From positions 1 to 53,689 of the forward strand of contig QUFC01000030.1 in the NCBI GenBank assembly GCA_003478355.1: 53,689 bases of DNA, written 5' to 3'. Source of the stretch: Lachnospiraceae bacterium AM48-27BH. Its GTDB lineage: Bacteria > Bacillota > Clostridia > Lachnospirales > Lachnospiraceae. The first letter of the stretch is position 1. Each line of letters opens with the position of its first letter. The translations under genes and the position numbers were made by a program. The notes under the pieces are model-generated. The model worked only from the letters and a program-made list of their open reading frames with translations. It was not told where the DNA came from and did not search any database. Shown in pieces: positions 1 through 53,689 of the stretch.

Positions 1-17
1 ACTTCTTATAAAATATC

Positions 18-78
18 TTTTGAAAGAGTTTCTATTTCTTCACATTTTTGAAAGAGTTTCTATTTCTTCACATTTTTG
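18..78. repeat. 28-bp tandem duplication inside the tenA 3' end
   Basis: A 28-base unit is present about 2.2 times, with the second copy starting at 49 where the first starts at 21. It lies in the last codons of the tenA-like gene. Because 28 is not a multiple of three, the second copy is read in a shifted frame and meets TGA at once. With one copy the frame would continue Ser-Lys-Asp-Ile. This could be a recent slippage duplication or an assembly error; the sequence alone does not decide. Confidence 0.9.
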
Positions 79-630
79 CTTATTGGAATATTCTTCTAAT
101 TTTTCTTGTATGTAAAGATATGTTTTTTTATTAGCATAATTTTGTATCCATGTTTTATATGGATTCTGATGTAAAGATTTTTTATTAATCTCAATTAATT
201 TACATGCAAAATCATGATATGACCATGGACATGGCAGAATTGCAGCTAAAAATTCAATAACACCTTTACTTTCCGTTACATTACGCAAAGATGAAATATA
301 TGCATCATTATATAACCCTATTTTGGCTTTGTTGACTCTATCTTCGGAAATTTCAAATGCATTCAAATATTGTTCATGCACCTTAATTCCTTCAAAAGTC
401 TTTTTTTGTATTTCAATAAGATCATATAGAACATCTTTATGGTTTGTTTTACTAATTTCTAGTGACAAAATTTTAATATATTCTAACAGAAACTTGTAAT
501 CTTGAATTAAAAAAAATTCAAACTTTTCTCGACTTAATGTACCTCTTCCGATTTCTTGGACAAAAGGATGCTGATAACATGATTGCCATATCTTGTCTGA
601 AGTATTTCTTAAAATTTTTATATCTACCAT
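40..630 (-). CDS. tenA: TenA-family aminopyrimidine aminohydrolase / thiaminase II, C-terminus altered
   Basis: TenA proteins hydrolyse aminopyrimidines from degraded thiamine back to HMP in the cytoplasm. The 196-residue product has the family's N-terminal helix with HPFVQEIGRGTL (21-32), the ligand Asp in QDYKF (Asp44) and the catalytic Cys in ILPCPWSY (Cys134). I chose the ATG at 630 because AAGGAAG lies just upstream; an in-frame leucine-rich extension to 654 has no ribosome site. Two bases separate it from cytX, so the two are co-transcribed. The product is about 40 residues shorter than typical TenA and lacks the last helix with the second catalytic Glu. The stop comes from the 28-bp duplication at 18-78. 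Beyond it one extra T would restore Phe-Ile-Arg-Ser, a typical continuation, which would run off the window. The product as read may be inactive. Confidence 0.85.
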   Translation of the reverse strand: MVDIKILRNTSDKIWQSCYQHPFVQEIGRGTLSREKFEFFLIQDYKFLLEYIKILSLEISKTNHKDVLYDLIEIQKKTFEGIKVHEQYLNAFEISEDRVNKAKIGLYNDAYISSLRNVTESKGVIEFLAAILPCPWSYHDFACKLIEINKKSLHQNPYKTWIQNYANKKTYLYIQEKLEEYSNKQKCEEIETLSKM

Positions 631-632
631 AA

Positions 633-1832
633 CTACTTCCTTTCTATAGAGCATTTCACTCTGTTACAAATAAACTTTAATGTCATCACTATTAAAATTG
701 TCGGAAGTGTATTTCCAATAACAGTATTGTAGTTCATTAGCACTCTATAGATTGCAAAACCTATAATCCACATTCCAATATTTTCCACATCAAATTTCCT
801 ATCATTTTCTTTTTTATGCAAAACAAAATAATCCGTAAATAATACTGCAAATAGTGGAGCAAATATCGAGCCTATAAAATATAAGAACTCCTCGAACTTA
901 TTGCTTGGTACTAATACCGCTATTAAAGTGCCTACAATACATGTAATGGTTGCTACTTTTTTTACACCCCAGTTCTTATTAATACTTTCAGCACATATTC
1001 CAACAGAAAAGGTATCCAAATAAGTTGTTGTGACCGTAGAAAAAATAACAATAAATAGCCCCATTCCCCCCAGTCCCATTTTTATAATAATATTGGAAAT
1101 ATCAGATTCTTGAAATACAATTGACGCAAGCAAACCAATGCTAAACATTATCATACTACCCAAACTATAACTTAATACACTGATCACACTTCCTTTTACT
1201 GGCTTATTTACATTACATGTATAATCAGATATAAGTGGTAGCCATGATAAAACCATAGCGACATTCAATTCAACACCAATACCAAAGCTCTCCATACTAT
1301 CAGCTACAACCAAATCTTTCGGAACCAAAAAAATAAGCTTGCACCCCATAATAACAAAAAAAGCCAGAAATAAAGCACATACAATTCCATTTATAATAGT
1401 CAGTTTCCTTAGACCAACAAAAATCCAACAACATATAAATATTCCTATTACAACACACCAAATTCTCTCATTCCCATATCCGATCATATTTTCTGCTACC
1501 CCGTTTAAGGCCTTTGCACCATTTATAATCATTACAGATGTCCATCCAAATAGCTGAATTATATTAAATATGGAAAATATAGTAGTTCCTTTTTGTCCTA
1601 AAGATATTTTTACTATTTCTGGAGTAGTTTCTTGTTCTTTCGCCCCAATATAACCAGCTAAAAATAATATAGCTGCTCCAATACTATGTCCTAATATTAT
1701 AGCTGCTATACCTTTTATTATGCCTAATGATCCAATAAGCATACCAGTTACTATTTCTGCTATTGAAATAGCAGCACCAAACCATAATAGTCCCTGTCCC
1801 ACTATGGTGTGTCTAAAGTCTATTTCTTTCAT
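633..1832 (-). CDS. cytX: CytX-like hydroxymethylpyrimidine permease (NCS1 family)
   Basis: A 399-residue, strongly hydrophobic protein with about twelve predicted membrane segments. The N-terminal GQGLLWFGAAISIAE and the central SWLPLISDYT resemble the NCS1 cytosine/HMP transporters called CytX, which bring thiamine pyrimidine precursors into the cell. The start is the ATG at 1832, preceded by GGAG; an in-frame extension to 1856 lacks a ribosome site. It is the first gene of a pair with tenA and lies directly behind the thiaminase I gene. The likely job is uptake of the pyrimidine freed by thiaminase I, or of bacimethrin-type pyrimidines. Export of the antivitamin is a less likely alternative. 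No TPP riboswitch was found upstream. The substrate is inferred from family and context. Confidence 0.82.
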   Translation of the reverse strand: MKEIDFRHTIVGQGLLWFGAAISIAEIVTGMLIGSLGIIKGIAAIILGHSIGAAILFLAGYIGAKEQETTPEIVKISLGQKGTTIFSIFNIIQLFGWTSVMIINGAKALNGVAENMIGYGNERIWCVVIGIFICCWIFVGLRKLTIINGIVCALFLAFFVIMGCKLIFLVPKDLVVADSMESFGIGVELNVAMVLSWLPLISDYTCNVNKPVKGSVISVLSYSLGSMIMFSIGLLASIVFQESDISNIIIKMGLGGMGLFIVIFSTVTTTYLDTFSVGICAESINKNWGVKKVATITCIVGTLIAVLVPSNKFEEFLYFIGSIFAPLFAVLFTDYFVLHKKENDRKFDVENIGMWIIGFAIYRVLMNYNTVIGNTLPTILIVMTLKFICNRVKCSIERK

Positions 1833-1924
1833 ATTTAATCTCCATTCACTTATCATTTAATTACAAAGCAATTATAGAAAATATTTAACACCATCTCACT
1901 TGCTTCGCATTTCTCCTTGCATAA

Positions 1925-1956
1925 TTTGAGGAATGCCGAAAAAAGCATTCCCCAAA
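1925..1956 (-). terminator. Hairpin between thiaminase I and cytX
   Basis: A 12-bp stem (1925-1936 with 1945-1956) encloses an 8-base loop. One pair is G-U when read on the minus strand but an A-C mismatch on the plus strand, so it fits minus-strand RNA better. No clear U-run follows, so it may be a weak terminator or an mRNA processing element that sets the level of cytX-tenA. The rest of the 187-base gap shows nothing else. Confidence 0.5.
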
Positions 1957-2019
1957 TGAAGTTTATATTTTGGAATATTGTATTATAATTGATTGAATTT
2001 TACTACAAGTTTTAACTTT

Positions 2020-3189
2020 CTAATTCAAAAGCCCCGCCAAATTTTCCTTTGCTTCATTCATCCACTCTTCTGCTGAAACCCCTAATAAAAACAATTTGTT
2101 TTCTGGCTGATTTACAATTGAATAAAGCTCATTGTATATTGGATAGACATTTCCCATTGTTTGATAGACGCTTTTTCGAGCCGGAAGCAAATATTGCGGA
2201 TGAGGATTATTATTATCCGGGGAGACAGCTTTTACCATCGTTTCAGTGTTTCCTATCACGTTCGCAAGTTTAATTGCAGCATCCTTTTTTTCATTATCAA
2301 TCTTACTGTTAACACCTACCACGTCACCATAAAATACTGGAATATTATCTTCTTTGCAATAGGAAATAACTTTAAAATCTAGATTATTTGTGTAATCACC
2401 CATATTAGACATAGCTTCAGTATATCCTAAATATGCTCTTCCATAACCTTCTTTAAACCATTTAGCCCTAATATAAGCATCGTTGTCTTCAGGCCAATAT
2501 TCAACCTGTTCTTTCCCTCCCATTAGTTGCATATGTTTTAATCCTGATACTACTTCTTCATCAAACTCTGTTGGTGATGGTAATTGGTAATAATCTGTAT
2601 ATTGTTTGTTATGATCCATCAAACCATCTAAGTAAAGGCAAATTTTTCCTGTTCCACCAGACATATCAACTAATAATCCCTCATTTTTATTTGGAATTGT
2701 ACCAGTTGACTGTCTATCTCCCAACACCTGGTATAACTCATCAACAGTATCTACAATCGCCAATTCTTGATCCCCTTCTCTATAGTATAACAAATTTGTA
2801 CATATAATTTGAGGAACGGCATAGATATCGTTATTACGTGTACATCCGTTTAACGCAAAATCTAATATATCTTCACTGTCTTCAATGCTATTTTTTTCAA
2901 GAGGTAATAAATACCCTTTTTCGATATAATCATTAAGATATATTGCGTCAAATACAAATACGTCAACATTTTCGGTCGGTTCTTCTTCGTAGCAGTCCCA
3001 ATTCACAAAATTTAACGTTACATTCGGTTCTGCCTTTTCCCAACTTTCCTGAACGGCCTTCTCAAATCTTTCTGTATCTGGAACATATCCATATAATGCA
3101 ACATTTAGAGTGGTATTAGTCTCATCCGGCTGAGCTGCATATACATTAGTGCTTCCCATGCCAAACATCATTAATAAACTCAGCATCAA
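2020..3189 (-). CDS. Secreted thiaminase I (thiamine pyridinylase), start frameshifted
   Basis: Thiaminase I cleaves thiamine by swapping its thiazole for a nucleophile, and is secreted. The fold is that of a periplasmic binding protein. The sequence follows the Paenibacillus and Clostridium enzymes along its length: VALYGYVPDTERF near the N-terminus, the active-site Cys in PQIICTNLLYYR, then GYTEAMSNMGDY, FYGDVVGVNSK and PQYLLPAR. The best start is the ATG at 3209, which shares an ATGA with the preceding methyltransferase stop and has GTGAGG upstream, but it runs into TAG after four codons. One extra A in the A6 run at 3198-3203 restores a signal peptide starting MKKKIGILMLSLL, giving 396 residues. 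As sequenced only TTG at 3189 can open the frame, leaving a shortened signal peptide. It corresponds to bcmE of the C. botulinum bacimethrin cluster. Confidence 0.93.
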   Translation of the reverse strand: MMLSLLMMFGMGSTNVYAAQPDETNTTLNVALYGYVPDTERFEKAVQESWEKAEPNVTLNFVNWDCYEEEPTENVDVFVFDAIYLNDYIEKGYLLPLEKNSIEDSEDILDFALNGCTRNNDIYAVPQIICTNLLYYREGDQELAIVDTVDELYQVLGDRQSTGTIPNKNEGLLVDMSGGTGKICLYLDGLMDHNKQYTDYYQLPSPTEFDEEVVSGLKHMQLMGGKEQVEYWPEDNDAYIRAKWFKEGYGRAYLGYTEAMSNMGDYTNNLDFKVISYCKEDNIPVFYGDVVGVNSKIDNEKKDAAIKLANVIGNTETMVKAVSPDNNNPHPQYLLPARKSVYQTMGNVYPIYNELYSIVNQPENKLFLLGVSAEEWMNEAKENLAGLLN

Positions 3190-3205
3190 AATCCCTATTT
3201 TTTCT

Positions 3206-3981
3206 TCATAAGCTTACCTCACTTTCTTTTGTGGCAACAATAATTATGAATGGGGCTTTATCCCATTCTTTTCCCCAATTGTAATCCTTATATTGGGAGA
3301 TACATTTTTCAAAGATAGCAGATGGAAGATTTTGGACAGTATACTCATGTGTAATCTGAACCTGTAAGTTTGCATTTTTAATCCAATCCATATAACAACT
3401 CTTACTCCAATACCAATCGTGCAAAACCAGATTCGGATGTCCTTGTATTTTTAAACTCTGTGTTTTATTTTCACCGATTTCATAGTTTTTATCTTCTTTT
3501 CCATTGGTAAAAGTCGAAAATGCTACACCTGCCGCTTCCGGATGACTATCCAGAACTATTAATTTTCCCCCCTTTCTTAAAACTCTTTCAAACTCTTTGA
3601 AAATAAATTGTATTTTATCGTAATCAGAATTATTTATAAATACAAAACATGTTATAATACAATCAATAGAATCTGATTCTATAAAAGACAAATCATTATT
3701 CTCTACTAATTGATATTGAATATTTGATAAACCTCTATATTTTTTGCAATAGACAACATATTCTCTGACTGATCCACTGCAATAATCCTATAATTTTCGT
3801 TTGATGATGCTAATTTTGCGCAAACCTTACCAGGTCCACATCCAAAATCAAGAATTTTTGTAATTGTTTTATCATTTCTTACCATATCAAGGATAACTTC
3901 ATATCCCAATATATTTTCCAGCATATCATTATACTGATTAAACGCTTCTGATACTTCCTGCTCCTTCCAAGACGTTCCCAT
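3206..3981 (-). pseudogene. SAM-dependent methyltransferase (bacimethrin O-methylation candidate), one frameshift
   Basis: A class I methyltransferase in two frames. The first part (3981 to about 3745) has the SAM motif ILDFGCGPGKVCAKLA and the acidic IIAVDQSENML strand. The second (to 3206) has the post-I region SIDCIITCFVFIN and RVLRKGGKLIVLD. One additional A in the A6 run at 3740-3745 joins them through AKKYRGLSNIQYQLVEND, giving about 258 residues; the span is one base short of a multiple of three. It lies between the CMP hydroxymethylase homologue (5-base gap) and thiaminase I (ATGA overlap). In the known bacimethrin pathway a methyltransferase places the 2-methoxy group on hydroxymethylcytosine, and that is the inferred role. 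If the frameshift is real, antivitamin synthesis would be blocked at this step. Confidence 0.85.
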
Positions 3982-3986
3982 ATTCC

Positions 3987-4973
3987 TTACTCCTTTCTAT
4001 CAAAAAACTTATCCCATTTGTTTTTGACAAAATATTGATATATTGGCAGCAAATTTTCAAATGCCTCTTTATCAATATGATTTTTTCTTTTTATATCTGC
4101 AAAAAGACCTAAAAGCAGAATTACTTGCTTCCAATATTCTGCAATATTAAGGTTTAAAACATCATCTACTTTAAACTCTTCTTCATGAGTTCTATACAGT
4201 TTTTCATATTTGTAGACTTCTTTTAAATCATCCCAATTATTCTTTTTAGGCATACACGGAAATGAAAAGAGTTCCTTTTCTTTTGTTGTATCGCTTAAAA
4301 CCTTCTCAACCATTTTATTATCTGGCTCATATATATGTGTCGTTGCTACATTATGGCAGTAACTACCTACTTCTAACCCCATTTGAGTCGCAAGCATTTC
4401 TTGAATGAAAGTAAAAGAGAATACATCACTCAATATTCCTCTATAAGCATCATTAGCCCTCATAAATGTGGACATAAATAACTTACTGTTTCTTATGAAG
4501 AACTGTAGACCAATAGTGCAAGAAACATCTATATTTTCCAAAGTCAGAATTTCATTCGGATCAAAAATACCAATAAAACCTCTTTTACTATCTCTATCTT
4601 CTTTAAAAACATCTAGCAAACGATTCCATTGATTAATCTTTTTATCTCCGTATTGAAATATTTTTTTACCGTATGCTGTTCCTGTTAAACATTTACCATC
4701 CATAGAATATTTCCGCATATTAGATGCATAATATTCTATGAAATCTAAATCATTTTTACCAGACAGATACCATAATGCTTCCGCAAAATTAAATACAATG
4801 TTTGTTTTTCTAGATGGCAAATAACATACCCTTTCTATTGGATTCTCTATAACAAAGGATAAATTCAATACTTCTTTACTCTTGTTTCCTCTTGGCTCAT
4901 TGATAAATTCGGGAGTTAAATATACATTTTTCATATTATGTAAATATGCTTCTTGAAAATTTTCAAACTTCAT
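3987..4973 (-). CDS. CMP 5-hydroxymethylase, thymidylate-synthase fold (MilA/BcmA type)
   Basis: Thymidylate-synthase relatives that act on cytidylate transfer a hydroxymethyl from methylene-tetrahydrofolate to C5. This 328-residue protein has the catalytic Cys152 (DVSCTIGLQFFI), the phosphate-binding Arg172 and Asp175 (RANDAYRG) and the ribose-binding His-x-Tyr (THIYEPD, 213-215). The decisive residue is Asp183 in GILSDVFSF: counting eight from Asp175 it sits where thymidylate synthase has the Asn that reads uracil, and T4 dCMP hydroxymethylase has Asp there. This marks a cytosine substrate. It starts at ATG 4973, follows the N-glycosidase gene by 18 bases and precedes the methyltransferase by 5. 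The role is the first step of bacimethrin synthesis, CMP to hydroxymethyl-CMP. CMP rather than dCMP is inferred from the cluster. Confidence 0.9.
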   Translation of the reverse strand: MKFENFQEAYLHNMKNVYLTPEFINEPRGNKSKEVLNLSFVIENPIERVCYLPSRKTNIVFNFAEALWYLSGKNDLDFIEYYASNMRKYSMDGKCLTGTAYGKKIFQYGDKKINQWNRLLDVFKEDRDSKRGFIGIFDPNEILTLENIDVSCTIGLQFFIRNSKLFMSTFMRANDAYRGILSDVFSFTFIQEMLATQMGLEVGSYCHNVATTHIYEPDNKMVEKVLSDTTKEKELFSFPCMPKKNNWDDLKEVYKYEKLYRTHEEEFKVDDVLNLNIAEYWKQVILLLGLFADIKRKNHIDKEAFENLLPIYQYFVKNKWDKFFDRKE

Positions 4974-4991
4974 AGCTTAACCCTTTCGTCC

Positions 4992-5429
4992 TTATAACAT
5001 CTTATCTAATTTATCATAATACTCCTCTATACTATGATAAATAATGTAAGTAACATCTGTAACTTTATGTAGACCTCGAATTAAATAAGCATACTTTTCT
5101 TCGTCATCTGCAAGCAGGAAAATTATTTTTTTGTTAAATGCAGATGCCCAGCCGATCTCAATATGAGTACCTGGTGATGCTGGTATTCCTGGAAAAGCAA
5201 TAAAAATATCACATTTTTCTATCTCGTCATAATCAATCTTTGTACACTGCTCAGGGGACATAAATTCCTGTCCCCATGCCTCACGCTTATGAGCATTATG
5301 GACTGAATATCCTTTTTTTTCCAGAAACTCAATGAGATTTACTATTTCATTCTTTTTTTCTTCATCCATACTCATTGTTTTAGAATTCACAAGGCTTTTA
5401 AATGGAGCGGCTAAAAATACTTTTTTCAT
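4992..5429 (-). CDS. Hydroxymethyl-CMP N-glycosidase, nucleoside deoxyribosyltransferase-like (MilB/BcmB type)
   Basis: A 145-residue member of the nucleoside 2-deoxyribosyltransferase superfamily. The N-terminal VFLAAPF strand and the catalytic block PGIPASPGTHIEIGWA with Glu91 as the likely nucleophile are clear. Relatives MilB and BcmB hydrolyse (hydroxymethyl)CMP to the free base and ribose 5-phosphate. Placement directly before the hydroxymethylase homologue fits release of 5-hydroxymethylcytosine for later O-methylation. Its start ATG at 5429 shares ATGA with the NUDIX stop, a sign of translational coupling. A transferase acting on deoxynucleosides is the alternative, but the pairing with a MilA-like enzyme makes the glycosidase reading much more likely. 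Confidence 0.87.
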   Translation of the reverse strand: MKKVFLAAPFKSLVNSKTMSMDEEKKNEIVNLIEFLEKKGYSVHNAHKREAWGQEFMSPEQCTKIDYDEIEKCDIFIAFPGIPASPGTHIEIGWASAFNKKIIFLLADDEEKYAYLIRGLHKVTDVTYIIYHSIEEYYDKLDKML

Positions 5430-5926
5430 TTTATTTCCTCCTTAAAAAAATTAACATCAACATAATCTAATAGTGGATGTAAATATCCATATTGATTTAA
5501 CAATAATATTTCTTTCATATCCATCCATTTTACGTCTATAACTTCCGTTTTATTCGGAGATAACTCGTGTAATCCAAATTCACCATATACAATCCATACA
5601 TCATAAAAGTCCTTTTGTTCTTTTCTTTTTTTACTAATAAGCTTTTTACCAGTTAAAGAACTAATATCAATTCCCAACTCTTCATATACTTCTCTACATG
5701 CGGCTTCCCACGTATTTTCACCTGCCTGTACGGAACCACCTGTACATTCCCAACAATAAGCATACTGTTTTTCTGGACTTCGCTTTGACATCAAGTATTG
5801 TTCTTTTTTATTCTTTATCCAAACACTAACTGTTTTATGGTATAGTCCTTCCGGTATCTCAGAATTAGCTTCTATAATTTTTCCTGTTTCATTTCCAACT
5901 GAATCATACAACTGCCAAAGTTCCAA
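5426..5926 (-). CDS. NUDIX hydrolase
   Basis: A 166-residue NUDIX protein. The box GX5EX7REUXEEXGU is intact, from GGSVQAGENTW to REVYEELGI. The N-terminus reads MELWQLYDSVGNETG from TTG at 5926, preceded by GAAAGGA; a longer frame from 5959 overlaps the HAD gene and lacks a ribosome site. NUDIX enzymes cleave nucleoside or thiamine diphosphates linked to a leaving group. Some family members are known to remove damaged or toxic thiamine diphosphate analogues. In this operon an attractive role is producer self-protection by hydrolysing methoxythiamine diphosphate; ordinary nucleotide clean-up is the alternative. The specificity is inference only. It overlaps the glycosidase gene by four bases. 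Confidence 0.88.
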   Translation of the reverse strand: MELWQLYDSVGNETGKIIEANSEIPEGLYHKTVSVWIKNKKEQYLMSKRSPEKQYAYCWECTGGSVQAGENTWEAACREVYEELGIDISSLTGKKLISKKRKEQKDFYDVWIVYGEFGLHELSPNKTEVIDVKWMDMKEILLLNQYGYLHPLLDYVDVNFFKEEIK

Positions 5927-5939
5927 TGTGATTTTCCTT

Positions 5940-6587
5940 TCATAATAGATTCCAAACATTTTCCCAAGATTCTATATATCCATCAGCTACCTTTATTATT
6001 TCTGTTTTATCCGAAGCATAATACTTATCATATACACCGACTACTTTCATCCCAAGTTTTTTCGCAGTAACTAAAGCACTTAACGAATCATCAAAAAAAA
6101 GGGTTCTTGATAAAGGCACTTTTAATTCATCAGATATCTTTTCAAAAATATCCGGAAAATTTTTTCCTCGTCCTATTTCATCTGTTGAACGTATAACATC
6201 AAACATATCATATATTCCATTAGATATTAAACAGCTATCGCATAATATTCTAGGCAAGCTTGTCGCTATAGCTAACTTTTTTCCTTCCTCCTTCAAATAC
6301 TGTAAATATGGAAGGCAGTATTTTTTGAGCTTAATATTATGCTTGTATTCAATCAGTGCAAGTCTATTCCATTCAGAAATAACCTCTTGAGATGTCTCAC
6401 TTAACATGAATAATCTTATAGTATATTCTGCTGCTTCTTGAAAACTTTTTGAACACAATTCTTGTATATAAGTAACTGGAATATCCTTTCCCTTTTTAGA
6501 TAAAAAATCTTTACTTATATCTTCCCATACCCATAAAGAATCTAATATCGTACCATCTAAATCGAATATAGCCGCATCACAATTCAT
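5940..6587 (-). CDS. HAD-superfamily phosphatase (beta-phosphoglucomutase-like)
   Basis: A 215-residue HAD hydrolase with all four motifs: DLDGT near the N-terminus with the nucleophilic Asp, the Ser/Thr motif in IATSLP, the Lys in GRGKNFPDIF, and FFDDSLSA for Mg binding. A helical cap lies between motifs I and II, as in phosphoglucomutase-like phosphatases. The start is the ATG at 6587 with GGGGGA upstream; it overlaps the thiE end by 11 bases. In this operon it may remove phosphate from a pyrimidine or thiamine phosphate so that the product can leave the cell, for example methoxy-HMP phosphate to bacimethrin. This is inferred from position; sugar phosphates cannot be excluded. Confidence 0.85.
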   Translation of the reverse strand: MNCDAAIFDLDGTILDSLWVWEDISKDFLSKKGKDIPVTYIQELCSKSFQEAAEYTIRLFMLSETSQEVISEWNRLALIEYKHNIKLKKYCLPYLQYLKEEGKKLAIATSLPRILCDSCLISNGIYDMFDVIRSTDEIGRGKNFPDIFEKISDELKVPLSRTLFFDDSLSALVTAKKLGMKVVGVYDKYYASDKTEIIKVADGYIESWENVWNLL

Positions 6588-7218
6588 TATAAATTCCCCC
6601 AACTATCAAAACCTCCCTTAATTGTTTGGAAGCTTGTACAATATTATCTTGTCCAAGAATCGCCGAAACAACAGCAATGCCGTCAATATTAGTATCCAGC
6701 AAATCACTCAAATTGTGGATATTAATACCACCTATAGCAACAACTGGAATATCTACACTTTTTTTAATATCTTTTAACATCTTCTTTGAAACATTCGAAG
6801 CATCTAACTTGGTTGTCGTGCTAAATACAGCTCCTACGCCAAGATAATCTGCACCTTCTTTTTGAGCTCTTATTGCTTCATTTATGTCTGTAACCGAAAC
6901 ACCTAATATCATATCCTTATTTATAATTTTTCTAACTACTTCGGCAGGCAAGTCACTTTGTCCAACATGAACCCCCGCAGCCTCAACAGCAAGAGCCACA
7001 TCAATACGATCGTTTATTATTAACGGAATTTTGAACTTATCTGTTACTTCTTTGATTTTTCTCGCTAAATTGTAAAATTCCAAATCAGATATATTTTTAT
7101 CCCTTAATTGAATCGCAGTACATCCTCCTATGATAGCCTGTTCCACTGACTTTTCTAAAGAATGCCTTTCCGTTCTTGATACATCTGCCACCAAATACAA
7201 ACTATAGTTCATTCTCAT
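6577..7218 (-). CDS. thiE: Thiamine phosphate synthase ThiE
   Basis: Joins HMP diphosphate to hydroxyethylthiazole phosphate to give thiamine phosphate. The TIM-barrel signatures are all present: AIQLRDK, IINDRIDVALAVEAAGVHVGQSD, the flexible loop GVGAVFSTTTK and the phosphate-binding AIGGI near the C-terminus. The start is ATG at 7218 (MRMNYSLYLV), just after AGGA; ATG at 7212 is possible. The gene overlaps thiD by 17 bases. Beside bacimethrin genes it could also join the 2-methoxy pyrimidine, since ThiE enzymes are known to accept that analogue, giving methoxythiamine phosphate. Whether this copy is meant for normal thiamine salvage or for the antivitamin cannot be told from sequence. Confidence 0.95.
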   Translation of the reverse strand: MRMNYSLYLVADVSRTERHSLEKSVEQAIIGGCTAIQLRDKNISDLEFYNLARKIKEVTDKFKIPLIINDRIDVALAVEAAGVHVGQSDLPAEVVRKIINKDMILGVSVTDINEAIRAQKEGADYLGVGAVFSTTTKLDASNVSKKMLKDIKKSVDIPVVAIGGINIHNLSDLLDTNIDGIAVVSAILGQDNIVQASKQLREVLIVGGIYNEL

Positions 7219-8014
7219 ATATTCCTGCCCTTCTATATAAATCATAGAAATGATTTGTCGGTCCATTACCTTTTCCTAATTCTAAAGAATGTTGTATAGC
7301 ACCCGTTATGTATTTTTTTGCTTCATTAACAGCTTCTCTTGTACTAAAGCCTTTGGCAAGTAAAGCTGTAATTGCTGAAGAAAAAGTGCATCCCGTACCA
7401 TGTGTATTCTTTGTATCAATTCTTTTTGTGTCAAAATAGCTAAGTTCTTTTCCATCATACAGAACATCTATAGCACTTCCCATGTGATGACCGCCTTTAA
7501 TCACAACCGCTTTGCATCCCATATCATATATTCTTTTTGCAGCATCTTCCATTTCCTTAATTGATTGTATATTTGAATTTATTATTTTCTCAGCTTCCGG
7601 AATATTTGGTGTAATGATATCTGCTATTGGGATAATCGTATTAACTAAGGTATCTATTGAACTAGGATCCATAAGAGGACACCCATTTTTAGCATACATT
7701 ACTGGATCAACAACAATATGCAAAGGTTTGTAGTGTTTCATTTGTTCCGCTACTGTTTTCATACACTGTGGATTTGAAAGCATGCCTATTTTTACCGCAT
7801 CAACTCCTATATCTTCAAATACTGCTTCTATTTGTTTTTTTATCATATCTTCGCTAATGTCCTGTACATCTATCACTTTTTCAGTATTTTCTGCAACAAC
7901 TGATACAATTACGCTCATCCCAAAAACCCCATGTGCTGAAAAAGTTTTTAAGTCTGCTTGTATTCCTGCCCCACCACTACAGTCAGATCCTGCAATACTT
8001 AATGCTCTTTTCAT
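7202..8014 (-). CDS. thiD: Hydroxymethylpyrimidine / phosphomethylpyrimidine kinase ThiD
   Basis: Phosphorylates HMP twice to HMP diphosphate, the ThiE substrate. The 270-residue ribokinase-fold protein begins MKRALSIAGSDCSGGAGIQADLKT with the substrate-binding Gln, and has the anion-hole motif NTHGTGCTFSSAITA with the catalytic Cys. The start at 8014 is set by GAGAGGAG eight bases upstream. It is the first gene of the minus-strand operon and overlaps thiE. No TPP riboswitch motif (CTGAGA or the 3' consensus) was found in the 300 bases before it, which is unusual for a clostridial thiamine operon and suggests that the operon is not shut off by thiamine. Confidence 0.96.
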   Translation of the reverse strand: MKRALSIAGSDCSGGAGIQADLKTFSAHGVFGMSVIVSVVAENTEKVIDVQDISEDMIKKQIEAVFEDIGVDAVKIGMLSNPQCMKTVAEQMKHYKPLHIVVDPVMYAKNGCPLMDPSSIDTLVNTIIPIADIITPNIPEAEKIINSNIQSIKEMEDAAKRIYDMGCKAVVIKGGHHMGSAIDVLYDGKELSYFDTKRIDTKNTHGTGCTFSSAITALLAKGFSTREAVNEAKKYITGAIQHSLELGKGNGPTNHFYDLYRRAGIYENEL

Positions 8015-8066
8015 TTCGCTTCTCCTCTCGTATTTTCTAAATTTATGTATTAAAATGTTAACAATG

Positions 8067-8306
8067 CTATTTTAGTGCTTTGTTTTCAATGCTTCTACAT
8101 ACTTTGTATAGATTAACTTTTTTTTGTCCTACATTGACATTTTTTAGAATTTTTATTAATATATCACTTTTACTGAATATTTCTGCCGTAAGGGTTCTTC
8201 CGCATTTTTCCGTTTTAGATTGAAGCCCAATTTTAGAATCAAAGAGGGTTATTAGATTTTTTCTTTTTAATGTTAATAAAATACGGAACTTTGAGGAAGA
8301 AACCAC
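8067..8306 (-). CDS. Small basic hypothetical protein or gene remnant
   Basis: A Lys-rich 79-residue frame with no recognised domain, read from GTG at 8306. The frame stays open upstream to about 8396 but offers no good start or ribosome site, so it may be the 3' end of a degraded gene. It lies just upstream of the thiD operon on the same strand. AT-rich composition matches the cargo block rather than the conjugation genes. Between 8307 and 8582 I see no other convincing gene. Confidence 0.3.
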   Translation of the reverse strand: MVSSSKFRILLTLKRKNLITLFDSKIGLQSKTEKCGRTLTAEIFSKSDILIKILKNVNVGQKKVNLYKVCRSIENKALK

Positions 8307-8582
8307 ACTTAGTTTACTTAAAAGACCATCGTTTATTTTCTTATTATTCTCCTGGGATAAAATTATTCTCTTTATATAGCAAAAATATTGGTATTGCTAT
8401 AACTATTGCGTAATTCACATTTATTCATTCCTAGATGGATTCATTGTTCTAAACTCCACACACTTTCCTAGATTAACATTCTCTCAATCAATGTCATATT
8501 TTTGTCCCAACTTGGCACACTTCTGCGATTTACAGGGAAATCTACCCATGTTAAAATGATACTGTCAAAATTATATGTAGCA

Positions 8583-8634
8583 AAAACGCAGCTTTCCAAG
8601 GAATGCCTCTTCTCTGGTGCAAGCTGCGTTTTTT
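8583..8634 (+). terminator. Intrinsic terminator at the junction of cargo and transfer module
   Basis: A 12-bp perfect stem (8583-8594 with 8621-8632) around a 26-base loop, ending in a T-run. The A-run before the stem would also let it work on the opposite strand. It either ends an upstream transcript or acts as the first of two stops in the leader of the transfer operon. Confidence 0.7.
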
Positions 8635-8730
8635 AGTGCATGGAAAGGAGTATCACAACTAAATATAGAATAAGCGTTCCTCCGTATTGACCGGACGGAA
8701 GCTTTTATGAGGCAGGAAAACTATAAGCCA

Positions 8731-8765
8731 GGGCAAAGTGAAAGATCTCACTTTGCCCTCTTTTT
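8731..8765 (+). terminator. Intrinsic terminator in front of the transfer operon
   Basis: An 11-bp perfect stem (8731-8741 with 8748-8758), a six-base loop, then TCTTTTT. It ends only 20 bases before the first transfer gene, so a transcript from upstream must read through it. This fits an attenuator that keeps conjugation genes off. Confidence 0.85.
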
Positions 8766-8784
8766 ATGAAGGAGGTTCATTTAC

Positions 8785-9165
8785 TTGAAAAACCATGTAC
8801 ACAAAGCAGCCCCACCGGGCATGAAACATCATCGGAACTATGGAAAATATCTCTACACTGCCTTCCTTGTCTTCACTCTGATTGCCTGTAATGTACAACC
8901 AGTTATGGCTGCTACCATCTGGGACAAAGCTTCAGAAATCATGAAAGACGTATATAACCAGATTATCCTGATCTCCACCATTGCGGCTGTTGTAACTGCA
9001 TCGGTTGCTTTGCTTTTGATGAATTTTTCCAAATCCGGAAAAACCGTGGATGAATCCAGGGCATGGCTCAAACGAATCATCATTACATGGGCGATTCTCA
9101 ATGGTCTGGGATTTATCATGGCTTACATCACTCCGTTCTTTGCCGGCGGGCAGTGGAATGGATAA
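8785..9165 (+). CDS. VirB2-like small membrane protein of the transfer apparatus
   Basis: A 126-residue protein with a basic N-terminus, a signal-like hydrophobic stretch at about 24-43 ending AVMAA, and two further membrane helices (about 56-77 and 92-115). This size and layout are those of TrbC/VirB2-type subunits that open the conjugation operons of Firmicute ICEs. It starts at TTG 8785, nine bases after AAGGAGG. The next gene follows after 24 bases. Pilin function is not proven in Gram-positive systems; membrane channel scaffold is the safe reading. Confidence 0.7.
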   Translation: MKNHVHKAAPPGMKHHRNYGKYLYTAFLVFTLIACNVQPVMAATIWDKASEIMKDVYNQIILISTIAAVVTASVALLLMNFSKSGKTVDESRAWLKRIIITWAILNGLGFIMAYITPFFAGGQWNG

Positions 9166-9189
9166 TGCAGATAAGGAGGTGGCTCTTTC

Positions 9190-9900
9190 ATGGGAATACT
9201 TGACGGAATTGTAGAATGGATTGCCGAACAGGTCATGAACATTCTGGATTTGATTACGACTTCTGTTCTGGCTGCACTGGGATGTTCCATGGATACTTTT
9301 CTCCGGTATTTTCCAGCAGCGGAAACAATGTACCAGATTTTTCTGGCACTGGCTATCGGACTCATCCTTTTAAACTGGGTTTGGCAGCTTTTTAAGAATT
9401 ATTTTATGGGGACAGGGATTGACGCTGAAGATCCAATCAAATTATCACTGCGAACCTTTATGTTCCTTTTCCTGACATTCTATGCCAAAGACATTGTAGA
9501 TCTTCTATTGAATATTGCAGGAACCCCGTATAGCTGGATTCTGACTGAAGATCTTCCACCACTGGAATTTGCCAAGTTTAATTCTGTAATCACAGTCATC
9601 CTGGGAGTATGTGCCAACGGTGCTGTTGCCATTGTTGCCCTCATACTGGTACTGATCCTTGCCTGGAATTACATCAAGCTGCTTTTTGAAGCTGCGGAAC
9701 GTTATATACTGCTTGGAGTTCTGGTCTACACCGCACCTGTTGCATTTTCCACAGGTGCTTCCCAGGCTACTGGAAATATTTTTAAGAGCTGGTGCCGTAT
9801 GCTCGGCGGACAGTTCTTTTTGCTTTTAATGAACGCCTGGTGTTTGCGGCTGTTTACTTCCATGGTGGGAACATTCCTTGCAAACCCTTTATCACTCTAG
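9190..9900 (+). CDS. VirB6/TrbL-like integral membrane transfer protein
   Basis: A 236-residue polytopic protein with about six membrane segments and no signal peptide (for example 52-70, 88-108, 133-163). Its order directly after the VirB2-like gene and ahead of the wall hydrolase and VirB4 is that of the VirB6-like channel protein in Tn1549-type and CTn-type elements. It starts at ATG 9190 after AAGGAGG. It would form part of the inner-membrane channel for DNA transfer. Assignment rests on topology and gene order. Confidence 0.75.
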   Translation: MGILDGIVEWIAEQVMNILDLITTSVLAALGCSMDTFLRYFPAAETMYQIFLALAIGLILLNWVWQLFKNYFMGTGIDAEDPIKLSLRTFMFLFLTFYAKDIVDLLLNIAGTPYSWILTEDLPPLEFAKFNSVITVILGVCANGAVAIVALILVLILAWNYIKLLFEAAERYILLGVLVYTAPVAFSTGASQATGNIFKSWCRMLGGQFFLLLMNAWCLRLFTSMVGTFLANPLSL

Positions 9901-9913
9901 GAAGGAGGAGATT

Positions 9914-10864
9914 ATGAAACATAAGAAAACACTGCTCTGCAGCCTGCTATTGATTTCTTGTCTGATTCTTGTAACATCCATGCCGGTCTTTGCCGCTGAA
10001 CTTACAGAAGCAGAGGTACAGCAAGCTGTGGATGCACAGGGAAAAGAAACGGTCACCGGTAATGTTTTTATCTGGTTTCTGTGTGCCATTGCTTTTTTGA
10101 AGGTTTCTCAAAAGATTGACAGCTTTATGGCAAGTCTGGGAGTCAATGTTGGAAATACTGGTGGAAATATGATGGCTGAACTTTTAATCGCCGGAAGAGG
10201 TCTTGCAAGTTCCTTTCGAGGGCATGGAGGTGGAAGCCATAGTAGTTCCCATTCTTCCTCTCCCGGAAGTGCTGCAGTACAAAGTTCTTTCCTTTCCGGA
10301 GGATTAGCCGGAGCCGTTGGAAGGCAGACAGAGCGTTCTGCGGTAAATGCAGCCACCGGATATACCGAAGGACCAAGCATCGGAAATGCACTCTATCAGT
10401 CTTCCCTTGAAAAAGGCGGAGATTTTGCCAATAACGTTATCAGCAATATTGCTCAAGGAAACTATGGTCAAGTTGGCTCGATCAAAGGTGATGGAGCTGT
10501 TTCTGCATTTCAATCCTACATGGGAATTCAAAATGAAGATAAAACAGATCATTCCTATACCAATGTTGAAATTGGAGGTGGCAGGATAACAGGAGTTGAG
10601 TCCGGTTCCAATGGGGACAGCCGGGAATTTGCTATGTACCATGCCGATCAATATACGGCTCCTACCCAGGGAACCTATGAAACTGTGCAATCTGTAGACG
10701 GAGCTACCTGGTACAAGCAATATGCCGAAAATACGGTATCCAAAATCCCTTATGATGCTGGCGATGGAAAAATAGCTACAACGAATCCATTGTCCAAAAG
10801 CTTCCTCCTACTCCTCCAAGAAAGGATCGGATTTAGTAATGGATACAGAACGTTCTGGACTTGA
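9914..10864 (+). CDS. Secreted or membrane-bound low-complexity ICE protein
   Basis: A 316-residue protein with a clear signal peptide (MKHKKTLLCSLLLISCLILV, cleavage after VFAA), a second hydrophobic segment near 50-65, and then a Ser/Gly/His-rich stretch (GGGSHSSSHSSS, about 105-120). The remainder is polar with no motif I recognise. The start is ATG 9914, after GGAAGGAGGAG; an upstream in-frame extension overlaps the VirB6-like gene. The end overlaps the next gene by 26 bases, suggesting coupled translation. It lies inside the transfer operon, so a surface or channel-accessory role is likely. Confidence 0.65.
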   Translation: MKHKKTLLCSLLLISCLILVTSMPVFAAELTEAEVQQAVDAQGKETVTGNVFIWFLCAIAFLKVSQKIDSFMASLGVNVGNTGGNMMAELLIAGRGLASSFRGHGGGSHSSSHSSSPGSAAVQSSFLSGGLAGAVGRQTERSAVNAATGYTEGPSIGNALYQSSLEKGGDFANNVISNIAQGNYGQVGSIKGDGAVSAFQSYMGIQNEDKTDHSYTNVEIGGGRITGVESGSNGDSREFAMYHADQYTAPTQGTYETVQSVDGATWYKQYAENTVSKIPYDAGDGKIATTNPLSKSFLLLLQERIGFSNGYRTFWT

Positions 10865-12662
10865 CGAAGCAATGGATGTAGGCTCCAGTACCGTTTCTCA
10901 CCTAAAGTCCTTAAAAACAGCAGCCACTTTCTCCAAAGCAGGATATGGTGCCGCCCTTGGCGGACCTTTCACAGCAGCAATTGGAGCCGTCATAGCCAAC
11001 CGGAATCAGCTCGCTAAAATTCTTCTTGTTATTCTCGCCATACTGCTGCTCCCGGTTTTATTTATTGTGATGCTCCCTGGTCTGATCTTTGGAAGCCTGA
11101 CCGAGCAAAGTGATGTACTAAACAGCAACTCTATGATCAGTGAAAACATCCGTGCTTCCCGTGAAGCCATCGTTGAAGTGTTAGAAGAAAGCCATGAAGA
11201 CATTCTGGCAGAGATCCATGCAGCAATTTCCCGTCTTCCACAAGGTGATACTGCATCCATCAATGATCCCTATACATACAGCATCTCCGTCAATGCCAAT
11301 CTGCTGATTTCACAATTTTGTGCCAGCCAGGATGATTATAAAAATATCAACCGAAACCAATTAAAGAAACTCATTCGTGAAAATAAAGAAGGACTTTTTT
11401 CTTATGATGTAGCAACCGAAACAGTTACCATGGAAGTTACCGTTGATGGCGGTGCAGAAGGAGAAGCCGGCACAGAACAGGGACAGGAACAAACACAGAC
11501 GGTTACTTTTACGAAACACACCTATACTGTTGTTTATGCCGGAGATTCCTATTTTGCAGACCATGTATTCCATCTTACAGACAAGCAGAAAGAACTTGCC
11601 AAAAACTATGCTGAAAACCTGACTGCTTTCTTTGGAACTGCTTCTTCCGGTATTGTCGCTGCTATCAATCTTAGCGATGAGGTATTGTCCTACCGCCCTG
11701 CTGTAGAAAGAGCCGCTGCGAAATATGGTATGAGTGATTATGTGGATTTAATCCTAGCAGTCATGATGCAGGAATCTGGCGGACGGGGGCTGGATGTGAT
11801 GCAAGCAGCGGAAGGTGGATTTAATACCCGCTATCCCCATGTGCCAAATGGGATTACAGATCCGGAATACTCCATTGAATGTGGCGTACAGGAATTAAAA
11901 TATGCCCTTGATAAAGCCGGCTGTACCGGACCTACGGACTTAGACCGGATTAAACTGGCTCTTCAGGGTTACAACTACGGTTCTGCATACATTGACTGGG
12001 CAATGGAGCGTGACGGTGGCTATACCAAAGAAAATGCGATTGCCTACTCTGATATGATGTGTGCAAGACCAAGCTGGCCTTATGACCGGTATGGGGATAA
12101 AGAATATGTGGATCATGTCCTTCGCTATTACCAAATTACTGCCAGTGGCGGCAGCTATCCCGCAAACGGCATGCAGATTCCACACTATCTCCAGACAGAC
12201 TATGGAAACATTCCATACGGCGGGGGTTCTATCGCCAGCAGCGGATGCGGTCCGACAAGCTTTGCTATGATTGCCAGTTATCTTACAGGCACTACCATTA
12301 CACCTATTGATGCAATATCCTGGTGCGGAAATTCCTATTACAAACCAGGAGTCGGCACTTACTGGTCTTATTTTCAGGCAGCGTCCGATCATTTTGGGTG
12401 TGGGGCTGTCACACAGACCAGTGATCCCAACCAGGTACTTCAGGCTTTATCTGAAGGTCATCCGGTCATCAGTTCCCAAAGAGCCGGGCTTTTTACCAGT
12501 GGCGGACATTTTATTGTCCTTCGTGGTGTAACGGCTGGAGGTAAAGTATTAGTCAATGATCCCAATGATAGTTCCTCCAAAAACTACATCAACCGTGAAT
12601 TCGATATGATGACGGAAGTGCATGCAACCGCAAATGCCTATTGGATCTTCGCTAAAAAATAA
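10839..12662 (+). CDS. Membrane-anchored wall hydrolase: lysozyme-like plus C39-like peptidase (VirB1-type)
   Basis: A 607-residue protein that opens the cell wall for the transfer channel. It has a membrane segment at about 60-86, a coiled polar region, a lysozyme-like transglycosylase domain (about 285-420) with the catalytic Glu312 in MMQESGG and VQELKYALD, then a C-terminal papain-like C39_2 domain (about 440-605). The latter has Cys470 in SSGCGPTSFAMIASYL, a His in GGHFIVLRG and an Asp in VNDPND. The start at ATG 10839 overlaps the preceding gene. Two wall-cutting domains are usual in Firmicute ICEs, although the second is more often NlpC/P60 or CHAP than C39-like. Confidence 0.88.
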   Translation: MDTERSGLDEAMDVGSSTVSHLKSLKTAATFSKAGYGAALGGPFTAAIGAVIANRNQLAKILLVILAILLLPVLFIVMLPGLIFGSLTEQSDVLNSNSMISENIRASREAIVEVLEESHEDILAEIHAAISRLPQGDTASINDPYTYSISVNANLLISQFCASQDDYKNINRNQLKKLIRENKEGLFSYDVATETVTMEVTVDGGAEGEAGTEQGQEQTQTVTFTKHTYTVVYAGDSYFADHVFHLTDKQKELAKNYAENLTAFFGTASSGIVAAINLSDEVLSYRPAVERAAAKYGMSDYVDLILAVMMQESGGRGLDVMQAAEGGFNTRYPHVPNGITDPEYSIECGVQELKYALDKAGCTGPTDLDRIKLALQGYNYGSAYIDWAMERDGGYTKENAIAYSDMMCARPSWPYDRYGDKEYVDHVLRYYQITASGGSYPANGMQIPHYLQTDYGNIPYGGGSIASSGCGPTSFAMIASYLTGTTITPIDAISWCGNSYYKPGVGTYWSYFQAASDHFGCGAVTQTSDPNQVLQALSEGHPVISSQRAGLFTSGGHFIVLRGVTAGGKVLVNDPNDSSSKNYINREFDMMTEVHATANAYWIFAKK

Positions 12663-12673
12663 AGGAGACACTT

Positions 12674-13297
12674 ATGAACAGAAAAAAAGCAATTCTGGCT
12701 ATCTTTATGATGGCCTTTTTAATTATCATCGGATTTGTTTTTCCCTCCATCTGGAAATCCCAAAAAGGAAACAAAAAATCCGAGACAGAAAATACTCAAC
12801 ACGATAATAATGAAAATGCCGAGACAGAACAAGCAGAAAATAACGAATCCATAAGCTTTCAGGATTTTGAAGCTTTGGAAGACTTTTTCTCCAAGGAACA
12901 GGTGAAACTTTTTCAGGAAGAACTGACCTCCTATCTTAAAAACGTAAAACAGATATCTCTAACTTCCATCCGTTTCCTTGCTGATGATACTACCTATCCC
13001 AATGCTTCTGATATTAATTTTTTGTTCCAGCTTCCGGATAAGTCCGTTCTTCCTGTGTACTACACTTCCTCTACTGGAAGATTCTTTTTCGGTGAGGAAC
13101 GTACCCCTGATTCTGGAAAAGAAATCATCTATGAACGTCCGACAGATGACAAACTTCCTTCTATCACAACAGAGGAAATTGAACAGTTGCAAGAAGGCGG
13201 TTATGACGATACCTCCGTGAATTCGGAAAAAGCTGCCCCTGTCACAGAAGTTCCGGAAACTCCTTCCATGGAAGAACCAAAGGAGGTGCAGCCATGA
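12674..13297 (+). CDS. Single-pass membrane protein of the transfer operon, unknown function
   Basis: A 207-residue protein with one N-terminal membrane helix (about 6-27), an acidic Asn/Glu-rich linker (32-58) and a compact extracytoplasmic domain (about 60-165), ending in a Pro/Glu-rich tail. No enzyme motif is visible. It starts after AAAGGAG and overlaps the VirB4 fusion gene by four bases (ATGA), so the two are translationally coupled. It may be a channel component contacting VirB4; this is inferred from position alone. Confidence 0.65.
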   Translation: MNRKKAILAIFMMAFLIIIGFVFPSIWKSQKGNKKSETENTQHDNNENAETEQAENNESISFQDFEALEDFFSKEQVKLFQEELTSYLKNVKQISLTSIRFLADDTTYPNASDINFLFQLPDKSVLPVYYTSSTGRFFFGEERTPDSGKEIIYERPTDDKLPSITTEEIEQLQEGGYDDTSVNSEKAAPVTEVPETPSMEEPKEVQP

Positions 13298-16200
13298 ACA
13301 ATACTGAAGAACAACATCCTGTCTTCATCCCACGCAATTTTATAGAAAAAGGGACCTTTATGGGCGGAATGTTTAAAATCCGTAATGCCATCGAAGGCGG
13401 TGTCCTGGCAATCCTGATCACCATTCCTGTTATCAATCTGCCTCTGACACTCACTGTCAGGATTATTATTCTCTGTATGACTGCTCTGCCTGCAGCTATG
13501 ATTTCTCTAATTGGAATCGGTGGGGAAAGCATTACTGCGTTTTTAATGAACGCTCTGCGTTTTCTGAAAAACCGCCGGGTTATTTACCGTATGGATGTAC
13601 ATCCGGAGCCGAAAAAAAAGTACCGGATTAAAAAACCCCGTAACAAAGAACCCAAAACCAGAAAACGAAAACGTCATCCAAAGCAACCTGCAGAATCTTC
13701 TTCTGAAGAGAACTGCTCACAGATGTCTTCCGAAGAGGAAACAAAAGAAACCTCTGCTATTAAAAAAAAAGAACGCCGGCAGTTTGACACTTCTACAAAA
13801 CGTGGAATACGCAAACAGGCTCGTGAAGACATCCGGATTCTTAAATATGAGTCCCGACAATTAAAAAAAGAACAAACCGCTGCACGTAAAAGTGCGAAAA
13901 GGCAGGCAAAACTTGAAAAACAACAGATAAAGCAGCAACTTTCGGAGGAACGAAAAAAAGAAAGAACTGCGAATAAAGCTTCCAACCAGCCTCCTGCTTC
14001 CGGGAAAAGCAAAAAGAAAAAGCGAAAAGAAATCACCTTGGAAGATTATCTTCCTATTGATAAGATTGCCAATGGTGTTATCTACACGACAGACCATCGT
14101 TATGTAAAAATCCTGGAGATTGAACCGATCAATTTCCTCTTACGCAGTGCCAGGGAACAACAGGGGATCATCTTCAGTTTCATCTCCTACCTAAAAATCA
14201 GTCCTGTGAAACTGCAGATTAAGATGATCTCCAAAAAAGCGGATATCAACAAACATCTGGAACAGTCCCGTTTGGAAATGGAACGGGAATCAGATCCTAA
14301 CTGCCGGCAGTTACAAAAAGACTATATCCAATTTGTCCGGCAGTTAAGTTCCAGAGAAGCGGTTTCCAGACGTTTTTTCCTAATCTTTGAATACGAACCT
14401 TTCAATGTGAATCGGAAGGTGGAGGAAAAGGAAATCCTGGCAGCTTTGGAAACTGCTGCACAGACCGCAAAAACCTTTCTATATCAATGCGGCAACGATG
14501 TGCTGGTTCATGACAATGAAGATGAGTTTACAACCGATGTACTCTACACTTTACTGAACCGTACCAAATGTACCGAAACACCTTTGCCAAAACGGATTAA
14601 CCAGGTACTTACCCGCTATATGGAATCTGGCCGTGAGCAGGAAGTGGATAACATCCATATCAATGAATTCATTGCACCAGAGTCTTTGGACTTTAAGCAC
14701 AGCAACTATGTGCTGGTAAATGGCATCTACCATTCTTACCTGCTGGTGCCGTGCGATGGTTACAAAGCAAAAGTAATGCCAGGTTGGCTGTCCCTGCTTA
14801 TCAATGCTGGCGAAGGAATTGACATTGACTTTTTTCTGCATAAACAGCCCAAAGATAAGATCCAGCAACGTCTTGGACAGCAAATCCGGATCAACCGTTC
14901 AAAGATCAAAGATGCCTCTGATACCAATGCGGATTTTGATGATCTGGATTCTGCCATCCGTTCCGGCTATTTCCTCAAACAGGGACTTGCTAATAATGAA
15001 GATTTCTATTACATGAATCTTTTGATTACAATTACGGCAGGTGATCTGGAAGAACTGCAATGGCGGATTCAGGAGATGAAAAAACTTCTCATCTCACAGG
15101 ATATGGATCTGCGGTCTTGTTACTTCCTGCAAGAACAGGGATTTTTATCTTCCCTTCCTCTTGTAAACCTGGATAAGAAGCTCTATGAACTCTCAAAACG
15201 AAATGTCTTAACCACCGGAGCTGCCAGTTGCTATCCTTTCGTCAGCTACAGCATTTGCGATGACAACGGCATCCTATTTGGAGTAAATAAGCATAACAAC
15301 TCTTTAGTGATTGCTGATATTTTTGACTCCAAACAATATAAAAACTCCAATATTGCGATTCTTGGCACTTCTGGATCCGGAAAAACCTTTACCATGCAGA
15401 CTATGGCACTTCGTATGCGGCGTAAAGGAATCCAGGTATTTATCATCGCACCGTTAAAAGGTCATGAGTTTTATCGGGCTGCCAGAAATGTAGGAGGAAC
15501 CTTTATCCAGATTTCTCCTGCCAGCCAAAACTGCATCAATGTCATGGAGATCCGAAAAGTAGATAACTCTGTCAATGAGCTGCTGGACGGTCCAACTTTA
15601 GACGCATCTGCCTTAGCCAGTAAGATTCAGCGTCTGCACGTTTTCTTTTCTCTGCTCATTCCAGATATGAGCCATGAGGAAAAACAGCTTTTGGACGAAG
15701 CACTGATTAAAACCTATGCAAGAAAGGGAATCACCCATAAGAATGAATCCCTCATTGATCCCAAACACCCGGAGCATTATAAAGCGATGCCAATTCTTGG
15801 AGATGTATATGATGTTTTGATGGAAACCGAAGATACCAAACGGCTGGCTCACATCCTGAACCGTCTTGTCCATGGCTCTGCTTCCTCTTTTAACCAGCAG
15901 ACCAATGTAGACCTGACCAATAAATATACTGTTTTGGACATCTCAGAGCTGACCGGCTCCAGCGATCTCTTAACGGTGGGGATGTTTGTTGCTCTGGACT
16001 ATGTATGGGATAAAGCCAAAGAAAACCGTACCGAAGAAAAAGCTATTTTCGTAGATGAAGTATGGCAGCTCATCGGTGCTTCCAGTAACCGCCTGGCCGC
16101 TGAATTTGTTTTGGAGATTGCCAAGATTATCCGGGCATACTCTGGTGCCGGTATTTTTGCAACCCAGGATCTTAATGACTTTTTTGCTCTGGATGACGGA

Positions 16201-16473
16201 AAATATGGAAAAGGCATTATCAATAACTGTAAAACCAAAATTATTCTTAACATGGAAGATGAAGAGGCACAACGTGTAAAAACCATTCTTCGTCTTTCCG
16301 AAACCGAAGTCATGAATATCACCCATTTCCAACGTGGAAACGGACTGATTTCAACAAACAACAATAATATCACTGTGGAATTTAAAGCTTCCAACCTGGA
16401 AAAAGAATTAATTACCACAGACCGACAGGAACTCCTGGAAATCTTGAAACGCCAGGATAAAAAAGTCGGTTAA
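13294..16473 (+). CDS. PrgI-VirB4 fusion, conjugation ATPase
   Basis: A 1059-residue protein combining two usually separate ICE components. Residues 1-100 form a PrgI-like membrane protein with two helices (about 36-58 and 60-82). A highly charged Lys/Arg/Glu linker follows (about 105-250). From about 250 the protein is a VirB4 ATPase: Walker A GTSGSGKT near 691-698, Walker B AIFVDEVWQL near 916-925, then the FATQDLNDFF and arginine-finger region. It powers DNA and protein passage through the channel. The start at 13294 has AAAGGAGG upstream. The length exceeds stand-alone VirB4 because of the fusion. An intrinsic terminator follows the stop. Confidence 0.93.
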   Translation: MNNTEEQHPVFIPRNFIEKGTFMGGMFKIRNAIEGGVLAILITIPVINLPLTLTVRIIILCMTALPAAMISLIGIGGESITAFLMNALRFLKNRRVIYRMDVHPEPKKKYRIKKPRNKEPKTRKRKRHPKQPAESSSEENCSQMSSEEETKETSAIKKKERRQFDTSTKRGIRKQAREDIRILKYESRQLKKEQTAARKSAKRQAKLEKQQIKQQLSEERKKERTANKASNQPPASGKSKKKKRKEITLEDYLPIDKIANGVIYTTDHRYVKILEIEPINFLLRSAREQQGIIFSFISYLKISPVKLQIKMISKKADINKHLEQSRLEMERESDPNCRQLQKDYIQFVRQLSSREAVSRRFFLIFEYEPFNVNRKVEEKEILAALETAAQTAKTFLYQCGNDVLVHDNEDEFTTDVLYTLLNRTKCTETPLPKRINQVLTRYMESGREQEVDNIHINEFIAPESLDFKHSNYVLVNGIYHSYLLVPCDGYKAKVMPGWLSLLINAGEGIDIDFFLHKQPKDKIQQRLGQQIRINRSKIKDASDTNADFDDLDSAIRSGYFLKQGLANNEDFYYMNLLITITAGDLEELQWRIQEMKKLLISQDMDLRSCYFLQEQGFLSSLPLVNLDKKLYELSKRNVLTTGAASCYPFVSYSICDDNGILFGVNKHNNSLVIADIFDSKQYKNSNIAILGTSGSGKTFTMQTMALRMRRKGIQVFIIAPLKGHEFYRAARNVGGTFIQISPASQNCINVMEIRKVDNSVNELLDGPTLDASALASKIQRLHVFFSLLIPDMSHEEKQLLDEALIKTYARKGITHKNESLIDPKHPEHYKAMPILGDVYDVLMETEDTKRLAHILNRLVHGSASSFNQQTNVDLTNKYTVLDISELTGSSDLLTVGMFVALDYVWDKAKENRTEEKAIFVDEVWQLIGASSNRLAAEFVLEIAKIIRAYSGAGIFATQDLNDFFALDDGKYGKGIINNCKTKIILNMEDEEAQRVKTILRLSETEVMNITHFQRGNGLISTNNNNITVEFKASNLEKELITTDRQELLEILKRQDKKVG

Positions 16474-16481
16474 TGTTACCT

Positions 16482-16510
16482 GCAGCCCGAATGTGGCTGC
16501 TTTTCTTTTT
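16482..16510 (+). terminator. Intrinsic terminator after virB4
   Basis: A six-bp GC-rich stem (16482-16487 with 16495-16500), a seven-base loop and a T-run. It lies between the VirB4 fusion and the adhesin gene, so the adhesin is partly insulated or under read-through control. Confidence 0.85.
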
Positions 16511-16527
16511 AACAAAGGAGGAGATTT

Positions 16528-19500
16528 ATGTTAAAACCAGCAAAACAACCTCATATCCGGCTAACCGCCCTTTTTCTTTGTGTCACGATGTTTCTTAGCA
16601 CACTCTTTTTCAATGCCCATACCGCTTATGCTGCAGATGGAACCATTGATTATAAGGCAGGAGCCAAAATTCCATACGGGGACTATTATACTTCCCGCAT
16701 GAGCTTTGATGGCAATAACACGGCTTATTGCGTTGAACCATTAAAGAAAACACCGGCTTCCGGAAAGTATCCTTATAACCTTTTGGGAAAAAATTCCCCA
16801 CTCAGAAAAGCTCTTTACTACTTAAACGGTGGATATGGTTATGAAAAGGTAATAAAAGATCAATATTTCCAAGGATGGTCCGATGACAATTCTTATGTCA
16901 TTGGTCATCTGGTCGTTTCCTATATCCATGCAGGAAATAATGGGGACACCGGTGCTTTTCATGGTGCACCTCAAAATTATATTGACAAAGCATTGGAAGT
17001 TGCCAACGCCATTGAAGGGCTTCCTGCCCCACCAGAATCCTTCCGTGCTTTTATCGTTCCTGGCAATGCTTCCCAAACTTTTGCAGGAAGCTGGTATCAG
17101 GTTCCAAACGGCTTTATCGAACTGCAGAAATCCTCTGCCAATACCGATATTTCCGATAAAAATGGCAATTACTCTTTAGAAGGAGCCAAATACGGAATCT
17201 ACAAAGGGGAAGAACTGGTAGAAACTCTTGTTACCGATAAAAAAGGATATGCAAAATCCAAAGAACTGGCAGAAGGAAGTTACACCGTTAAAGAAATCAG
17301 TGCCCCAGAAGGATTTGCTATAGATCCTTCCGCCCATAATGTTACGGTAAAAGCAGAAGGAACATCTACCGTAAAAGTAAAGGATATTCCTCAAAATAAT
17401 CCCGTAAAACTGCTCCTTAAAAAGCTGGATGCTGACACACAGCAAAATTCTGCACAGGGAACCGGCTCTCTCGCCAATGCCGAATTTACAATAAAATTCT
17501 ATACAGAGCAGTCAGCTACCGATCCCGGAGCAAATGGTAAGAAACCGGTTCGCACCTGGATATTGAAAACAGATGCCTCTGGAGAAATCCATTTTACAAA
17601 AGATTATTTGGTATCCGGGGATGAATTTTTCTATGCCAGTGATGGAAAGACCGTCTGCTTCCCACTGGGTACAGTAACCGTACAGGAAACCAAAGCACCT
17701 GCCGGCTATCTTCCAAACGAATCTGTTTTCGTGCAGCAAATCACCAGTACCGGTACGGAAGAAACTATCTCTATTTATAACGCTTCTTCTGTCGAAGAAC
17801 AGGTCTTCCGAGGCGGCGTCAAAATTCAGAAGCGGGATCTGGAAACTCAGGGAACACAAGCACAAGGAACCGCATCGCTTGCAGATGCCGAATTTACCAT
17901 TACCACTTTGAACAAACAGCCGGTATGGGTAGGTGGAAAGCTCTATGAAAATGGTCAGGCAGTACTTACAATTAAATCGGATGCACATGGTATTGCTGCA
18001 AGTGCCGCTGATGCCCTGCCCCTTGGACATTACCGGATTGAAGAAACCAAAGCGCCTTCCGGATACCTAACCGATGGTGCAAAGGCTCTTGAATTTGACA
18101 TCACCCAAAATGGAGAAATCGTAGATTTAACAACAGAAGAGACTTCTGTTTCTAACCAGATTATCCGTGGCGGTGTCAAAATCCAAAAACGGGATCTGGA
18201 AACGGGAGAAGCCAAACCACAGGGAAATGCTTCTTTAAAGGATGCAGAATTTACAATCACCAATCTTGGTCCAAATCCTGTTCTTGTGGATGGAACCCTT
18301 TACGAAAAAGATCAAGTAGTTCTCACTTTGAAGACAGATGAAAAAGGGCTTGCTTCCACAAAAAAAGATACTCTCCCTTATGGACATTACCGGGGTGATG
18401 AGACAAAAGCACCGGAAGGTTATTTGAACGAGGGAAAACTCTCTCAGGAGTTTCATATCACAGAAAATGGGAAAATTTTGGATTTAACTGCAAAAGAAAC
18501 AGCGATTTCCAATCAGGTAATCCGTGGCGATTTAGAATTCGTAAAGGTATCTGACGGAGATTTAAACCGGCTGGCAAATGTCCCATTTTCCATTACCTCC
18601 AAAACTACAGGAGAAAGTCATACCATTGTAACAGACAAAAATGGCTATGCCAGTACCTCCTCAGAATGGAATAAGCACACTACAAATACCAATCGTGGGG
18701 AAACTTCTGAAGACGGAATCTGGTTTGGCTCTTCTAAACCTGATGATACCAAAGGAGCCCTGATTTATGATACCTATATTTTGGAAGAACAACGCTGCGA
18801 TTCCAATGAAGGTATGAACCTCTTAAAAATTGAGGTCTCTGTATATAAAAATCACGTAGTCGTGGATATGGGAACTTTAACGGATGATCAGATTACCATT
18901 GGAACTACTGCCCTTGACAAAGACAGCAACTCCCACTTTGCCAAACCAGAAGAAAAAATCACTCTGGTTGATACCGTAGAATACGAAGGCTTAAAGAAGG
19001 GACAGTCTTATAAGCTCATCGGCACACTGATGGATCAGGAATCCGGAAAGCCAATTGAAATAGATGGAAAACCTGTCACAGCAGAAACCACCTTCAAACC
19101 AAAAAAATCTTCTGGTTCTGCAAAAGTGACCTTTACGTTCAATGCCTCTTCTCTGAAGGGCAAAACAATCGTAGTATTTGAAGAACTGTACCAGGAGGAT
19201 TTAAAACTGGCTGTTCATGCGGACATTACAGATCAGGATCAGACTATCTATTTCCCAGAAATCGGGACCACTGCAAAAGATAAGGAAACAGATATGAATC
19301 TTTCCCAGGCAGATAAAGAAGTTACCCTTGTAGATACGGTAGCTTACAAAAATCTTCTGCCCGGCGAAGAATATGTTATGACTGGAACCCTTATGGATAA
19401 AGAAACCGGAAAACCTGTCGAAATAGATAAGAAAGAGGTTACTGCCGAAACCACATTTACTCCTAAAGAATCCTCTGGAACGGTAGATGTGATTTTTTCT

Positions 19501-20511
19501 TTTGATGGGACTTCCCTTGCCGGAAAAACCGTAGTTGTTTTTGAATCTGCTACTTATGACGGCAAAGAATTTGCAACACACGCTGATCTTGAAGATAATG
19601 GGCAGACCATCTACTTCCCGGAAATTGCTACCACTGCAAAAGACAAAGCAGACGGAGATCATTTTGCCAAAACCGATAAAGAGATTACTATTGTTGATAC
19701 GGTTAAATATAGTAACCTAATTCCAGGAAAAGAGTATGCACTTACCGGTACCTTGATGGACAAAGAGACAAAAGAACCTCTTCAGGCAGATGGTAAACCG
19801 ATTACTGCCACTACGACCTTTACTCCTGAAGATGCCTCTGGCAGTATTGAACTTACCTTTACATTTGATGGCAGCATCCTGTCCGGCAAAACAATTGTTG
19901 TCTTTGAGTCTTTAACGTATCAGGAAAAAGAGATTGCTGTTCACGCCGATATAGAAGACCATGAACAGTCTATCTACTTCCCGGGAATTGGAACTACTGC
20001 GAAGGACAAAGCGGATGGGGATCAGGAAGCCGTTGCTACGAAAGAAGTAACCATCATTGACACCGTATCCTACCAAAATCTGATTCCGGATACTCCATAC
20101 AAACTGGTCGGCACACTGATGGACAAAACAACCCAAAAGGAAGTTATGATTGATGGAAAACCTGTCACGGCAGAAACAGAATTTACACCAAAGGATTCCA
20201 ATGGTTCTGTCGAAGTCATCTTCACTTTTGATGGAAGCACATTGGCTGGACATGATGTAGTCGTTTTTGAAAAACTTTTTTCCCTTGAAGGAGAAACAGC
20301 ACTTGAAATTGCTTCCCATGAGGATCTGGACGATAAAGGACAAACGATAAAACTTACGGAAGCTCCAAAAGACACACCTGAACCTTCCAAACCAGTCAAG
20401 ACCGGAGATGAAACAACCGTTCTTCCTTATCTTTTACTGGCAGGTGCCGCACTCCTCTTTGCTGCAGGATTTGGTATCTTATATATCCGTAAGCGGAAAA
20501 AAGATAAGTAA
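16528..20511 (+). CDS. Giant surface adhesin: thioester-like head, Cna-B domains, four VaFE repeats, sortase anchor
   Basis: A 1327-residue wall-anchored protein. A signal peptide ends near residue 36 (AHTAYA). A thioester-domain-like head follows with Cys in TAYCVEPLK, although the partner Gln motif is not obvious. Then come Cna-B/SpaA-type domains, two of them near-identical in opening (GGVKIQKRDLET at about 429 and 548). Four VaFE repeats of about 121 residues start near 790, 911, 1032 and 1153, each with TTAKDK (or TTALDK), VDTV or IDTV, GTLMDK or GTLMDQ, and VVFE. Such repeats form internal ester or isopeptide bonds. The C-terminus has PVKTGD, a variant sortase signal, a membrane helix and RKRKKDK. 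It likely mediates mating-pair or host contact. It starts after AAGGAGGAG. Confidence 0.9.
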   Translation: MLKPAKQPHIRLTALFLCVTMFLSTLFFNAHTAYAADGTIDYKAGAKIPYGDYYTSRMSFDGNNTAYCVEPLKKTPASGKYPYNLLGKNSPLRKALYYLNGGYGYEKVIKDQYFQGWSDDNSYVIGHLVVSYIHAGNNGDTGAFHGAPQNYIDKALEVANAIEGLPAPPESFRAFIVPGNASQTFAGSWYQVPNGFIELQKSSANTDISDKNGNYSLEGAKYGIYKGEELVETLVTDKKGYAKSKELAEGSYTVKEISAPEGFAIDPSAHNVTVKAEGTSTVKVKDIPQNNPVKLLLKKLDADTQQNSAQGTGSLANAEFTIKFYTEQSATDPGANGKKPVRTWILKTDASGEIHFTKDYLVSGDEFFYASDGKTVCFPLGTVTVQETKAPAGYLPNESVFVQQITSTGTEETISIYNASSVEEQVFRGGVKIQKRDLETQGTQAQGTASLADAEFTITTLNKQPVWVGGKLYENGQAVLTIKSDAHGIAASAADALPLGHYRIEETKAPSGYLTDGAKALEFDITQNGEIVDLTTEETSVSNQIIRGGVKIQKRDLETGEAKPQGNASLKDAEFTITNLGPNPVLVDGTLYEKDQVVLTLKTDEKGLASTKKDTLPYGHYRGDETKAPEGYLNEGKLSQEFHITENGKILDLTAKETAISNQVIRGDLEFVKVSDGDLNRLANVPFSITSKTTGESHTIVTDKNGYASTSSEWNKHTTNTNRGETSEDGIWFGSSKPDDTKGALIYDTYILEEQRCDSNEGMNLLKIEVSVYKNHVVVDMGTLTDDQITIGTTALDKDSNSHFAKPEEKITLVDTVEYEGLKKGQSYKLIGTLMDQESGKPIEIDGKPVTAETTFKPKKSSGSAKVTFTFNASSLKGKTIVVFEELYQEDLKLAVHADITDQDQTIYFPEIGTTAKDKETDMNLSQADKEVTLVDTVAYKNLLPGEEYVMTGTLMDKETGKPVEIDKKEVTAETTFTPKESSGTVDVIFSFDGTSLAGKTVVVFESATYDGKEFATHADLEDNGQTIYFPEIATTAKDKADGDHFAKTDKEITIVDTVKYSNLIPGKEYALTGTLMDKETKEPLQADGKPITATTTFTPEDASGSIELTFTFDGSILSGKTIVVFESLTYQEKEIAVHADIEDHEQSIYFPGIGTTAKDKADGDQEAVATKEVTIIDTVSYQNLIPDTPYKLVGTLMDKTTQKEVMIDGKPVTAETEFTPKDSNGSVEVIFTFDGSTLAGHDVVVFEKLFSLEGETALEIASHEDLDDKGQTIKLTEAPKDTPEPSKPVKTGDETTVLPYLLLAGAALLFAAGFGILYIRKRKKDK

Positions 20512-20531
20512 CTATCAATAGATATGCTCAC

Positions 20532-20553
20532 AGGCAGCTTATTACGGCTGCCT
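20532..20553 (+). other. Short GC-rich hairpin after the adhesin gene
   Basis: A seven-bp inverted repeat (20532-20538 with 20547-20553) around an eight-base loop. No proper T-run follows, so termination would be weak. It may stabilise the adhesin mRNA end or modulate the downstream genes. Confidence 0.45.
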
Positions 20554-20571
20554 GCTATAAAGGTGATGAAT

Positions 20572-20934
20572 ATGGAACAATCTCGTTGTAATGCCGATGC
20601 CAAACACATCCGGCATTTTTTAGATATTTGTGATGGAAATTGGCATTCCTGTATTTATGTTCGCTGTGTTTCCTGTAAAACCCCAGGTTATTGTAATGGC
20701 CCACACTTCTTATATCATCCAGATGAAAACGGCAGTCCATGTGTCCTGCCCATGGCAGATGCCCGTATGCTCTTCTCCCGCATACCGGAACCAACGGAAT
20801 GTCTATCCGCCATAACACTGGAACAATTTCAGTCTTTATATGGACTCTACTTTGCAAAAGAAGCATTGACCGATAAGCCATGTCCTTGTTTTGCTTTACT
20901 GCGGCACCAGGAAGCATCTCATTATCACTGGTAA
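20572..20934 (+). CDS. Small Cys-rich hypothetical ICE protein
   Basis: A 120-residue protein with several Cys and His residues (CVSCKTPGYCNGPHF and CPCF), suggesting metal binding, but no family I can name. The start is ATG 20572 after AAAGGTG; ATG 20566 is the alternative. It follows the adhesin in the same direction. No function is proposed. Confidence 0.55.
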   Translation: MEQSRCNADAKHIRHFLDICDGNWHSCIYVRCVSCKTPGYCNGPHFLYHPDENGSPCVLPMADARMLFSRIPEPTECLSAITLEQFQSLYGLYFAKEALTDKPCPCFALLRHQEASHYHW

Positions 20935-20987
20935 AAGGTTGCACTTTTGGCACTTTCTGCGTACAGGATAAGAAAGGAGGCGATTTT

Positions 20988-21257
20988 ATGTTGAATTTCA
21001 CTGCTATGATTCAAGGAATCGATACAATATTTACGAACTTTATTTTTATTCCTGCACTTTTAATCCTGTACCTGAAGTTTCGTCCGAGAAAGCCCTGGAA
21101 CAAACGCACCAGAAATCTGTATCGGCTATGTATAGCTCTGATTTCTGTTTATGTCATCCGGATTTTCTGTGCAGGGTTCATCTTTACACCAGTAAATTAC
21201 TCACGTTTTGCAGACAGCGGTTTCTTTCCGCTTATCAAGGCACTGTTCTATTCTTAG
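20988..21257 (+). CDS. Small membrane protein, unknown
   Basis: An 89-residue protein with two hydrophobic helices (about 12-28 and 45-66) separated by a basic RPRKPWNKRTR segment. The start at 20988 is set by GAAAGGAGG. It sits in the transfer region with the same orientation. No known motif. A short noncoding gap follows before the zinc-finger gene. Confidence 0.55.
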   Translation: MLNFTAMIQGIDTIFTNFIFIPALLILYLKFRPRKPWNKRTRNLYRLCIALISVYVIRIFCAGFIFTPVNYSRFADSGFFPLIKALFYS

Positions 21258-21380
21258 ATTTTCTGCCATTTTGTGCCATTTAGTCCGAATCTGGGAGTAG
21301 TTTCTATGCCCATCCTATGGGAATTCATCACCTGCTTTCTTACAATATACGTATAAAACACGTAAGCGAGGTGAATCTTT

Positions 21381-21791
21381 ATGAAACAGAAACAAATCCG
21401 CTGCCCATACTGCGGCAGCATCGCAATTTTAAGGGATGCGTCCTATGTATATGGAAATAAAGCGAAAGATGGAAAACTCTATGTGTGCAGTCACTTCCCA
21501 CAGTGTAATTCTTATGTAGGAGTTCATCCTGGCACTACCAATGCCAAAGGAAAACTGGCAAACAAAGAGCTTCGGCAAAAAAGGATCCAAGCACACCGGG
21601 TATTTGACCAGATATGGCTAAACCACATCTTTACGAAATCGGAGGCTTACCGCTGGATTGCTGATAAATTCTGTCTGACTGCCAAGGAAGCACACATCGG
21701 AGAATTTAGCACTTATATGTGTGATCAACTAATTCTGGAATCCATGAAGATTCTGGAGAATAACCATATCCCTCTCAGGGCCATTGGTTGA
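21381..21791 (+). CDS. Zinc-finger-containing protein (DUF3268-like)
   Basis: A 136-residue protein with an N-terminal zinc ribbon made from CPYCGS and CSHFPQC, followed by a helical region. It resembles the zinc-finger proteins regularly found with ICE sigma-like factors. It starts at ATG 21381 after GCGAGGTG and ends four bases into the upstream frame of the sigma-like gene. A role in nucleic acid binding is likely; more cannot be said. Confidence 0.7.
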   Translation: MKQKQIRCPYCGSIAILRDASYVYGNKAKDGKLYVCSHFPQCNSYVGVHPGTTNAKGKLANKELRQKRIQAHRVFDQIWLNHIFTKSEAYRWIADKFCLTAKEAHIGEFSTYMCDQLILESMKILENNHIPLRAIG

Positions 21792-21805
21792 AAGGGGGGA
21801 TATGT

Positions 21806-22375
21806 ATGATCATCCCGATGACAGATGATGAACGCCGATTGACAGAGGAGTACTTATATTTGGTACCTGAAATGGTAAAAAAATTGACTTCCCGTTGTGC
21901 TTATGTCTCATACGATGAGCAGCAAGACCTTCTGCAAGCCGGAAACTTAGCTTTATGCAAAGCCGCCATGAACTATGACAACACCCGTCCCTTTGCAGTT
22001 TACGCCAAAGTTGCCATACGAAATGCCATTTACAGTTATTGGAGAAAACTGCAAAAAGAACGAAAATACACCTGTTCCATGTATGCATCTTCCGAATTTG
22101 ACATGGAACCCCTGCTTGTAGACCAAAAAACCGAACTATGGCAGGAACAATGTATGAACCAGGAACCCATTTATAAGCACCTGCAGTCCTTAGAAGCGAG
22201 AAGCTGCAATACACTAAGAAAAGGAATACATGCCCTGCTCCTGCAGCAAAAAGGATATACCAACCAAGAAATTTCCAAACATTATGGTGTCCCAATGAAT
22301 CATGTCCGGGCATGGCAAAGCAAAGCCCGGAAATACTTACAGCAGGATACCAAATTATATACTCTTTTATCTTGA
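21806..22375 (+). CDS. Sigma-70-like RNA polymerase factor of the ICE
   Basis: A 189-residue protein with a region-2-like part (EQQDLLQAGNLALCKAAMNYD and FAVYAKVAIRNAIYSYWRK) and a C-terminal helix-turn-helix (YTNQEISKHYGVPMNHVRAWQSKAR). The DLLQ, AIR and YW motifs are those of sigma region 2, which binds core polymerase and the -10 element. The start at 21806 follows AAAGGGGGG. It probably directs transcription of transfer genes or regulates ICE timing. Its own promoter target is unknown. Confidence 0.83.
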   Translation: MIIPMTDDERRLTEEYLYLVPEMVKKLTSRCAYVSYDEQQDLLQAGNLALCKAAMNYDNTRPFAVYAKVAIRNAIYSYWRKLQKERKYTCSMYASSEFDMEPLLVDQKTELWQEQCMNQEPIYKHLQSLEARSCNTLRKGIHALLLQQKGYTNQEISKHYGVPMNHVRAWQSKARKYLQQDTKLYTLLS

Positions 22376-22388
22376 AGGGAGAACGATT

Positions 22389-23075
22389 ATGCTGACACTT
22401 TATACTGCAGTCGGAATCCTACGATTCCAGGATTCCATAAAGGAACATAAAACACCGACTGTTATCAATAACCGGCAGGAATACGGACTGACAGAAGAAG
22501 AATTCTTTCTGTGGAGCAGCCTCGCATTTCAAATCCGACAGATCCATGAATTGCAGTCTGCTTTTTCCGAACGCTTGAAAAAACATCACCGTTCGGAAAA
22601 TATCCCCATTGAACCTTACCTGAATCGGCTGCTGCTTCGAGGACTGGTTGTAAAAGGGGATGGTTTAACTGGTGTGGATGCCCTGTACCGCCTCTTAGGA
22701 GAACTTTATATCAGCCCATTGCAGGACAGTTTTTCAGTACGGCTTTTTACCTGCATCTATCTCTGCATGAAGAAAAAACTGCACACAAAGGAACTGATCC
22801 ATTATCTAAAAAAGCCGGCACGGACTGCTATAGAGGACACGGTACTCCAAATAGCAAAAAAAGTACAGATTTCTACGGCAGAGCTTGTAACCTGTGTAGA
22901 ACAGGGCATCCATCCACAAAATACAGAGCAACTTTTGACGCAGCTCTATGAAACCTCGGATGCAACATTCCGTACCCTGGCACAGGATATCCAATTCACC
23001 CATGCCGGTTATCCTGTACTGGAAGCCATCAGTAATTTGTACCTCAATAAACAGATTGCATTTGAAAAATTATAG
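22389..23075 (+). CDS. Hypothetical ICE protein, possibly regulatory
   Basis: A 228-residue, mainly helical soluble protein with no catalytic motif I recognise. The start at 22389 follows GAAGGGAG. It directly follows the sigma-like factor (13-base gap) and precedes a small membrane protein (13-base gap), so all three form one operon. A partner or antagonist of the sigma-like factor is a reasonable guess from position, not from sequence. Confidence 0.6.
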   Translation: MLTLYTAVGILRFQDSIKEHKTPTVINNRQEYGLTEEEFFLWSSLAFQIRQIHELQSAFSERLKKHHRSENIPIEPYLNRLLLRGLVVKGDGLTGVDALYRLLGELYISPLQDSFSVRLFTCIYLCMKKKLHTKELIHYLKKPARTAIEDTVLQIAKKVQISTAELVTCVEQGIHPQNTEQLLTQLYETSDATFRTLAQDIQFTHAGYPVLEAISNLYLNKQIAFEKL

Positions 23076-23088
23076 GAAGGAGCAAATT

Positions 23089-23529
23089 ATGCCAAAACCA
23101 TTTCTTAATAAGCTGATTGTCCATGGGGCAATCGGCTTTTTCTGTGTCCTATTTGGATGTATTTACGGATTTATAACAGACGACCAGATATTTCTCCTTA
23201 TGAGTCTTTGCATCGGTGTTGGAACTGCCATACGAATTGTGAGTCTGCTACATACCATCAAGATGCATGACTATACCGAATTAACTGGAACCTGTACAAA
23301 ACGTGAAGTCAGCCCACTTACCAAGAAACAGAAAATTATTTTCCGTTCCACTGACCAGAAAGAATATCACTTTACATTCGATAAAAATATCCGCCTTTTA
23401 TCTGGACATTATTATCGCCTATATTTCCGGAATGTAGCAAACCTTTCGGGTGAAGAAAAGGTTACTCCGGATTTACTTGCGTATGAGGAATTATCCCTAA
23501 ATGAAGATGTTTCCCCGAAGAACTCTTAG
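23089..23529 (+). CDS. Two-helix membrane protein, unknown
   Basis: A 146-residue protein with two N-terminal membrane helices (about 9-29 and 33-55) and a beta-rich cytoplasmic or extracellular domain (about 60-130). The start at 23089 is preceded by AGGAAGGAG. It is the last gene of this backbone operon before the AT-rich RiPP cassette. No family recognised. Confidence 0.6.
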   Translation: MPKPFLNKLIVHGAIGFFCVLFGCIYGFITDDQIFLLMSLCIGVGTAIRIVSLLHTIKMHDYTELTGTCTKREVSPLTKKQKIIFRSTDQKEYHFTFDKNIRLLSGHYYRLYFRNVANLSGEEKVTPDLLAYEELSLNEDVSPKNS

Positions 23530-23546
23530 ATTTCTTCTCTAAATAC

Positions 23547-23587
23547 AATAGAAGTGGATATGCCACTTTCACATACCCACTTCTATT
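23547..23587 (+). terminator. Hairpin terminating the backbone operon
   Basis: An 11-bp perfect inverted repeat (23547-23557 with 23577-23587). The T-run after it is poor, so it may be a weak terminator. It marks the left border of the RiPP cassette. Confidence 0.55.
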
Positions 23588-23806
23588 ATGCTTTATAAGT
23601 TTTCCTTCTGCCGTCCCAGTGAAATGACAAAAACCACTCCGAACTACCACGTATTCTGTCTCAAGGATGACAGCATAACAGCAATCGCAGGGAATAATAA
23701 TCTATTGTATTCCAGAAGACTCTTCAAAAAATGGACAGTGCTTTCACTTTCAGGGTTTCAAAATGCAGTAACAATATCTTTTATTTTTCTACTGTGACCA
23801 ATTTTT
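23588..23806. other. Intergenic border of the RiPP cassette with a coding-like remnant
   Basis: No convincing gene. On the minus strand around 23640-23670 a short frame reads EYVVVRSG. A similar EYVVVRS stretch lies at the other border near 30720, and the DNA differences fall mostly at third codon positions. This suggests two copies of the same former gene flanking the cassette. The downstream part up to the kinase stop shows nothing. Confidence 0.35.
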
Positions 23807-24688
23807 TCATATTAAGGGCAACTTTATACTGACAGTGAAAATTCCCGCTTCATAATTCACTTGAATATCACCACTTATTTGTATTACTAGCTTTCTAGTA
23901 GCATACAATCCGATACCACTGCTTTTTATCCTTGCTTCATCTTTTGTGTAAAACAAATCAAATATAGATTTTAATTCTTCATCACTAATATAATCAGAAG
24001 GATTGCTTATTTGTATATGACAATACTCGGATTCTCCCCACATGTAAAACATTATATCACCAGTACTATACTTTAAAGCATTATCTATTAAATTACATAA
24101 AATTCTAATTAATATTTTCTCTTGAGCAAGTATCCAAATGTTTCCATGTGGCAGTCTAATATCTAATTGTTCTGAGGCACGTTTTGAATTTTGAATATAT
24201 TCCTTTAACAAAGAAGTGACTACCTCTGTAATATTGACTGATTTCATATCAACTTCGCTCTCTATTGCTTCACTCCAAAACAATAAATATAAATCGTCTA
24301 CTAATTTTTTTAAATAATCCGCCTTTTTTTCAATATGTTCTATATAGCTATTAACAGGTTCATTCACATTTTTTTCTAATCTAATTAACTGCAAGTAACC
24401 AATAATAACAGTTAATGGAGTACGTAAATCGTGTGATAAATTTGCTACCATCTTTTTAAAATTTTTATCCTGTTTTTTTAGCTGATGTTCTTTTCGTTCA
24501 TCTTCTTTAATTCGCTTGTTGATACTAAGTGCAAGGTTCTCAATATCTTTATCCAATACATTGACCGAGTAGATATGCTCATTATGTTCTATCCATTCTA
24601 TAATTCTTCTAATTTCCCTCTTCAGATGAAAAATGTATAATATGCCTAATAATATAAACACTCCTGTTATTAAAAAGACAACTAGCAA
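23807..24688 (-). CDS. Sensor histidine kinase of the RiPP cassette
   Basis: A 293-residue kinase with one N-terminal membrane helix (1-20) and no extracellular sensor loop, as in intramembrane-sensing kinases linked to peptide antibiotic transporters. It has the H-box NLSHDLRTPLT with His86, the N-box NLIDNALKYS and a G-box in SSGIGLYATRKLV. The start is TTG 24688 after AAGGAG. It is 13 bases behind the exporter gene. Its likely partner is the response regulator at 29800-30473 at the other end of the cassette. It would sense the peptide or cell-envelope stress. Confidence 0.9.
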   Translation of the reverse strand: MLVVFLITGVFILLGILYIFHLKREIRRIIEWIEHNEHIYSVNVLDKDIENLALSINKRIKEDERKEHQLKKQDKNFKKMVANLSHDLRTPLTVIIGYLQLIRLEKNVNEPVNSYIEHIEKKADYLKKLVDDLYLLFWSEAIESEVDMKSVNITEVVTSLLKEYIQNSKRASEQLDIRLPHGNIWILAQEKILIRILCNLIDNALKYSTGDIMFYMWGESEYCHIQISNPSDYISDEELKSIFDLFYTKDEARIKSSGIGLYATRKLVIQISGDIQVNYEAGIFTVSIKLPLI

Positions 24689-24701
24689 ACTTCATATCTC
24701 C

Positions 24702-26303
24702 TTATAATATTAGAATCTCATCACATGTATTCAAGATTGCATTATCATGTGAAACAATAATAATTATTTTATGATTTTTAATTTGATCGATCAACTGTAA
24801 AAATTGTTTTTTTCCACTCTCATCCATAGCTGAGGTAGGCTCATCAAAAATCATTACCTGACCGTCTTGCACTACTTGGCGAATAATTGCAATTTTTTGC
24901 TTTTCTCCACCGGAAATATTACTTGACTTTTCATTAATTTGCAAATCCCAATTATCTCTTTTCAAAATACTATCACCAAAGCAATCAACGGCTCTCTGTA
25001 TACATTTTACATCAAGCTTTCGATATAAAGCAATATTATTATATATTGTATCTGCTATTAAAGTCGGCTCCTGTTCTGTTACACTGATTACATGTTCTCT
25101 TATATAATCCATATCTAAATTTCTCATTTCTGTATCGTTCCATATTATATTCCCTTGATATTCATCTACATACATACCCATTAAAATTTTAATAAGTGTA
25201 CTTTTCCCACATCCGTTTTCTCCTTTCAATCCATAAACTTTCCCCTTTTTTAAGTTTGTAGAAAAACTTTTTATGGTTTCTTTCTGGTCATATGCAAAAT
25301 TCAAATCCTGAATTCTAATTTGTTTGATTTCATTAAGTCTTATACACCCCTTAGACTGCTCCTTAATTTCTAAAATAGATTTTATACGTTCAAAGGATAC
25401 ATAAGCCTCTTGGTATTCTTGACCGTATGCCACTATTTCTTTTCCATATTCCAAAATCATATTAAAATATACTGAAATCATATAGAAATATCCTATTTGC
25501 ATATCTCCAGTAAGTATCTTTTTTCCTCCAATCCAAAGTAAAATGCATACAGATATTGCCCCTACAATCCCTTCAAGATTTGCAAATGCCTGGATAGTCG
25601 CTTGTTGTTTAAATATAGATCGATATAATTTTTGATATGATGCTACTAACCTATTTGAAAAAAATGAATCCATACTATGTATTTTTATAAACTCTATTTT
25701 TTCTAATTGTTCCTGCAGTCTGGAGAAGAAATTGGATTTCTCCTCTTTCATTCCATAACTGCAATTATAAATACGCTTTTTGAAGCCAATATATATAAAA
25801 AAATAAAGTGCTAATAAAAACATTGTAACTATAAAAGCAATCGAATCCATTTTCCAAATCATAAATAAGATTATACCCGCTGAAAAAACTGAAAATATCA
25901 ATTCAGTCAAGGAGCTGATGAAAAAAATAAGTACATCATTCGCATCATTGTTTATCCTTTGAGATAAGTACGATAAATCAGTTCTGCCAATTACGAGTGG
26001 CGAAACTTTTTTTAAATGATTTACAATTTCGAAATTTAATGAAAATGCTGCATTAGTCTGTATCCTTATATAAAGTATTTTATTGACATAGCAGACAATT
26101 TCCTTACCAACATACAATAACAGTAATAAAAATATGAATTTTAACATTGCTGAATATGTTGTTTCCACATTAAACATATTAATAAATTGTCCCATAGCAG
26201 CCGGTATAAATGTATTTAACCCGCACAGTATAATACCCAACAAAAAATATATCCCATATTCTATTTTATATTGAAAAACATATTTACTGCAAAATTTTAT
26301 CAT
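24702..26303 (-). CDS. ABC exporter (fused permease and ATPase) for the RiPP
   Basis: A 533-residue half-transporter with about six N-terminal membrane helices and a C-terminal ATPase: Walker A GENGCGKST near 362, signature NISGGEKQK and Walker B VMIFDEPTSAMD. It lacks an N-terminal C39 peptidase domain, so any leader must be removed by another enzyme, or the precursor is exported whole. It lies between the radical SAM maturase (19-base gap) and the kinase. The start at 26303 follows GGGAG. Peptide export is inferred from context. Confidence 0.92.
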   Translation of the reverse strand: MIKFCSKYVFQYKIEYGIYFLLGIILCGLNTFIPAAMGQFINMFNVETTYSAMLKFIFLLLLLYVGKEIVCYVNKILYIRIQTNAAFSLNFEIVNHLKKVSPLVIGRTDLSYLSQRINNDANDVLIFFISSLTELIFSVFSAGIILFMIWKMDSIAFIVTMFLLALYFFIYIGFKKRIYNCSYGMKEEKSNFFSRLQEQLEKIEFIKIHSMDSFFSNRLVASYQKLYRSIFKQQATIQAFANLEGIVGAISVCILLWIGGKKILTGDMQIGYFYMISVYFNMILEYGKEIVAYGQEYQEAYVSFERIKSILEIKEQSKGCIRLNEIKQIRIQDLNFAYDQKETIKSFSTNLKKGKVYGLKGENGCGKSTLIKILMGMYVDEYQGNIIWNDTEMRNLDMDYIREHVISVTEQEPTLIADTIYNNIALYRKLDVKCIQRAVDCFGDSILKRDNWDLQINEKSSNISGGEKQKIAIIRQVVQDGQVMIFDEPTSAMDESGKKQFLQLIDQIKNHKIIIIVSHDNAILNTCDEILIL

Positions 26304-26322
26304 TCCAATTCTCCCTGCTATT

Positions 26323-27525
26323 TCATTGAGCCATTTCTTTCATCAGCTCCAACATCTCTTCTGCATTCCATTTTACTGAAGAACAAATCTTATTTTTATA
26401 AGCAGCACACCCACCATAACATACTGGAAAAAATGAACAATCTTTACATTCTTGATCCTTTACAACATCATAGGAAAGCCATTCTACAAATTTATTTGTA
26501 AGTTTGATTCCTTTTTCCAAATTACCGATACTTCGTTCACTATATCCAATATCATTCCAACATTTATACAACGCTCCATCTGGACCTATCACAAATGAAT
26601 TTAAGCTAATTGCTCCACATACACCATAATTGCTCGGCTTAACACCTTGGTACATAAAGCCTCTCTTAATCCCTTCTTTATAAAACGCAATCTCTTCTTT
26701 TGCGTACTGTGGTCGTTCCATACATATATGATTATTACATACTCCATTAATATCATCTACTGGTGCTAAATAATAACCAACTCTACCTTTTAAACCATAT
26801 CTTTCTAGCCAATCAAATATTTCTGTTGCTTCGTTTATATTTGTCTTGTCAACATTAATTCTTATCGAAATATTCAAAATATCCGCACATTCTCTTATAT
26901 TGTCCAATATATGTTCGAAGGTAGGCTGATGATTATGGAGAATCCTTCTACTATCATGGGCTTGTTTTGAACCATCTAAAGTAACTTGAATATAGTGGAT
27001 GTCCATGTCTTTTAATTTTTCAGCTACTCTTCTAGTCAATTTATAACCATTTGTGACCATATCCGCATTATATTTGCAACCAAGTGGCAAAACAGACTTT
27101 ATCTTTTTGGTTAATTTTTCAATAGTTTCAATTGCCAATAATGGCTCCCCTCCATACCAAGATACCGTTAATTCATGTATATGCTGATATTTTTCTTTGA
27201 GCTGCGATGTTAATTGATCCTGAACAGTCTCAGACATAGTAATATATTCTCTCCCTTTTTCATAGCAATAGGGACAACAAAAATTACATGCCATAGTTGG
27301 GGCAATAGTTAATGTAAGATTTGAATCCGCAAACCTTTCTATTTTATTTCTTATAAGCAATTCTGCAAATTCATCTTTATCATCTTCAACTAGCATACCA
27401 CCCTCTAATAATGCTGACTCTAAATCAGGCTTTGAACATTTTTTCCCTTCTTTCATTTCATAATATGATTTTTCATAATCAGTATCTAATTCCAGTATTG
27501 CAGATGTGACCGTATTGTAAATCAA
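26323..27525 (-). CDS. Radical SAM/SPASM peptide maturase
   Basis: A 400-residue radical SAM enzyme. The [4Fe-4S] motif CxxxCxxC is Cys80, Cys84 and Cys87 in MACNFCCPYCYEK. SWYGGEPLL is the SAM-binding GGE motif. The C-terminal SPASM region has Cys in VCGAISLN, YKCWNDIG and CKDCSFFPVCYGGC, for auxiliary clusters. Such enzymes form thioether or C-C links in RiPPs. As sequenced it opens at TTG 27525 without a ribosome site. A better start, ATG 27573 behind AGAGGA, is in frame but meets TGA at codon 3 (27565-27567), after which 13 sensible codons continue. A T-to-G change from TTA would explain it. It lies downstream of the 35-residue peptide gene. Confidence 0.93.
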   Translation of the reverse strand: MIYNTVTSAILELDTDYEKSYYEMKEGKKCSKPDLESALLEGGMLVEDDKDEFAELLIRNKIERFADSNLTLTIAPTMACNFCCPYCYEKGREYITMSETVQDQLTSQLKEKYQHIHELTVSWYGGEPLLAIETIEKLTKKIKSVLPLGCKYNADMVTNGYKLTRRVAEKLKDMDIHYIQVTLDGSKQAHDSRRILHNHQPTFEHILDNIRECADILNISIRINVDKTNINEATEIFDWLERYGLKGRVGYYLAPVDDINGVCNNHICMERPQYAKEEIAFYKEGIKRGFMYQGVKPSNYGVCGAISLNSFVIGPDGALYKCWNDIGYSERSIGNLEKGIKLTNKFVEWLSYDVVKDQECKDCSFFPVCYGGCAAYKNKICSSVKWNAEEMLELMKEMAQ

Positions 27526-27626
27526 ACAACTTTTATCTTCTTTTTTCTCTATATTGTATCTTGATCATTTCATTATTATATCCTCTTTTCTTAATCTCTT
27601 GTTTTCACAGTGTTCTTTGCAATAAT

Positions 27627-27661
27627 GAAAATGTGCCCAGCATATTGCTGAGCACATTTTC
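27627..27661 (-). terminator. Strong hairpin between the peptide gene and the maturase
   Basis: A 16-bp stem (27627-27642 with 27646-27661) with a three-base loop; the single non-Watson-Crick pair is G-U on the minus strand. A moderately T-rich stretch follows on that strand. Such partial terminators behind precursor genes let the peptide be made in excess of its enzyme. Confidence 0.75.
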
Positions 27662-27682
27662 CTTTACTGACTACAAATATCT

Positions 27683-27790
27683 TTAGTAACGAATTACACA
27701 TGTAGCCTTTTTAGATCCACAACCTTTATCATTGTAAACCCAGCAGATTCTTGTACTTTTGTCCTCTGATGCTTTGTTAATCCACTTCAT
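27683..27790 (-). CDS. Candidate RiPP precursor peptide, 35 residues, three Cys
   Basis: A tiny gene starting at ATG 27790, eight bases after GGAGG, the strongest ribosome site in this block. The peptide has a charged N-terminal part (MKWINKASEDKSTR, 1-14) and a core-like C-terminal part with Cys16, Cys24 and Cys31, rich in Gly, Lys and aromatic residues (ICWVYNDKGCG, ATCVIRY). Cys are spaced eight and seven residues apart. It sits between the immunity-type ABC permease and the radical SAM gene, with a strong hairpin after it. I infer it is the substrate of the maturase, giving a sactipeptide or ranthipeptide-like product. It matches no precursor I know. Confidence 0.8.
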   Translation of the reverse strand: MKWINKASEDKSTRICWVYNDKGCGSKKATCVIRY

Positions 27791-27853
27791 TGCAATATCC
27801 TCCTGTAAAATATTTATTTATTTCAAAGTAGTAAGAGCTACTTGAAACACAAA

Positions 27854-28663
27854 TTAAAGTTCTTGACGTTTCAATGCAAAATGCATTAAAACTATCCCCA
27901 CCAGGCACGCACCCATACCATACATAATAGTTCCAACAACAATCCCATTTGTCATCCGATATCCACAAATATTATACATATAAGTGGTCGGGTTCATAAC
28001 ACAAAATGCTTTAAGAAGCACTGATTGATTTTGAAAATTCTCATATACCATAGGATAAGTAATCGCACCTGCAAAGAAATATACACATGATAAAGCTGCC
28101 ACAATTCCTGTATTCTTTACTAAAACCGTAATCAAAACCGCCACAGCTTCCATTCCAATCATAGCTATCATATTTAAGGTAACCATTCCGATAAAAATCA
28201 AAAATTCCTCACCTTTATAATGAAAACCATACTTCCATGCTAATCCTAAGCCTAATGCAGTTTCCACAATATAATAGAGAATAAAAAAGTGAACATTTAT
28301 CACCAGTAATTTACTTAAAAATAATTTGGTTCGATTTATCCCATATACGACAGAAGCTCTTATTGTTCCTTGATGAAATTCTGCAGATACCATTGTCGTA
28401 ATATAGACAATTAATCCAATCCAAGAAAAAAAATTAATTGATAATGCAAATCTTGCGATTTCTGCAGCTTTTACATTATTCATGTCGTCTATGTAGCAAA
28501 TCCAACCAATGCTATCTATATTTCTATAATCACCAAAAGTCATAAACAATGTATCATTTCCCACAACGAACGGTATAAAAAAAATAAATGCCATAAATAC
28601 TAAAACCCACTTCGAGGCTCGCGAATATTTCATTTTATAGTACTCTGCTTTAAGCTGTCTCAT
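27854..28663 (-). CDS. ABC-2 type permease of an immunity-type transporter
   Basis: A 269-residue protein with six membrane segments and the ABC-2 pattern seen in BcrB/LanE-like permeases (FHQGTIRASVVYGINRTKLFLSK after the second helix). It starts at ATG 28663 behind GGAGGTG and overlaps the ATPase gene by 14 bases. Together they resemble self-protection transporters that remove a membrane-active peptide. The precursor peptide gene follows 63 bases downstream. Confidence 0.87.
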   Translation of the reverse strand: MRQLKAEYYKMKYSRASKWVLVFMAFIFFIPFVVGNDTLFMTFGDYRNIDSIGWICYIDDMNNVKAAEIARFALSINFFSWIGLIVYITTMVSAEFHQGTIRASVVYGINRTKLFLSKLLVINVHFFILYYIVETALGLGLAWKYGFHYKGEEFLIFIGMVTLNMIAMIGMEAVAVLITVLVKNTGIVAALSCVYFFAGAITYPMVYENFQNQSVLLKAFCVMNPTTYMYNICGYRMTNGIVVGTIMYGMGACLVGIVLMHFALKRQEL

Positions 28664-29578
28664 TCGATTTCACCTCCGATAATAGATTTGTGTAATACTC
28701 TTCTAAGTCTTCTCCTTCATATCCTATTTTTTCTACACCAACTCCTCCATATACTAATTCTTTTGTTATATCAGAAATATTTTTATTATAACCAAATACC
28801 TTAATCACATTTCTTAAATAAACTTTTATTTGACTTTCTGGATACCTCTCATCTAAAATACAACTAGCCTTTTCCACATTGTCTACTTCGATATGAACAT
28901 GACGACGACATTTCTCATCTAATTCTTTATCTGTAATCTGTTGTAACATTTTTCCATGATGTATAAATCCATATACAGTTGCAAGTTGATGTAACTCTGG
29001 CAAAATATGACTGGATATAAGTATCGTTGTACCATCTTCTTCATTCATATTCTTTAAGACTTCTCGCACATATTTAATTTTGGTTGGATCTAAGCCATTT
29101 ATTGGTTCATCTAAAATTAGCAACTGTGGGCGACCAAGCAATGCAATTGCAATTCCTAATCGCTGTTTCATCCCTAAAGAAAAAGCCTTCACTCTTTTAT
29201 TTCCAGCGTCCTTTAAATCCATTATTTCCAGAACTTCATCAATACTACTTTTCCTGGAATTCCTCGTTGAGTACGCTGGATTTCCAAATTTTGGCGTGCT
29301 GTCATGTCCATATACAAAGCTGGATTTTCAATTAAACATCCTATCTTATTTCTTTCATCTTCAAGATTTTTTTTACCAAATAAACTTATCTCACCTGAAG
29401 TCGGCTTTGTTAGTCCTGTAATAACTTTCATCAGGCTACTTTTTCCTGCACCATTTTCTCCAACCAGTCCATATATCTCGCCCGCTTTTATCGTAAGATT
29501 TACCTGATTAAGTACCATATTTTTTCCGTATGCTTTACAAATATCTTTTGCTTCCAATATTTTTTCGGGTTCTTTCAT
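28650..29578 (-). pseudogene. ABC transporter ATPase (BcrA/LanF-like), one frameshift
   Basis: Two frames together make a standard ABC ATPase. The first part has Walker A VGENGAGKSSLMK, and the second has the signature AFSLGMKQRLGIAIAL, Walker B LLILDEPINGLD and the H-switch ISSHILPEL. They join if the A4 run near 29253 had one more A, giving GIPGKSSIDEVLEIMDLKD and about 309 residues from ATG 29578. The span is one base short of a multiple of three. The start follows GAGGGAAG. Role: energises the ABC-2 permease for peptide immunity. If the lesion is real, the producer would lack protection. Confidence 0.87.
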
Positions 29579-29799
29579 TCTAATCACTTCCCTCGTTTCT
29601 TAAATCCTATAATGATAATGATAATGTCTAATTCTAACATTTCTCTTAAATCAGTTCTTAAATTTCCATAAAATTATAAATTTATCTTTATATTTTCCCA
29701 CTCGCCTATGAAACCTTCAAATTATTTAAAACAGTAACTTGTATGAAATTACAAATCATGTTAGTATTTTTACCATACCTATTACCAAAGGAGTTTATT
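29579..29799. promoter_or_regulatory. Divergent promoter region of the RiPP cassette
   Basis: About 220 AT-rich bases between the divergent ABC ATPase and response regulator genes. It holds a short direct repeat (ATGATA three times near 29610-29627) and several TTAAAT-like words (29645-29670, 29718-29726) that could be regulator sites. I cannot fix -10/-35 boxes with confidence. Confidence 0.4.
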
Positions 29800-30473
29800 A
29801 TGATTGATATATTATTAGTAGAAGATGATAAAGAAATTTGCTTTATTCTTACAGAATTATTAAAAAGAAACCATTACAATGTTTCAGCATATCACAATGG
29901 GATAGAAGCAATTGAAGCTCTTTCCTCTAAAAAATATGATTTAATGTTATTAGATTTGATGCTTCCCGATTGCCTGGTGAAAAATAACTATTTCACCTAA
30001 AAAAACACAACAATTCTATTCCAGTTATTGTTATATCTGCCAAAAATCAGCCTGAGATTCGTATAAACCTTCTCCGATCCGGTGCAGATGATTATATAAC
30101 TAAACCTTTTTATCATGAAGAAGTTCTCGCACGAATAGAAAGTGTTTTGCGCCGTTGCAGCGAAAGTCCCCAAACGGAATATTCCTTTAAAGATATTCGC
30201 ATAAATGTGGATGATCACAAAGTACTTGTAAATAACACAGAGCTTACTCTGACTACTACCGAATATAACCTCTTACAGCTACTAATCAAACATCCAAAAC
30301 AGACTTTTACAAAGGAATCTTTATATCAACTTATTTGGGGAAAAGATTATATTTCAGATGATAATACTCTCAATGTCCATATAAGCAAACTAAGAAAAAA
30401 ACTAGAGCATATAGGAAACCAAGCCCCTTATATCGATACTATATGGGGAATAGGTTATAAATTACACCGTTAG
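29800..30473 (+). pseudogene. OmpR-family response regulator, one frameshift
   Basis: The receiver domain begins MIDILLVEDDKEI, with the phospho-acceptor Asp52 in LMLLDLMLPD. The frame then breaks between 29973 and 29988. It resumes as FHLKKHNNSIPVIVISAK, the conserved Lys in ITKPFYHEEV, and a winged-helix DNA-binding domain ending in DNTLNVHISKLRKKLE and YIDTIWGIGYKLHR. One added base restores about 224 residues; an extra A in TAAC near 29986 also avoids the stop. ATG 29800 follows AAAGGAG. It probably pairs with the kinase at 23807-24688 and controls the cassette. Confidence 0.88.
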
Positions 30474-30486
30474 AATAAATTCACGC

Positions 30487-30528
30487 AAAAAATACCATTA
30501 CAAAGATTAATCTGTAACGGTATTTTTT
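30487..30528. terminator. Bidirectional terminator after the response regulator
   Basis: An inverted repeat with A-run before and T-run after (core 30494-30502 with 30113-type pairing partner 30113 replaced by 30513-30521). It ends the response regulator transcript and closes the cassette on the right. Confidence 0.75.
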
Positions 30529-30544
30529 ACCCTATTCACTTTTT

Positions 30545-30777
30545 TCATACTTTCAAACAACTAGGTATACCCTCAACAATTTTTTCAGGCACAAACACTT
30601 CATTAACTATCACATACGTCCAAGCACCATCTGAGTTATCCGTAGTTTTAGACACTACAATGGCTTAACTTCCACGCAGTATATATTAAATCTACGAATT
30701 ACAAATGCAAAGACACAACTTCGAACCACTACATATTCCTTTCCAAGGTAACGGTGATTGTGGTCTATGAAAATCAT
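30545..30777 (-). pseudogene. Degraded gene fragment at the right border of the RiPP cassette
   Basis: Two overlapping frames on the minus strand look coding. One from ATG 30777 runs to TAG at 30655 (MIFIDHNHRYLGKEYVVVRS, then hydrophobic). The other, 30664-30545, contains TTDNSDGAWTYVIVNEVFVP. They may be one gene broken by a frameshift. The family is not recognised. The EYVVVRS stretch recurs at the left border near 23650, which hints at a duplicated insertion target. Confidence 0.35.
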
Positions 30778-30796
30778 TTGTATTTCAGCTGACCAT

Positions 30797-30836
30797 AAAA
30801 AACACCGTTGCAGATTCACTCCCCCACAACGGCATC
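30797..30836 (-). terminator. Intrinsic terminator of the small coiled-coil gene
   Basis: Stem CCGTTG/CAACGG (30805-30810 with 30827-30832) followed on the minus strand by six T. It lies just beyond the stop of the gene at 30848. Confidence 0.75.
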
Positions 30837-30847
30837 TTTCATTTTTT

Positions 30848-31087
30848 TTATTCGATTTTATCTTCTCCTGTTGCCTTTATAAATCTCATAACCTCATCAA
30901 TGGTTTTCCCAGATGCTACCAAAGCCTTAAACAGCTCATCTTTCTGCTTCTCTTCTATCTCTTTTTGAATCTCTTTTGCTTTATGACGCAGTTCCTTTAA
31001 ATCGGACTCTTTTGTACGAATCTCCTGTTCCACATACTCCAGTTGCTCTTCCAAAGATGTGTTTTCCAGTTTTTTTCGTCTTGCCAT
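30848..31087 (-). CDS. Small coiled-coil protein of the ICE
   Basis: A 79-residue, highly charged protein, almost wholly helical, with heptad-like Leu/Ile spacing from about 10 to 50 and a C-terminal helix FKALVASGKTIDEVMRFIKA. Similar short coiled-coil proteins (DUF4315-like in style) are common in Firmicute ICEs. The start at 31087 has AGGAGG seven bases upstream and a terminator follows, so it is a well-formed stand-alone gene. It points away from the ssb operon. Function unknown. Confidence 0.65.
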   Translation of the reverse strand: MARRKKLENTSLEEQLEYVEQEIRTKESDLKELRHKAKEIQKEIEEKQKDELFKALVASGKTIDEVMRFIKATGEDKIE

Positions 31088-31147
31088 AATGCATCCTCCT
31101 AATAATTTTTCCTCATTCTACCACATTTTATCTACTCTGAAAAGGTA

Positions 31148-31202
31148 GTAGTGTTTTATGAAAATTTTATATCTATTTGGGATTATCCTCATAAAATACT
31201 AC
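31148..31202. repeat. 14-bp inverted repeat in the ssb upstream region
   Basis: GTAGTGTTTTATGA (31148-31161) and TCATAAAATACTAC (31189-31202) are inverted copies with one mismatch, 27 bases apart. It lies between the divergent coiled-coil and ssb genes. No T-run follows, so a protein-binding site or an origin element is more likely than a terminator. Confidence 0.55.
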
Positions 31203-31270
31203 ACTTCCAAGCATTTTGACACAAAAATTATTATTTCGAATCGCAAAATACTATATATGGTATTTTATCA

Positions 31271-31299
31271 TTGACCTTCGCTATATCTTGTGTTACTAT
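31271..31299 (+). promoter_or_regulatory. Promoter of the ssb operon
   Basis: TTGACC (31271-31276), a 17-base spacer and TACTAT (31294-31299). It would start a leader of about 170 bases before ssb. A tract reading ACTATATATGG on its upstream side (near 31249) resembles the ATATATAGT words by the ligA promoter. Confidence 0.65.
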
Positions 31300-31314
31300 G
31301 ATATTGTATTTAAG

Positions 31315-31390
31315 TTTTGTGTTATCCCTTTATAGGGTGTCTGGATACTATCTCCAGTACACATGCAGTTTAAGTTGGAAAATCGTGTCA
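31315..31390 (+). promoter_or_regulatory. Leader element shared with the ligA operon
   Basis: Two conserved words: TTTTGTGTTATCC (31315-31327) and CATGCAGTTTAAGTT followed by GGAAAATCGTGTCA (to 31390). The same words in the same order occur before ligA at 42953-43005. In both places a terminator hairpin follows immediately. This suggests a cis-acting RNA or protein site that controls read-through. Confidence 0.6.
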
Positions 31391-31432
31391 TTATAATGCC
31401 GTTTTATACGGTGCTATAATGGCACTTTTTTT
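31389..31432 (+). terminator. Intrinsic terminator in the ssb leader
   Basis: A stem of about 13 bp (31389-31401 with 31409-31421) containing one mismatch and two wobbles, then GCAC and a run of T. It lies about 50 bases before ssb, so transcription must pass it: an attenuator. Confidence 0.75.
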
Positions 31433-31477
31433 ATTTATCACTATTTTATCGCCCAAAGGGCAGAAAGGAGAATTTTT

Positions 31478-32116
31478 ATGTCATCTATTATCATTGTAAC
31501 AGGAAGGGTAACTGCCGATCCGGTTATGCAACAAGCAAAGAACTCCGGAACTGAATACATCAGTCTGGGGCTTGCTACCAACCAGAGAGGTCAAAACGGA
31601 AAGGAAGAACCCATCTTCTATCAGTGTTACTGCAACAAGTTTCTTGCAGATCGACTGATAAAAGCCGGTGTCAAAAAATCAACGTGTCTCATGGTCTACG
31701 GAGATTTAGAACTCCATCCGTATATTCACCAGAAAGGCAATAATGCAGGTCAAGCAGCTATCACGCCGCAAATTATGGTAAAGGACTGGCAGTTCTTACC
31801 TGCGAATCGTAATGATACCAATGCAGCAACACCTGTACCGGGGAATCCAATGGTCGGAAATCCGAATGTTCCACCAGTACCAGCAAACGGTGCTACTTAT
31901 AATGGAAACCCGGGAATGAATCCTTCCGGTACCGTGCCTACTGGCGCAATGCCAGTCAATAACAATATGATGCCACAGGCCGCACAACAGATGTCTTATG
32001 CTCCGGCAGGGGGATCGGCTTATGCACCACAGGGATTTACGGCTGGCAATGTATCTGGTGATGGATTTACCAATATTCCGGAAAATACACCACCACAGCA
32101 GCTTCCATTCCCGTAA
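31478..32116 (+). CDS. ssb: Single-stranded DNA-binding protein of the ICE
   Basis: A 212-residue SSB. Residues 1-110 form the OB fold (IIIVTGRVTADPV, FYQCYCNKFLADRL, SCLMVYGDLEL-like strand). The rest is a long Pro/Gly/Asn/Met-rich tail. The last residues are LPFP, without the usual acidic DDDLPF tip that recruits repair proteins. Such variants serve element replication and protect single strands after transfer. ATG 31478 follows AAAGGAG. It heads the operon and is preceded by a leader with terminator. A terminator also follows the gene. Confidence 0.9.
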   Translation: MSSIIIVTGRVTADPVMQQAKNSGTEYISLGLATNQRGQNGKEEPIFYQCYCNKFLADRLIKAGVKKSTCLMVYGDLELHPYIHQKGNNAGQAAITPQIMVKDWQFLPANRNDTNAATPVPGNPMVGNPNVPPVPANGATYNGNPGMNPSGTVPTGAMPVNNNMMPQAAQQMSYAPAGGSAYAPQGFTAGNVSGDGFTNIPENTPPQQLPFP

Positions 32117-32138
32117 ATTATCAAAGATCCCTAAAATG

Positions 32139-32187
32139 AAGGAATTGCGACTTTCCAGTATCTACTGGTCTGCTGCAATTCCTTTTT
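32139..32187 (+). terminator. Intrinsic terminator after ssb
   Basis: A 10-bp stem (32139-32148 with 32175-32184) and a T-run. It gives ssb a higher level than the downstream genes. Confidence 0.8.
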
Positions 32188-32215
32188 CTATTGAAACAAA
32201 CATGGAGGAAATGAA

Positions 32216-33001
32216 GTGAATACACAAAAGAAATTTCTTAAAGTTCTAAGTATGCTCACAATAATTTTGTTAATTGCAACTATATTCATACCAGGAAATG
32301 GAAATCGTAATGCAGTCGCAAGTATCGGAATCCTTGGCATCCTGCTGCTATTTCTTTCCACACTTCTTCCTAAAATCTATAAACTGACTCTAAACCTACT
32401 CAAGAACCAGGGCAAAACAAGCCCTTGGTCTTCTTTGAAATCATCTGAGCCAGTTTCCGAAACAGAAGAATTGCTTTGGAGACAAATCAGCTATCAGATT
32501 ACCGACAAACTACAGGCTGCATTTCCAAATGCAACATGGGAATTCCAGAAGCCGCCATCCATGAAGCAGCTTCTTTGCGGAAATCCCATACGTCTGAGAA
32601 CCTTTCATACGGAGGACTACAACTTTGCGGAAGCACGTATGAACCAATACGGATATCTGGAACTTCAAATGCTGACCATTGCCAGCCTCAAAAAGACTGT
32701 CACAGTTACCGATGAGGACGATGTTCCTTTTGCTGATCCGGAATCCTGGTATTCCTTAATTGGCAAGAAAAAACTGGAGAACCTTATCGGACAGCTCCAT
32801 GCGAAAGGACACCATAAACTCTATATTAATGAAAACGGGCAAATTTACATCCAAAATGGTGATACAGCGGAAATCAAGGATTGTTTTGATTATTTCCCGC
32901 CACGAAACTATTGGGATATTCTCATTTCCATCTTCCAAAAAGATGAATTGACCGCAAAAGAAAAGGACCAGGCACTAGAATTATCCTGGATAAAAGAATA
33001 A
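32216..33001 (+). CDS. Membrane-anchored hypothetical ICE protein
   Basis: A 261-residue protein with two N-terminal membrane helices (about 8-27 and 36-53) and a soluble domain of about 180 residues without catalytic motifs. It starts at GTG 32216, seven bases after GGAGG. It stands 13 bases before the MoxR-type ATPase gene, so it is likely a partner in the MoxR-VWA unit. No family recognised. Confidence 0.6.
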   Translation: MNTQKKFLKVLSMLTIILLIATIFIPGNGNRNAVASIGILGILLLFLSTLLPKIYKLTLNLLKNQGKTSPWSSLKSSEPVSETEELLWRQISYQITDKLQAAFPNATWEFQKPPSMKQLLCGNPIRLRTFHTEDYNFAEARMNQYGYLELQMLTIASLKKTVTVTDEDDVPFADPESWYSLIGKKKLENLIGQLHAKGHHKLYINENGQIYIQNGDTAEIKDCFDYFPPRNYWDILISIFQKDELTAKEKDQALELSWIKE

Positions 33002-33014
33002 AGGAGGAAATACT

Positions 33015-34832
33015 ATGCCAAATACAAACTTTGTCCCTAACTGGACTTTTGAAAGAACGCTACCATCTCCATTTGACAGCTATTCCGGGAAAAGTGCAGT
33101 GATGAAAGACATCGCTTCCAAATACTGTAATCAGCCTAAAAAACGGGCTACTCTCCATTCTGCTACTTTGCAGGCAGTTTTTTCTTATATGAATTTGGAA
33201 AATCCACCTGCTGGAAAAGCAGAGGAAGAACTCGGAGCCATTGGAAGCCAGGCAAACAATTTTACAATCGCAGAATATCCAAGCCGTACCGGGTTGCTGC
33301 ATGTAGTGGTCTACAACCGTATGACTGGGAAATTTATAGCCGGAAAGTATGAAAAACCTTTGGATCTGGACAGTAAACCAGAGCCATATCAGTTTAAAAA
33401 AGATGAAGATTCCGGAAGTGCTCTTTATTTTGCTTTAATGCCTACTTTCCTTTCAGATGACGAATTCAATGAAAAATATCAGGAATTAAAGCAACACCGT
33501 GATGACGGTTTTCCTGACCTGCCCAAAGCTGCAGAAACGGCTGCGGTTCTTTGTGATAACGTGTACCGCAGGATCCGTTATGGTGATTCCCTTCCTATCG
33601 GGAACATCAAAGTTGACACTCCTGCAAATGGCGTGCTCCAAAGACTTACACCACTGAATATCCAAAAAGGTGTTTATGCACCAACGGAAATTATCCAGGG
33701 TACCTTTCAGGTATTAAAAGGTGGACATCACTATACTGCTTCCGCCGTTTCAATTCCCAAAGAAGATTTTGTCGATAAATACATCCTGTCCAATTCTCGG
33801 ACATTAACTCCCCAAGAAGAATCAACCGTTCCTATTCTCGAAGATTGGTATGTAATCCCAAAAGAAATCCAAAGAATATGCGAACATGCCAAATTAACAA
33901 CTGACAGCAAGCAACCTATGAGGAATTTTATGCTCCGTGGGCCTGCTGGAACGGGAAAGACCGAAGGTGCCAAAGCCATTGCTGCAGGACTTCACCTGCC
34001 TTACCGATGCATCACCTGCTCGGCAAATACAGAAATTTTTGACCTTCTTGGACAGATTTTACCTGATGTAGATGAAAAACAGCTTTCTTTGGTAGGGGAA
34101 CTGCCCTCTTTTCAAGACATTACCCTCGATCCGGCTACTGCCTATGAAAAATTAACGGGTACTTATGATGAAAAGGTATCAGAAAATACAGTTTATGAAG
34201 AATTGATCCATCATATATCTGAGGAAATGAAGCAGAAACAAGCTGCTACCTCCAGCAGCCAACAGTTCCGCTATGTGGATACACCACTGGTTGAAGCCAT
34301 CCGAAACGGCTATCTGGTAGAAATACAGGAGCCTACGGTGATTGCCAATCCTGGTGTACTGGTAGGACTTAATTCCCTATTGGACCGTTGTAACAGCGTA
34401 TTTCTGCCAAACGGGGAAGTCATCCATCGGCATCCGGATACTACCATTGTAGTCACAACTAATCATGACTATGCCGGCTGTCGTCCCATGAACCAGTCTG
34501 TCATTTCAAGGATGAATATGGTCATAGATATGGATGAACCGGATGAAGAGACCATGGTAGAGCGTGTTCTTGCTATTACCGGATGTTCCGATAAAAAATC
34601 AGTACGTACCATGACACAGATTGTACGTTCCATCGCACAGTATTGTCAGGATAACCTGATAACAGATGGCTGCTGTGGAGTCCGGGAATTAATTGCCTGG
34701 GTTCAGTCTTTTATGGTATGTGGCGATATACAGGAAGCTGCTCATTATACCATTTTATCTTCCGTCACTGCCGATTCTGAAAGCCGTATCGAAATTGAAG
34801 GTTCTTGCTTGGATACAGTTCTTGCATCATAA
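33015..34832 (+). CDS. MoxR-type AAA+ ATPase
   Basis: A 605-residue ATPase. The N-terminal 300 residues are unique to the element. The AAA+ core has Walker A LRGPAGTGKTEGAKAIA (near 310-325), Walker B-like YLVEIQEPTVIANPGVL, sensor 1 TTIVVTTNHDYAG and the arginine finger region SVISRMN. MoxR ATPases act with VWA-domain partners as chaperones that mount cofactors or remodel complexes. Here a VWA protein is encoded two genes on. The start follows AAGGAGG. The actual client in the ICE is unknown. Confidence 0.9.
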   Translation: MPNTNFVPNWTFERTLPSPFDSYSGKSAVMKDIASKYCNQPKKRATLHSATLQAVFSYMNLENPPAGKAEEELGAIGSQANNFTIAEYPSRTGLLHVVVYNRMTGKFIAGKYEKPLDLDSKPEPYQFKKDEDSGSALYFALMPTFLSDDEFNEKYQELKQHRDDGFPDLPKAAETAAVLCDNVYRRIRYGDSLPIGNIKVDTPANGVLQRLTPLNIQKGVYAPTEIIQGTFQVLKGGHHYTASAVSIPKEDFVDKYILSNSRTLTPQEESTVPILEDWYVIPKEIQRICEHAKLTTDSKQPMRNFMLRGPAGTGKTEGAKAIAAGLHLPYRCITCSANTEIFDLLGQILPDVDEKQLSLVGELPSFQDITLDPATAYEKLTGTYDEKVSENTVYEELIHHISEEMKQKQAATSSSQQFRYVDTPLVEAIRNGYLVEIQEPTVIANPGVLVGLNSLLDRCNSVFLPNGEVIHRHPDTTIVVTTNHDYAGCRPMNQSVISRMNMVIDMDEPDEETMVERVLAITGCSDKKSVRTMTQIVRSIAQYCQDNLITDGCCGVRELIAWVQSFMVCGDIQEAAHYTILSSVTADSESRIEIEGSCLDTVLAS

Positions 34833-34839
34833 CACACTA

Positions 34840-35097
34840 TTGAGGAACACCTTTTATACCGAAGCCGAACTACGCAAAACTCTGGCAGAAAATCTCGTTT
34901 ATTTAAGAAAATCCAAGCAGACGAAACTCTCTCAGAAAGCCGTAGCAAGACTTCTGCATCTACCGGAAAAAACAATTATGAACTATGAAAATGGGCATAC
35001 GCTTCCATCTGCTTACGCCGTCTTTCGGTTAGCCCAGTATTACGGCTGTACAATGGAAGATCTCCTAACCCAAAATATGAAAAAGAAAGAAAGGTGA
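34840..35097 (+). CDS. XRE-family helix-turn-helix regulator
   Basis: An 85-residue DNA-binding protein. The helix-turn-helix is LSQKAVARLLHLPEKTIMNYENG, followed by YAVFRLAQYYGCTMEDLL, both typical of phage-repressor-like XRE proteins. The start is uncertain: TTG 34840 lies eight bases after the MoxR stop but lacks a clear ribosome site, so coupling to the upstream gene is likely. The stop overlaps the VWA gene start. It probably autoregulates this operon. Confidence 0.75.
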   Translation: MRNTFYTEAELRKTLAENLVYLRKSKQTKLSQKAVARLLHLPEKTIMNYENGHTLPSAYAVFRLAQYYGCTMEDLLTQNMKKKER

Positions 35098-37223
35098 AAA
35101 AATTGAATAACACTCAAAAAGCTTTAAAAAGAATGATCCGGGATACGGAGTCAAAAATCACTGATGAAGAACTCTTTCTTTCATCGGCTTTCCAAAAATA
35201 CCAAACATCTCTGGCGAAAGCGGCTACTGGCCGTTCTCGCTATGGACTTCAGGTGCTTATGGAATGGGACAGTTCTGAAAATGCAGACATCGCTTATACA
35301 GATAATTATAGAATTCACTGTAACGCCGCAAACTCGATAACCCAAAGCTTTCCTTCCCGATTTCTGCGGTCACAAAGCCTGACTGGTCTAACTGGACATG
35401 AAATCGGACATCTGCGTTACTCTGATTTTGCATCACTACAGCTTTATCTGACCAATATGGAAAATGGTTCCTTCTATCCAGAAGCACCAGACAATCTGCC
35501 TTCTGGATACAAGGCAAATCTGCAGGACATCTTAGATGCCATGGAAGAAAAAGATAATGCAACGTGTCTGACTCTATCCCGCTGTGCTGCACAGTTTAAT
35601 AATATACTGGAGGACATCTACATTGAAGCCCGGATGTGTGAAGAATATCCCGGAACTTTTAAGCAGGGAATACAGATCAATAATCTGCGGATGTCTGAAT
35701 TGATTCCTTCTATACAGGAACAAATTGACTGTGGCTATCAGCCGTTTTCCATTATGAGCAATTTAATTTTGTCTTATTGCCGGACTGGTAATATAAATAA
35801 CCGCACGAATTATTCTGGAGAATACACAGACACCCTTTCAGACTGCATGGATTATATTGACGATGCTTTAATTGCCACACAGGGGAAAGAACGCTTACGT
35901 GCTTCCAACTATCTTTTAGTACTTTGCTGGAACTATATTCAGCCTATGGTAGAGTTAACCAGAGAGTCTTTAAAAAAGCAGGATAGTACCCAAGTTGGCG
36001 ATGCTCTGGAGGATCTGCTGCGGAAAGAATCAGGTAGCGGATCTCCTCTTCCAACTGGTAAAAACGGAGGAATCCCTAAAAACATTCCAGGTCCTACAGT
36101 AAAATCAAAAACTCCTATAACCTGTGACTTATCTGGTCTTGATCCAAATTACAGGCAAGATGCAATCAACCAGGCAGAAAAGGTACTGCAGGAAGAAGGA
36201 GGAAGAATTGAACTTGCTAAAACTACAGCAGTATTAGATGGAAATAATCCAGGAATCACATACGCATCACAGTATGCCGGTTCCGGTTATGAAAATGCAG
36301 CGAATGATCTTGCACGCATCCTAAATGATGTTGCTACGGAAAAAGCCCAAAATGATTATGAACAGGAATTAACAGAAGACTTGCAAAAATCGGCGGATGA
36401 AATACATTACGGAAATGCCCATGCAGGCATCCATGTAACAATCCACCGCATCAATCCAGTTTCCGACTTTTTTATCAAATCTTATCAAACAGTTGCTTCC
36501 CCTCTTTTGCGGACCTCCAAAAGGCTGCAAAGTTCCATTCTTCCTTTATTAAAAGAAGAGGCAGAAGGCGGGAAACAAAAAAACCTGTTATTTGGTAAAA
36601 GGCTGGATATGCGGGCTTTACACCGAAAGGACGGCGGTATCTTTACCAGAACCAGGCTTCCGGATGAAGAACAAAAACTTTCCGTGGGACTTTTGGTTGA
36701 TGAAAGTGGTTCTATGGGCTGGGGAGATCGTATTACCCATGCCCGGAAAACTGCAATCGTGCTGTATGATTTCTGTATGAGCCTGGGAATTCCTATTACC
36801 ATTTATGGGCATTCTACAGATTCTAAGGGTGTTGCTTTGTATTCCTATGCTGAATTTGATTCTCTGGATGCCTCTGACCGTTACCGGCTGATGGATATGT
36901 CTGCCCGTAATGGCAACCGGGATGGAGCTGCACTTCGTTATGTTGCGGAACACCTGGCAAAGCGTCCGGAATCACAAAAACTCCTCATCATAATCTCTGA
37001 CGGACAGCCCGCAGATTGTGGGTACAGTGGTACGGAAGCAGAAGCAGATCTTCGTGGTATCAAGAATGAATATCGTAAACGTGGCATTGTGATCTTTGCT
37101 GCAGCAATTGGTGATGACAAAGAAAACATCCGCAGAATCTATCAGGATGGTTTTTTAGATATTACCAAATTAGAAGATTTGCCCAAAAATATGACACAGC
37201 TTGTAAAACAATATTTGAAATAG
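35094..37223 (+). CDS. VWA-domain protein with HExxH motif, MoxR partner
   Basis: A 709-residue protein. Near residue 100 it has GLTGHEIGHLRYSDF, an HExxH zinc-peptidase-like motif. A Gln/Glu-rich central part follows, and the C-terminal 200 residues form a von Willebrand A domain with the MIDAS motif VDESGSMGWG and IISDGQPAD, resembling CobT-type VWA proteins. Together with the AAA+ ATPase it makes a MoxR-VWA pair. GTG 35094 overlaps the XRE stop; TTG 35103 after AAAGGTG is the better-placed start. Whether the HExxH site cuts proteins is untested. Few MoxR partners I know combine both features. Confidence 0.85.
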   Translation: MKKLNNTQKALKRMIRDTESKITDEELFLSSAFQKYQTSLAKAATGRSRYGLQVLMEWDSSENADIAYTDNYRIHCNAANSITQSFPSRFLRSQSLTGLTGHEIGHLRYSDFASLQLYLTNMENGSFYPEAPDNLPSGYKANLQDILDAMEEKDNATCLTLSRCAAQFNNILEDIYIEARMCEEYPGTFKQGIQINNLRMSELIPSIQEQIDCGYQPFSIMSNLILSYCRTGNINNRTNYSGEYTDTLSDCMDYIDDALIATQGKERLRASNYLLVLCWNYIQPMVELTRESLKKQDSTQVGDALEDLLRKESGSGSPLPTGKNGGIPKNIPGPTVKSKTPITCDLSGLDPNYRQDAINQAEKVLQEEGGRIELAKTTAVLDGNNPGITYASQYAGSGYENAANDLARILNDVATEKAQNDYEQELTEDLQKSADEIHYGNAHAGIHVTIHRINPVSDFFIKSYQTVASPLLRTSKRLQSSILPLLKEEAEGGKQKNLLFGKRLDMRALHRKDGGIFTRTRLPDEEQKLSVGLLVDESGSMGWGDRITHARKTAIVLYDFCMSLGIPITIYGHSTDSKGVALYSYAEFDSLDASDRYRLMDMSARNGNRDGAALRYVAEHLAKRPESQKLLIIISDGQPADCGYSGTEAEADLRGIKNEYRKRGIVIFAAAIGDDKENIRRIYQDGFLDITKLEDLPKNMTQLVKQYLK

Positions 37224-37240
37224 AAAGAAGGAAAACATAC

Positions 37241-37978
37241 ATGAGTGAAAATTATCAAAACTCAATTACAGATCAGATATGCAAAGTACAGACCAGTAAA
37301 AAATTAATTGCACTGTATGACCGTCTCCGCTACACAAGTTATAACAGCTATGCACAGCTTCATGCAAAAGGAGAATTTGAAGAAAATGGTCATAAAGTTC
37401 ACTCCCTTATTGGAATCTCCATACAGGATTACTCTAGTGGTACCGGTGATAAAAATATTATCACCCGTTTTCATCTGGCACCCGAACAAATTCAATTTCT
37501 GCTGTCCAGAGTTACCGCTGGCTTTCCTGAATTTGAATGGTCGCAAAGCAAAATATTTGGTGTGCCGGATGGCAATGGCTATTCTACTGCACAACAGTTT
37601 TTTATTTCCCGCCACGTATATAACAACCAGCAGGAAATACTGACCAGCCCATGGAGAATTCAAATTAATAACGGAAAAGGTATCAAGAAAAAGAATCATA
37701 ACGGCGGCACTTATATGCAGGCTCAAAGTTTTATCTCTGAAAAAAGTGCTTTTATCCAATTGACAGATATGGATTTTTATATGCTGTTAAAACGTGCTGA
37801 TTCCTATATCGTAAATTGGGAAAACTACGTTGCATCCTTCCTGATTCAAAACGGCAAACAACAATTTAAAAAACAACAGGACGCACGAATGGCACAAAAT
37901 ATACAGCCACATGAAATGTCTTCCTATATGCAAGAACAACCACAAGAACAATATCTGAATGGTATGTATGTCGCTTAA
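37241..37978 (+). CDS. Conserved hypothetical ICE protein
   Basis: A 245-residue soluble protein with a Gln-rich C-terminus (QPHEMSSYMQEQPQEQ). No catalytic motif. It starts at ATG 37241, after AGAAAGGAAAA, and follows the VWA gene by 17 bases, so it closes the MoxR operon, which then ends in a strong terminator. Function unknown. Confidence 0.6.
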   Translation: MSENYQNSITDQICKVQTSKKLIALYDRLRYTSYNSYAQLHAKGEFEENGHKVHSLIGISIQDYSSGTGDKNIITRFHLAPEQIQFLLSRVTAGFPEFEWSQSKIFGVPDGNGYSTAQQFFISRHVYNNQQEILTSPWRIQINNGKGIKKKNHNGGTYMQAQSFISEKSAFIQLTDMDFYMLLKRADSYIVNWENYVASFLIQNGKQQFKKQQDARMAQNIQPHEMSSYMQEQPQEQYLNGMYVA

Positions 37979-37990
37979 AGAATTTCAACA

Positions 37991-38020
37991 AAGAAGCAGC
38001 CGAAAAGACTGCTTCTTTTT
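37991..38020 (+). terminator. Intrinsic terminator of the MoxR-VWA operon
   Basis: A nine-bp perfect stem (37991-37999 with 38009-38017), nine-base loop and T-run. Confidence 0.9.
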
Positions 38021-38040
38021 ATAAAGGAAAGGAGATTTCT

Positions 38041-38589
38041 ATGGATTATGCCACAACACTAAATATTGACCAACAAGGGCGGATCATTATTCCTGCCAAA
38101 GTAAGAAAAGCCCTACAGCTTCATACAGGCGATGTATTGATGCTGGAAGCTGACACACGCAACATCTGTCTTCGTAAATGCGACTCCCATATCCCTATGG
38201 ATATCCGGTTAGACAGTTTTCTGGATATTTTACATAGTAATGTCCCTTGCCGGATCCTGTTATGTAATGATTCCAAAATCATTGCTTCCAAGAATTATCA
38301 TACAGCACTTAATATGCCTGTAACAGAAAGTATTCAAAGGCTTCTGCAACAGGGAAAGATGAAATTATTCTCTGAAAAGGAACGCATATACCCTACTATG
38401 ACAGGAAAATATCCCATATCAGTCTTTTTCCCTATTTCTAAAAAAGACGAATTTGGTGAAACGTTGGGACTTTTACTATGTGCAAAAAACCAACAGCCTT
38501 TCAGCGAAATGGATTTAGGCTGTGCCAAAATGACTGCGGCGGCGATTTCCCGCTACATCCAACAAAATTATGAAAGGAAGGTGACATAA
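38041..38589 (+). CDS. SpoVT/AbrB-type regulator with C-terminal GAF-like domain
   Basis: A 182-residue protein. The N-terminal swapped-hairpin DNA-binding domain reads LNIDQQGRIIIPAKVRKALQ, then DVLMLEAD. The C-terminal 125 residues resemble the GAF-like half of SpoVT, a sporulation regulator, with FFPISKK and GLLLCAK strands. ATG 38041 follows AAAGGAG. The DNA methylase gene starts one base after its stop, so the pair is co-regulated. It may link element genes to host physiological state. Confidence 0.8.
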   Translation: MDYATTLNIDQQGRIIIPAKVRKALQLHTGDVLMLEADTRNICLRKCDSHIPMDIRLDSFLDILHSNVPCRILLCNDSKIIASKNYHTALNMPVTESIQRLLQQGKMKLFSEKERIYPTMTGKYPISVFFPISKKDEFGETLGLLLCAKNQQPFSEMDLGCAKMTAAAISRYIQQNYERKVT

Positions 38590-38590
38590 A

Positions 38591-39646
38591 ATGAATGACT
38601 TAATGCTGCATCGGGCAGCACAATTATTAGAAGCTGAATTTGGTCCCCAATGGCGTACTGTCGCTGACATGCTTGGAACGGAAGGATTGCGAAAACGTGT
38701 AGGAAAGGAACTGACTTCTTTCATGGCATACCCAGAACGTGGAGAAGGCGGTAACAGCCAGTGGCGTGGTAACTGCTCCCCCGAAGTGGTTGCAGCACTT
38801 CTACGCTATTGCTTGGACGATAAGCGATATTACGGAAAAGATACCAGCACCTTTACCCTCTTAGATCCTATGAGTGGCTCTGGGACTTCAAAGGCGGCTG
38901 CTGACCGTTATCAGGTACGCTCCCTGCTCTATGATCTAAATCCGGCACCTGCGTATGGAAAAGGTAACTGGAATGCTCTAAAAGATGAAGTAGAGGATTC
39001 CGCTGATCTCATCTTTTTCCATCCACCCTACCATAATATGATCCAGTATTCCGGAAATATCTGGGGAACCCCTCACCCGGACGACCTATCCCGCTGTGAA
39101 AACTATTCGGATTTTCTTGAAAAACTAAATCACTGTATCCGGAAATTTTTCCTGGCACTTCGGAAAGGTGGGAGGCTTGCCATACTGGTAGGCGATATGC
39201 GGCTCCATGGTAAGTTCTATAGTATGCAGAATGATTTAATGCGGATGGGTGATTTTGAATCCTTTCTGGTAAAGGGCCAGTTTAATTGTGTTTCTGACAA
39301 TCGGACGTACAAAAAGCCTTTCATCCCCATTGTGACAGAATATGCTCTGTTGCTGAAAAAAACAGATTCTTTCATTATCCCCTTCAGCATCCGGCAAGAA
39401 GGTGTGTTTTCTGTACAAAATACAGATATTCTTGCACTGACTTGGCATCATCTAATCCGGATGACAATGGAGAGTATTGGAGGAAGAGGGGCTTTAAAAG
39501 ACCTGTACGATTTATTAAAGGAACACCCAAAAGCGAAAAAGAATCCGCATTATCAGGAACGTATCCGTGCCACCTTATATGAACACCCAGACGAATATAT
39601 ACCTGTATCGAAAGGATATTTTCGTTTGAGTTACCCTGTTACATAA
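38591..39646 (+). CDS. Orphan N4/N6 DNA methyltransferase
   Basis: A 351-residue SAM-dependent DNA methylase. Motif I is LLDPMSGSGTSKAA and motif IV is FFHPPYHNM (PPY type, amino-methylating). GGRLAILVGDMR matches a later strand. No restriction endonuclease is nearby, so it is solitary: it may guard the ICE against host restriction or alter gene expression. It starts immediately after the SpoVT-like gene behind GAAAGGAAGG. Target sequence unknown. Confidence 0.85.
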   Translation: MNDLMLHRAAQLLEAEFGPQWRTVADMLGTEGLRKRVGKELTSFMAYPERGEGGNSQWRGNCSPEVVAALLRYCLDDKRYYGKDTSTFTLLDPMSGSGTSKAAADRYQVRSLLYDLNPAPAYGKGNWNALKDEVEDSADLIFFHPPYHNMIQYSGNIWGTPHPDDLSRCENYSDFLEKLNHCIRKFFLALRKGGRLAILVGDMRLHGKFYSMQNDLMRMGDFESFLVKGQFNCVSDNRTYKKPFIPIVTEYALLLKKTDSFIIPFSIRQEGVFSVQNTDILALTWHHLIRMTMESIGGRGALKDLYDLLKEHPKAKKNPHYQERIRATLYEHPDEYIPVSKGYFRLSYPVT

Positions 39647-39701
39647 AAACGAGCCATGAAAAACAGATTTTCTATGACGCTACAAAAGGAGTGTGAACAC
39701 T

Positions 39702-39944
39702 ATGACAAATCGAAAGCACCATGTGAAAGATAAACAAATAACGACACTCTCTGGATGGTTTCATTCTCCGCTACGGGTTGGGGAACGTGCTATTATTTCC
39801 GGGGTCAATGGTTTCTCTATTCTGACATCTCCTATCCTAACGATTTTGGAAGTATCAAATGACAGTATCGTTTTCGAAACAGAAAATACCATTTACCATT
39901 TGGTTCATACACCAGAGACCGTATCGGAAGTGATGTGTGCTTGA
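39702..39944 (+). CDS. Small hypothetical protein
   Basis: An 80-residue protein with beta-strand-rich composition (GERAIISGVNGFSILTS) and no known motif. ATG 39702 follows AAAGGAG; GTG 39693 is too close to that site. It overlaps the next gene by a few bases, so translation is coupled. Confidence 0.55.
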   Translation: MTNRKHHVKDKQITTLSGWFHSPLRVGERAIISGVNGFSILTSPILTILEVSNDSIVFETENTIYHLVHTPETVSEVMCA

Positions 39945-40501
39945 ATAACATATATGAATTGGGAAGCAGGCTTTGTGAATTGCTTTCAACTTTGAAGAAA
40001 AACCGGGAATACGTTCCACTTGAAATTTTACAAACACAGTATCGGGTGCCTTATGAAACCCTAAAAAAGCAAATTGATGATACAGCGACAGCTTTTGTAA
40101 AAGAAATTACATTATCAAAGCTTATGATAAATCCAGATGTATCTCTGGAAGAGCAGATTTCTGTTATCCAACAGGCCATTACAACATCCGGGATGCTCAA
40201 AGAAATGAGCTATACCTTATCAAAACTGTATGATGTGGAACTACTGCACAGGCAGGCATTAAAATTAAGGACATATATTGAAGATGCTCTATATCCATAT
40301 ATTGCCCTTCAGGATTGCCTTGTCGTTGATATGGAACGTATAGAGGATACGCCAATTATCTACAATACAATTACCCAAAAGGTTTATGAGAATGGGCAAT
40401 GGAGTAAACAGGATTTGGATCTGCATGGGAAACTATTAATCTATGTAAAATCCAGTCCTCCTATGCCTGCAGCAACAGAACAAATAAACAATGGATTCTA
40501 A
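39935..40501 (+). CDS. Hypothetical ICE protein
   Basis: A 188-residue, mostly helical soluble protein, possibly DNA-associated (LEILQTQYRVPYETLKKQIDD resembles a winged-helix-like segment). It starts at GTG 39935 or TTG 39941 after CGGAAG and overlaps the preceding gene. A bidirectional hairpin separates it from the convergent SRAP gene. No function proposed. Confidence 0.55.
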   Translation: MCLNNIYELGSRLCELLSTLKKNREYVPLEILQTQYRVPYETLKKQIDDTATAFVKEITLSKLMINPDVSLEEQISVIQQAITTSGMLKEMSYTLSKLYDVELLHRQALKLRTYIEDALYPYIALQDCLVVDMERIEDTPIIYNTITQKVYENGQWSKQDLDLHGKLLIYVKSSPPMPAATEQINNGF

Positions 40502-40520
40502 ATTCAAAAAATTTTATGTC

Positions 40521-40552
40521 AAGAAGGGAAACTTTTATGGGTTTCCCTTCTT
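40521..40552. terminator. Hairpin between convergent genes
   Basis: A 12-bp perfect stem (40521-40532 with 40541-40552). It can serve both the plus-strand gene ending at 40501 and the minus-strand SRAP gene, whose stop lies inside it. Confidence 0.7.
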
Positions 40553-41138
40553 ATGAAAATAATTTCAGTTGTTCATATTCTGCTGTCCGATTCAACAGTA
40601 TGGGCTTCTTAGCAAGAATAAATTCTACCGCTGCATCCTCCATAATCCAATCTTCCAATTCTTGTCGTTCCAAAAGCAATGGCATCCGTTCATGCACCGG
40701 TGCTACAGAAGCATTTGCCTGCGTAGTCAGAATTACAAAACAATTTTGACCATTATAGATTTGATAACACCCTGCCATAAATAATGTGGCATCCTGCTTT
40801 GGACTTTGAAAAGTATATTTTTCTTTGTTTTTACTCCATTCGTAAAAGTGATGGGCAGGAATCACACATCTTCGATGCAGCACACTGTCCCGAAAGGTCT
40901 TCTTGTCCAGTATAGCCTCTACCCTTGCATTGATAAGCAATCCCTTTCCCTGGAACCTCGGAAAGCCCCACTGCATCTGCCTTGCAGCCACTTCCCTACA
41001 CTCCTTTGTAAGTACAACTGCAGATTCAGACGGATGGATGTCCTGCCCATGCTCTATCTTTAAACGCTGATCCAGTTTCTTTACAATCTTCTCAATCTCC
41101 CGTGAAATTTCATCATCCACATAATATCTTCCGCACAT
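40551..41138 (-). CDS. SOS response-associated peptidase (SRAP; YedK/HMCES family)
   Basis: SRAP proteins bind abasic sites in single-stranded DNA and form a protective covalent link through Cys2. The 195-residue product begins MCGRYY, giving Cys2 directly after the initiator Met, and has NARVEAI, VIPAHHFYEW with the catalytic His and Glu, and APVHERMP. ATG 41138 follows GGGGGA; a seven-residue longer frame would bury Cys2 and is rejected. It stands downstream of a small gene and the Y polymerase, and all are probably under the LexA site at 42806. It would protect single-stranded ICE DNA during transfer. Confidence 0.93.
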   Translation of the reverse strand: MCGRYYVDDEISREIEKIVKKLDQRLKIEHGQDIHPSESAVVLTKECREVAARQMQWGFPRFQGKGLLINARVEAILDKKTFRDSVLHRRCVIPAHHFYEWSKNKEKYTFQSPKQDATLFMAGCYQIYNGQNCFVILTTQANASVAPVHERMPLLLERQELEDWIMEDAAVEFILAKKPILLNRTAEYEQLKLFS

Positions 41139-41181
41139 TTTCTGTCCCCCTTCATTCATATTTTACTTCATCCTGGGTATC

Positions 41182-41490
41182 TTATACAACCAGTTTCCAT
41201 GCACAATCCTCCGGACAAAATAGAAGCACAAAATTGATTTGTTTTCCCAAAAGTACCGCCTGACATCTATACTTCCAGTTCACAATCCCCGCATACCACT
41301 GTTTTTCTACAGTCAGAACCTGGATATGATTGATCTGGATAATCTCTTCATCCTCCCCTTTTACCTTCAACATCAATGGCAAAGATTTTCCGGTAGCTGT
41401 GAACCAGCACTGGACTGCCACCTCATGATAGGTTCCGGATAAAGGCTCCTGCTCTGTATGCTCTGTATTTATTCCGATTCCAAATGCCAC
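41182..41490 (-). CDS. Hypothetical protein of the SOS group
   Basis: A 102-residue beta-rich protein with no recognised family. GTG 41490 lies after GAAGGGGG. It sits between the Y-family polymerase (19-base gap) and SRAP (43-base gap). Gene order resembles UvrX/ImuB-type cassettes where a small YolD-like protein accompanies the polymerase; the sequence is compatible with a small beta-barrel, but the match is weak. Confidence 0.55.
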   Translation of the reverse strand: MAFGIGINTEHTEQEPLSGTYHEVAVQCWFTATGKSLPLMLKVKGEDEEIIQINHIQVLTVEKQWYAGIVNWKYRCQAVLLGKQINFVLLFCPEDCAWKLVV

Positions 41491-41509
41491 CGTTTCTTCC
41501 CCCTTCCCG

Positions 41510-42777
41510 CTATTCTGTCTTTAATTTCTCATAGTCCACAGAACGTTTTTCTCGTGAAATGCCACCACTCATGTGATCAATACACCCACCAAAAAAAGCC
41601 GCACGTATTACCGAGTCATTCCCATACCGTTTTCTGATCTGATCTATCGTTTCATCCATTTTTTCCAGCTTCTCATAATCATTCGTATCAAATAGATCCA
41701 ATTGCCTCATATTCACCTGATCCTTGATGCGGCTGGTATGGATTCCCAGATGCCGGATGGGTGTCCCATCCCAGAGCTGGTCAAATAACTGGCAGGCACA
41801 CTGATGAATCTCTTTCGTAATATTGGTTGCATTCTGAAGCGTCATCTGGTGACTGGCATAACTGAGATCATAATTCTTGATCCCTACTGCAATCACTTCT
41901 GCCCTGACTCCTGCTCCACGAAGTCTGCTTCCTACTGTCTCTGCCAAAGCCAACAGCACCAATTTTGCTGTAGATGCATCTGTCACATCAAAAGGAATCG
42001 TTGTAGAATTGCCATATCCCTTATTAGCAGGCGGAGCGACTGGACTACAGACACATCAATCCCATTTGCAAACCCCCAGACAACTTCCCCATGTTTCTTC
42101 AAATGTTGTTTTAAGTAACTCGGATCACTCTTTGCCAAATCTCCTATGGTCCGAATTCCCAACTTGAAAAGTGTCTTTGTTGTTGCCCGTCCTACAAAAA
42201 ACAAGTCGCTTACCGGCAATGGCCACATCTTTTTCTGTAACTCAGACTTCCATAGTGTGTGCACTCTGTCGGGCTTCTGAAAATCACTTGCCATCTTAGC
42301 TAACAGTTTATTCTTTGAAATACCGATATTCACTGTGAATCCAAGCCGTTCCTTAATCTGTCTCCGCATCTTCTCCGCTGCTTCCACTGGCGTCCCCCAA
42401 AGCAATTCCGTTCCAGTCATATCTACAAACGCCTCATCTATCGAGTATTGTTCCACTGTGGGAGAATACTCTTGCAAAATTCCCATAAAAGCTTTGGAAC
42501 ACCTCTCATACAATCCATAATTCGGAGGCACTAAGATAAGATTTGGACATTTCTGTTTTGCTTCCAAGATTGATTCACCTGTCTGTATCCGATATTTCTT
42601 TGCTGGAATGGATTTTGCCAAAATGATTCCATGACGCATCGCCATATCCCCACCTACCGCTGACACCTGTTCTCTTAAATCGCCTTTCCATCCCAAATGA
42701 TGCAGCCGATATACCGCTTCCCAGGACAAAAAGGCAGAATTTACATCTATATGAAAAATCACTTTTTCCAAACTCAC
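41510..42777 (-). pseudogene. Y-family DNA polymerase (UvrX/DinB-like), one frameshift
   Basis: Translesion polymerase in two frames. The first part has FHIDVNSAFLSWEA (metal-binding Asp), the steric-gate area, YSIDEAFVDMT (SIDE motif) and VNIGISKNKLLAKMASD. The second has the little-finger domain from TDASTAKLVLLALAE. One added base between 42046 and 42053 joins them through SPVAPPANKGYGNSTTIPFD, giving about 422 residues; the span is one base short of a multiple of three. A LexA box lies 29 bases upstream of the start. It leads the SOS group. The break removes the little finger, so the product as read would be inactive. Confidence 0.9.
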
Positions 42778-42805
42778 GTTCCCCTCCTTTATATCTCATT
42801 ATATA

Positions 42806-42817
42806 GAACATACGTTC
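42806..42817 (-). promoter_or_regulatory. LexA/DinR operator
   Basis: GAACATACGTTC is a perfect GAAC-N4-GTTC palindrome, the Firmicute LexA consensus. It is 29 bases upstream of the Y polymerase start, in the right place to repress it until DNA damage. Confidence 0.88.
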
Positions 42818-42857
42818 TGAAATCAAGAGATAATATTTTCCATATTCATGCATCCTC

Positions 42858-42942
42858 TATATATAGTAATTTTCTTCTCATGATAAACAATATATAGTGC
42901 TTTTATATTGACACATACTACATATAGTGTTACACTTACTAT
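42858..42942. promoter_or_regulatory. Repeated ATATATAGT words around the ligA promoter
   Basis: ATATATAGTAA (about 42859), ATATATAGTGC (about 42889) and CATATAGTGTT (about 42921), followed by an inverted TACTATGTAA (42937). Spacing is roughly three helical turns, and one copy lies inside the promoter spacer. This suggests a repressor bound cooperatively. A similar inverted word lies by the ssb promoter. Confidence 0.45.
42908..42936 (+). promoter_or_regulatory. Promoter of the ligA operon
   Basis: TTGACA (42908-42913), a 17-base spacer and TACACT (42931-42936). It gives a leader of about 240 bases containing two terminators. Confidence 0.65.
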
Positions 42943-42952
42943 GTAATTATTA

Positions 42953-43005
42953 TTTGTGTCATCCGGAAAGGATATACGCACGCAGTTTAGGTTTGTAAAA
43001 GTGTC
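42953..43005 (+). promoter_or_regulatory. Leader element shared with the ssb operon
   Basis: TTTGTGTCATCC (42953-42964) and CACGCAGTTTAGGTT then TGTAAAAGTGTCA (to 43005) match the ssb leader word for word with few changes. A terminator hairpin begins at its last bases, as at ssb. Confidence 0.6.
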
Positions 43006-43046
43006 AGAAGTATACCACGCTACCAGCAGGGACTTCTGGCTTTTTT
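43005..43046 (+). terminator. First intrinsic terminator in the ligA leader
   Basis: Stem CAGAAGT (43005-43011) with ACTTCTG (43032-43038), then GC and six T. It lies directly after the shared leader element. Confidence 0.75.
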
Positions 43047-43070
43047 ATTTTGCAGGAAACTGCACGCATT

Positions 43071-43103
43071 AGAGAATGAACATCCGTGTCATTCTCTTTT
43101 TTT
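43071..43103 (+). terminator. Second intrinsic terminator in the ligA leader
   Basis: A nine-bp perfect stem (43071-43079 with 43089-43097), nine-base loop and a long T-run. Two stops in a row before the first gene imply strong attenuation. Confidence 0.85.
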
Positions 43104-43187
43104 ATGCCTGAACGCAAAGAAAGGAGGAAGAAAAACCGGAACAAATAAAAATTACAACTATACCATAGAAAAGGAGACAAGAATAAA

Positions 43188-45205
43188 ATGAACCACTCTA
43201 ATGAATTATCAAACGTGGAAAAAATCAAACAACTGGTGGACTATCTGAATTTACAGCGTAACGCTTATTATAATGAGAACAGTCCGAATATCAGTGATGC
43301 GGAATATGACCGAATCTTCGATGAATTAGTGGAATTAGAAAAGCAGACAGGCTTTGTCTTATCCAATTCACCGACACAAACCGTAGGTTATACTCCCATC
43401 AGTGAACTTCCCAAAGTAAAGCATCCGGTCCCTTTGCTCTCTTTAGATAAGACAAAGCAGGTACAGGACTTGATAAGTTTTGCCGGTAAGCAGCCAGTTC
43501 TGTTTATGCTGAAGTTGGACGGATTAACGACTAAATTAGTCTACGAAAATGGAACACTTGTAGAGGCTTCCACGCGTGGAGATGGGGAGATCGGAGAAAT
43601 TATCACCCACAACATACCTGCATACGTGGATGTTCCTCTTTCAATCCCTTATCAGGAAAGACTGGTAATTGTAGGCGAATCCTTTATTCCTACCAATGAC
43701 TTTGAACGTTTAAAAGAAACATTGCGGGATGGAAAAGGAGAACCTTATAAAAACGGACGTAACCTGGCCGCCGGCTCTGTACGAAGTCTTGATCCGGCAA
43801 ATTGTGCGGGGCGCTGCCTGCACTTTATGCCATTTAATGTCCTAGAAGGTCTAGACGATTCTTCCTTTCCATTTCCAGACAGCAGAGCTATGAAGGTTTC
43901 CAGTCTATTTGACTATGGCTTTCAGCCTTGTCCTTATATTGCTACTGACCAGCCCTTGAACACGGCTCTTATAAATCAGTATATTGAAAAACTGACTGCA
44001 CTAGCAGATAACAAACATCTGCCTATTGACGGAATTGTAATGATTTTCGACAGTCTGGACTATTCCCAAAAATGCGGGCGTACCGGACATCATTATAAAG
44101 ATGGACTGGCTTTTAAGTTTGAAGATGAAACTTACGAAACCACTCTTCGCAATATAGAATGGACACCCACCCGTTTCGGAGAAATTGCACCTGTGGGAGT
44201 TTTTGACTCTGTGGAAATTGACGGATGCTCTGTTTCCAGAGCAACCCTTCACAATCTGACCTTTATCAAAGAATTAGAATTGGTGCCAGGTTGTAGAATT
44301 TCTGTATCAAAACGTAATATGATCATTCCTCATATTGAAGAAAATCTGGAACGTGGTCATTACGTAGATGCAGTTCCCCCAGTATGTCCATGCTGTGTTC
44401 TCAGACTCGTATCTATCAAAGAAAAGGAAATGATGGACGTCTCATTGAAACAGTGCATTGTGACAATCCCAACTGTGATAGCCAGATCCGAAAACGCTTT
44501 ACACATTTCGTTGGAAAAAAAGCAATGAACATCGAGGGACTCTCCGAAACTACCTTGGAAAAATTCCTGACTTTGGGTTATCTCCAGACATTTCCGGATA
44601 TTTACCATCTAAATGAACATCAGGAAGAAATCTTACAGTTGGAAGGTTTCGGTAAAAAATCCTTTGAAAGATTATGGAATTCCATTACTTCCAGCCGGAA
44701 TACTACCTTTGTCCGATTCCTGGTTTCCATGGATATTCCTATGGTCGGACGAACCAAGAGCAGGATTTTGGATACAGTATTCCACGGCAGTCTGCAGGAA
44801 TTTTTTGACGCTGCCTCTGGTGAGTATGATTTCACCCAGTTAGATGACTTTGGTGATACTCTGAATCAGAATATCCATGACTGGTTCTCTGATGAAAACA
44901 ATCTAATTCTCTGGCACGAACTCCAAAAAGAACTTATATTTGAAGAAAGAAAGGAAATGAACACTATGATGAAAGAAAATGTATTTACAGGATGTACTAT
45001 AGTTGCAACAGGAAAACTTGCTCATTTTACAAGGGATGAAATCAACTCCAAGATCATTGAACTTGGAGCAAAAGCCGGCAGTTCTGTCACAAAAAAAACA
45101 AATTATCTGATTTGTGGGGAAAAAGCCGGAAGTAAATTAACAAAAGCTCAGGCTCTCGGTATTAAAATATTGTCTGAAGATGAGTTTCTTGAGATGATTG
45201 CGTAA
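43188..45205 (+). pseudogene. ligA: NAD-dependent DNA ligase LigA, one frameshift
   Basis: The first frame (to about 44397) has the adenylation motif KLDG with Lys109 in MLKLDGLTTKL and the EASTRGDG motif. The second carries the zinc finger, helix-hairpin-helix region (IEGLSETTLEKFLTLG) and a C-terminal BRCT domain (VFTGCTIVATGKLAHFTRDE). One more G in TGTGTTC at 44395-44399 restores CPCCGSQTRIYQRKG and an intact Cys4 zinc site, giving about 672 residues; the span is one base short of a multiple of three. Start ATG 43188 follows AAAGGAG. It would seal nicks after conjugative replication. A second LigA on a mobile element is uncommon. Confidence 0.9.
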
Positions 45206-45215
45206 GGAGAAATCT

Positions 45216-45632
45216 ATGAGTATCATTACATCTGTTTTTCATATCTATGGGTTTCTTATTACAGAAGAGGCTGCTAATCTTATTCTTCGATATACAAAAG
45301 AAGTTTTTCCTGATTTATACAAAGAGTTTTCTGATGCAGAATCACTCTTTGCCTTTCAGGAATATCTTTGTGAGAAACATGATGGCTACCGTTATGGCAA
45401 TGCCGAGTCTATGACAGTATGGCGGATCAAGGATCAGGAAAAGCTGGACTTAAATCCAGGAGAAGAATTTTATATCGTCGAACTTAAAAATTCTTCCCAA
45501 TTATTTTCACAGGCGTATTCTTCTTATACAGAAGTTATCCAAGAAATTCAAGAAACGTTTGGTGAATTACTTCCTCCCAATTTTCCGTTAGATGATTTTC
45601 TTGTGGAAATCATGGGCGAAGTATGGGGATAG
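45216..45632 (+). CDS. Hypothetical protein downstream of ligA
   Basis: A 138-residue acidic protein without recognised motifs. ATG 45216 follows AAGGAG and is 10 bases after the ligase stop, so it belongs to that operon. No function proposed. Confidence 0.6.
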   Translation: MSIITSVFHIYGFLITEEAANLILRYTKEVFPDLYKEFSDAESLFAFQEYLCEKHDGYRYGNAESMTVWRIKDQEKLDLNPGEEFYIVELKNSSQLFSQAYSSYTEVIQEIQETFGELLPPNFPLDDFLVEIMGEVWG

Positions 45633-45697
45633 TGAAATGTGGTGAATGCCCCATTTCAAACATCTTTTGCGACTTATTATTTATAATTATTTTACCG

Positions 45698-45726
45698 TTG
45701 GAAAGCACCTTCTTTTTTGATATAAT
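45698..45726 (+). promoter_or_regulatory. Promoter of the DUF3990 module
   Basis: TTGGAA (45698-45703), a 17-base spacer and a perfect TATAAT (45721-45726), 25 bases before the start codon. It lets this pair be expressed apart from ligA, as expected for an accessory toxin-type module. Confidence 0.75.
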
Positions 45727-45751
45727 GAAAGCAAATGGAGGGATAACGTAT

Positions 45752-46438
45752 ATGAGTATTCAATCAGATATAGAGATGCTATCAATTGAAGCACTGGAAT
45801 ATTATGCTAAAAAGCACCAACTATCGGAAGACGATGCCTTTAATATTTTCTACAAACATCAAGTATTTGAAAAAATACTGGTACAACACGAAACGTTGCA
45901 CCAATTAGATATTCATGATACTTTTCAATACGTAGAAGATATTATAGAAGAAGATACGCCCACGCTTGTTCTTTTCCATGGCTCCAATATTGCATTTGAT
46001 AAAATCGATTTGAACAAATCACATAACCGTCGTGATTTTGGTCGTGGATTTTATTGCACAGTTCTCGAACAGCAGGCAAATGAATGGGCGAACCGCCTGT
46101 ACTTGCGTACTCATACTGGCGGCAAATATGTGTATCGGTATATCTTCCAACAATCCGAGGAACTAAAAATCAAACATTTTGCCACCTTGGACAAGGAATG
46201 GTTGGAGTTTGTCAAACTCAACCGTACTGTCGGCGATATCCAGCATCACTATGATGTTGTAATTGGACCTGTTGCGGATGATAATACCATGGAAACTGTA
46301 CAACTTTATTTGTCCGATATCTTGAGCGTGGATGAAGCGGTTACAAGGCTTCGGTATAATAAGGTTAATAATCAGGTTTCCTTTCACACCCCACTTGCTC
46401 TTGAACATCTGATATTGGAATCTCGAAAGGATGTGTAA
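45752..46438 (+). CDS. DUF3791-DUF3990 fusion, ADP-ribosyltransferase-like protein
   Basis: A 228-residue protein. Residues 1-66 match the helical DUF3791 pattern (KHQVFEKILVQHETLHQ, YVEDIIEE). From about 70 the DUF3990 part begins with LVLFHGSN (His76), then KSHNRRDFGRGFYCT (Tyr101) and ends with NQVSFHTPLALEHL. His and Tyr at these places are typical of ADP-ribosyltransferase folds of the H-Y type, and DUF3990 is, as far as I know, placed in that clan. Such proteins can act as toxins or defence effectors. The start at 45752 follows GGAGGG and has its own promoter. A small partner gene follows after three bases and a NADAR gene comes next. Confidence 0.8.
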   Translation: MSIQSDIEMLSIEALEYYAKKHQLSEDDAFNIFYKHQVFEKILVQHETLHQLDIHDTFQYVEDIIEEDTPTLVLFHGSNIAFDKIDLNKSHNRRDFGRGFYCTVLEQQANEWANRLYLRTHTGGKYVYRYIFQQSEELKIKHFATLDKEWLEFVKLNRTVGDIQHHYDVVIGPVADDNTMETVQLYLSDILSVDEAVTRLRYNKVNNQVSFHTPLALEHLILESRKDV

Positions 46439-46441
46439 AAC

Positions 46442-46687
46442 ATGGAAGGTAAATATTTTTTTAACGGGAAAGATATTTCAATGAATCTGTATATTCAGAT
46501 CCGGGATGTTGTCGATATTATTATGGAAAAGAGCCATCTTTCCTTTCCGGATGCCATGGGCAAATTTTATCACTCAAAAACTTACAAAGCCCTGCAAAAT
46601 ACAGAAAATACTCTTTGGGCGGAATCTGCTGGCTATATTGCAGACCGCTATTACGAAGAACAAGAAGAAGCACAAATAAGCAAATGA
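46442..46687 (+). CDS. Small partner of the DUF3990 protein (antitoxin candidate)
   Basis: An 81-residue protein with a helical body (IQIRDVVDIIMEKSHLSFPDAMGKFYHS) and a C-terminal ADRYYEEQEEA. Short proteins of this style regularly stand beside DUF3990 genes. It starts three bases after the upstream stop, and a terminator follows. Antitoxin or substrate-adapter roles are inferred from the arrangement. Confidence 0.65.
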   Translation: MEGKYFFNGKDISMNLYIQIRDVVDIIMEKSHLSFPDAMGKFYHSKTYKALQNTENTLWAESAGYIADRYYEEQEEAQISK

Positions 46688-46709
46688 CAAACGAAAAAAT
46701 ATGTTTAAG

Positions 46710-46742
46710 AAGGAACTGCTTGCCATAAGCGGTTCCTTTTTT
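46710..46742 (+). terminator. Intrinsic terminator after the DUF3990 pair
   Basis: A 12-bp stem with one wobble (46710-46721 with 46727-46738) and a six-T run. Confidence 0.9.
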
Positions 46743-46763
46743 GTATAAGAAAGAAGGGATTAC

Positions 46764-47225
46764 ATGTTTATTAATACCTATTCGAATCATTACCAGCAAA
46801 CAATTGACCACTTTCATGGAGCATACGCTTTTCTTAGTAACTTCTATCCTTCCCGGATATATTACCGGGGCTACTGGTATGCAAATAATGAGGCTGCTTT
46901 CCAGGCACAAAAGACCCTTTCACCTAAAGAACAGCTTCAATTTACCAAATTAAGGAATCCAAAAGATGCCAAAAAACTGGGAAGAGAAGTACAGCTCCGT
47001 TCAGACTGGGAACGTGTAAAGCTTATGTACATGTATGAAATTTGTATGTGCAAATTCATGCAGAATCCTACCCTATGTAAAGCATTACTTGCTACTGGGA
47101 ATTGTCACCTTGTTGAAGGAAACAACTGGGGAGATTATTTTTGGGGTTCTGTAAATGGTCATGGCGAAAATCATTTAGGTGAAATTCTTATGGACATACG
47201 TGCAAAGCTTCAATTTGAACGTTAA
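46764..47225 (+). CDS. NADAR-domain protein (YbiA-like)
   Basis: A 153-residue protein covering the whole NADAR domain: FHGAYAFLSNFYPSRIYYRG, WYANNEAAFQAQKTL, the AKKLGREVQLRSDWERVKLMYMY segment and EGNNWGDYFWG. NADAR proteins bind ADP-ribose-like ligands. Some hydrolyse N-glycosidic bonds, and some are known to remove ADP-ribose from guanine and protect against DarT1-type toxins. Its position directly after an ADP-ribosyltransferase-like gene invites that role here. The start is GTG-free ATG 46764 after AAGAAAGAAGGG. Confidence 0.9.
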   Translation: MFINTYSNHYQQTIDHFHGAYAFLSNFYPSRIYYRGYWYANNEAAFQAQKTLSPKEQLQFTKLRNPKDAKKLGREVQLRSDWERVKLMYMYEICMCKFMQNPTLCKALLATGNCHLVEGNNWGDYFWGSVNGHGENHLGEILMDIRAKLQFER

Positions 47226-47272
47226 AATAATCATTTACCCATTTTGCACTGTATGAACTGCAAATATTTTGC

Positions 47273-47278
47273 TATAAT
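47273..47278 (+). promoter_or_regulatory. -10 box before the DUF4143 ATPase gene
   Basis: A perfect TATAAT 33 bases before the start. No good -35 lies at normal spacing (TTGCAC is 23 bases away), so an activator or an extended element may be needed. The 86-base gap holds nothing else. Confidence 0.45.
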
Positions 47279-47311
47279 GAAAGATAGATTTTAAAGAAAG
47301 GATTTGTGCTT

Positions 47312-48670
47312 ATGTATCTGAAGCGTTTTGTCTATGACCGCCTTCTGGATTGGAAAAATGAAGGAGGGCATAGTACCCTGGAAGTCGGCGGAGCCCGTCA
47401 GGTTGGAAAAACCTACCTGATACAAAAATTCGCTGACGAAAACTACAAACACAAAATTTATATTAACCTGTTTGAATTAAGCGGCAGACAGTTTATGGAA
47501 TGTTATAAACAGGCAACAGCTTGGACACCCGGAACAAAACGGCAGGAGCATCCTCTCCATGATGCCTTCCAGTTGTATGAACCGGACTTTATTGATTCTG
47601 AAGATACCGTCATTATTATTGACGAAATCCAGGAATCTTCCGAGATTTATAACCGTATCCGGGAGTTTACTCGTCATTTTAAAGCCCATTTTATCATCAC
47701 AGGAAGCTATCTTGGGCGGATTTATGATCCAGAATTTCGTTATTCCAGCGGAGATGTCACAAAGCTTACTATCTACACACTTTCTTTTGAGGAATTTTTG
47801 ATGGCCTATGACCAAATCCTGTATGAAGATTATAAAAAAATACCTTTTGTTCCTTCTAGGTCAGAGGTCTATGATCGCTTAAAGGAAACCTATGAGCTGT
47901 ACTGCCAGATTGGTGGCTATCCCAAAGTGGTCGAAAACTATCTGGAGAACCGGAACATCGTAAAAGCTCAAGGCGAACTCGTAAAAATCATTGATACCTT
48001 CACCAATGAATCCATTCGCTATTTTACGGATATTTTGGATACCAAAGTGTTTACCCATATTTTCTTTTCCATCTGCCGTATTTTAAATCGTGAAAAGAAA
48101 GGATTTTCAGAAGACAGCATTAGCGAAGAATTGCAAAAACTGGTAACCAAAGACTACTCCAGCAATATTTCAAAGGCTACCTGCAACCGTGCTATTAGCT
48201 GGCTGTACTTTTCCGGAATCATTGGATTCTGTGCAAAAATAACAGAAATGGATATTCTGGATTTTAAGTCCGCAAGCCGCTGCTATTTCATGGATATGGG
48301 ACTGGCAAACTATTATCTGACACGTACCGGAACCGATTCCCGTGTACTTGCAGGCACATTAAATGAAAATTATGTCTATATCAATCTGAAGAAACGCCAG
48401 GATTTTCCACAGGAAATTTCCTTTGAAACCCCTGCTTTTGCTACTTACCGTGGCGGAGAAATTGATTTTGTGGCACAAAGCCTATCTTCTTCCACCCGAT
48501 ATTTGATAGAAGTCAAAGCTGGAAAAGGTACTGCTTCCACTGCCCAGAAAGCCCTGGCACAAGGAAAAGCAGATAAGCTTCTTTATTTAAAAGGAGCAAC
48601 CAAAGGTGGTATAGACGGTAAAACAGAAACACTGCCTATTTATTTACTGGAACAATACAAATTTAATTAA
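47312..48670 (+). CDS. AAA_14/DUF4143 ATPase
   Basis: A 452-residue protein of the large ATPase family with an N-terminal AAA_14 domain and a C-terminal DUF4143 nuclease-like domain. Walker A is VGGARQVGKTYLI and Walker B is TVIIIDEIQESS. The C-terminal DUF4143 part has GGEIDFVAQ and LIEVKAGKG, matching the PD-(D/E)xK-like pattern (Asp, then Glu-x-Lys). ATG 47312 follows AAAGGA. It has its own promoter and terminator. The biological role of the family is not settled; cargo or defence is possible. Confidence 0.88.
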   Translation: MYLKRFVYDRLLDWKNEGGHSTLEVGGARQVGKTYLIQKFADENYKHKIYINLFELSGRQFMECYKQATAWTPGTKRQEHPLHDAFQLYEPDFIDSEDTVIIIDEIQESSEIYNRIREFTRHFKAHFIITGSYLGRIYDPEFRYSSGDVTKLTIYTLSFEEFLMAYDQILYEDYKKIPFVPSRSEVYDRLKETYELYCQIGGYPKVVENYLENRNIVKAQGELVKIIDTFTNESIRYFTDILDTKVFTHIFFSICRILNREKKGFSEDSISEELQKLVTKDYSSNISKATCNRAISWLYFSGIIGFCAKITEMDILDFKSASRCYFMDMGLANYYLTRTGTDSRVLAGTLNENYVYINLKKRQDFPQEISFETPAFATYRGGEIDFVAQSLSSSTRYLIEVKAGKGTASTAQKALAQGKADKLLYLKGATKGGIDGKTETLPIYLLEQYKFN

Positions 48671-48683
48671 GTTTATGTTTACG

Positions 48684-48715
48684 AAGAGACTACTTTCCAA
48701 GTGGTCTCTTTTTTA
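48684..48715 (+). terminator. Intrinsic terminator after the DUF4143 ATPase
   Basis: A 12-bp stem with one wobble (48684-48695 with 48699-48710), a three-base loop and a T-run. Confidence 0.9.
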
Positions 48716-48732
48716 TTTAGGAGGACAATAAT

Positions 48733-49464
48733 ATGAATTCAATAAAAGAATTAAAAGAACAATTAGGATATGAAGAAATCGGTCTCGATGATATATTTGT
48801 ATTTCATTGTACTCAATGCGGAAAATGTTGCATCCACCGGGAGGATATTCTCTTGTCCCCGAAAGATTTATTTCATATAGCGAAGAAATTAAAAATCACA
48901 CCAGAAGTTGCCTTGGCACAATATTGTGAAACTTATCTTGGACGTAATTCTCATATCCCTGTAGTACGCCTAAAACCACAAGGAAGTGTCAAACGCTGCC
49001 CGTTATTAAAAAATCAAAAATGTTTGGTACACGATGTAAAACCCGCAGTCTGTGCTATGTTTCCGATTGGCCGGTACCTTGCCCTTCCCTCCGATGGTAT
49101 TTTTCCGGAAAATCCGGAAGAATTGTCTGTTGGATACGTCTTTAATGATCCGGAGTGTGGAGATAGATCAGAAACACATACCGTTCGGGAATGGTTTCAT
49201 AAATTTAACATTCCACTAAAAGATGACTATTTCTTTGCATGGACGAAAACGAAAGCAACACTTAGCAAACATCTACGCTTTCTAGAAGGACGTCTATCTG
49301 AAAAGACCATGGTTTCAATATGGAATGCTACATTGATAACTCTGTACCTAAACTATGAGGTTACAGAAGATTTTCAAACACAATTTCAGAAAAACTCAGA
49401 TATGCTCCTATCCTTAATTGAAAAACTGAGAACTGCTGACGCTCCTATGCCTAAGAAAATATAA
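48733..49464 (+). CDS. YkgJ-type Cys-cluster protein
   Basis: A 243-residue protein with CTQCGKCC near 25-33 and CPLL..KCLVHDVKPAVCAMFP near 96-117. This is the eight-Cys pattern of the YkgJ family (CxxCxxCC), thought to bind zinc or an Fe-S cluster. A C-terminal helical part follows. ATG 48733 follows AGGAGG. It is the last backbone gene on the plus strand before the third AT-rich block. Function unknown. Confidence 0.85.
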   Translation: MNSIKELKEQLGYEEIGLDDIFVFHCTQCGKCCIHREDILLSPKDLFHIAKKLKITPEVALAQYCETYLGRNSHIPVVRLKPQGSVKRCPLLKNQKCLVHDVKPAVCAMFPIGRYLALPSDGIFPENPEELSVGYVFNDPECGDRSETHTVREWFHKFNIPLKDDYFFAWTKTKATLSKHLRFLEGRLSEKTMVSIWNATLITLYLNYEVTEDFQTQFQKNSDMLLSLIEKLRTADAPMPKKI

Positions 49465-49481
49465 ACATATAGAAATACTTC

Positions 49482-49508
49482 GAGCCGTCCAAATTTGACG
49501 GCTCTTTT
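49482..49508 (+). terminator. Intrinsic terminator at the right end of the backbone
   Basis: An eight-bp GC-rich stem (49482-49489 with 49497-49504), seven-base loop and TTTTC. The remaining sequence to 49628 shows nothing else. Confidence 0.85.
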
Positions 49509-49628
49509 CATGTCATTATGACACTCTTTACATTTCTACTGTTTCTTCATACAACAATTTATTCAACACATATTTTCGACCAGCTTATTGTAGCATTTTC
49601 TTGAAGCTCAAATTCATATTTTCGTATA

Positions 49629-52226
49629 TCACCTTTCTTTCTTAATTCTTTCAATTAAGCTATTTCTTTCCATTTTATGTAAGAATATATTAGGGATTAT
49701 CACACACAAAAAAGACATAATACATATAATACATAAAAGTCCTTCAAATGGATATTGAAAAACAAAATATTCTATGTTTTGTTTTAAAATATAAACTACT
49801 ATTCCCATAACTATACTTCCTATAATCAATAATAGCCCAAGAACACCTCCTACGTATATTATCCCCTCATATATAAGCATTTTCCTAAGCATACCTTGTG
49901 TCATGCCGATACTCCGCATAATGGAAAACTCACGCTGCCTAATAATTATATTTGTAGATGTAGTACTGAAATAATTTAGCAGTCCCATAAATATTAAAAT
50001 GCCACTAATAGTATACATGATTATCTGACTTGTTCTAATATACAAAGACTGTTTTGCAATTTCATCACTATTACACTTTATCACATACAAAAGTTGATTT
50101 TCGTTGCCTGTAGTAGATTGAAACTTGAGATTTGCCTCTTGAACCCATGCTTTTAATTTCTGTTTACAAATAGCCTCTTTATTTGCTTTTACATTAATCT
50201 GTACTTCCAAGTTTCTAACTGTTAAAACATCCTTTAATTTGCTGAAAGTTTTATCTGAAACAATCAGATAAACTTTATCATTTCCTCTCCATGATAAATC
50301 CAAAGTTGGACAATCTGACTGTGAAATGTTTATATATCCACAATTTCTAAGTTTAACTGCGGACATTTCCTGCATTGCTGTTCCAACGGGCACCAAATCA
50401 TACAGTTCTATTATTTTTCCAATACATTCCGTTTCTATATCTTCGTATGTTTGTGGTATTAAATTTTCATGTAATATTAACACGCCACCTTTCTCGTTAA
50501 ATGTTTTTTGATCAACTGGTATATTATTCTCCTCTACATATTTCACTAACTTTTTCATACTTTTATCGTCTAATGTTTGCATTACAGGTAATGAATCATG
50601 CTCTACAATTTTTAAGCTATCTGTTTCTGCTGCATTTTTTATAATAGGCAGAAAACCTTGTACTATTTTCAGATTCTCAGTATAAGAAGTAAGCGTATTT
50701 TTGATATCCACGATATTATCATCTGTTATTAATTCCACCTCATCTTTTCCATTTTCCACTAAATACGTTACAGTATCCATTGGCACTTCAATAGTAAAAT
50801 CTGGATTCTTCTGTAATCTATTCATTTGATTTGTCCCCTTGGTGACCACAATCCCTAATAGCCCTATTTCACAACCAAATGCCAAAAATATTATAATGAA
50901 CATAAATTTTTTCTTATAACGTAATATGTTACGAAAAGCCATTCCAAAAATAATTCCAGTTCTTTTTATAATGAACATTTTCCCAAACTGATAATCTGAT
51001 TGTTGTTCTCCCACTACTTCCTCATATTTTGCAGCCTCTATAGGAGTAATCATAGTCAATTTATATACTGCCAAAAGAGTTGCCCCAAATAGAGTTATAG
51101 CAACTAAAACAAGGACCACGATATATGCACTTAAATTAAATAATTTTAATTGACTATTTGCTTTATACTCCCCTAAATAAAGATTTTTAACCACATTGTT
51201 TAAAACACAATATTGTAGAACTATGCTGATTATTACACCACATAAGCAACTTTTCAAATAAATATCCCCTATTTGCATACATACTAATTTTTTTATCTGT
51301 CTATTAGTTGCACCTATTGTACGCAATAATCCATACTGTTTAATATCACTTCCCAGTGATATATATACAACATTATAAATCACTAAAAACAAACAAAAAA
51401 ACACAGCCAAGACAAACATATACGCAAGCAAATAATTTCCAACCGTCCCTTCAATTGCTCTGTATTCTGCAGAATCATAGCTTATAATTCTTTGCTTATC
51501 ATTGAGATTAATATCATTTTTTAATCTATTCTCTACTTGTCTTCCGCTTAGTCCCCAATCTTTTACATCAACCCATAATCGACATGGATATTGTGAAATA
51601 CCAGCCTGTTTTATTCTATTCTTGCAAATATATGCGATTGAACTATCGGATAATTCATTATTATAACTATCATAATATCCAGATAAAACAAATTCTTGTT
51701 TACCTGTCATTTTTGTCGTGAAAATATCATTCCAATAAAAGTCTAACGTAATCTTCATTCCTATTTTGGGACTGCTAATCCCCAAATAGTCCAAAGTTTT
51801 TTTTGACATCATTATTTCATCAGTTTGTTCCGGATAATTGCCATAGAAATGTACAAAAGTAGGCTTTACCATATCTTCGTAAGCTGTTTCATCTAAAACA
51901 ACACATTTGCTATATGAATACCTACCATTCATCAACCTTCCGCTCTCTTTTTCCTCTCCTACACTATTCACATAGGAAAGATCTTGTAGCTGTCGTTTTA
52001 TTGTATCTGTTCCTTCTTCAATAAATGTTGAAATTGTTTTTCCATCTTGATATTGATTTTTCAACTTATCCGCTTGAAATTTTCCATGTATTAAAGAAAT
52101 GATAACTAATGATACTACTACAACGCTCACTACGATACATTGTAAAATAATATTTCTTTCCCTGTTTTTTTTCTTATAAGCTCTTATCAGAGTATTTAGA
52201 GATTTTCTTACTCTACCATTATTCAT
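49629..52226 (-). CDS. FtsX/MacB-type ABC transporter permease
   Basis: An 865-residue permease with an N-terminal helix (about 26-46), a large extracellular domain, three helices (about 270-400), a second extracellular domain and three C-terminal helices. The FtsX signature appears twice: YGLLRTIGATNRQIKKLV and FSIMRSIGMTQGMLRKML. This two-FtsX layout is that of BceB/MacB-like transporters for antimicrobial peptides or lipoproteins. No matching ATPase is in the window; it may lie further on. It is the last gene of a minus-strand block with a thioredoxin-like gene and an ABC exporter. Confidence 0.88.
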   Translation of the reverse strand: MNNGRVRKSLNTLIRAYKKKNRERNIILQCIVVSVVVVSLVIISLIHGKFQADKLKNQYQDGKTISTFIEEGTDTIKRQLQDLSYVNSVGEEKESGRLMNGRYSYSKCVVLDETAYEDMVKPTFVHFYGNYPEQTDEIMMSKKTLDYLGISSPKIGMKITLDFYWNDIFTTKMTGKQEFVLSGYYDSYNNELSDSSIAYICKNRIKQAGISQYPCRLWVDVKDWGLSGRQVENRLKNDINLNDKQRIISYDSAEYRAIEGTVGNYLLAYMFVLAVFFCLFLVIYNVVYISLGSDIKQYGLLRTIGATNRQIKKLVCMQIGDIYLKSCLCGVIISIVLQYCVLNNVVKNLYLGEYKANSQLKLFNLSAYIVVLVLVAITLFGATLLAVYKLTMITPIEAAKYEEVVGEQQSDYQFGKMFIIKRTGIIFGMAFRNILRYKKKFMFIIIFLAFGCEIGLLGIVVTKGTNQMNRLQKNPDFTIEVPMDTVTYLVENGKDEVELITDDNIVDIKNTLTSYTENLKIVQGFLPIIKNAAETDSLKIVEHDSLPVMQTLDDKSMKKLVKYVEENNIPVDQKTFNEKGGVLILHENLIPQTYEDIETECIGKIIELYDLVPVGTAMQEMSAVKLRNCGYINISQSDCPTLDLSWRGNDKVYLIVSDKTFSKLKDVLTVRNLEVQINVKANKEAICKQKLKAWVQEANLKFQSTTGNENQLLYVIKCNSDEIAKQSLYIRTSQIIMYTISGILIFMGLLNYFSTTSTNIIIRQREFSIMRSIGMTQGMLRKMLIYEGIIYVGGVLGLLLIIGSIVMGIVVYILKQNIEYFVFQYPFEGLLCIICIMSFLCVIIPNIFLHKMERNSLIERIKKER

Positions 52227-52268
52227 TAGTAACCTCTCCTTTATTGCATATCTTTATAACTTATAAAA

Positions 52269-52928
52269 TCAGTCAAGATTCCAATATTTATCTAGTGGTT
52301 GAGTATCGCTTTCCAAAAAGTCTATAATTTCTTTATCATCAAAATAAAAGTTTATCACTTTATGATTTTCAAACTCTACCAACGTAGGTACTCCCCCCAG
52401 CACAAATTTCTTTTCGGATAACTCCTCTTTTTTTATATTTGGATGAGTAGAAATAGCATACACTTTACCAGCTTCTTTTCCCTCATGTAGTGCTGCATAA
52501 TTCTCATTTGCCCAAATGATTTTATAGTGGATTGGAGGATATTTTTCTTTTATCAAATTCTCATCTAATCCATCGTAAAATACAATTTTTCCGGTACTGT
52601 CTTTTTCTCCAATTTCGACATCGTATTTCTTTTCATGGGAATCCCAATCATAATTCCTAGTTCCTTTACATGCTTCTGCATCAATCTCATAAACCGCATT
52701 CTCTTTTTTAAATTGTTTTATATCATCCTCTATATTATCGCAATATGGACACTCTTTTCTATTGAAATATACATAAAAATGTCCTTCCTTTTCAAACAAG
52801 TCTTCTATAGAAGTAGAATATGCTATAGTTTCTTCTTTTACTTTTGGAAATAAAATGATTGCAGCTCCCACGCATATTATGAAAAATATACTGCACGCTA
52901 TAGAAATTATAATATTTTTCTTTTTCAT
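52269..52928 (-). CDS. Membrane-anchored thioredoxin-like protein (bacteriocin accessory type)
   Basis: A 219-residue protein with an N-terminal membrane anchor (6-30) and an extracytoplasmic thioredoxin fold. The active site is ECPYCDNIEDDI (CPYC), and the cis-Pro loop is GGVPTLVEF. Such proteins accompany bacteriocin exporters (PedC/BrcD type), where they form or shuffle disulfides. The start at 52928 is directly upstream-coupled to the ABC gene (adjacent to its stop). A disulfide-containing exported peptide is expected nearby, but none is in the window. Confidence 0.83.
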   Translation of the reverse strand: MKKKNIIISIACSIFFIICVGAAIILFPKVKEETIAYSTSIEDLFEKEGHFYVYFNRKECPYCDNIEDDIKQFKKENAVYEIDAEACKGTRNYDWDSHEKKYDVEIGEKDSTGKIVFYDGLDENLIKEKYPPIHYKIIWANENYAALHEGKEAGKVYAISTHPNIKKEELSEKKFVLGGVPTLVEFENHKVINFYFDDKEIIDFLESDTQPLDKYWNLD

Positions 52929-53689
52929 CTATTTCTCCTCCTCACCATATAATTGACGATACAATTTGCATTGTTCCTTTAATTGTTTGTCTGTCCCACG
53001 TGCTACTATATTACCTTTTTGAAGTACATAAATACAATCACTATCTGCAATGACATTTATTCTATGTGAAATTAAAATAAGTGTTATATCCCGAATTCCC
53101 TTAATATAATTCAAGATTTCCCTTTCACTTATAGAATCCATATTACTGGTAGCCTCATCTAAAATTAAAATTTTAGGATGACGTAATATGGCTCTAGTTA
53201 GTGACAATTTCTGTCTTTGCCCCTTCGAAAGGTTCTTTCCGCGCTCTTCAAGGACACTATCATACGCTCTTTCCATTTTACTTACAAATTGATGCACACC
53301 CATCTTACGTGAAATCTCAATCATTTCCTCATCTGATATCTCTTCATTACCCATTTTTAAATTTTCTCTAACACTTGCAGTAAACAGAAAATCTTCTTGT
53401 GATACATATACAACTGCTTTTCGAATTTCTTGAACCTCGAAATTTTGAAGTTCTGCACCATCAACATATATATGTCCTTTATCTGGAGAATAAAATTCCA
53501 TAAACAATTTTGCTAAAGATGTTTTCCCAGATCCTGTTTCCCCAATAATAGCTACATTATCGCCTTTTCTTATTTTAATACTATAAATGAGCAAATTTGA
53601 AAAATTGCACAAAACTACACTGCGAATTTCATAAATGAATCAAAATCATTGCTTTCCTTTGCGCATTGAAAAAGATAACGATACTTTTC
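52929..53689 (-). CDS. ABC exporter, C-terminal part, runs off the window; one likely frameshift
   Basis: The ATPase domain of an exporter: Walker A IIGETGSGKTSL, Q-loop VVYVSQEDFLF, signature NLSKGQRQKLSL, Walker B ILILDEATSNMDS and the H-loop in LILISHRINV. The continuous frame begins at 53612 (TTG) within the domain, with no proper start. One more T in the AAA/TTT run at 53633-53635 joins it to an upstream frame (KYRYLFQCAKESNDFDSF), so the gene very likely continues past the window edge. The membrane part is not visible. The pairing with a CPYC protein points to peptide export. Confidence 0.88.

Follow-up and report, generated by a model that had tools for sequence, protein, structure and literature searches.

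A predicted radical SAM peptide cassette in a variable slot of a conjugative element from human-gut Blautia

The genes described here very probably make, export and protect against a short, radical-crosslinked peptide with three Cys. Judged by the surrounding genes, the cassette rides on a conjugative element from human-gut Blautia, and we think it fairly probable that the whole functions as a mobile, regulated RiPP system of the bacteriocin type. A first-pass annotation of the window, the 53,689-nucleotide stretch of DNA that was analysed, had listed a peptide, a SPASM enzyme, an exporter, an ABC pair and a two-component system, and open reading frames together with profile matches place all of them as follows.

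22302-23075, plus strand: backbone gene of the element and left border of its cargo slot; also in loci L109, L110 and L112
23807-24688, minus strand: VanS-like sensor histidine kinase (PF00512, PF02518; NF033091 at 129.7 bits, below the cut-off of 400)
24702-26303, minus strand: ABC exporter (PF00664, ABC_membrane, and PF00005, ABC_tran)
26323-27570, minus strand: radical SAM/SPASM maturase (ORF and profile matches); the remaining 400-aa ORF is 26323-27525
27620-27682, minus strand: predicted RNA hairpin in the gap between maturase and precursor (folding energy against shuffles)
27683-27790, minus strand: gene for the 35-aa precursor peptide with Cys at 16, 24 and 31 (ORF, with AGGAGG upstream of its ATG)
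27854-28663, minus strand: ABC-2 type permease, probable immunity (PF12679, PF12730)
about 28650-29587, minus strand: ABC ATPase resembling lantibiotic protection (LanF-type) proteins, in pieces 28650-29222 and 29222-29587, both with TIGR03740 as best match
about 29743-30473, plus strand: OmpR/PhoB-type response regulator, with a receiver piece (29743-30000) and a DNA-binding piece (30147-30473)
31478-32116, plus strand: SSB gene, right border of the cargo slot (PF00436)

The cassette, its mobile setting and its broken genes

The kinase and the regulator lie at opposite ends of the cassette and on opposite strands, and in this sense the two-component system is split, as had been annotated. The Pfam matches of the exporter above cut-off were ABC_tran, ABC_membrane and a marginal AAA_21; the same scan found no C39 peptidase domain in it, and the cassette has no protease gene. 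The open copy of the ATPase in locus L021 has TIGR03740 as its best match, at 249.2 bits, below the cut-off of 309.75, and from its domains the ABC-2 permease/ATPase pair is probably an immunity pair. The hairpin has a main stem of 16 pairs without a U-run, and its minimum free energy is -27.9 as against -10.0 +/- 2.45 in shuffles (z -7.3; 0 of 200 shuffles were as stable); it is probably an attenuator or a stabiliser. A terminator scan gave 4 vs 1.9, a promoter scan was near chance (45 vs 43.8) and Rfam gave nothing at gathering scores.

The annotation had also placed the cassette inside an ICE, and it does lie amid conjugation genes, namely, TrbL_4 (9190-9900), a TraG-type P-loop ATPase (13294-16473) and the SSB gene. 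Between the backbone gene and the SSB gene, L109, L110 and L112 have sequence other than this cassette, and by this comparison the cassette occupies a variable cargo slot. That it is borne by a plasmid or phage was rejected because 80% coverage at one place was found in none of 126 plasmid and none of 3 phage records; these gave short matches only, and the listed ones fall on ATPase genes where annotated.

What did not hold for this sequence is the claim of a complete RiPP unit. As read here, codon 3 of the maturase is an in-frame stop, leaving a 400-aa ORF that starts from an internal TTG, and frameshifts split the ATPase near 29.25 kb and the regulator near 29.97 kb. None of these breaks is present in three Blautia relatives, L021 (the same contig as L025), L022 and L026, which are 98.8-99.9% identical to the cassette over aligned stretches and have an open ATPase of 312 aa, an open regulator of 243 aa and a maturase frame of 444 aa, including codons upstream of the likely start. 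It is possible, if doubtful, that the cassette in this strain is a dead or dying island, which would be compatible with the main mechanism for the intact copies. Apart from the three breaks themselves, this reading draws on their clustering, since a stretch of 2.9 kb holds 6 differences that set it apart from all three relatives, including the 3 that break genes, with none elsewhere in 16523-31156 relative to L021 and L022. However, the genes for precursor, exporter, permease and kinase have open frames in this sequence, and two unrelated window genes, one UmuC-like and one ligase-like, are also frameshifted here but open in G009 (called Blautia because it shares the genus of G001), as in error-prone draft sequence. 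Because of these two genes, sequence error is a likelier explanation of the three breaks than decay.

The maturase and its precursor peptide

All 10 cluster-binding Cys of the maturase, assigned by CX3CX2C and by what we take to be the seven-Cys SPASM pattern, are present without exception in the 57 maturases aligned, which were chosen among the 120 homologues listed, and the SPASM model TIGR04085 matches the window ORF at 59.1 bits, above its cut-off of 27. A fold model made from the intact homologue P0001 rather than from the window ORF has a pLDDT of 92.2 and an RRE-like, a radical SAM and a SPASM part, with CteB and anSME as nearest folds; TigE is also among the nearest solved ones. The best three Foldseek matches are chains of 5why/5wgg, which we take to be CteB, and these align to residues 4-413, N-terminal domain included, at 17-19% identity, whereas most structure alignments cover only 79-409, which leaves the N-terminal domain less well checked. 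Residues 1-80 of the model form three strands and then helices, and owing to the in-frame stop the window ORF is without the first residues of this RRE-like domain.

The best NCBIfam match of the maturase is TIGR04463 at 275.7 bits (P0001, 273.1; cut-off 525), followed by TIGR04334 at 264.8 bits (P0001, 268.4; cut-off 600), while the PapB family NF047865 scores 132.7 bits (cut-off 340) and the SCIFF maturase model TIGR03974 80.5 bits (cut-off 425). About 100 members of its branch, a neighbour of the TIGR04463 and Clo7bot maturases, went into a tree of 167 sequences, and the 10 members scanned reached the cut-off of no curated family. The trees used 99 of the 120 listed homologues, fusions and fragments being left out, and L065 was dropped as a duplicate of L028. 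In a tree of 156 sequences both Clo7bot and the annotated TIGR04463 member L077 fall outside the clade of the window maturase, whereas in the 167-sequence tree, which has a different backbone, L077 is nearer and the smallest node that holds both it and the window maturase has a support of 0.98 and excludes Clo7bot; the deep supports of both trees are modest, and in both the window maturase is outside the 6-member Clo7bot clade. The larger tree puts L084 and L088, the maturases of loci L095 and L099, with L077, leaves L028 as the only one of the loci in the clade of the window maturase (0.63) and rules out L091-L098 as that clade. A table of Cys offsets gave no single acceptor rule and was not relied on, and a scan of IMG/VR with the maturase gave only one 29% relative, L074.

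The precursor can tentatively be divided into a leader of about residues 1-14 and a core of about residues 15-35, ICWVYNDKGCGSKKATCVIRY (21 residues). No NCBIfam (at E <= 1) or Pfam model matched it. It is no chance ORF, on the strength of the 13 homologues listed in a database of 5.77 billion proteins. Five of them (P0121, P0122, P0123, P0125 and P0129) reach the natural C-terminus, and the other 8 have altered C-termini that resemble truncated or chimeric reads. Of the five, P0122 and P0129 are clearly divergent, and both keep all three Cys, 20 or 21 of the 21 core residues, and Trp17, Tyr19, Asn20 and Lys28, with nearly all changes in the leader: in P0129, 7 of the 14 leader residues are changed as against 1 of the 21 in the core (Fisher p 0.003), and in P0122 3 leader and 0 core residues are (p 0.056). 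P0123 (97% identical, 33 member sequences) has Trp in place of Cys16, so that perhaps not every one of the three Cys is needed, unless P0123 is an error.

The first-pass annotation made its reading depend on the peptide being conserved beside its maturase in related genomes and, as far as this could be followed, it appears to be, since divergent homologues keep the core and the genes for P0129 and the 71%-identical maturase P0008 probably sit together, sharing a longest contig size of 8131 and a contig count of 2. Contigs with the closest maturases (50-80% identical) were not found among 61 relatives or in samples of 20 genomes from the genus, 397 from the family, 392 from the order (query P0022), 391 from the class and 398 from the phylum (query P0067); all that these searches yielded were the Blautia copies and enzymes further removed. 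Scored against the leader type M-x-aromatic-[ILV]-x-x-[PA] before a Cys-bearing core, the window leader was matched or outdone by 55 of 7116 background ORFs, by 24 of the 1208 with at least three Cys and by 694 of 100000 shuffles; the P0129 leader was equalled or beaten by 758 of 7116 and is alone not unusual. Of 34 loci given to the leader scan, most Bacteroidales-type loci having been left out, 25 yielded candidates, L027 and L092 being one contig and thus one locus counted twice.

Comparison with known systems

It had been claimed that the peptide fits no known precursor class. It is true that no model matches it, but the claim is overstated because the maturase lies near TIGR04463/Clo7bot and the leader resembles the leaders found there. 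The family TIGR04463, of maturases beside C-rich peptides, resembles the present system in being the best match and in the W-[IVL]-x-x-[PA] leaders at L095, whose maturase L084 falls in the L077 node; it differs in that the window maturase reaches about half of the cut-off and the window precursor is shorter, with only three Cys. Clo7bot (peptide TIGR04333, maturase TIGR04334, ctpM) has precursors of similar length with the leader MK[YF][IV]..[PA] and, in 8 of 8 aligned, Cys at 16. However, the window maturase is below the cut-off and in a separate clade, TIGR04333 (cut-off 31 bits) does not match the window peptide whereas 5 of 5 scanned L067 peptides reach it, and the annotated Clo7bot loci L075 and L078 have seven labelled precursors each, mostly with at least 4 Cys, as against one precursor with three.

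The exclusion of SCIFF stands, with three Cys in 35 residues and a TIGR03974 score far below cut-off. SCIFF peptides have six Cys in forty-five residues, and the likeness to their maturases lies in the domain order of the P0001 model and its best Foldseek match, CteB, at the low identity given above; CteB is discussed in an excerpt of PMC8326336. The PapB/freyrasin ranthipeptides share the Cys-X3-acceptor spacing that is available in the window core (C16-N20, C24-K28, C31-Y35), but that core has no Asp/Glu at the +4 positions and the maturase falls short of the PapB cut-off. Ruminococcin C, also from the gut, is a RiPP matured by radical SAM enzymes, with genes for transport and immunity and a leader that trypsin cleaves. 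According to excerpts of PMC6779426 and PMC8172795 it has five precursors of 63 aa, with four Cys in a double hairpin, and two maturases, and the former documents trypsin-dependent leader removal; the window peptide is shorter with fewer Cys and was rightly set apart from it. The cassette is a so far unstudied branch of a type of system already known. In the open-licence PMC literature we found no description of the window peptide and nothing on Clo7bot or TIGR04333/04334/04463; the locus may have been flagged without description because antiSMASH finds sactipeptide-type clusters widely in Blautia, according to an excerpt of PMC7872077.

Proposed mechanism and alternatives

We propose that the RRE-like domain, as modelled, would hold the leader and that the radical SAM/SPASM enzyme would then link Cys of the core to residues nearby through as many as three thioethers. 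Lying behind the precursor gene, the hairpin may keep the peptide in excess over the enzyme. The exporter would secrete the modified peptide with the leader still attached and, because the cassette has no protease gene, the leader would be removed outside the cell, a trypsin-like enzyme plausibly cutting the conserved Arg14-Ile15 bond, as in ruminococcin C. The ABC-2 permease/ATPase pair would protect the producer and the VanS/PhoB-like system would control expression. The gene content and domains, the Cys invariance, the P0001 fold, a core more conserved than the leader, the hairpin, the likeness of leaders beside related maturases and the open cassette in three other Blautia genomes all argue for this mechanism. 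Counting against it are the three broken genes, P0123, the score of the open ATPase, the ordinary P0129 leader and the fact that the same gene set would also suit a peptide signal to the two-component system. If the mechanism is true, a compact antibacterial, together with the genes that protect against it and control it, is shared among gut Blautia through conjugation, and the pairing of a single small precursor with a single enzyme offers a simple system for studying how SPASM enzymes choose thioether acceptors.

It is unlikely that the modified peptide is instead an autoinducer for the cassette kinase, perhaps controlling the element or cell density, and not antibacterial. The dedicated two-component system at the cassette ends and the very conserved core would suit such a signal, and an excerpt of the review PMC8326336 cites SCIFF-derived ranthipeptides in quorum sensing. 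Against it, the slot of the related element L109 holds other protection-type ABC and two-component genes, and the cassette itself has a protection-type ABC pair. Such pairs are typical of antimicrobial clusters.

Quite unlikely too is a change other than thioethers, such as C-C or ether crosslinks through Trp17, Tyr19, Lys or Asn, or epimerisation, with the Cys free or in a disulfide. SPASM enzymes form many bond kinds, and TigE is of the cyclopropylglycine-forming type, presumably sharing the chemistry of TvgB. That chemistry is the subject of an excerpt of PMC9062424. Trp17, Tyr19, Asn20 and Lys28 are as unchanged as the Cys in P0122 and P0129, and P0123 lacks Cys16. However, related maturases adjoin strongly Cys-rich peptides, and the nearest NCBIfam family of familiar bond chemistry, PapB, is a thioether enzyme (PMC9413430, excerpt).

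Going beyond the proposed thioether mechanism, it is very unlikely that this is the first member of an unnamed RiPP class, a 21-residue cationic peptide with thioether rings C16-N20, C24-K28 and C31-Y35 on non-Asp/Glu acceptors, activated by gut trypsin and carried as interchangeable element cargo between Blautia species. Drawn this way, the three rings would lie in line at four-residue steps and the last of them would close on the C-terminal residue; their acceptors would differ from the Asp/Glu of PapB.

Gene content of the cassette and the genes that read as broken

The cassette, which we conclude is a real, mobile and conserved RiPP cassette from a branch without a curated name, with predicted crosslink chemistry and activity, is made up as follows:

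from 29587 down to 23807, minus strand: ABC ATPase (upper end at 29587, in two pieces by ORF and family search), ABC-2 permease, 35-aa peptide, radical SAM/SPASM gene, ABC exporter, histidine kinase
27620-27682, minus strand: very stable hairpin of 16 pairs between the precursor and maturase genes (z -7.3, no U-run)
29743-30473, plus strand: response regulator, divergent from the rest

The three-Cys peptide of 35 residues described in the first-pass annotation was found (MKWINKASEDKSTRICWVYNDKGCGSKKATCVIRY; Cys16, Cys24, Cys31) with a good ribosome-binding site, and it had no match in NCBIfam (E <= 1) or Pfam (E <= 0.1). All parts of the complete RiPP unit claimed there are present, but the unit is not complete as read because the maturase has a stop and the ATPase and regulator have frameshifts. 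The maturase frame extends 5' of a 400-aa ORF up to an ATG and its third codon is the stop, while one frameshift splits each of the other two. All three genes are open in the copies of B. hansenii MSK.15.26 (L021/L025; 99.9% over 16523-31156), B. massiliensis GD8 (L026; 99.4% over 22356-35517) and genome G009 (L022; 98.8% over 15855-31156). Over 16523-31156, 12 differences separate the window from L021: a single one lies at 20478 and the other 11 fall in 25657-30707. Six are private to the window against all three copies, lie within 27566-30441 and include the three gene-breaking sites. Elsewhere in the window, a UmuC/DinB-like gene (41510-42777, minus strand; ~42.0 kb) and a NAD-ligase-like gene (43188-45205, plus strand; ~44.4 kb) are frameshifted and both are open in G009; in G001 the ligase region lacks the break, and the UmuC break falls beyond the alignment. 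These two frameshifts point to sequence errors in the window. Since the three cassette genes are open in relatives and unrelated genes are likewise broken here yet open elsewhere, we judge error about twice as likely as decay; thus this copy probably reads broken through sequence error.

Maturase branch and related precursors

Among the best 25 of 78 matches, the window maturase scored 275.7 with TIGR04463 (cut-off 525) and 264.8 with Clo7bot (cut-off 600). Ten scanned relatives, including the intact homologue P0001 (a cluster of 839 member sequences), also had these two families on top and fell below both cut-offs. In trees of 156 and 167 sequences the window maturase groups, outside Clo7bot, with some 100 of the relatives listed; the support for this clade is modest (0.63, larger tree). 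In the larger tree L077, an annotated member of TIGR04463 (first by score), is the next to join (0.98); Clo7bot, second by score, is a separate clade that joins only later (0.76).

A search with the precursor's reading frame gave 13 proteins, five of which reach the natural end. P0129 (MTWVNKASNEAGPRICWVYNDKGCGSKKATCVVRY) differs from the window precursor at seven leader residues and one core residue, and P0122, compared over its final 35 residues, at three and none, so that variation is mainly within residues 1-14; both have Arg14 ahead of Ile15-Cys16. A variant with 33 member sequences, P0123, counts against a strict three-Cys rule, since its residue 16 is Trp. As to conservation beside the maturase in related genomes, the divergent homologues keep the core, and adjacency of P0129 to maturase P0008 (71% identical) is likely because both have a longest contig of 8131 and occur on two contigs.

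A leader-blind scan of 34 loci beside related maturases gave 58 candidate precursors from 25 loci (one contig was counted twice). A motif near the N-terminus (aromatic/aliphatic, branched, two positions, Pro/Ala/Gly/Ser), drawn up after viewing the candidates, occurs in 41 of them, from 21 loci. Of 7116 background ORFs, 55 score as high as the window leader, MKWINKA, or higher; the leader of P0129, with 758 such ORFs, is not outstanding. Apart from the Blautia copies, just one of the loci examined, that of Peptostreptococcus porci (L028), has a maturase that falls in this clade; two Cys-rich ORFs there begin with the leaders HWIKKP and EWIKET. Further radical SAM/SPASM-like match groups (G001:C23:23165-25265, G001:C20:1448-10950, G009:C1:215136-227577) are possibly other RiPP clusters.

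The conjugative element and its cargo slot

SSB, TrbL-like and TraG/VirB4-like genes identify the setting as a conjugative element, in agreement with the earlier placement of the cassette inside an ICE. The slot from backbone gene 22302 to SSB (22302-31478) varies in content among related elements. That of L109 (genome G463) holds different ABC and two-component genes, and those of L110 and L112 are 2.8-3.7 kb with no cassette matches. L108 (G020) has similar ABC and two-component matches past SSB, its fetched stretch being without the left border gene. G009 has some 7 kb separating the cassette from SSB, with two large ORFs that look like P-type ATPases by their DKTGTLT motif. The region is a variable cargo slot of this element family (L107, L108, L109, L110, L112), and the cassette is one passenger. 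Thiamine-salvage type genes at 40-8014 (minus strand; TENA, cytosine/thiamine permease and phosphomethylpyrimidine kinase, three genes scanned) are perhaps flank or cargo. A DUF3990/DUF3791 protein (45623-46438, plus strand) is presumably ADP-ribosyltransferase-like.

Proposed maturation and export

The cassette genes fit a scheme in which the precursor would be crosslinked under guidance of its leader and exported, the leader being removed outside the cell, with self-protection and two-component control alongside. The hairpin after the precursor gene may favour precursor over enzyme. In type I sactipeptides, as PMC13239113 describes them, the Cys residues are gathered on the N-terminal side of the core, whereas in the window precursor they are spread across the whole core; therefore nested hairpins seem less likely and local rings easier. 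Trypsin might activate the peptide by analogy with ruminococcin C (PMC6779426).

At 49629-53612 (minus strand) an FtsX-type permease, a 219-aa protein of thioredoxin-like look with no Pfam matches and an ABC ATPase adjoin one another. This group, which gave just short weak matches in three of the five genomes searched, is possibly another secreted-peptide module.
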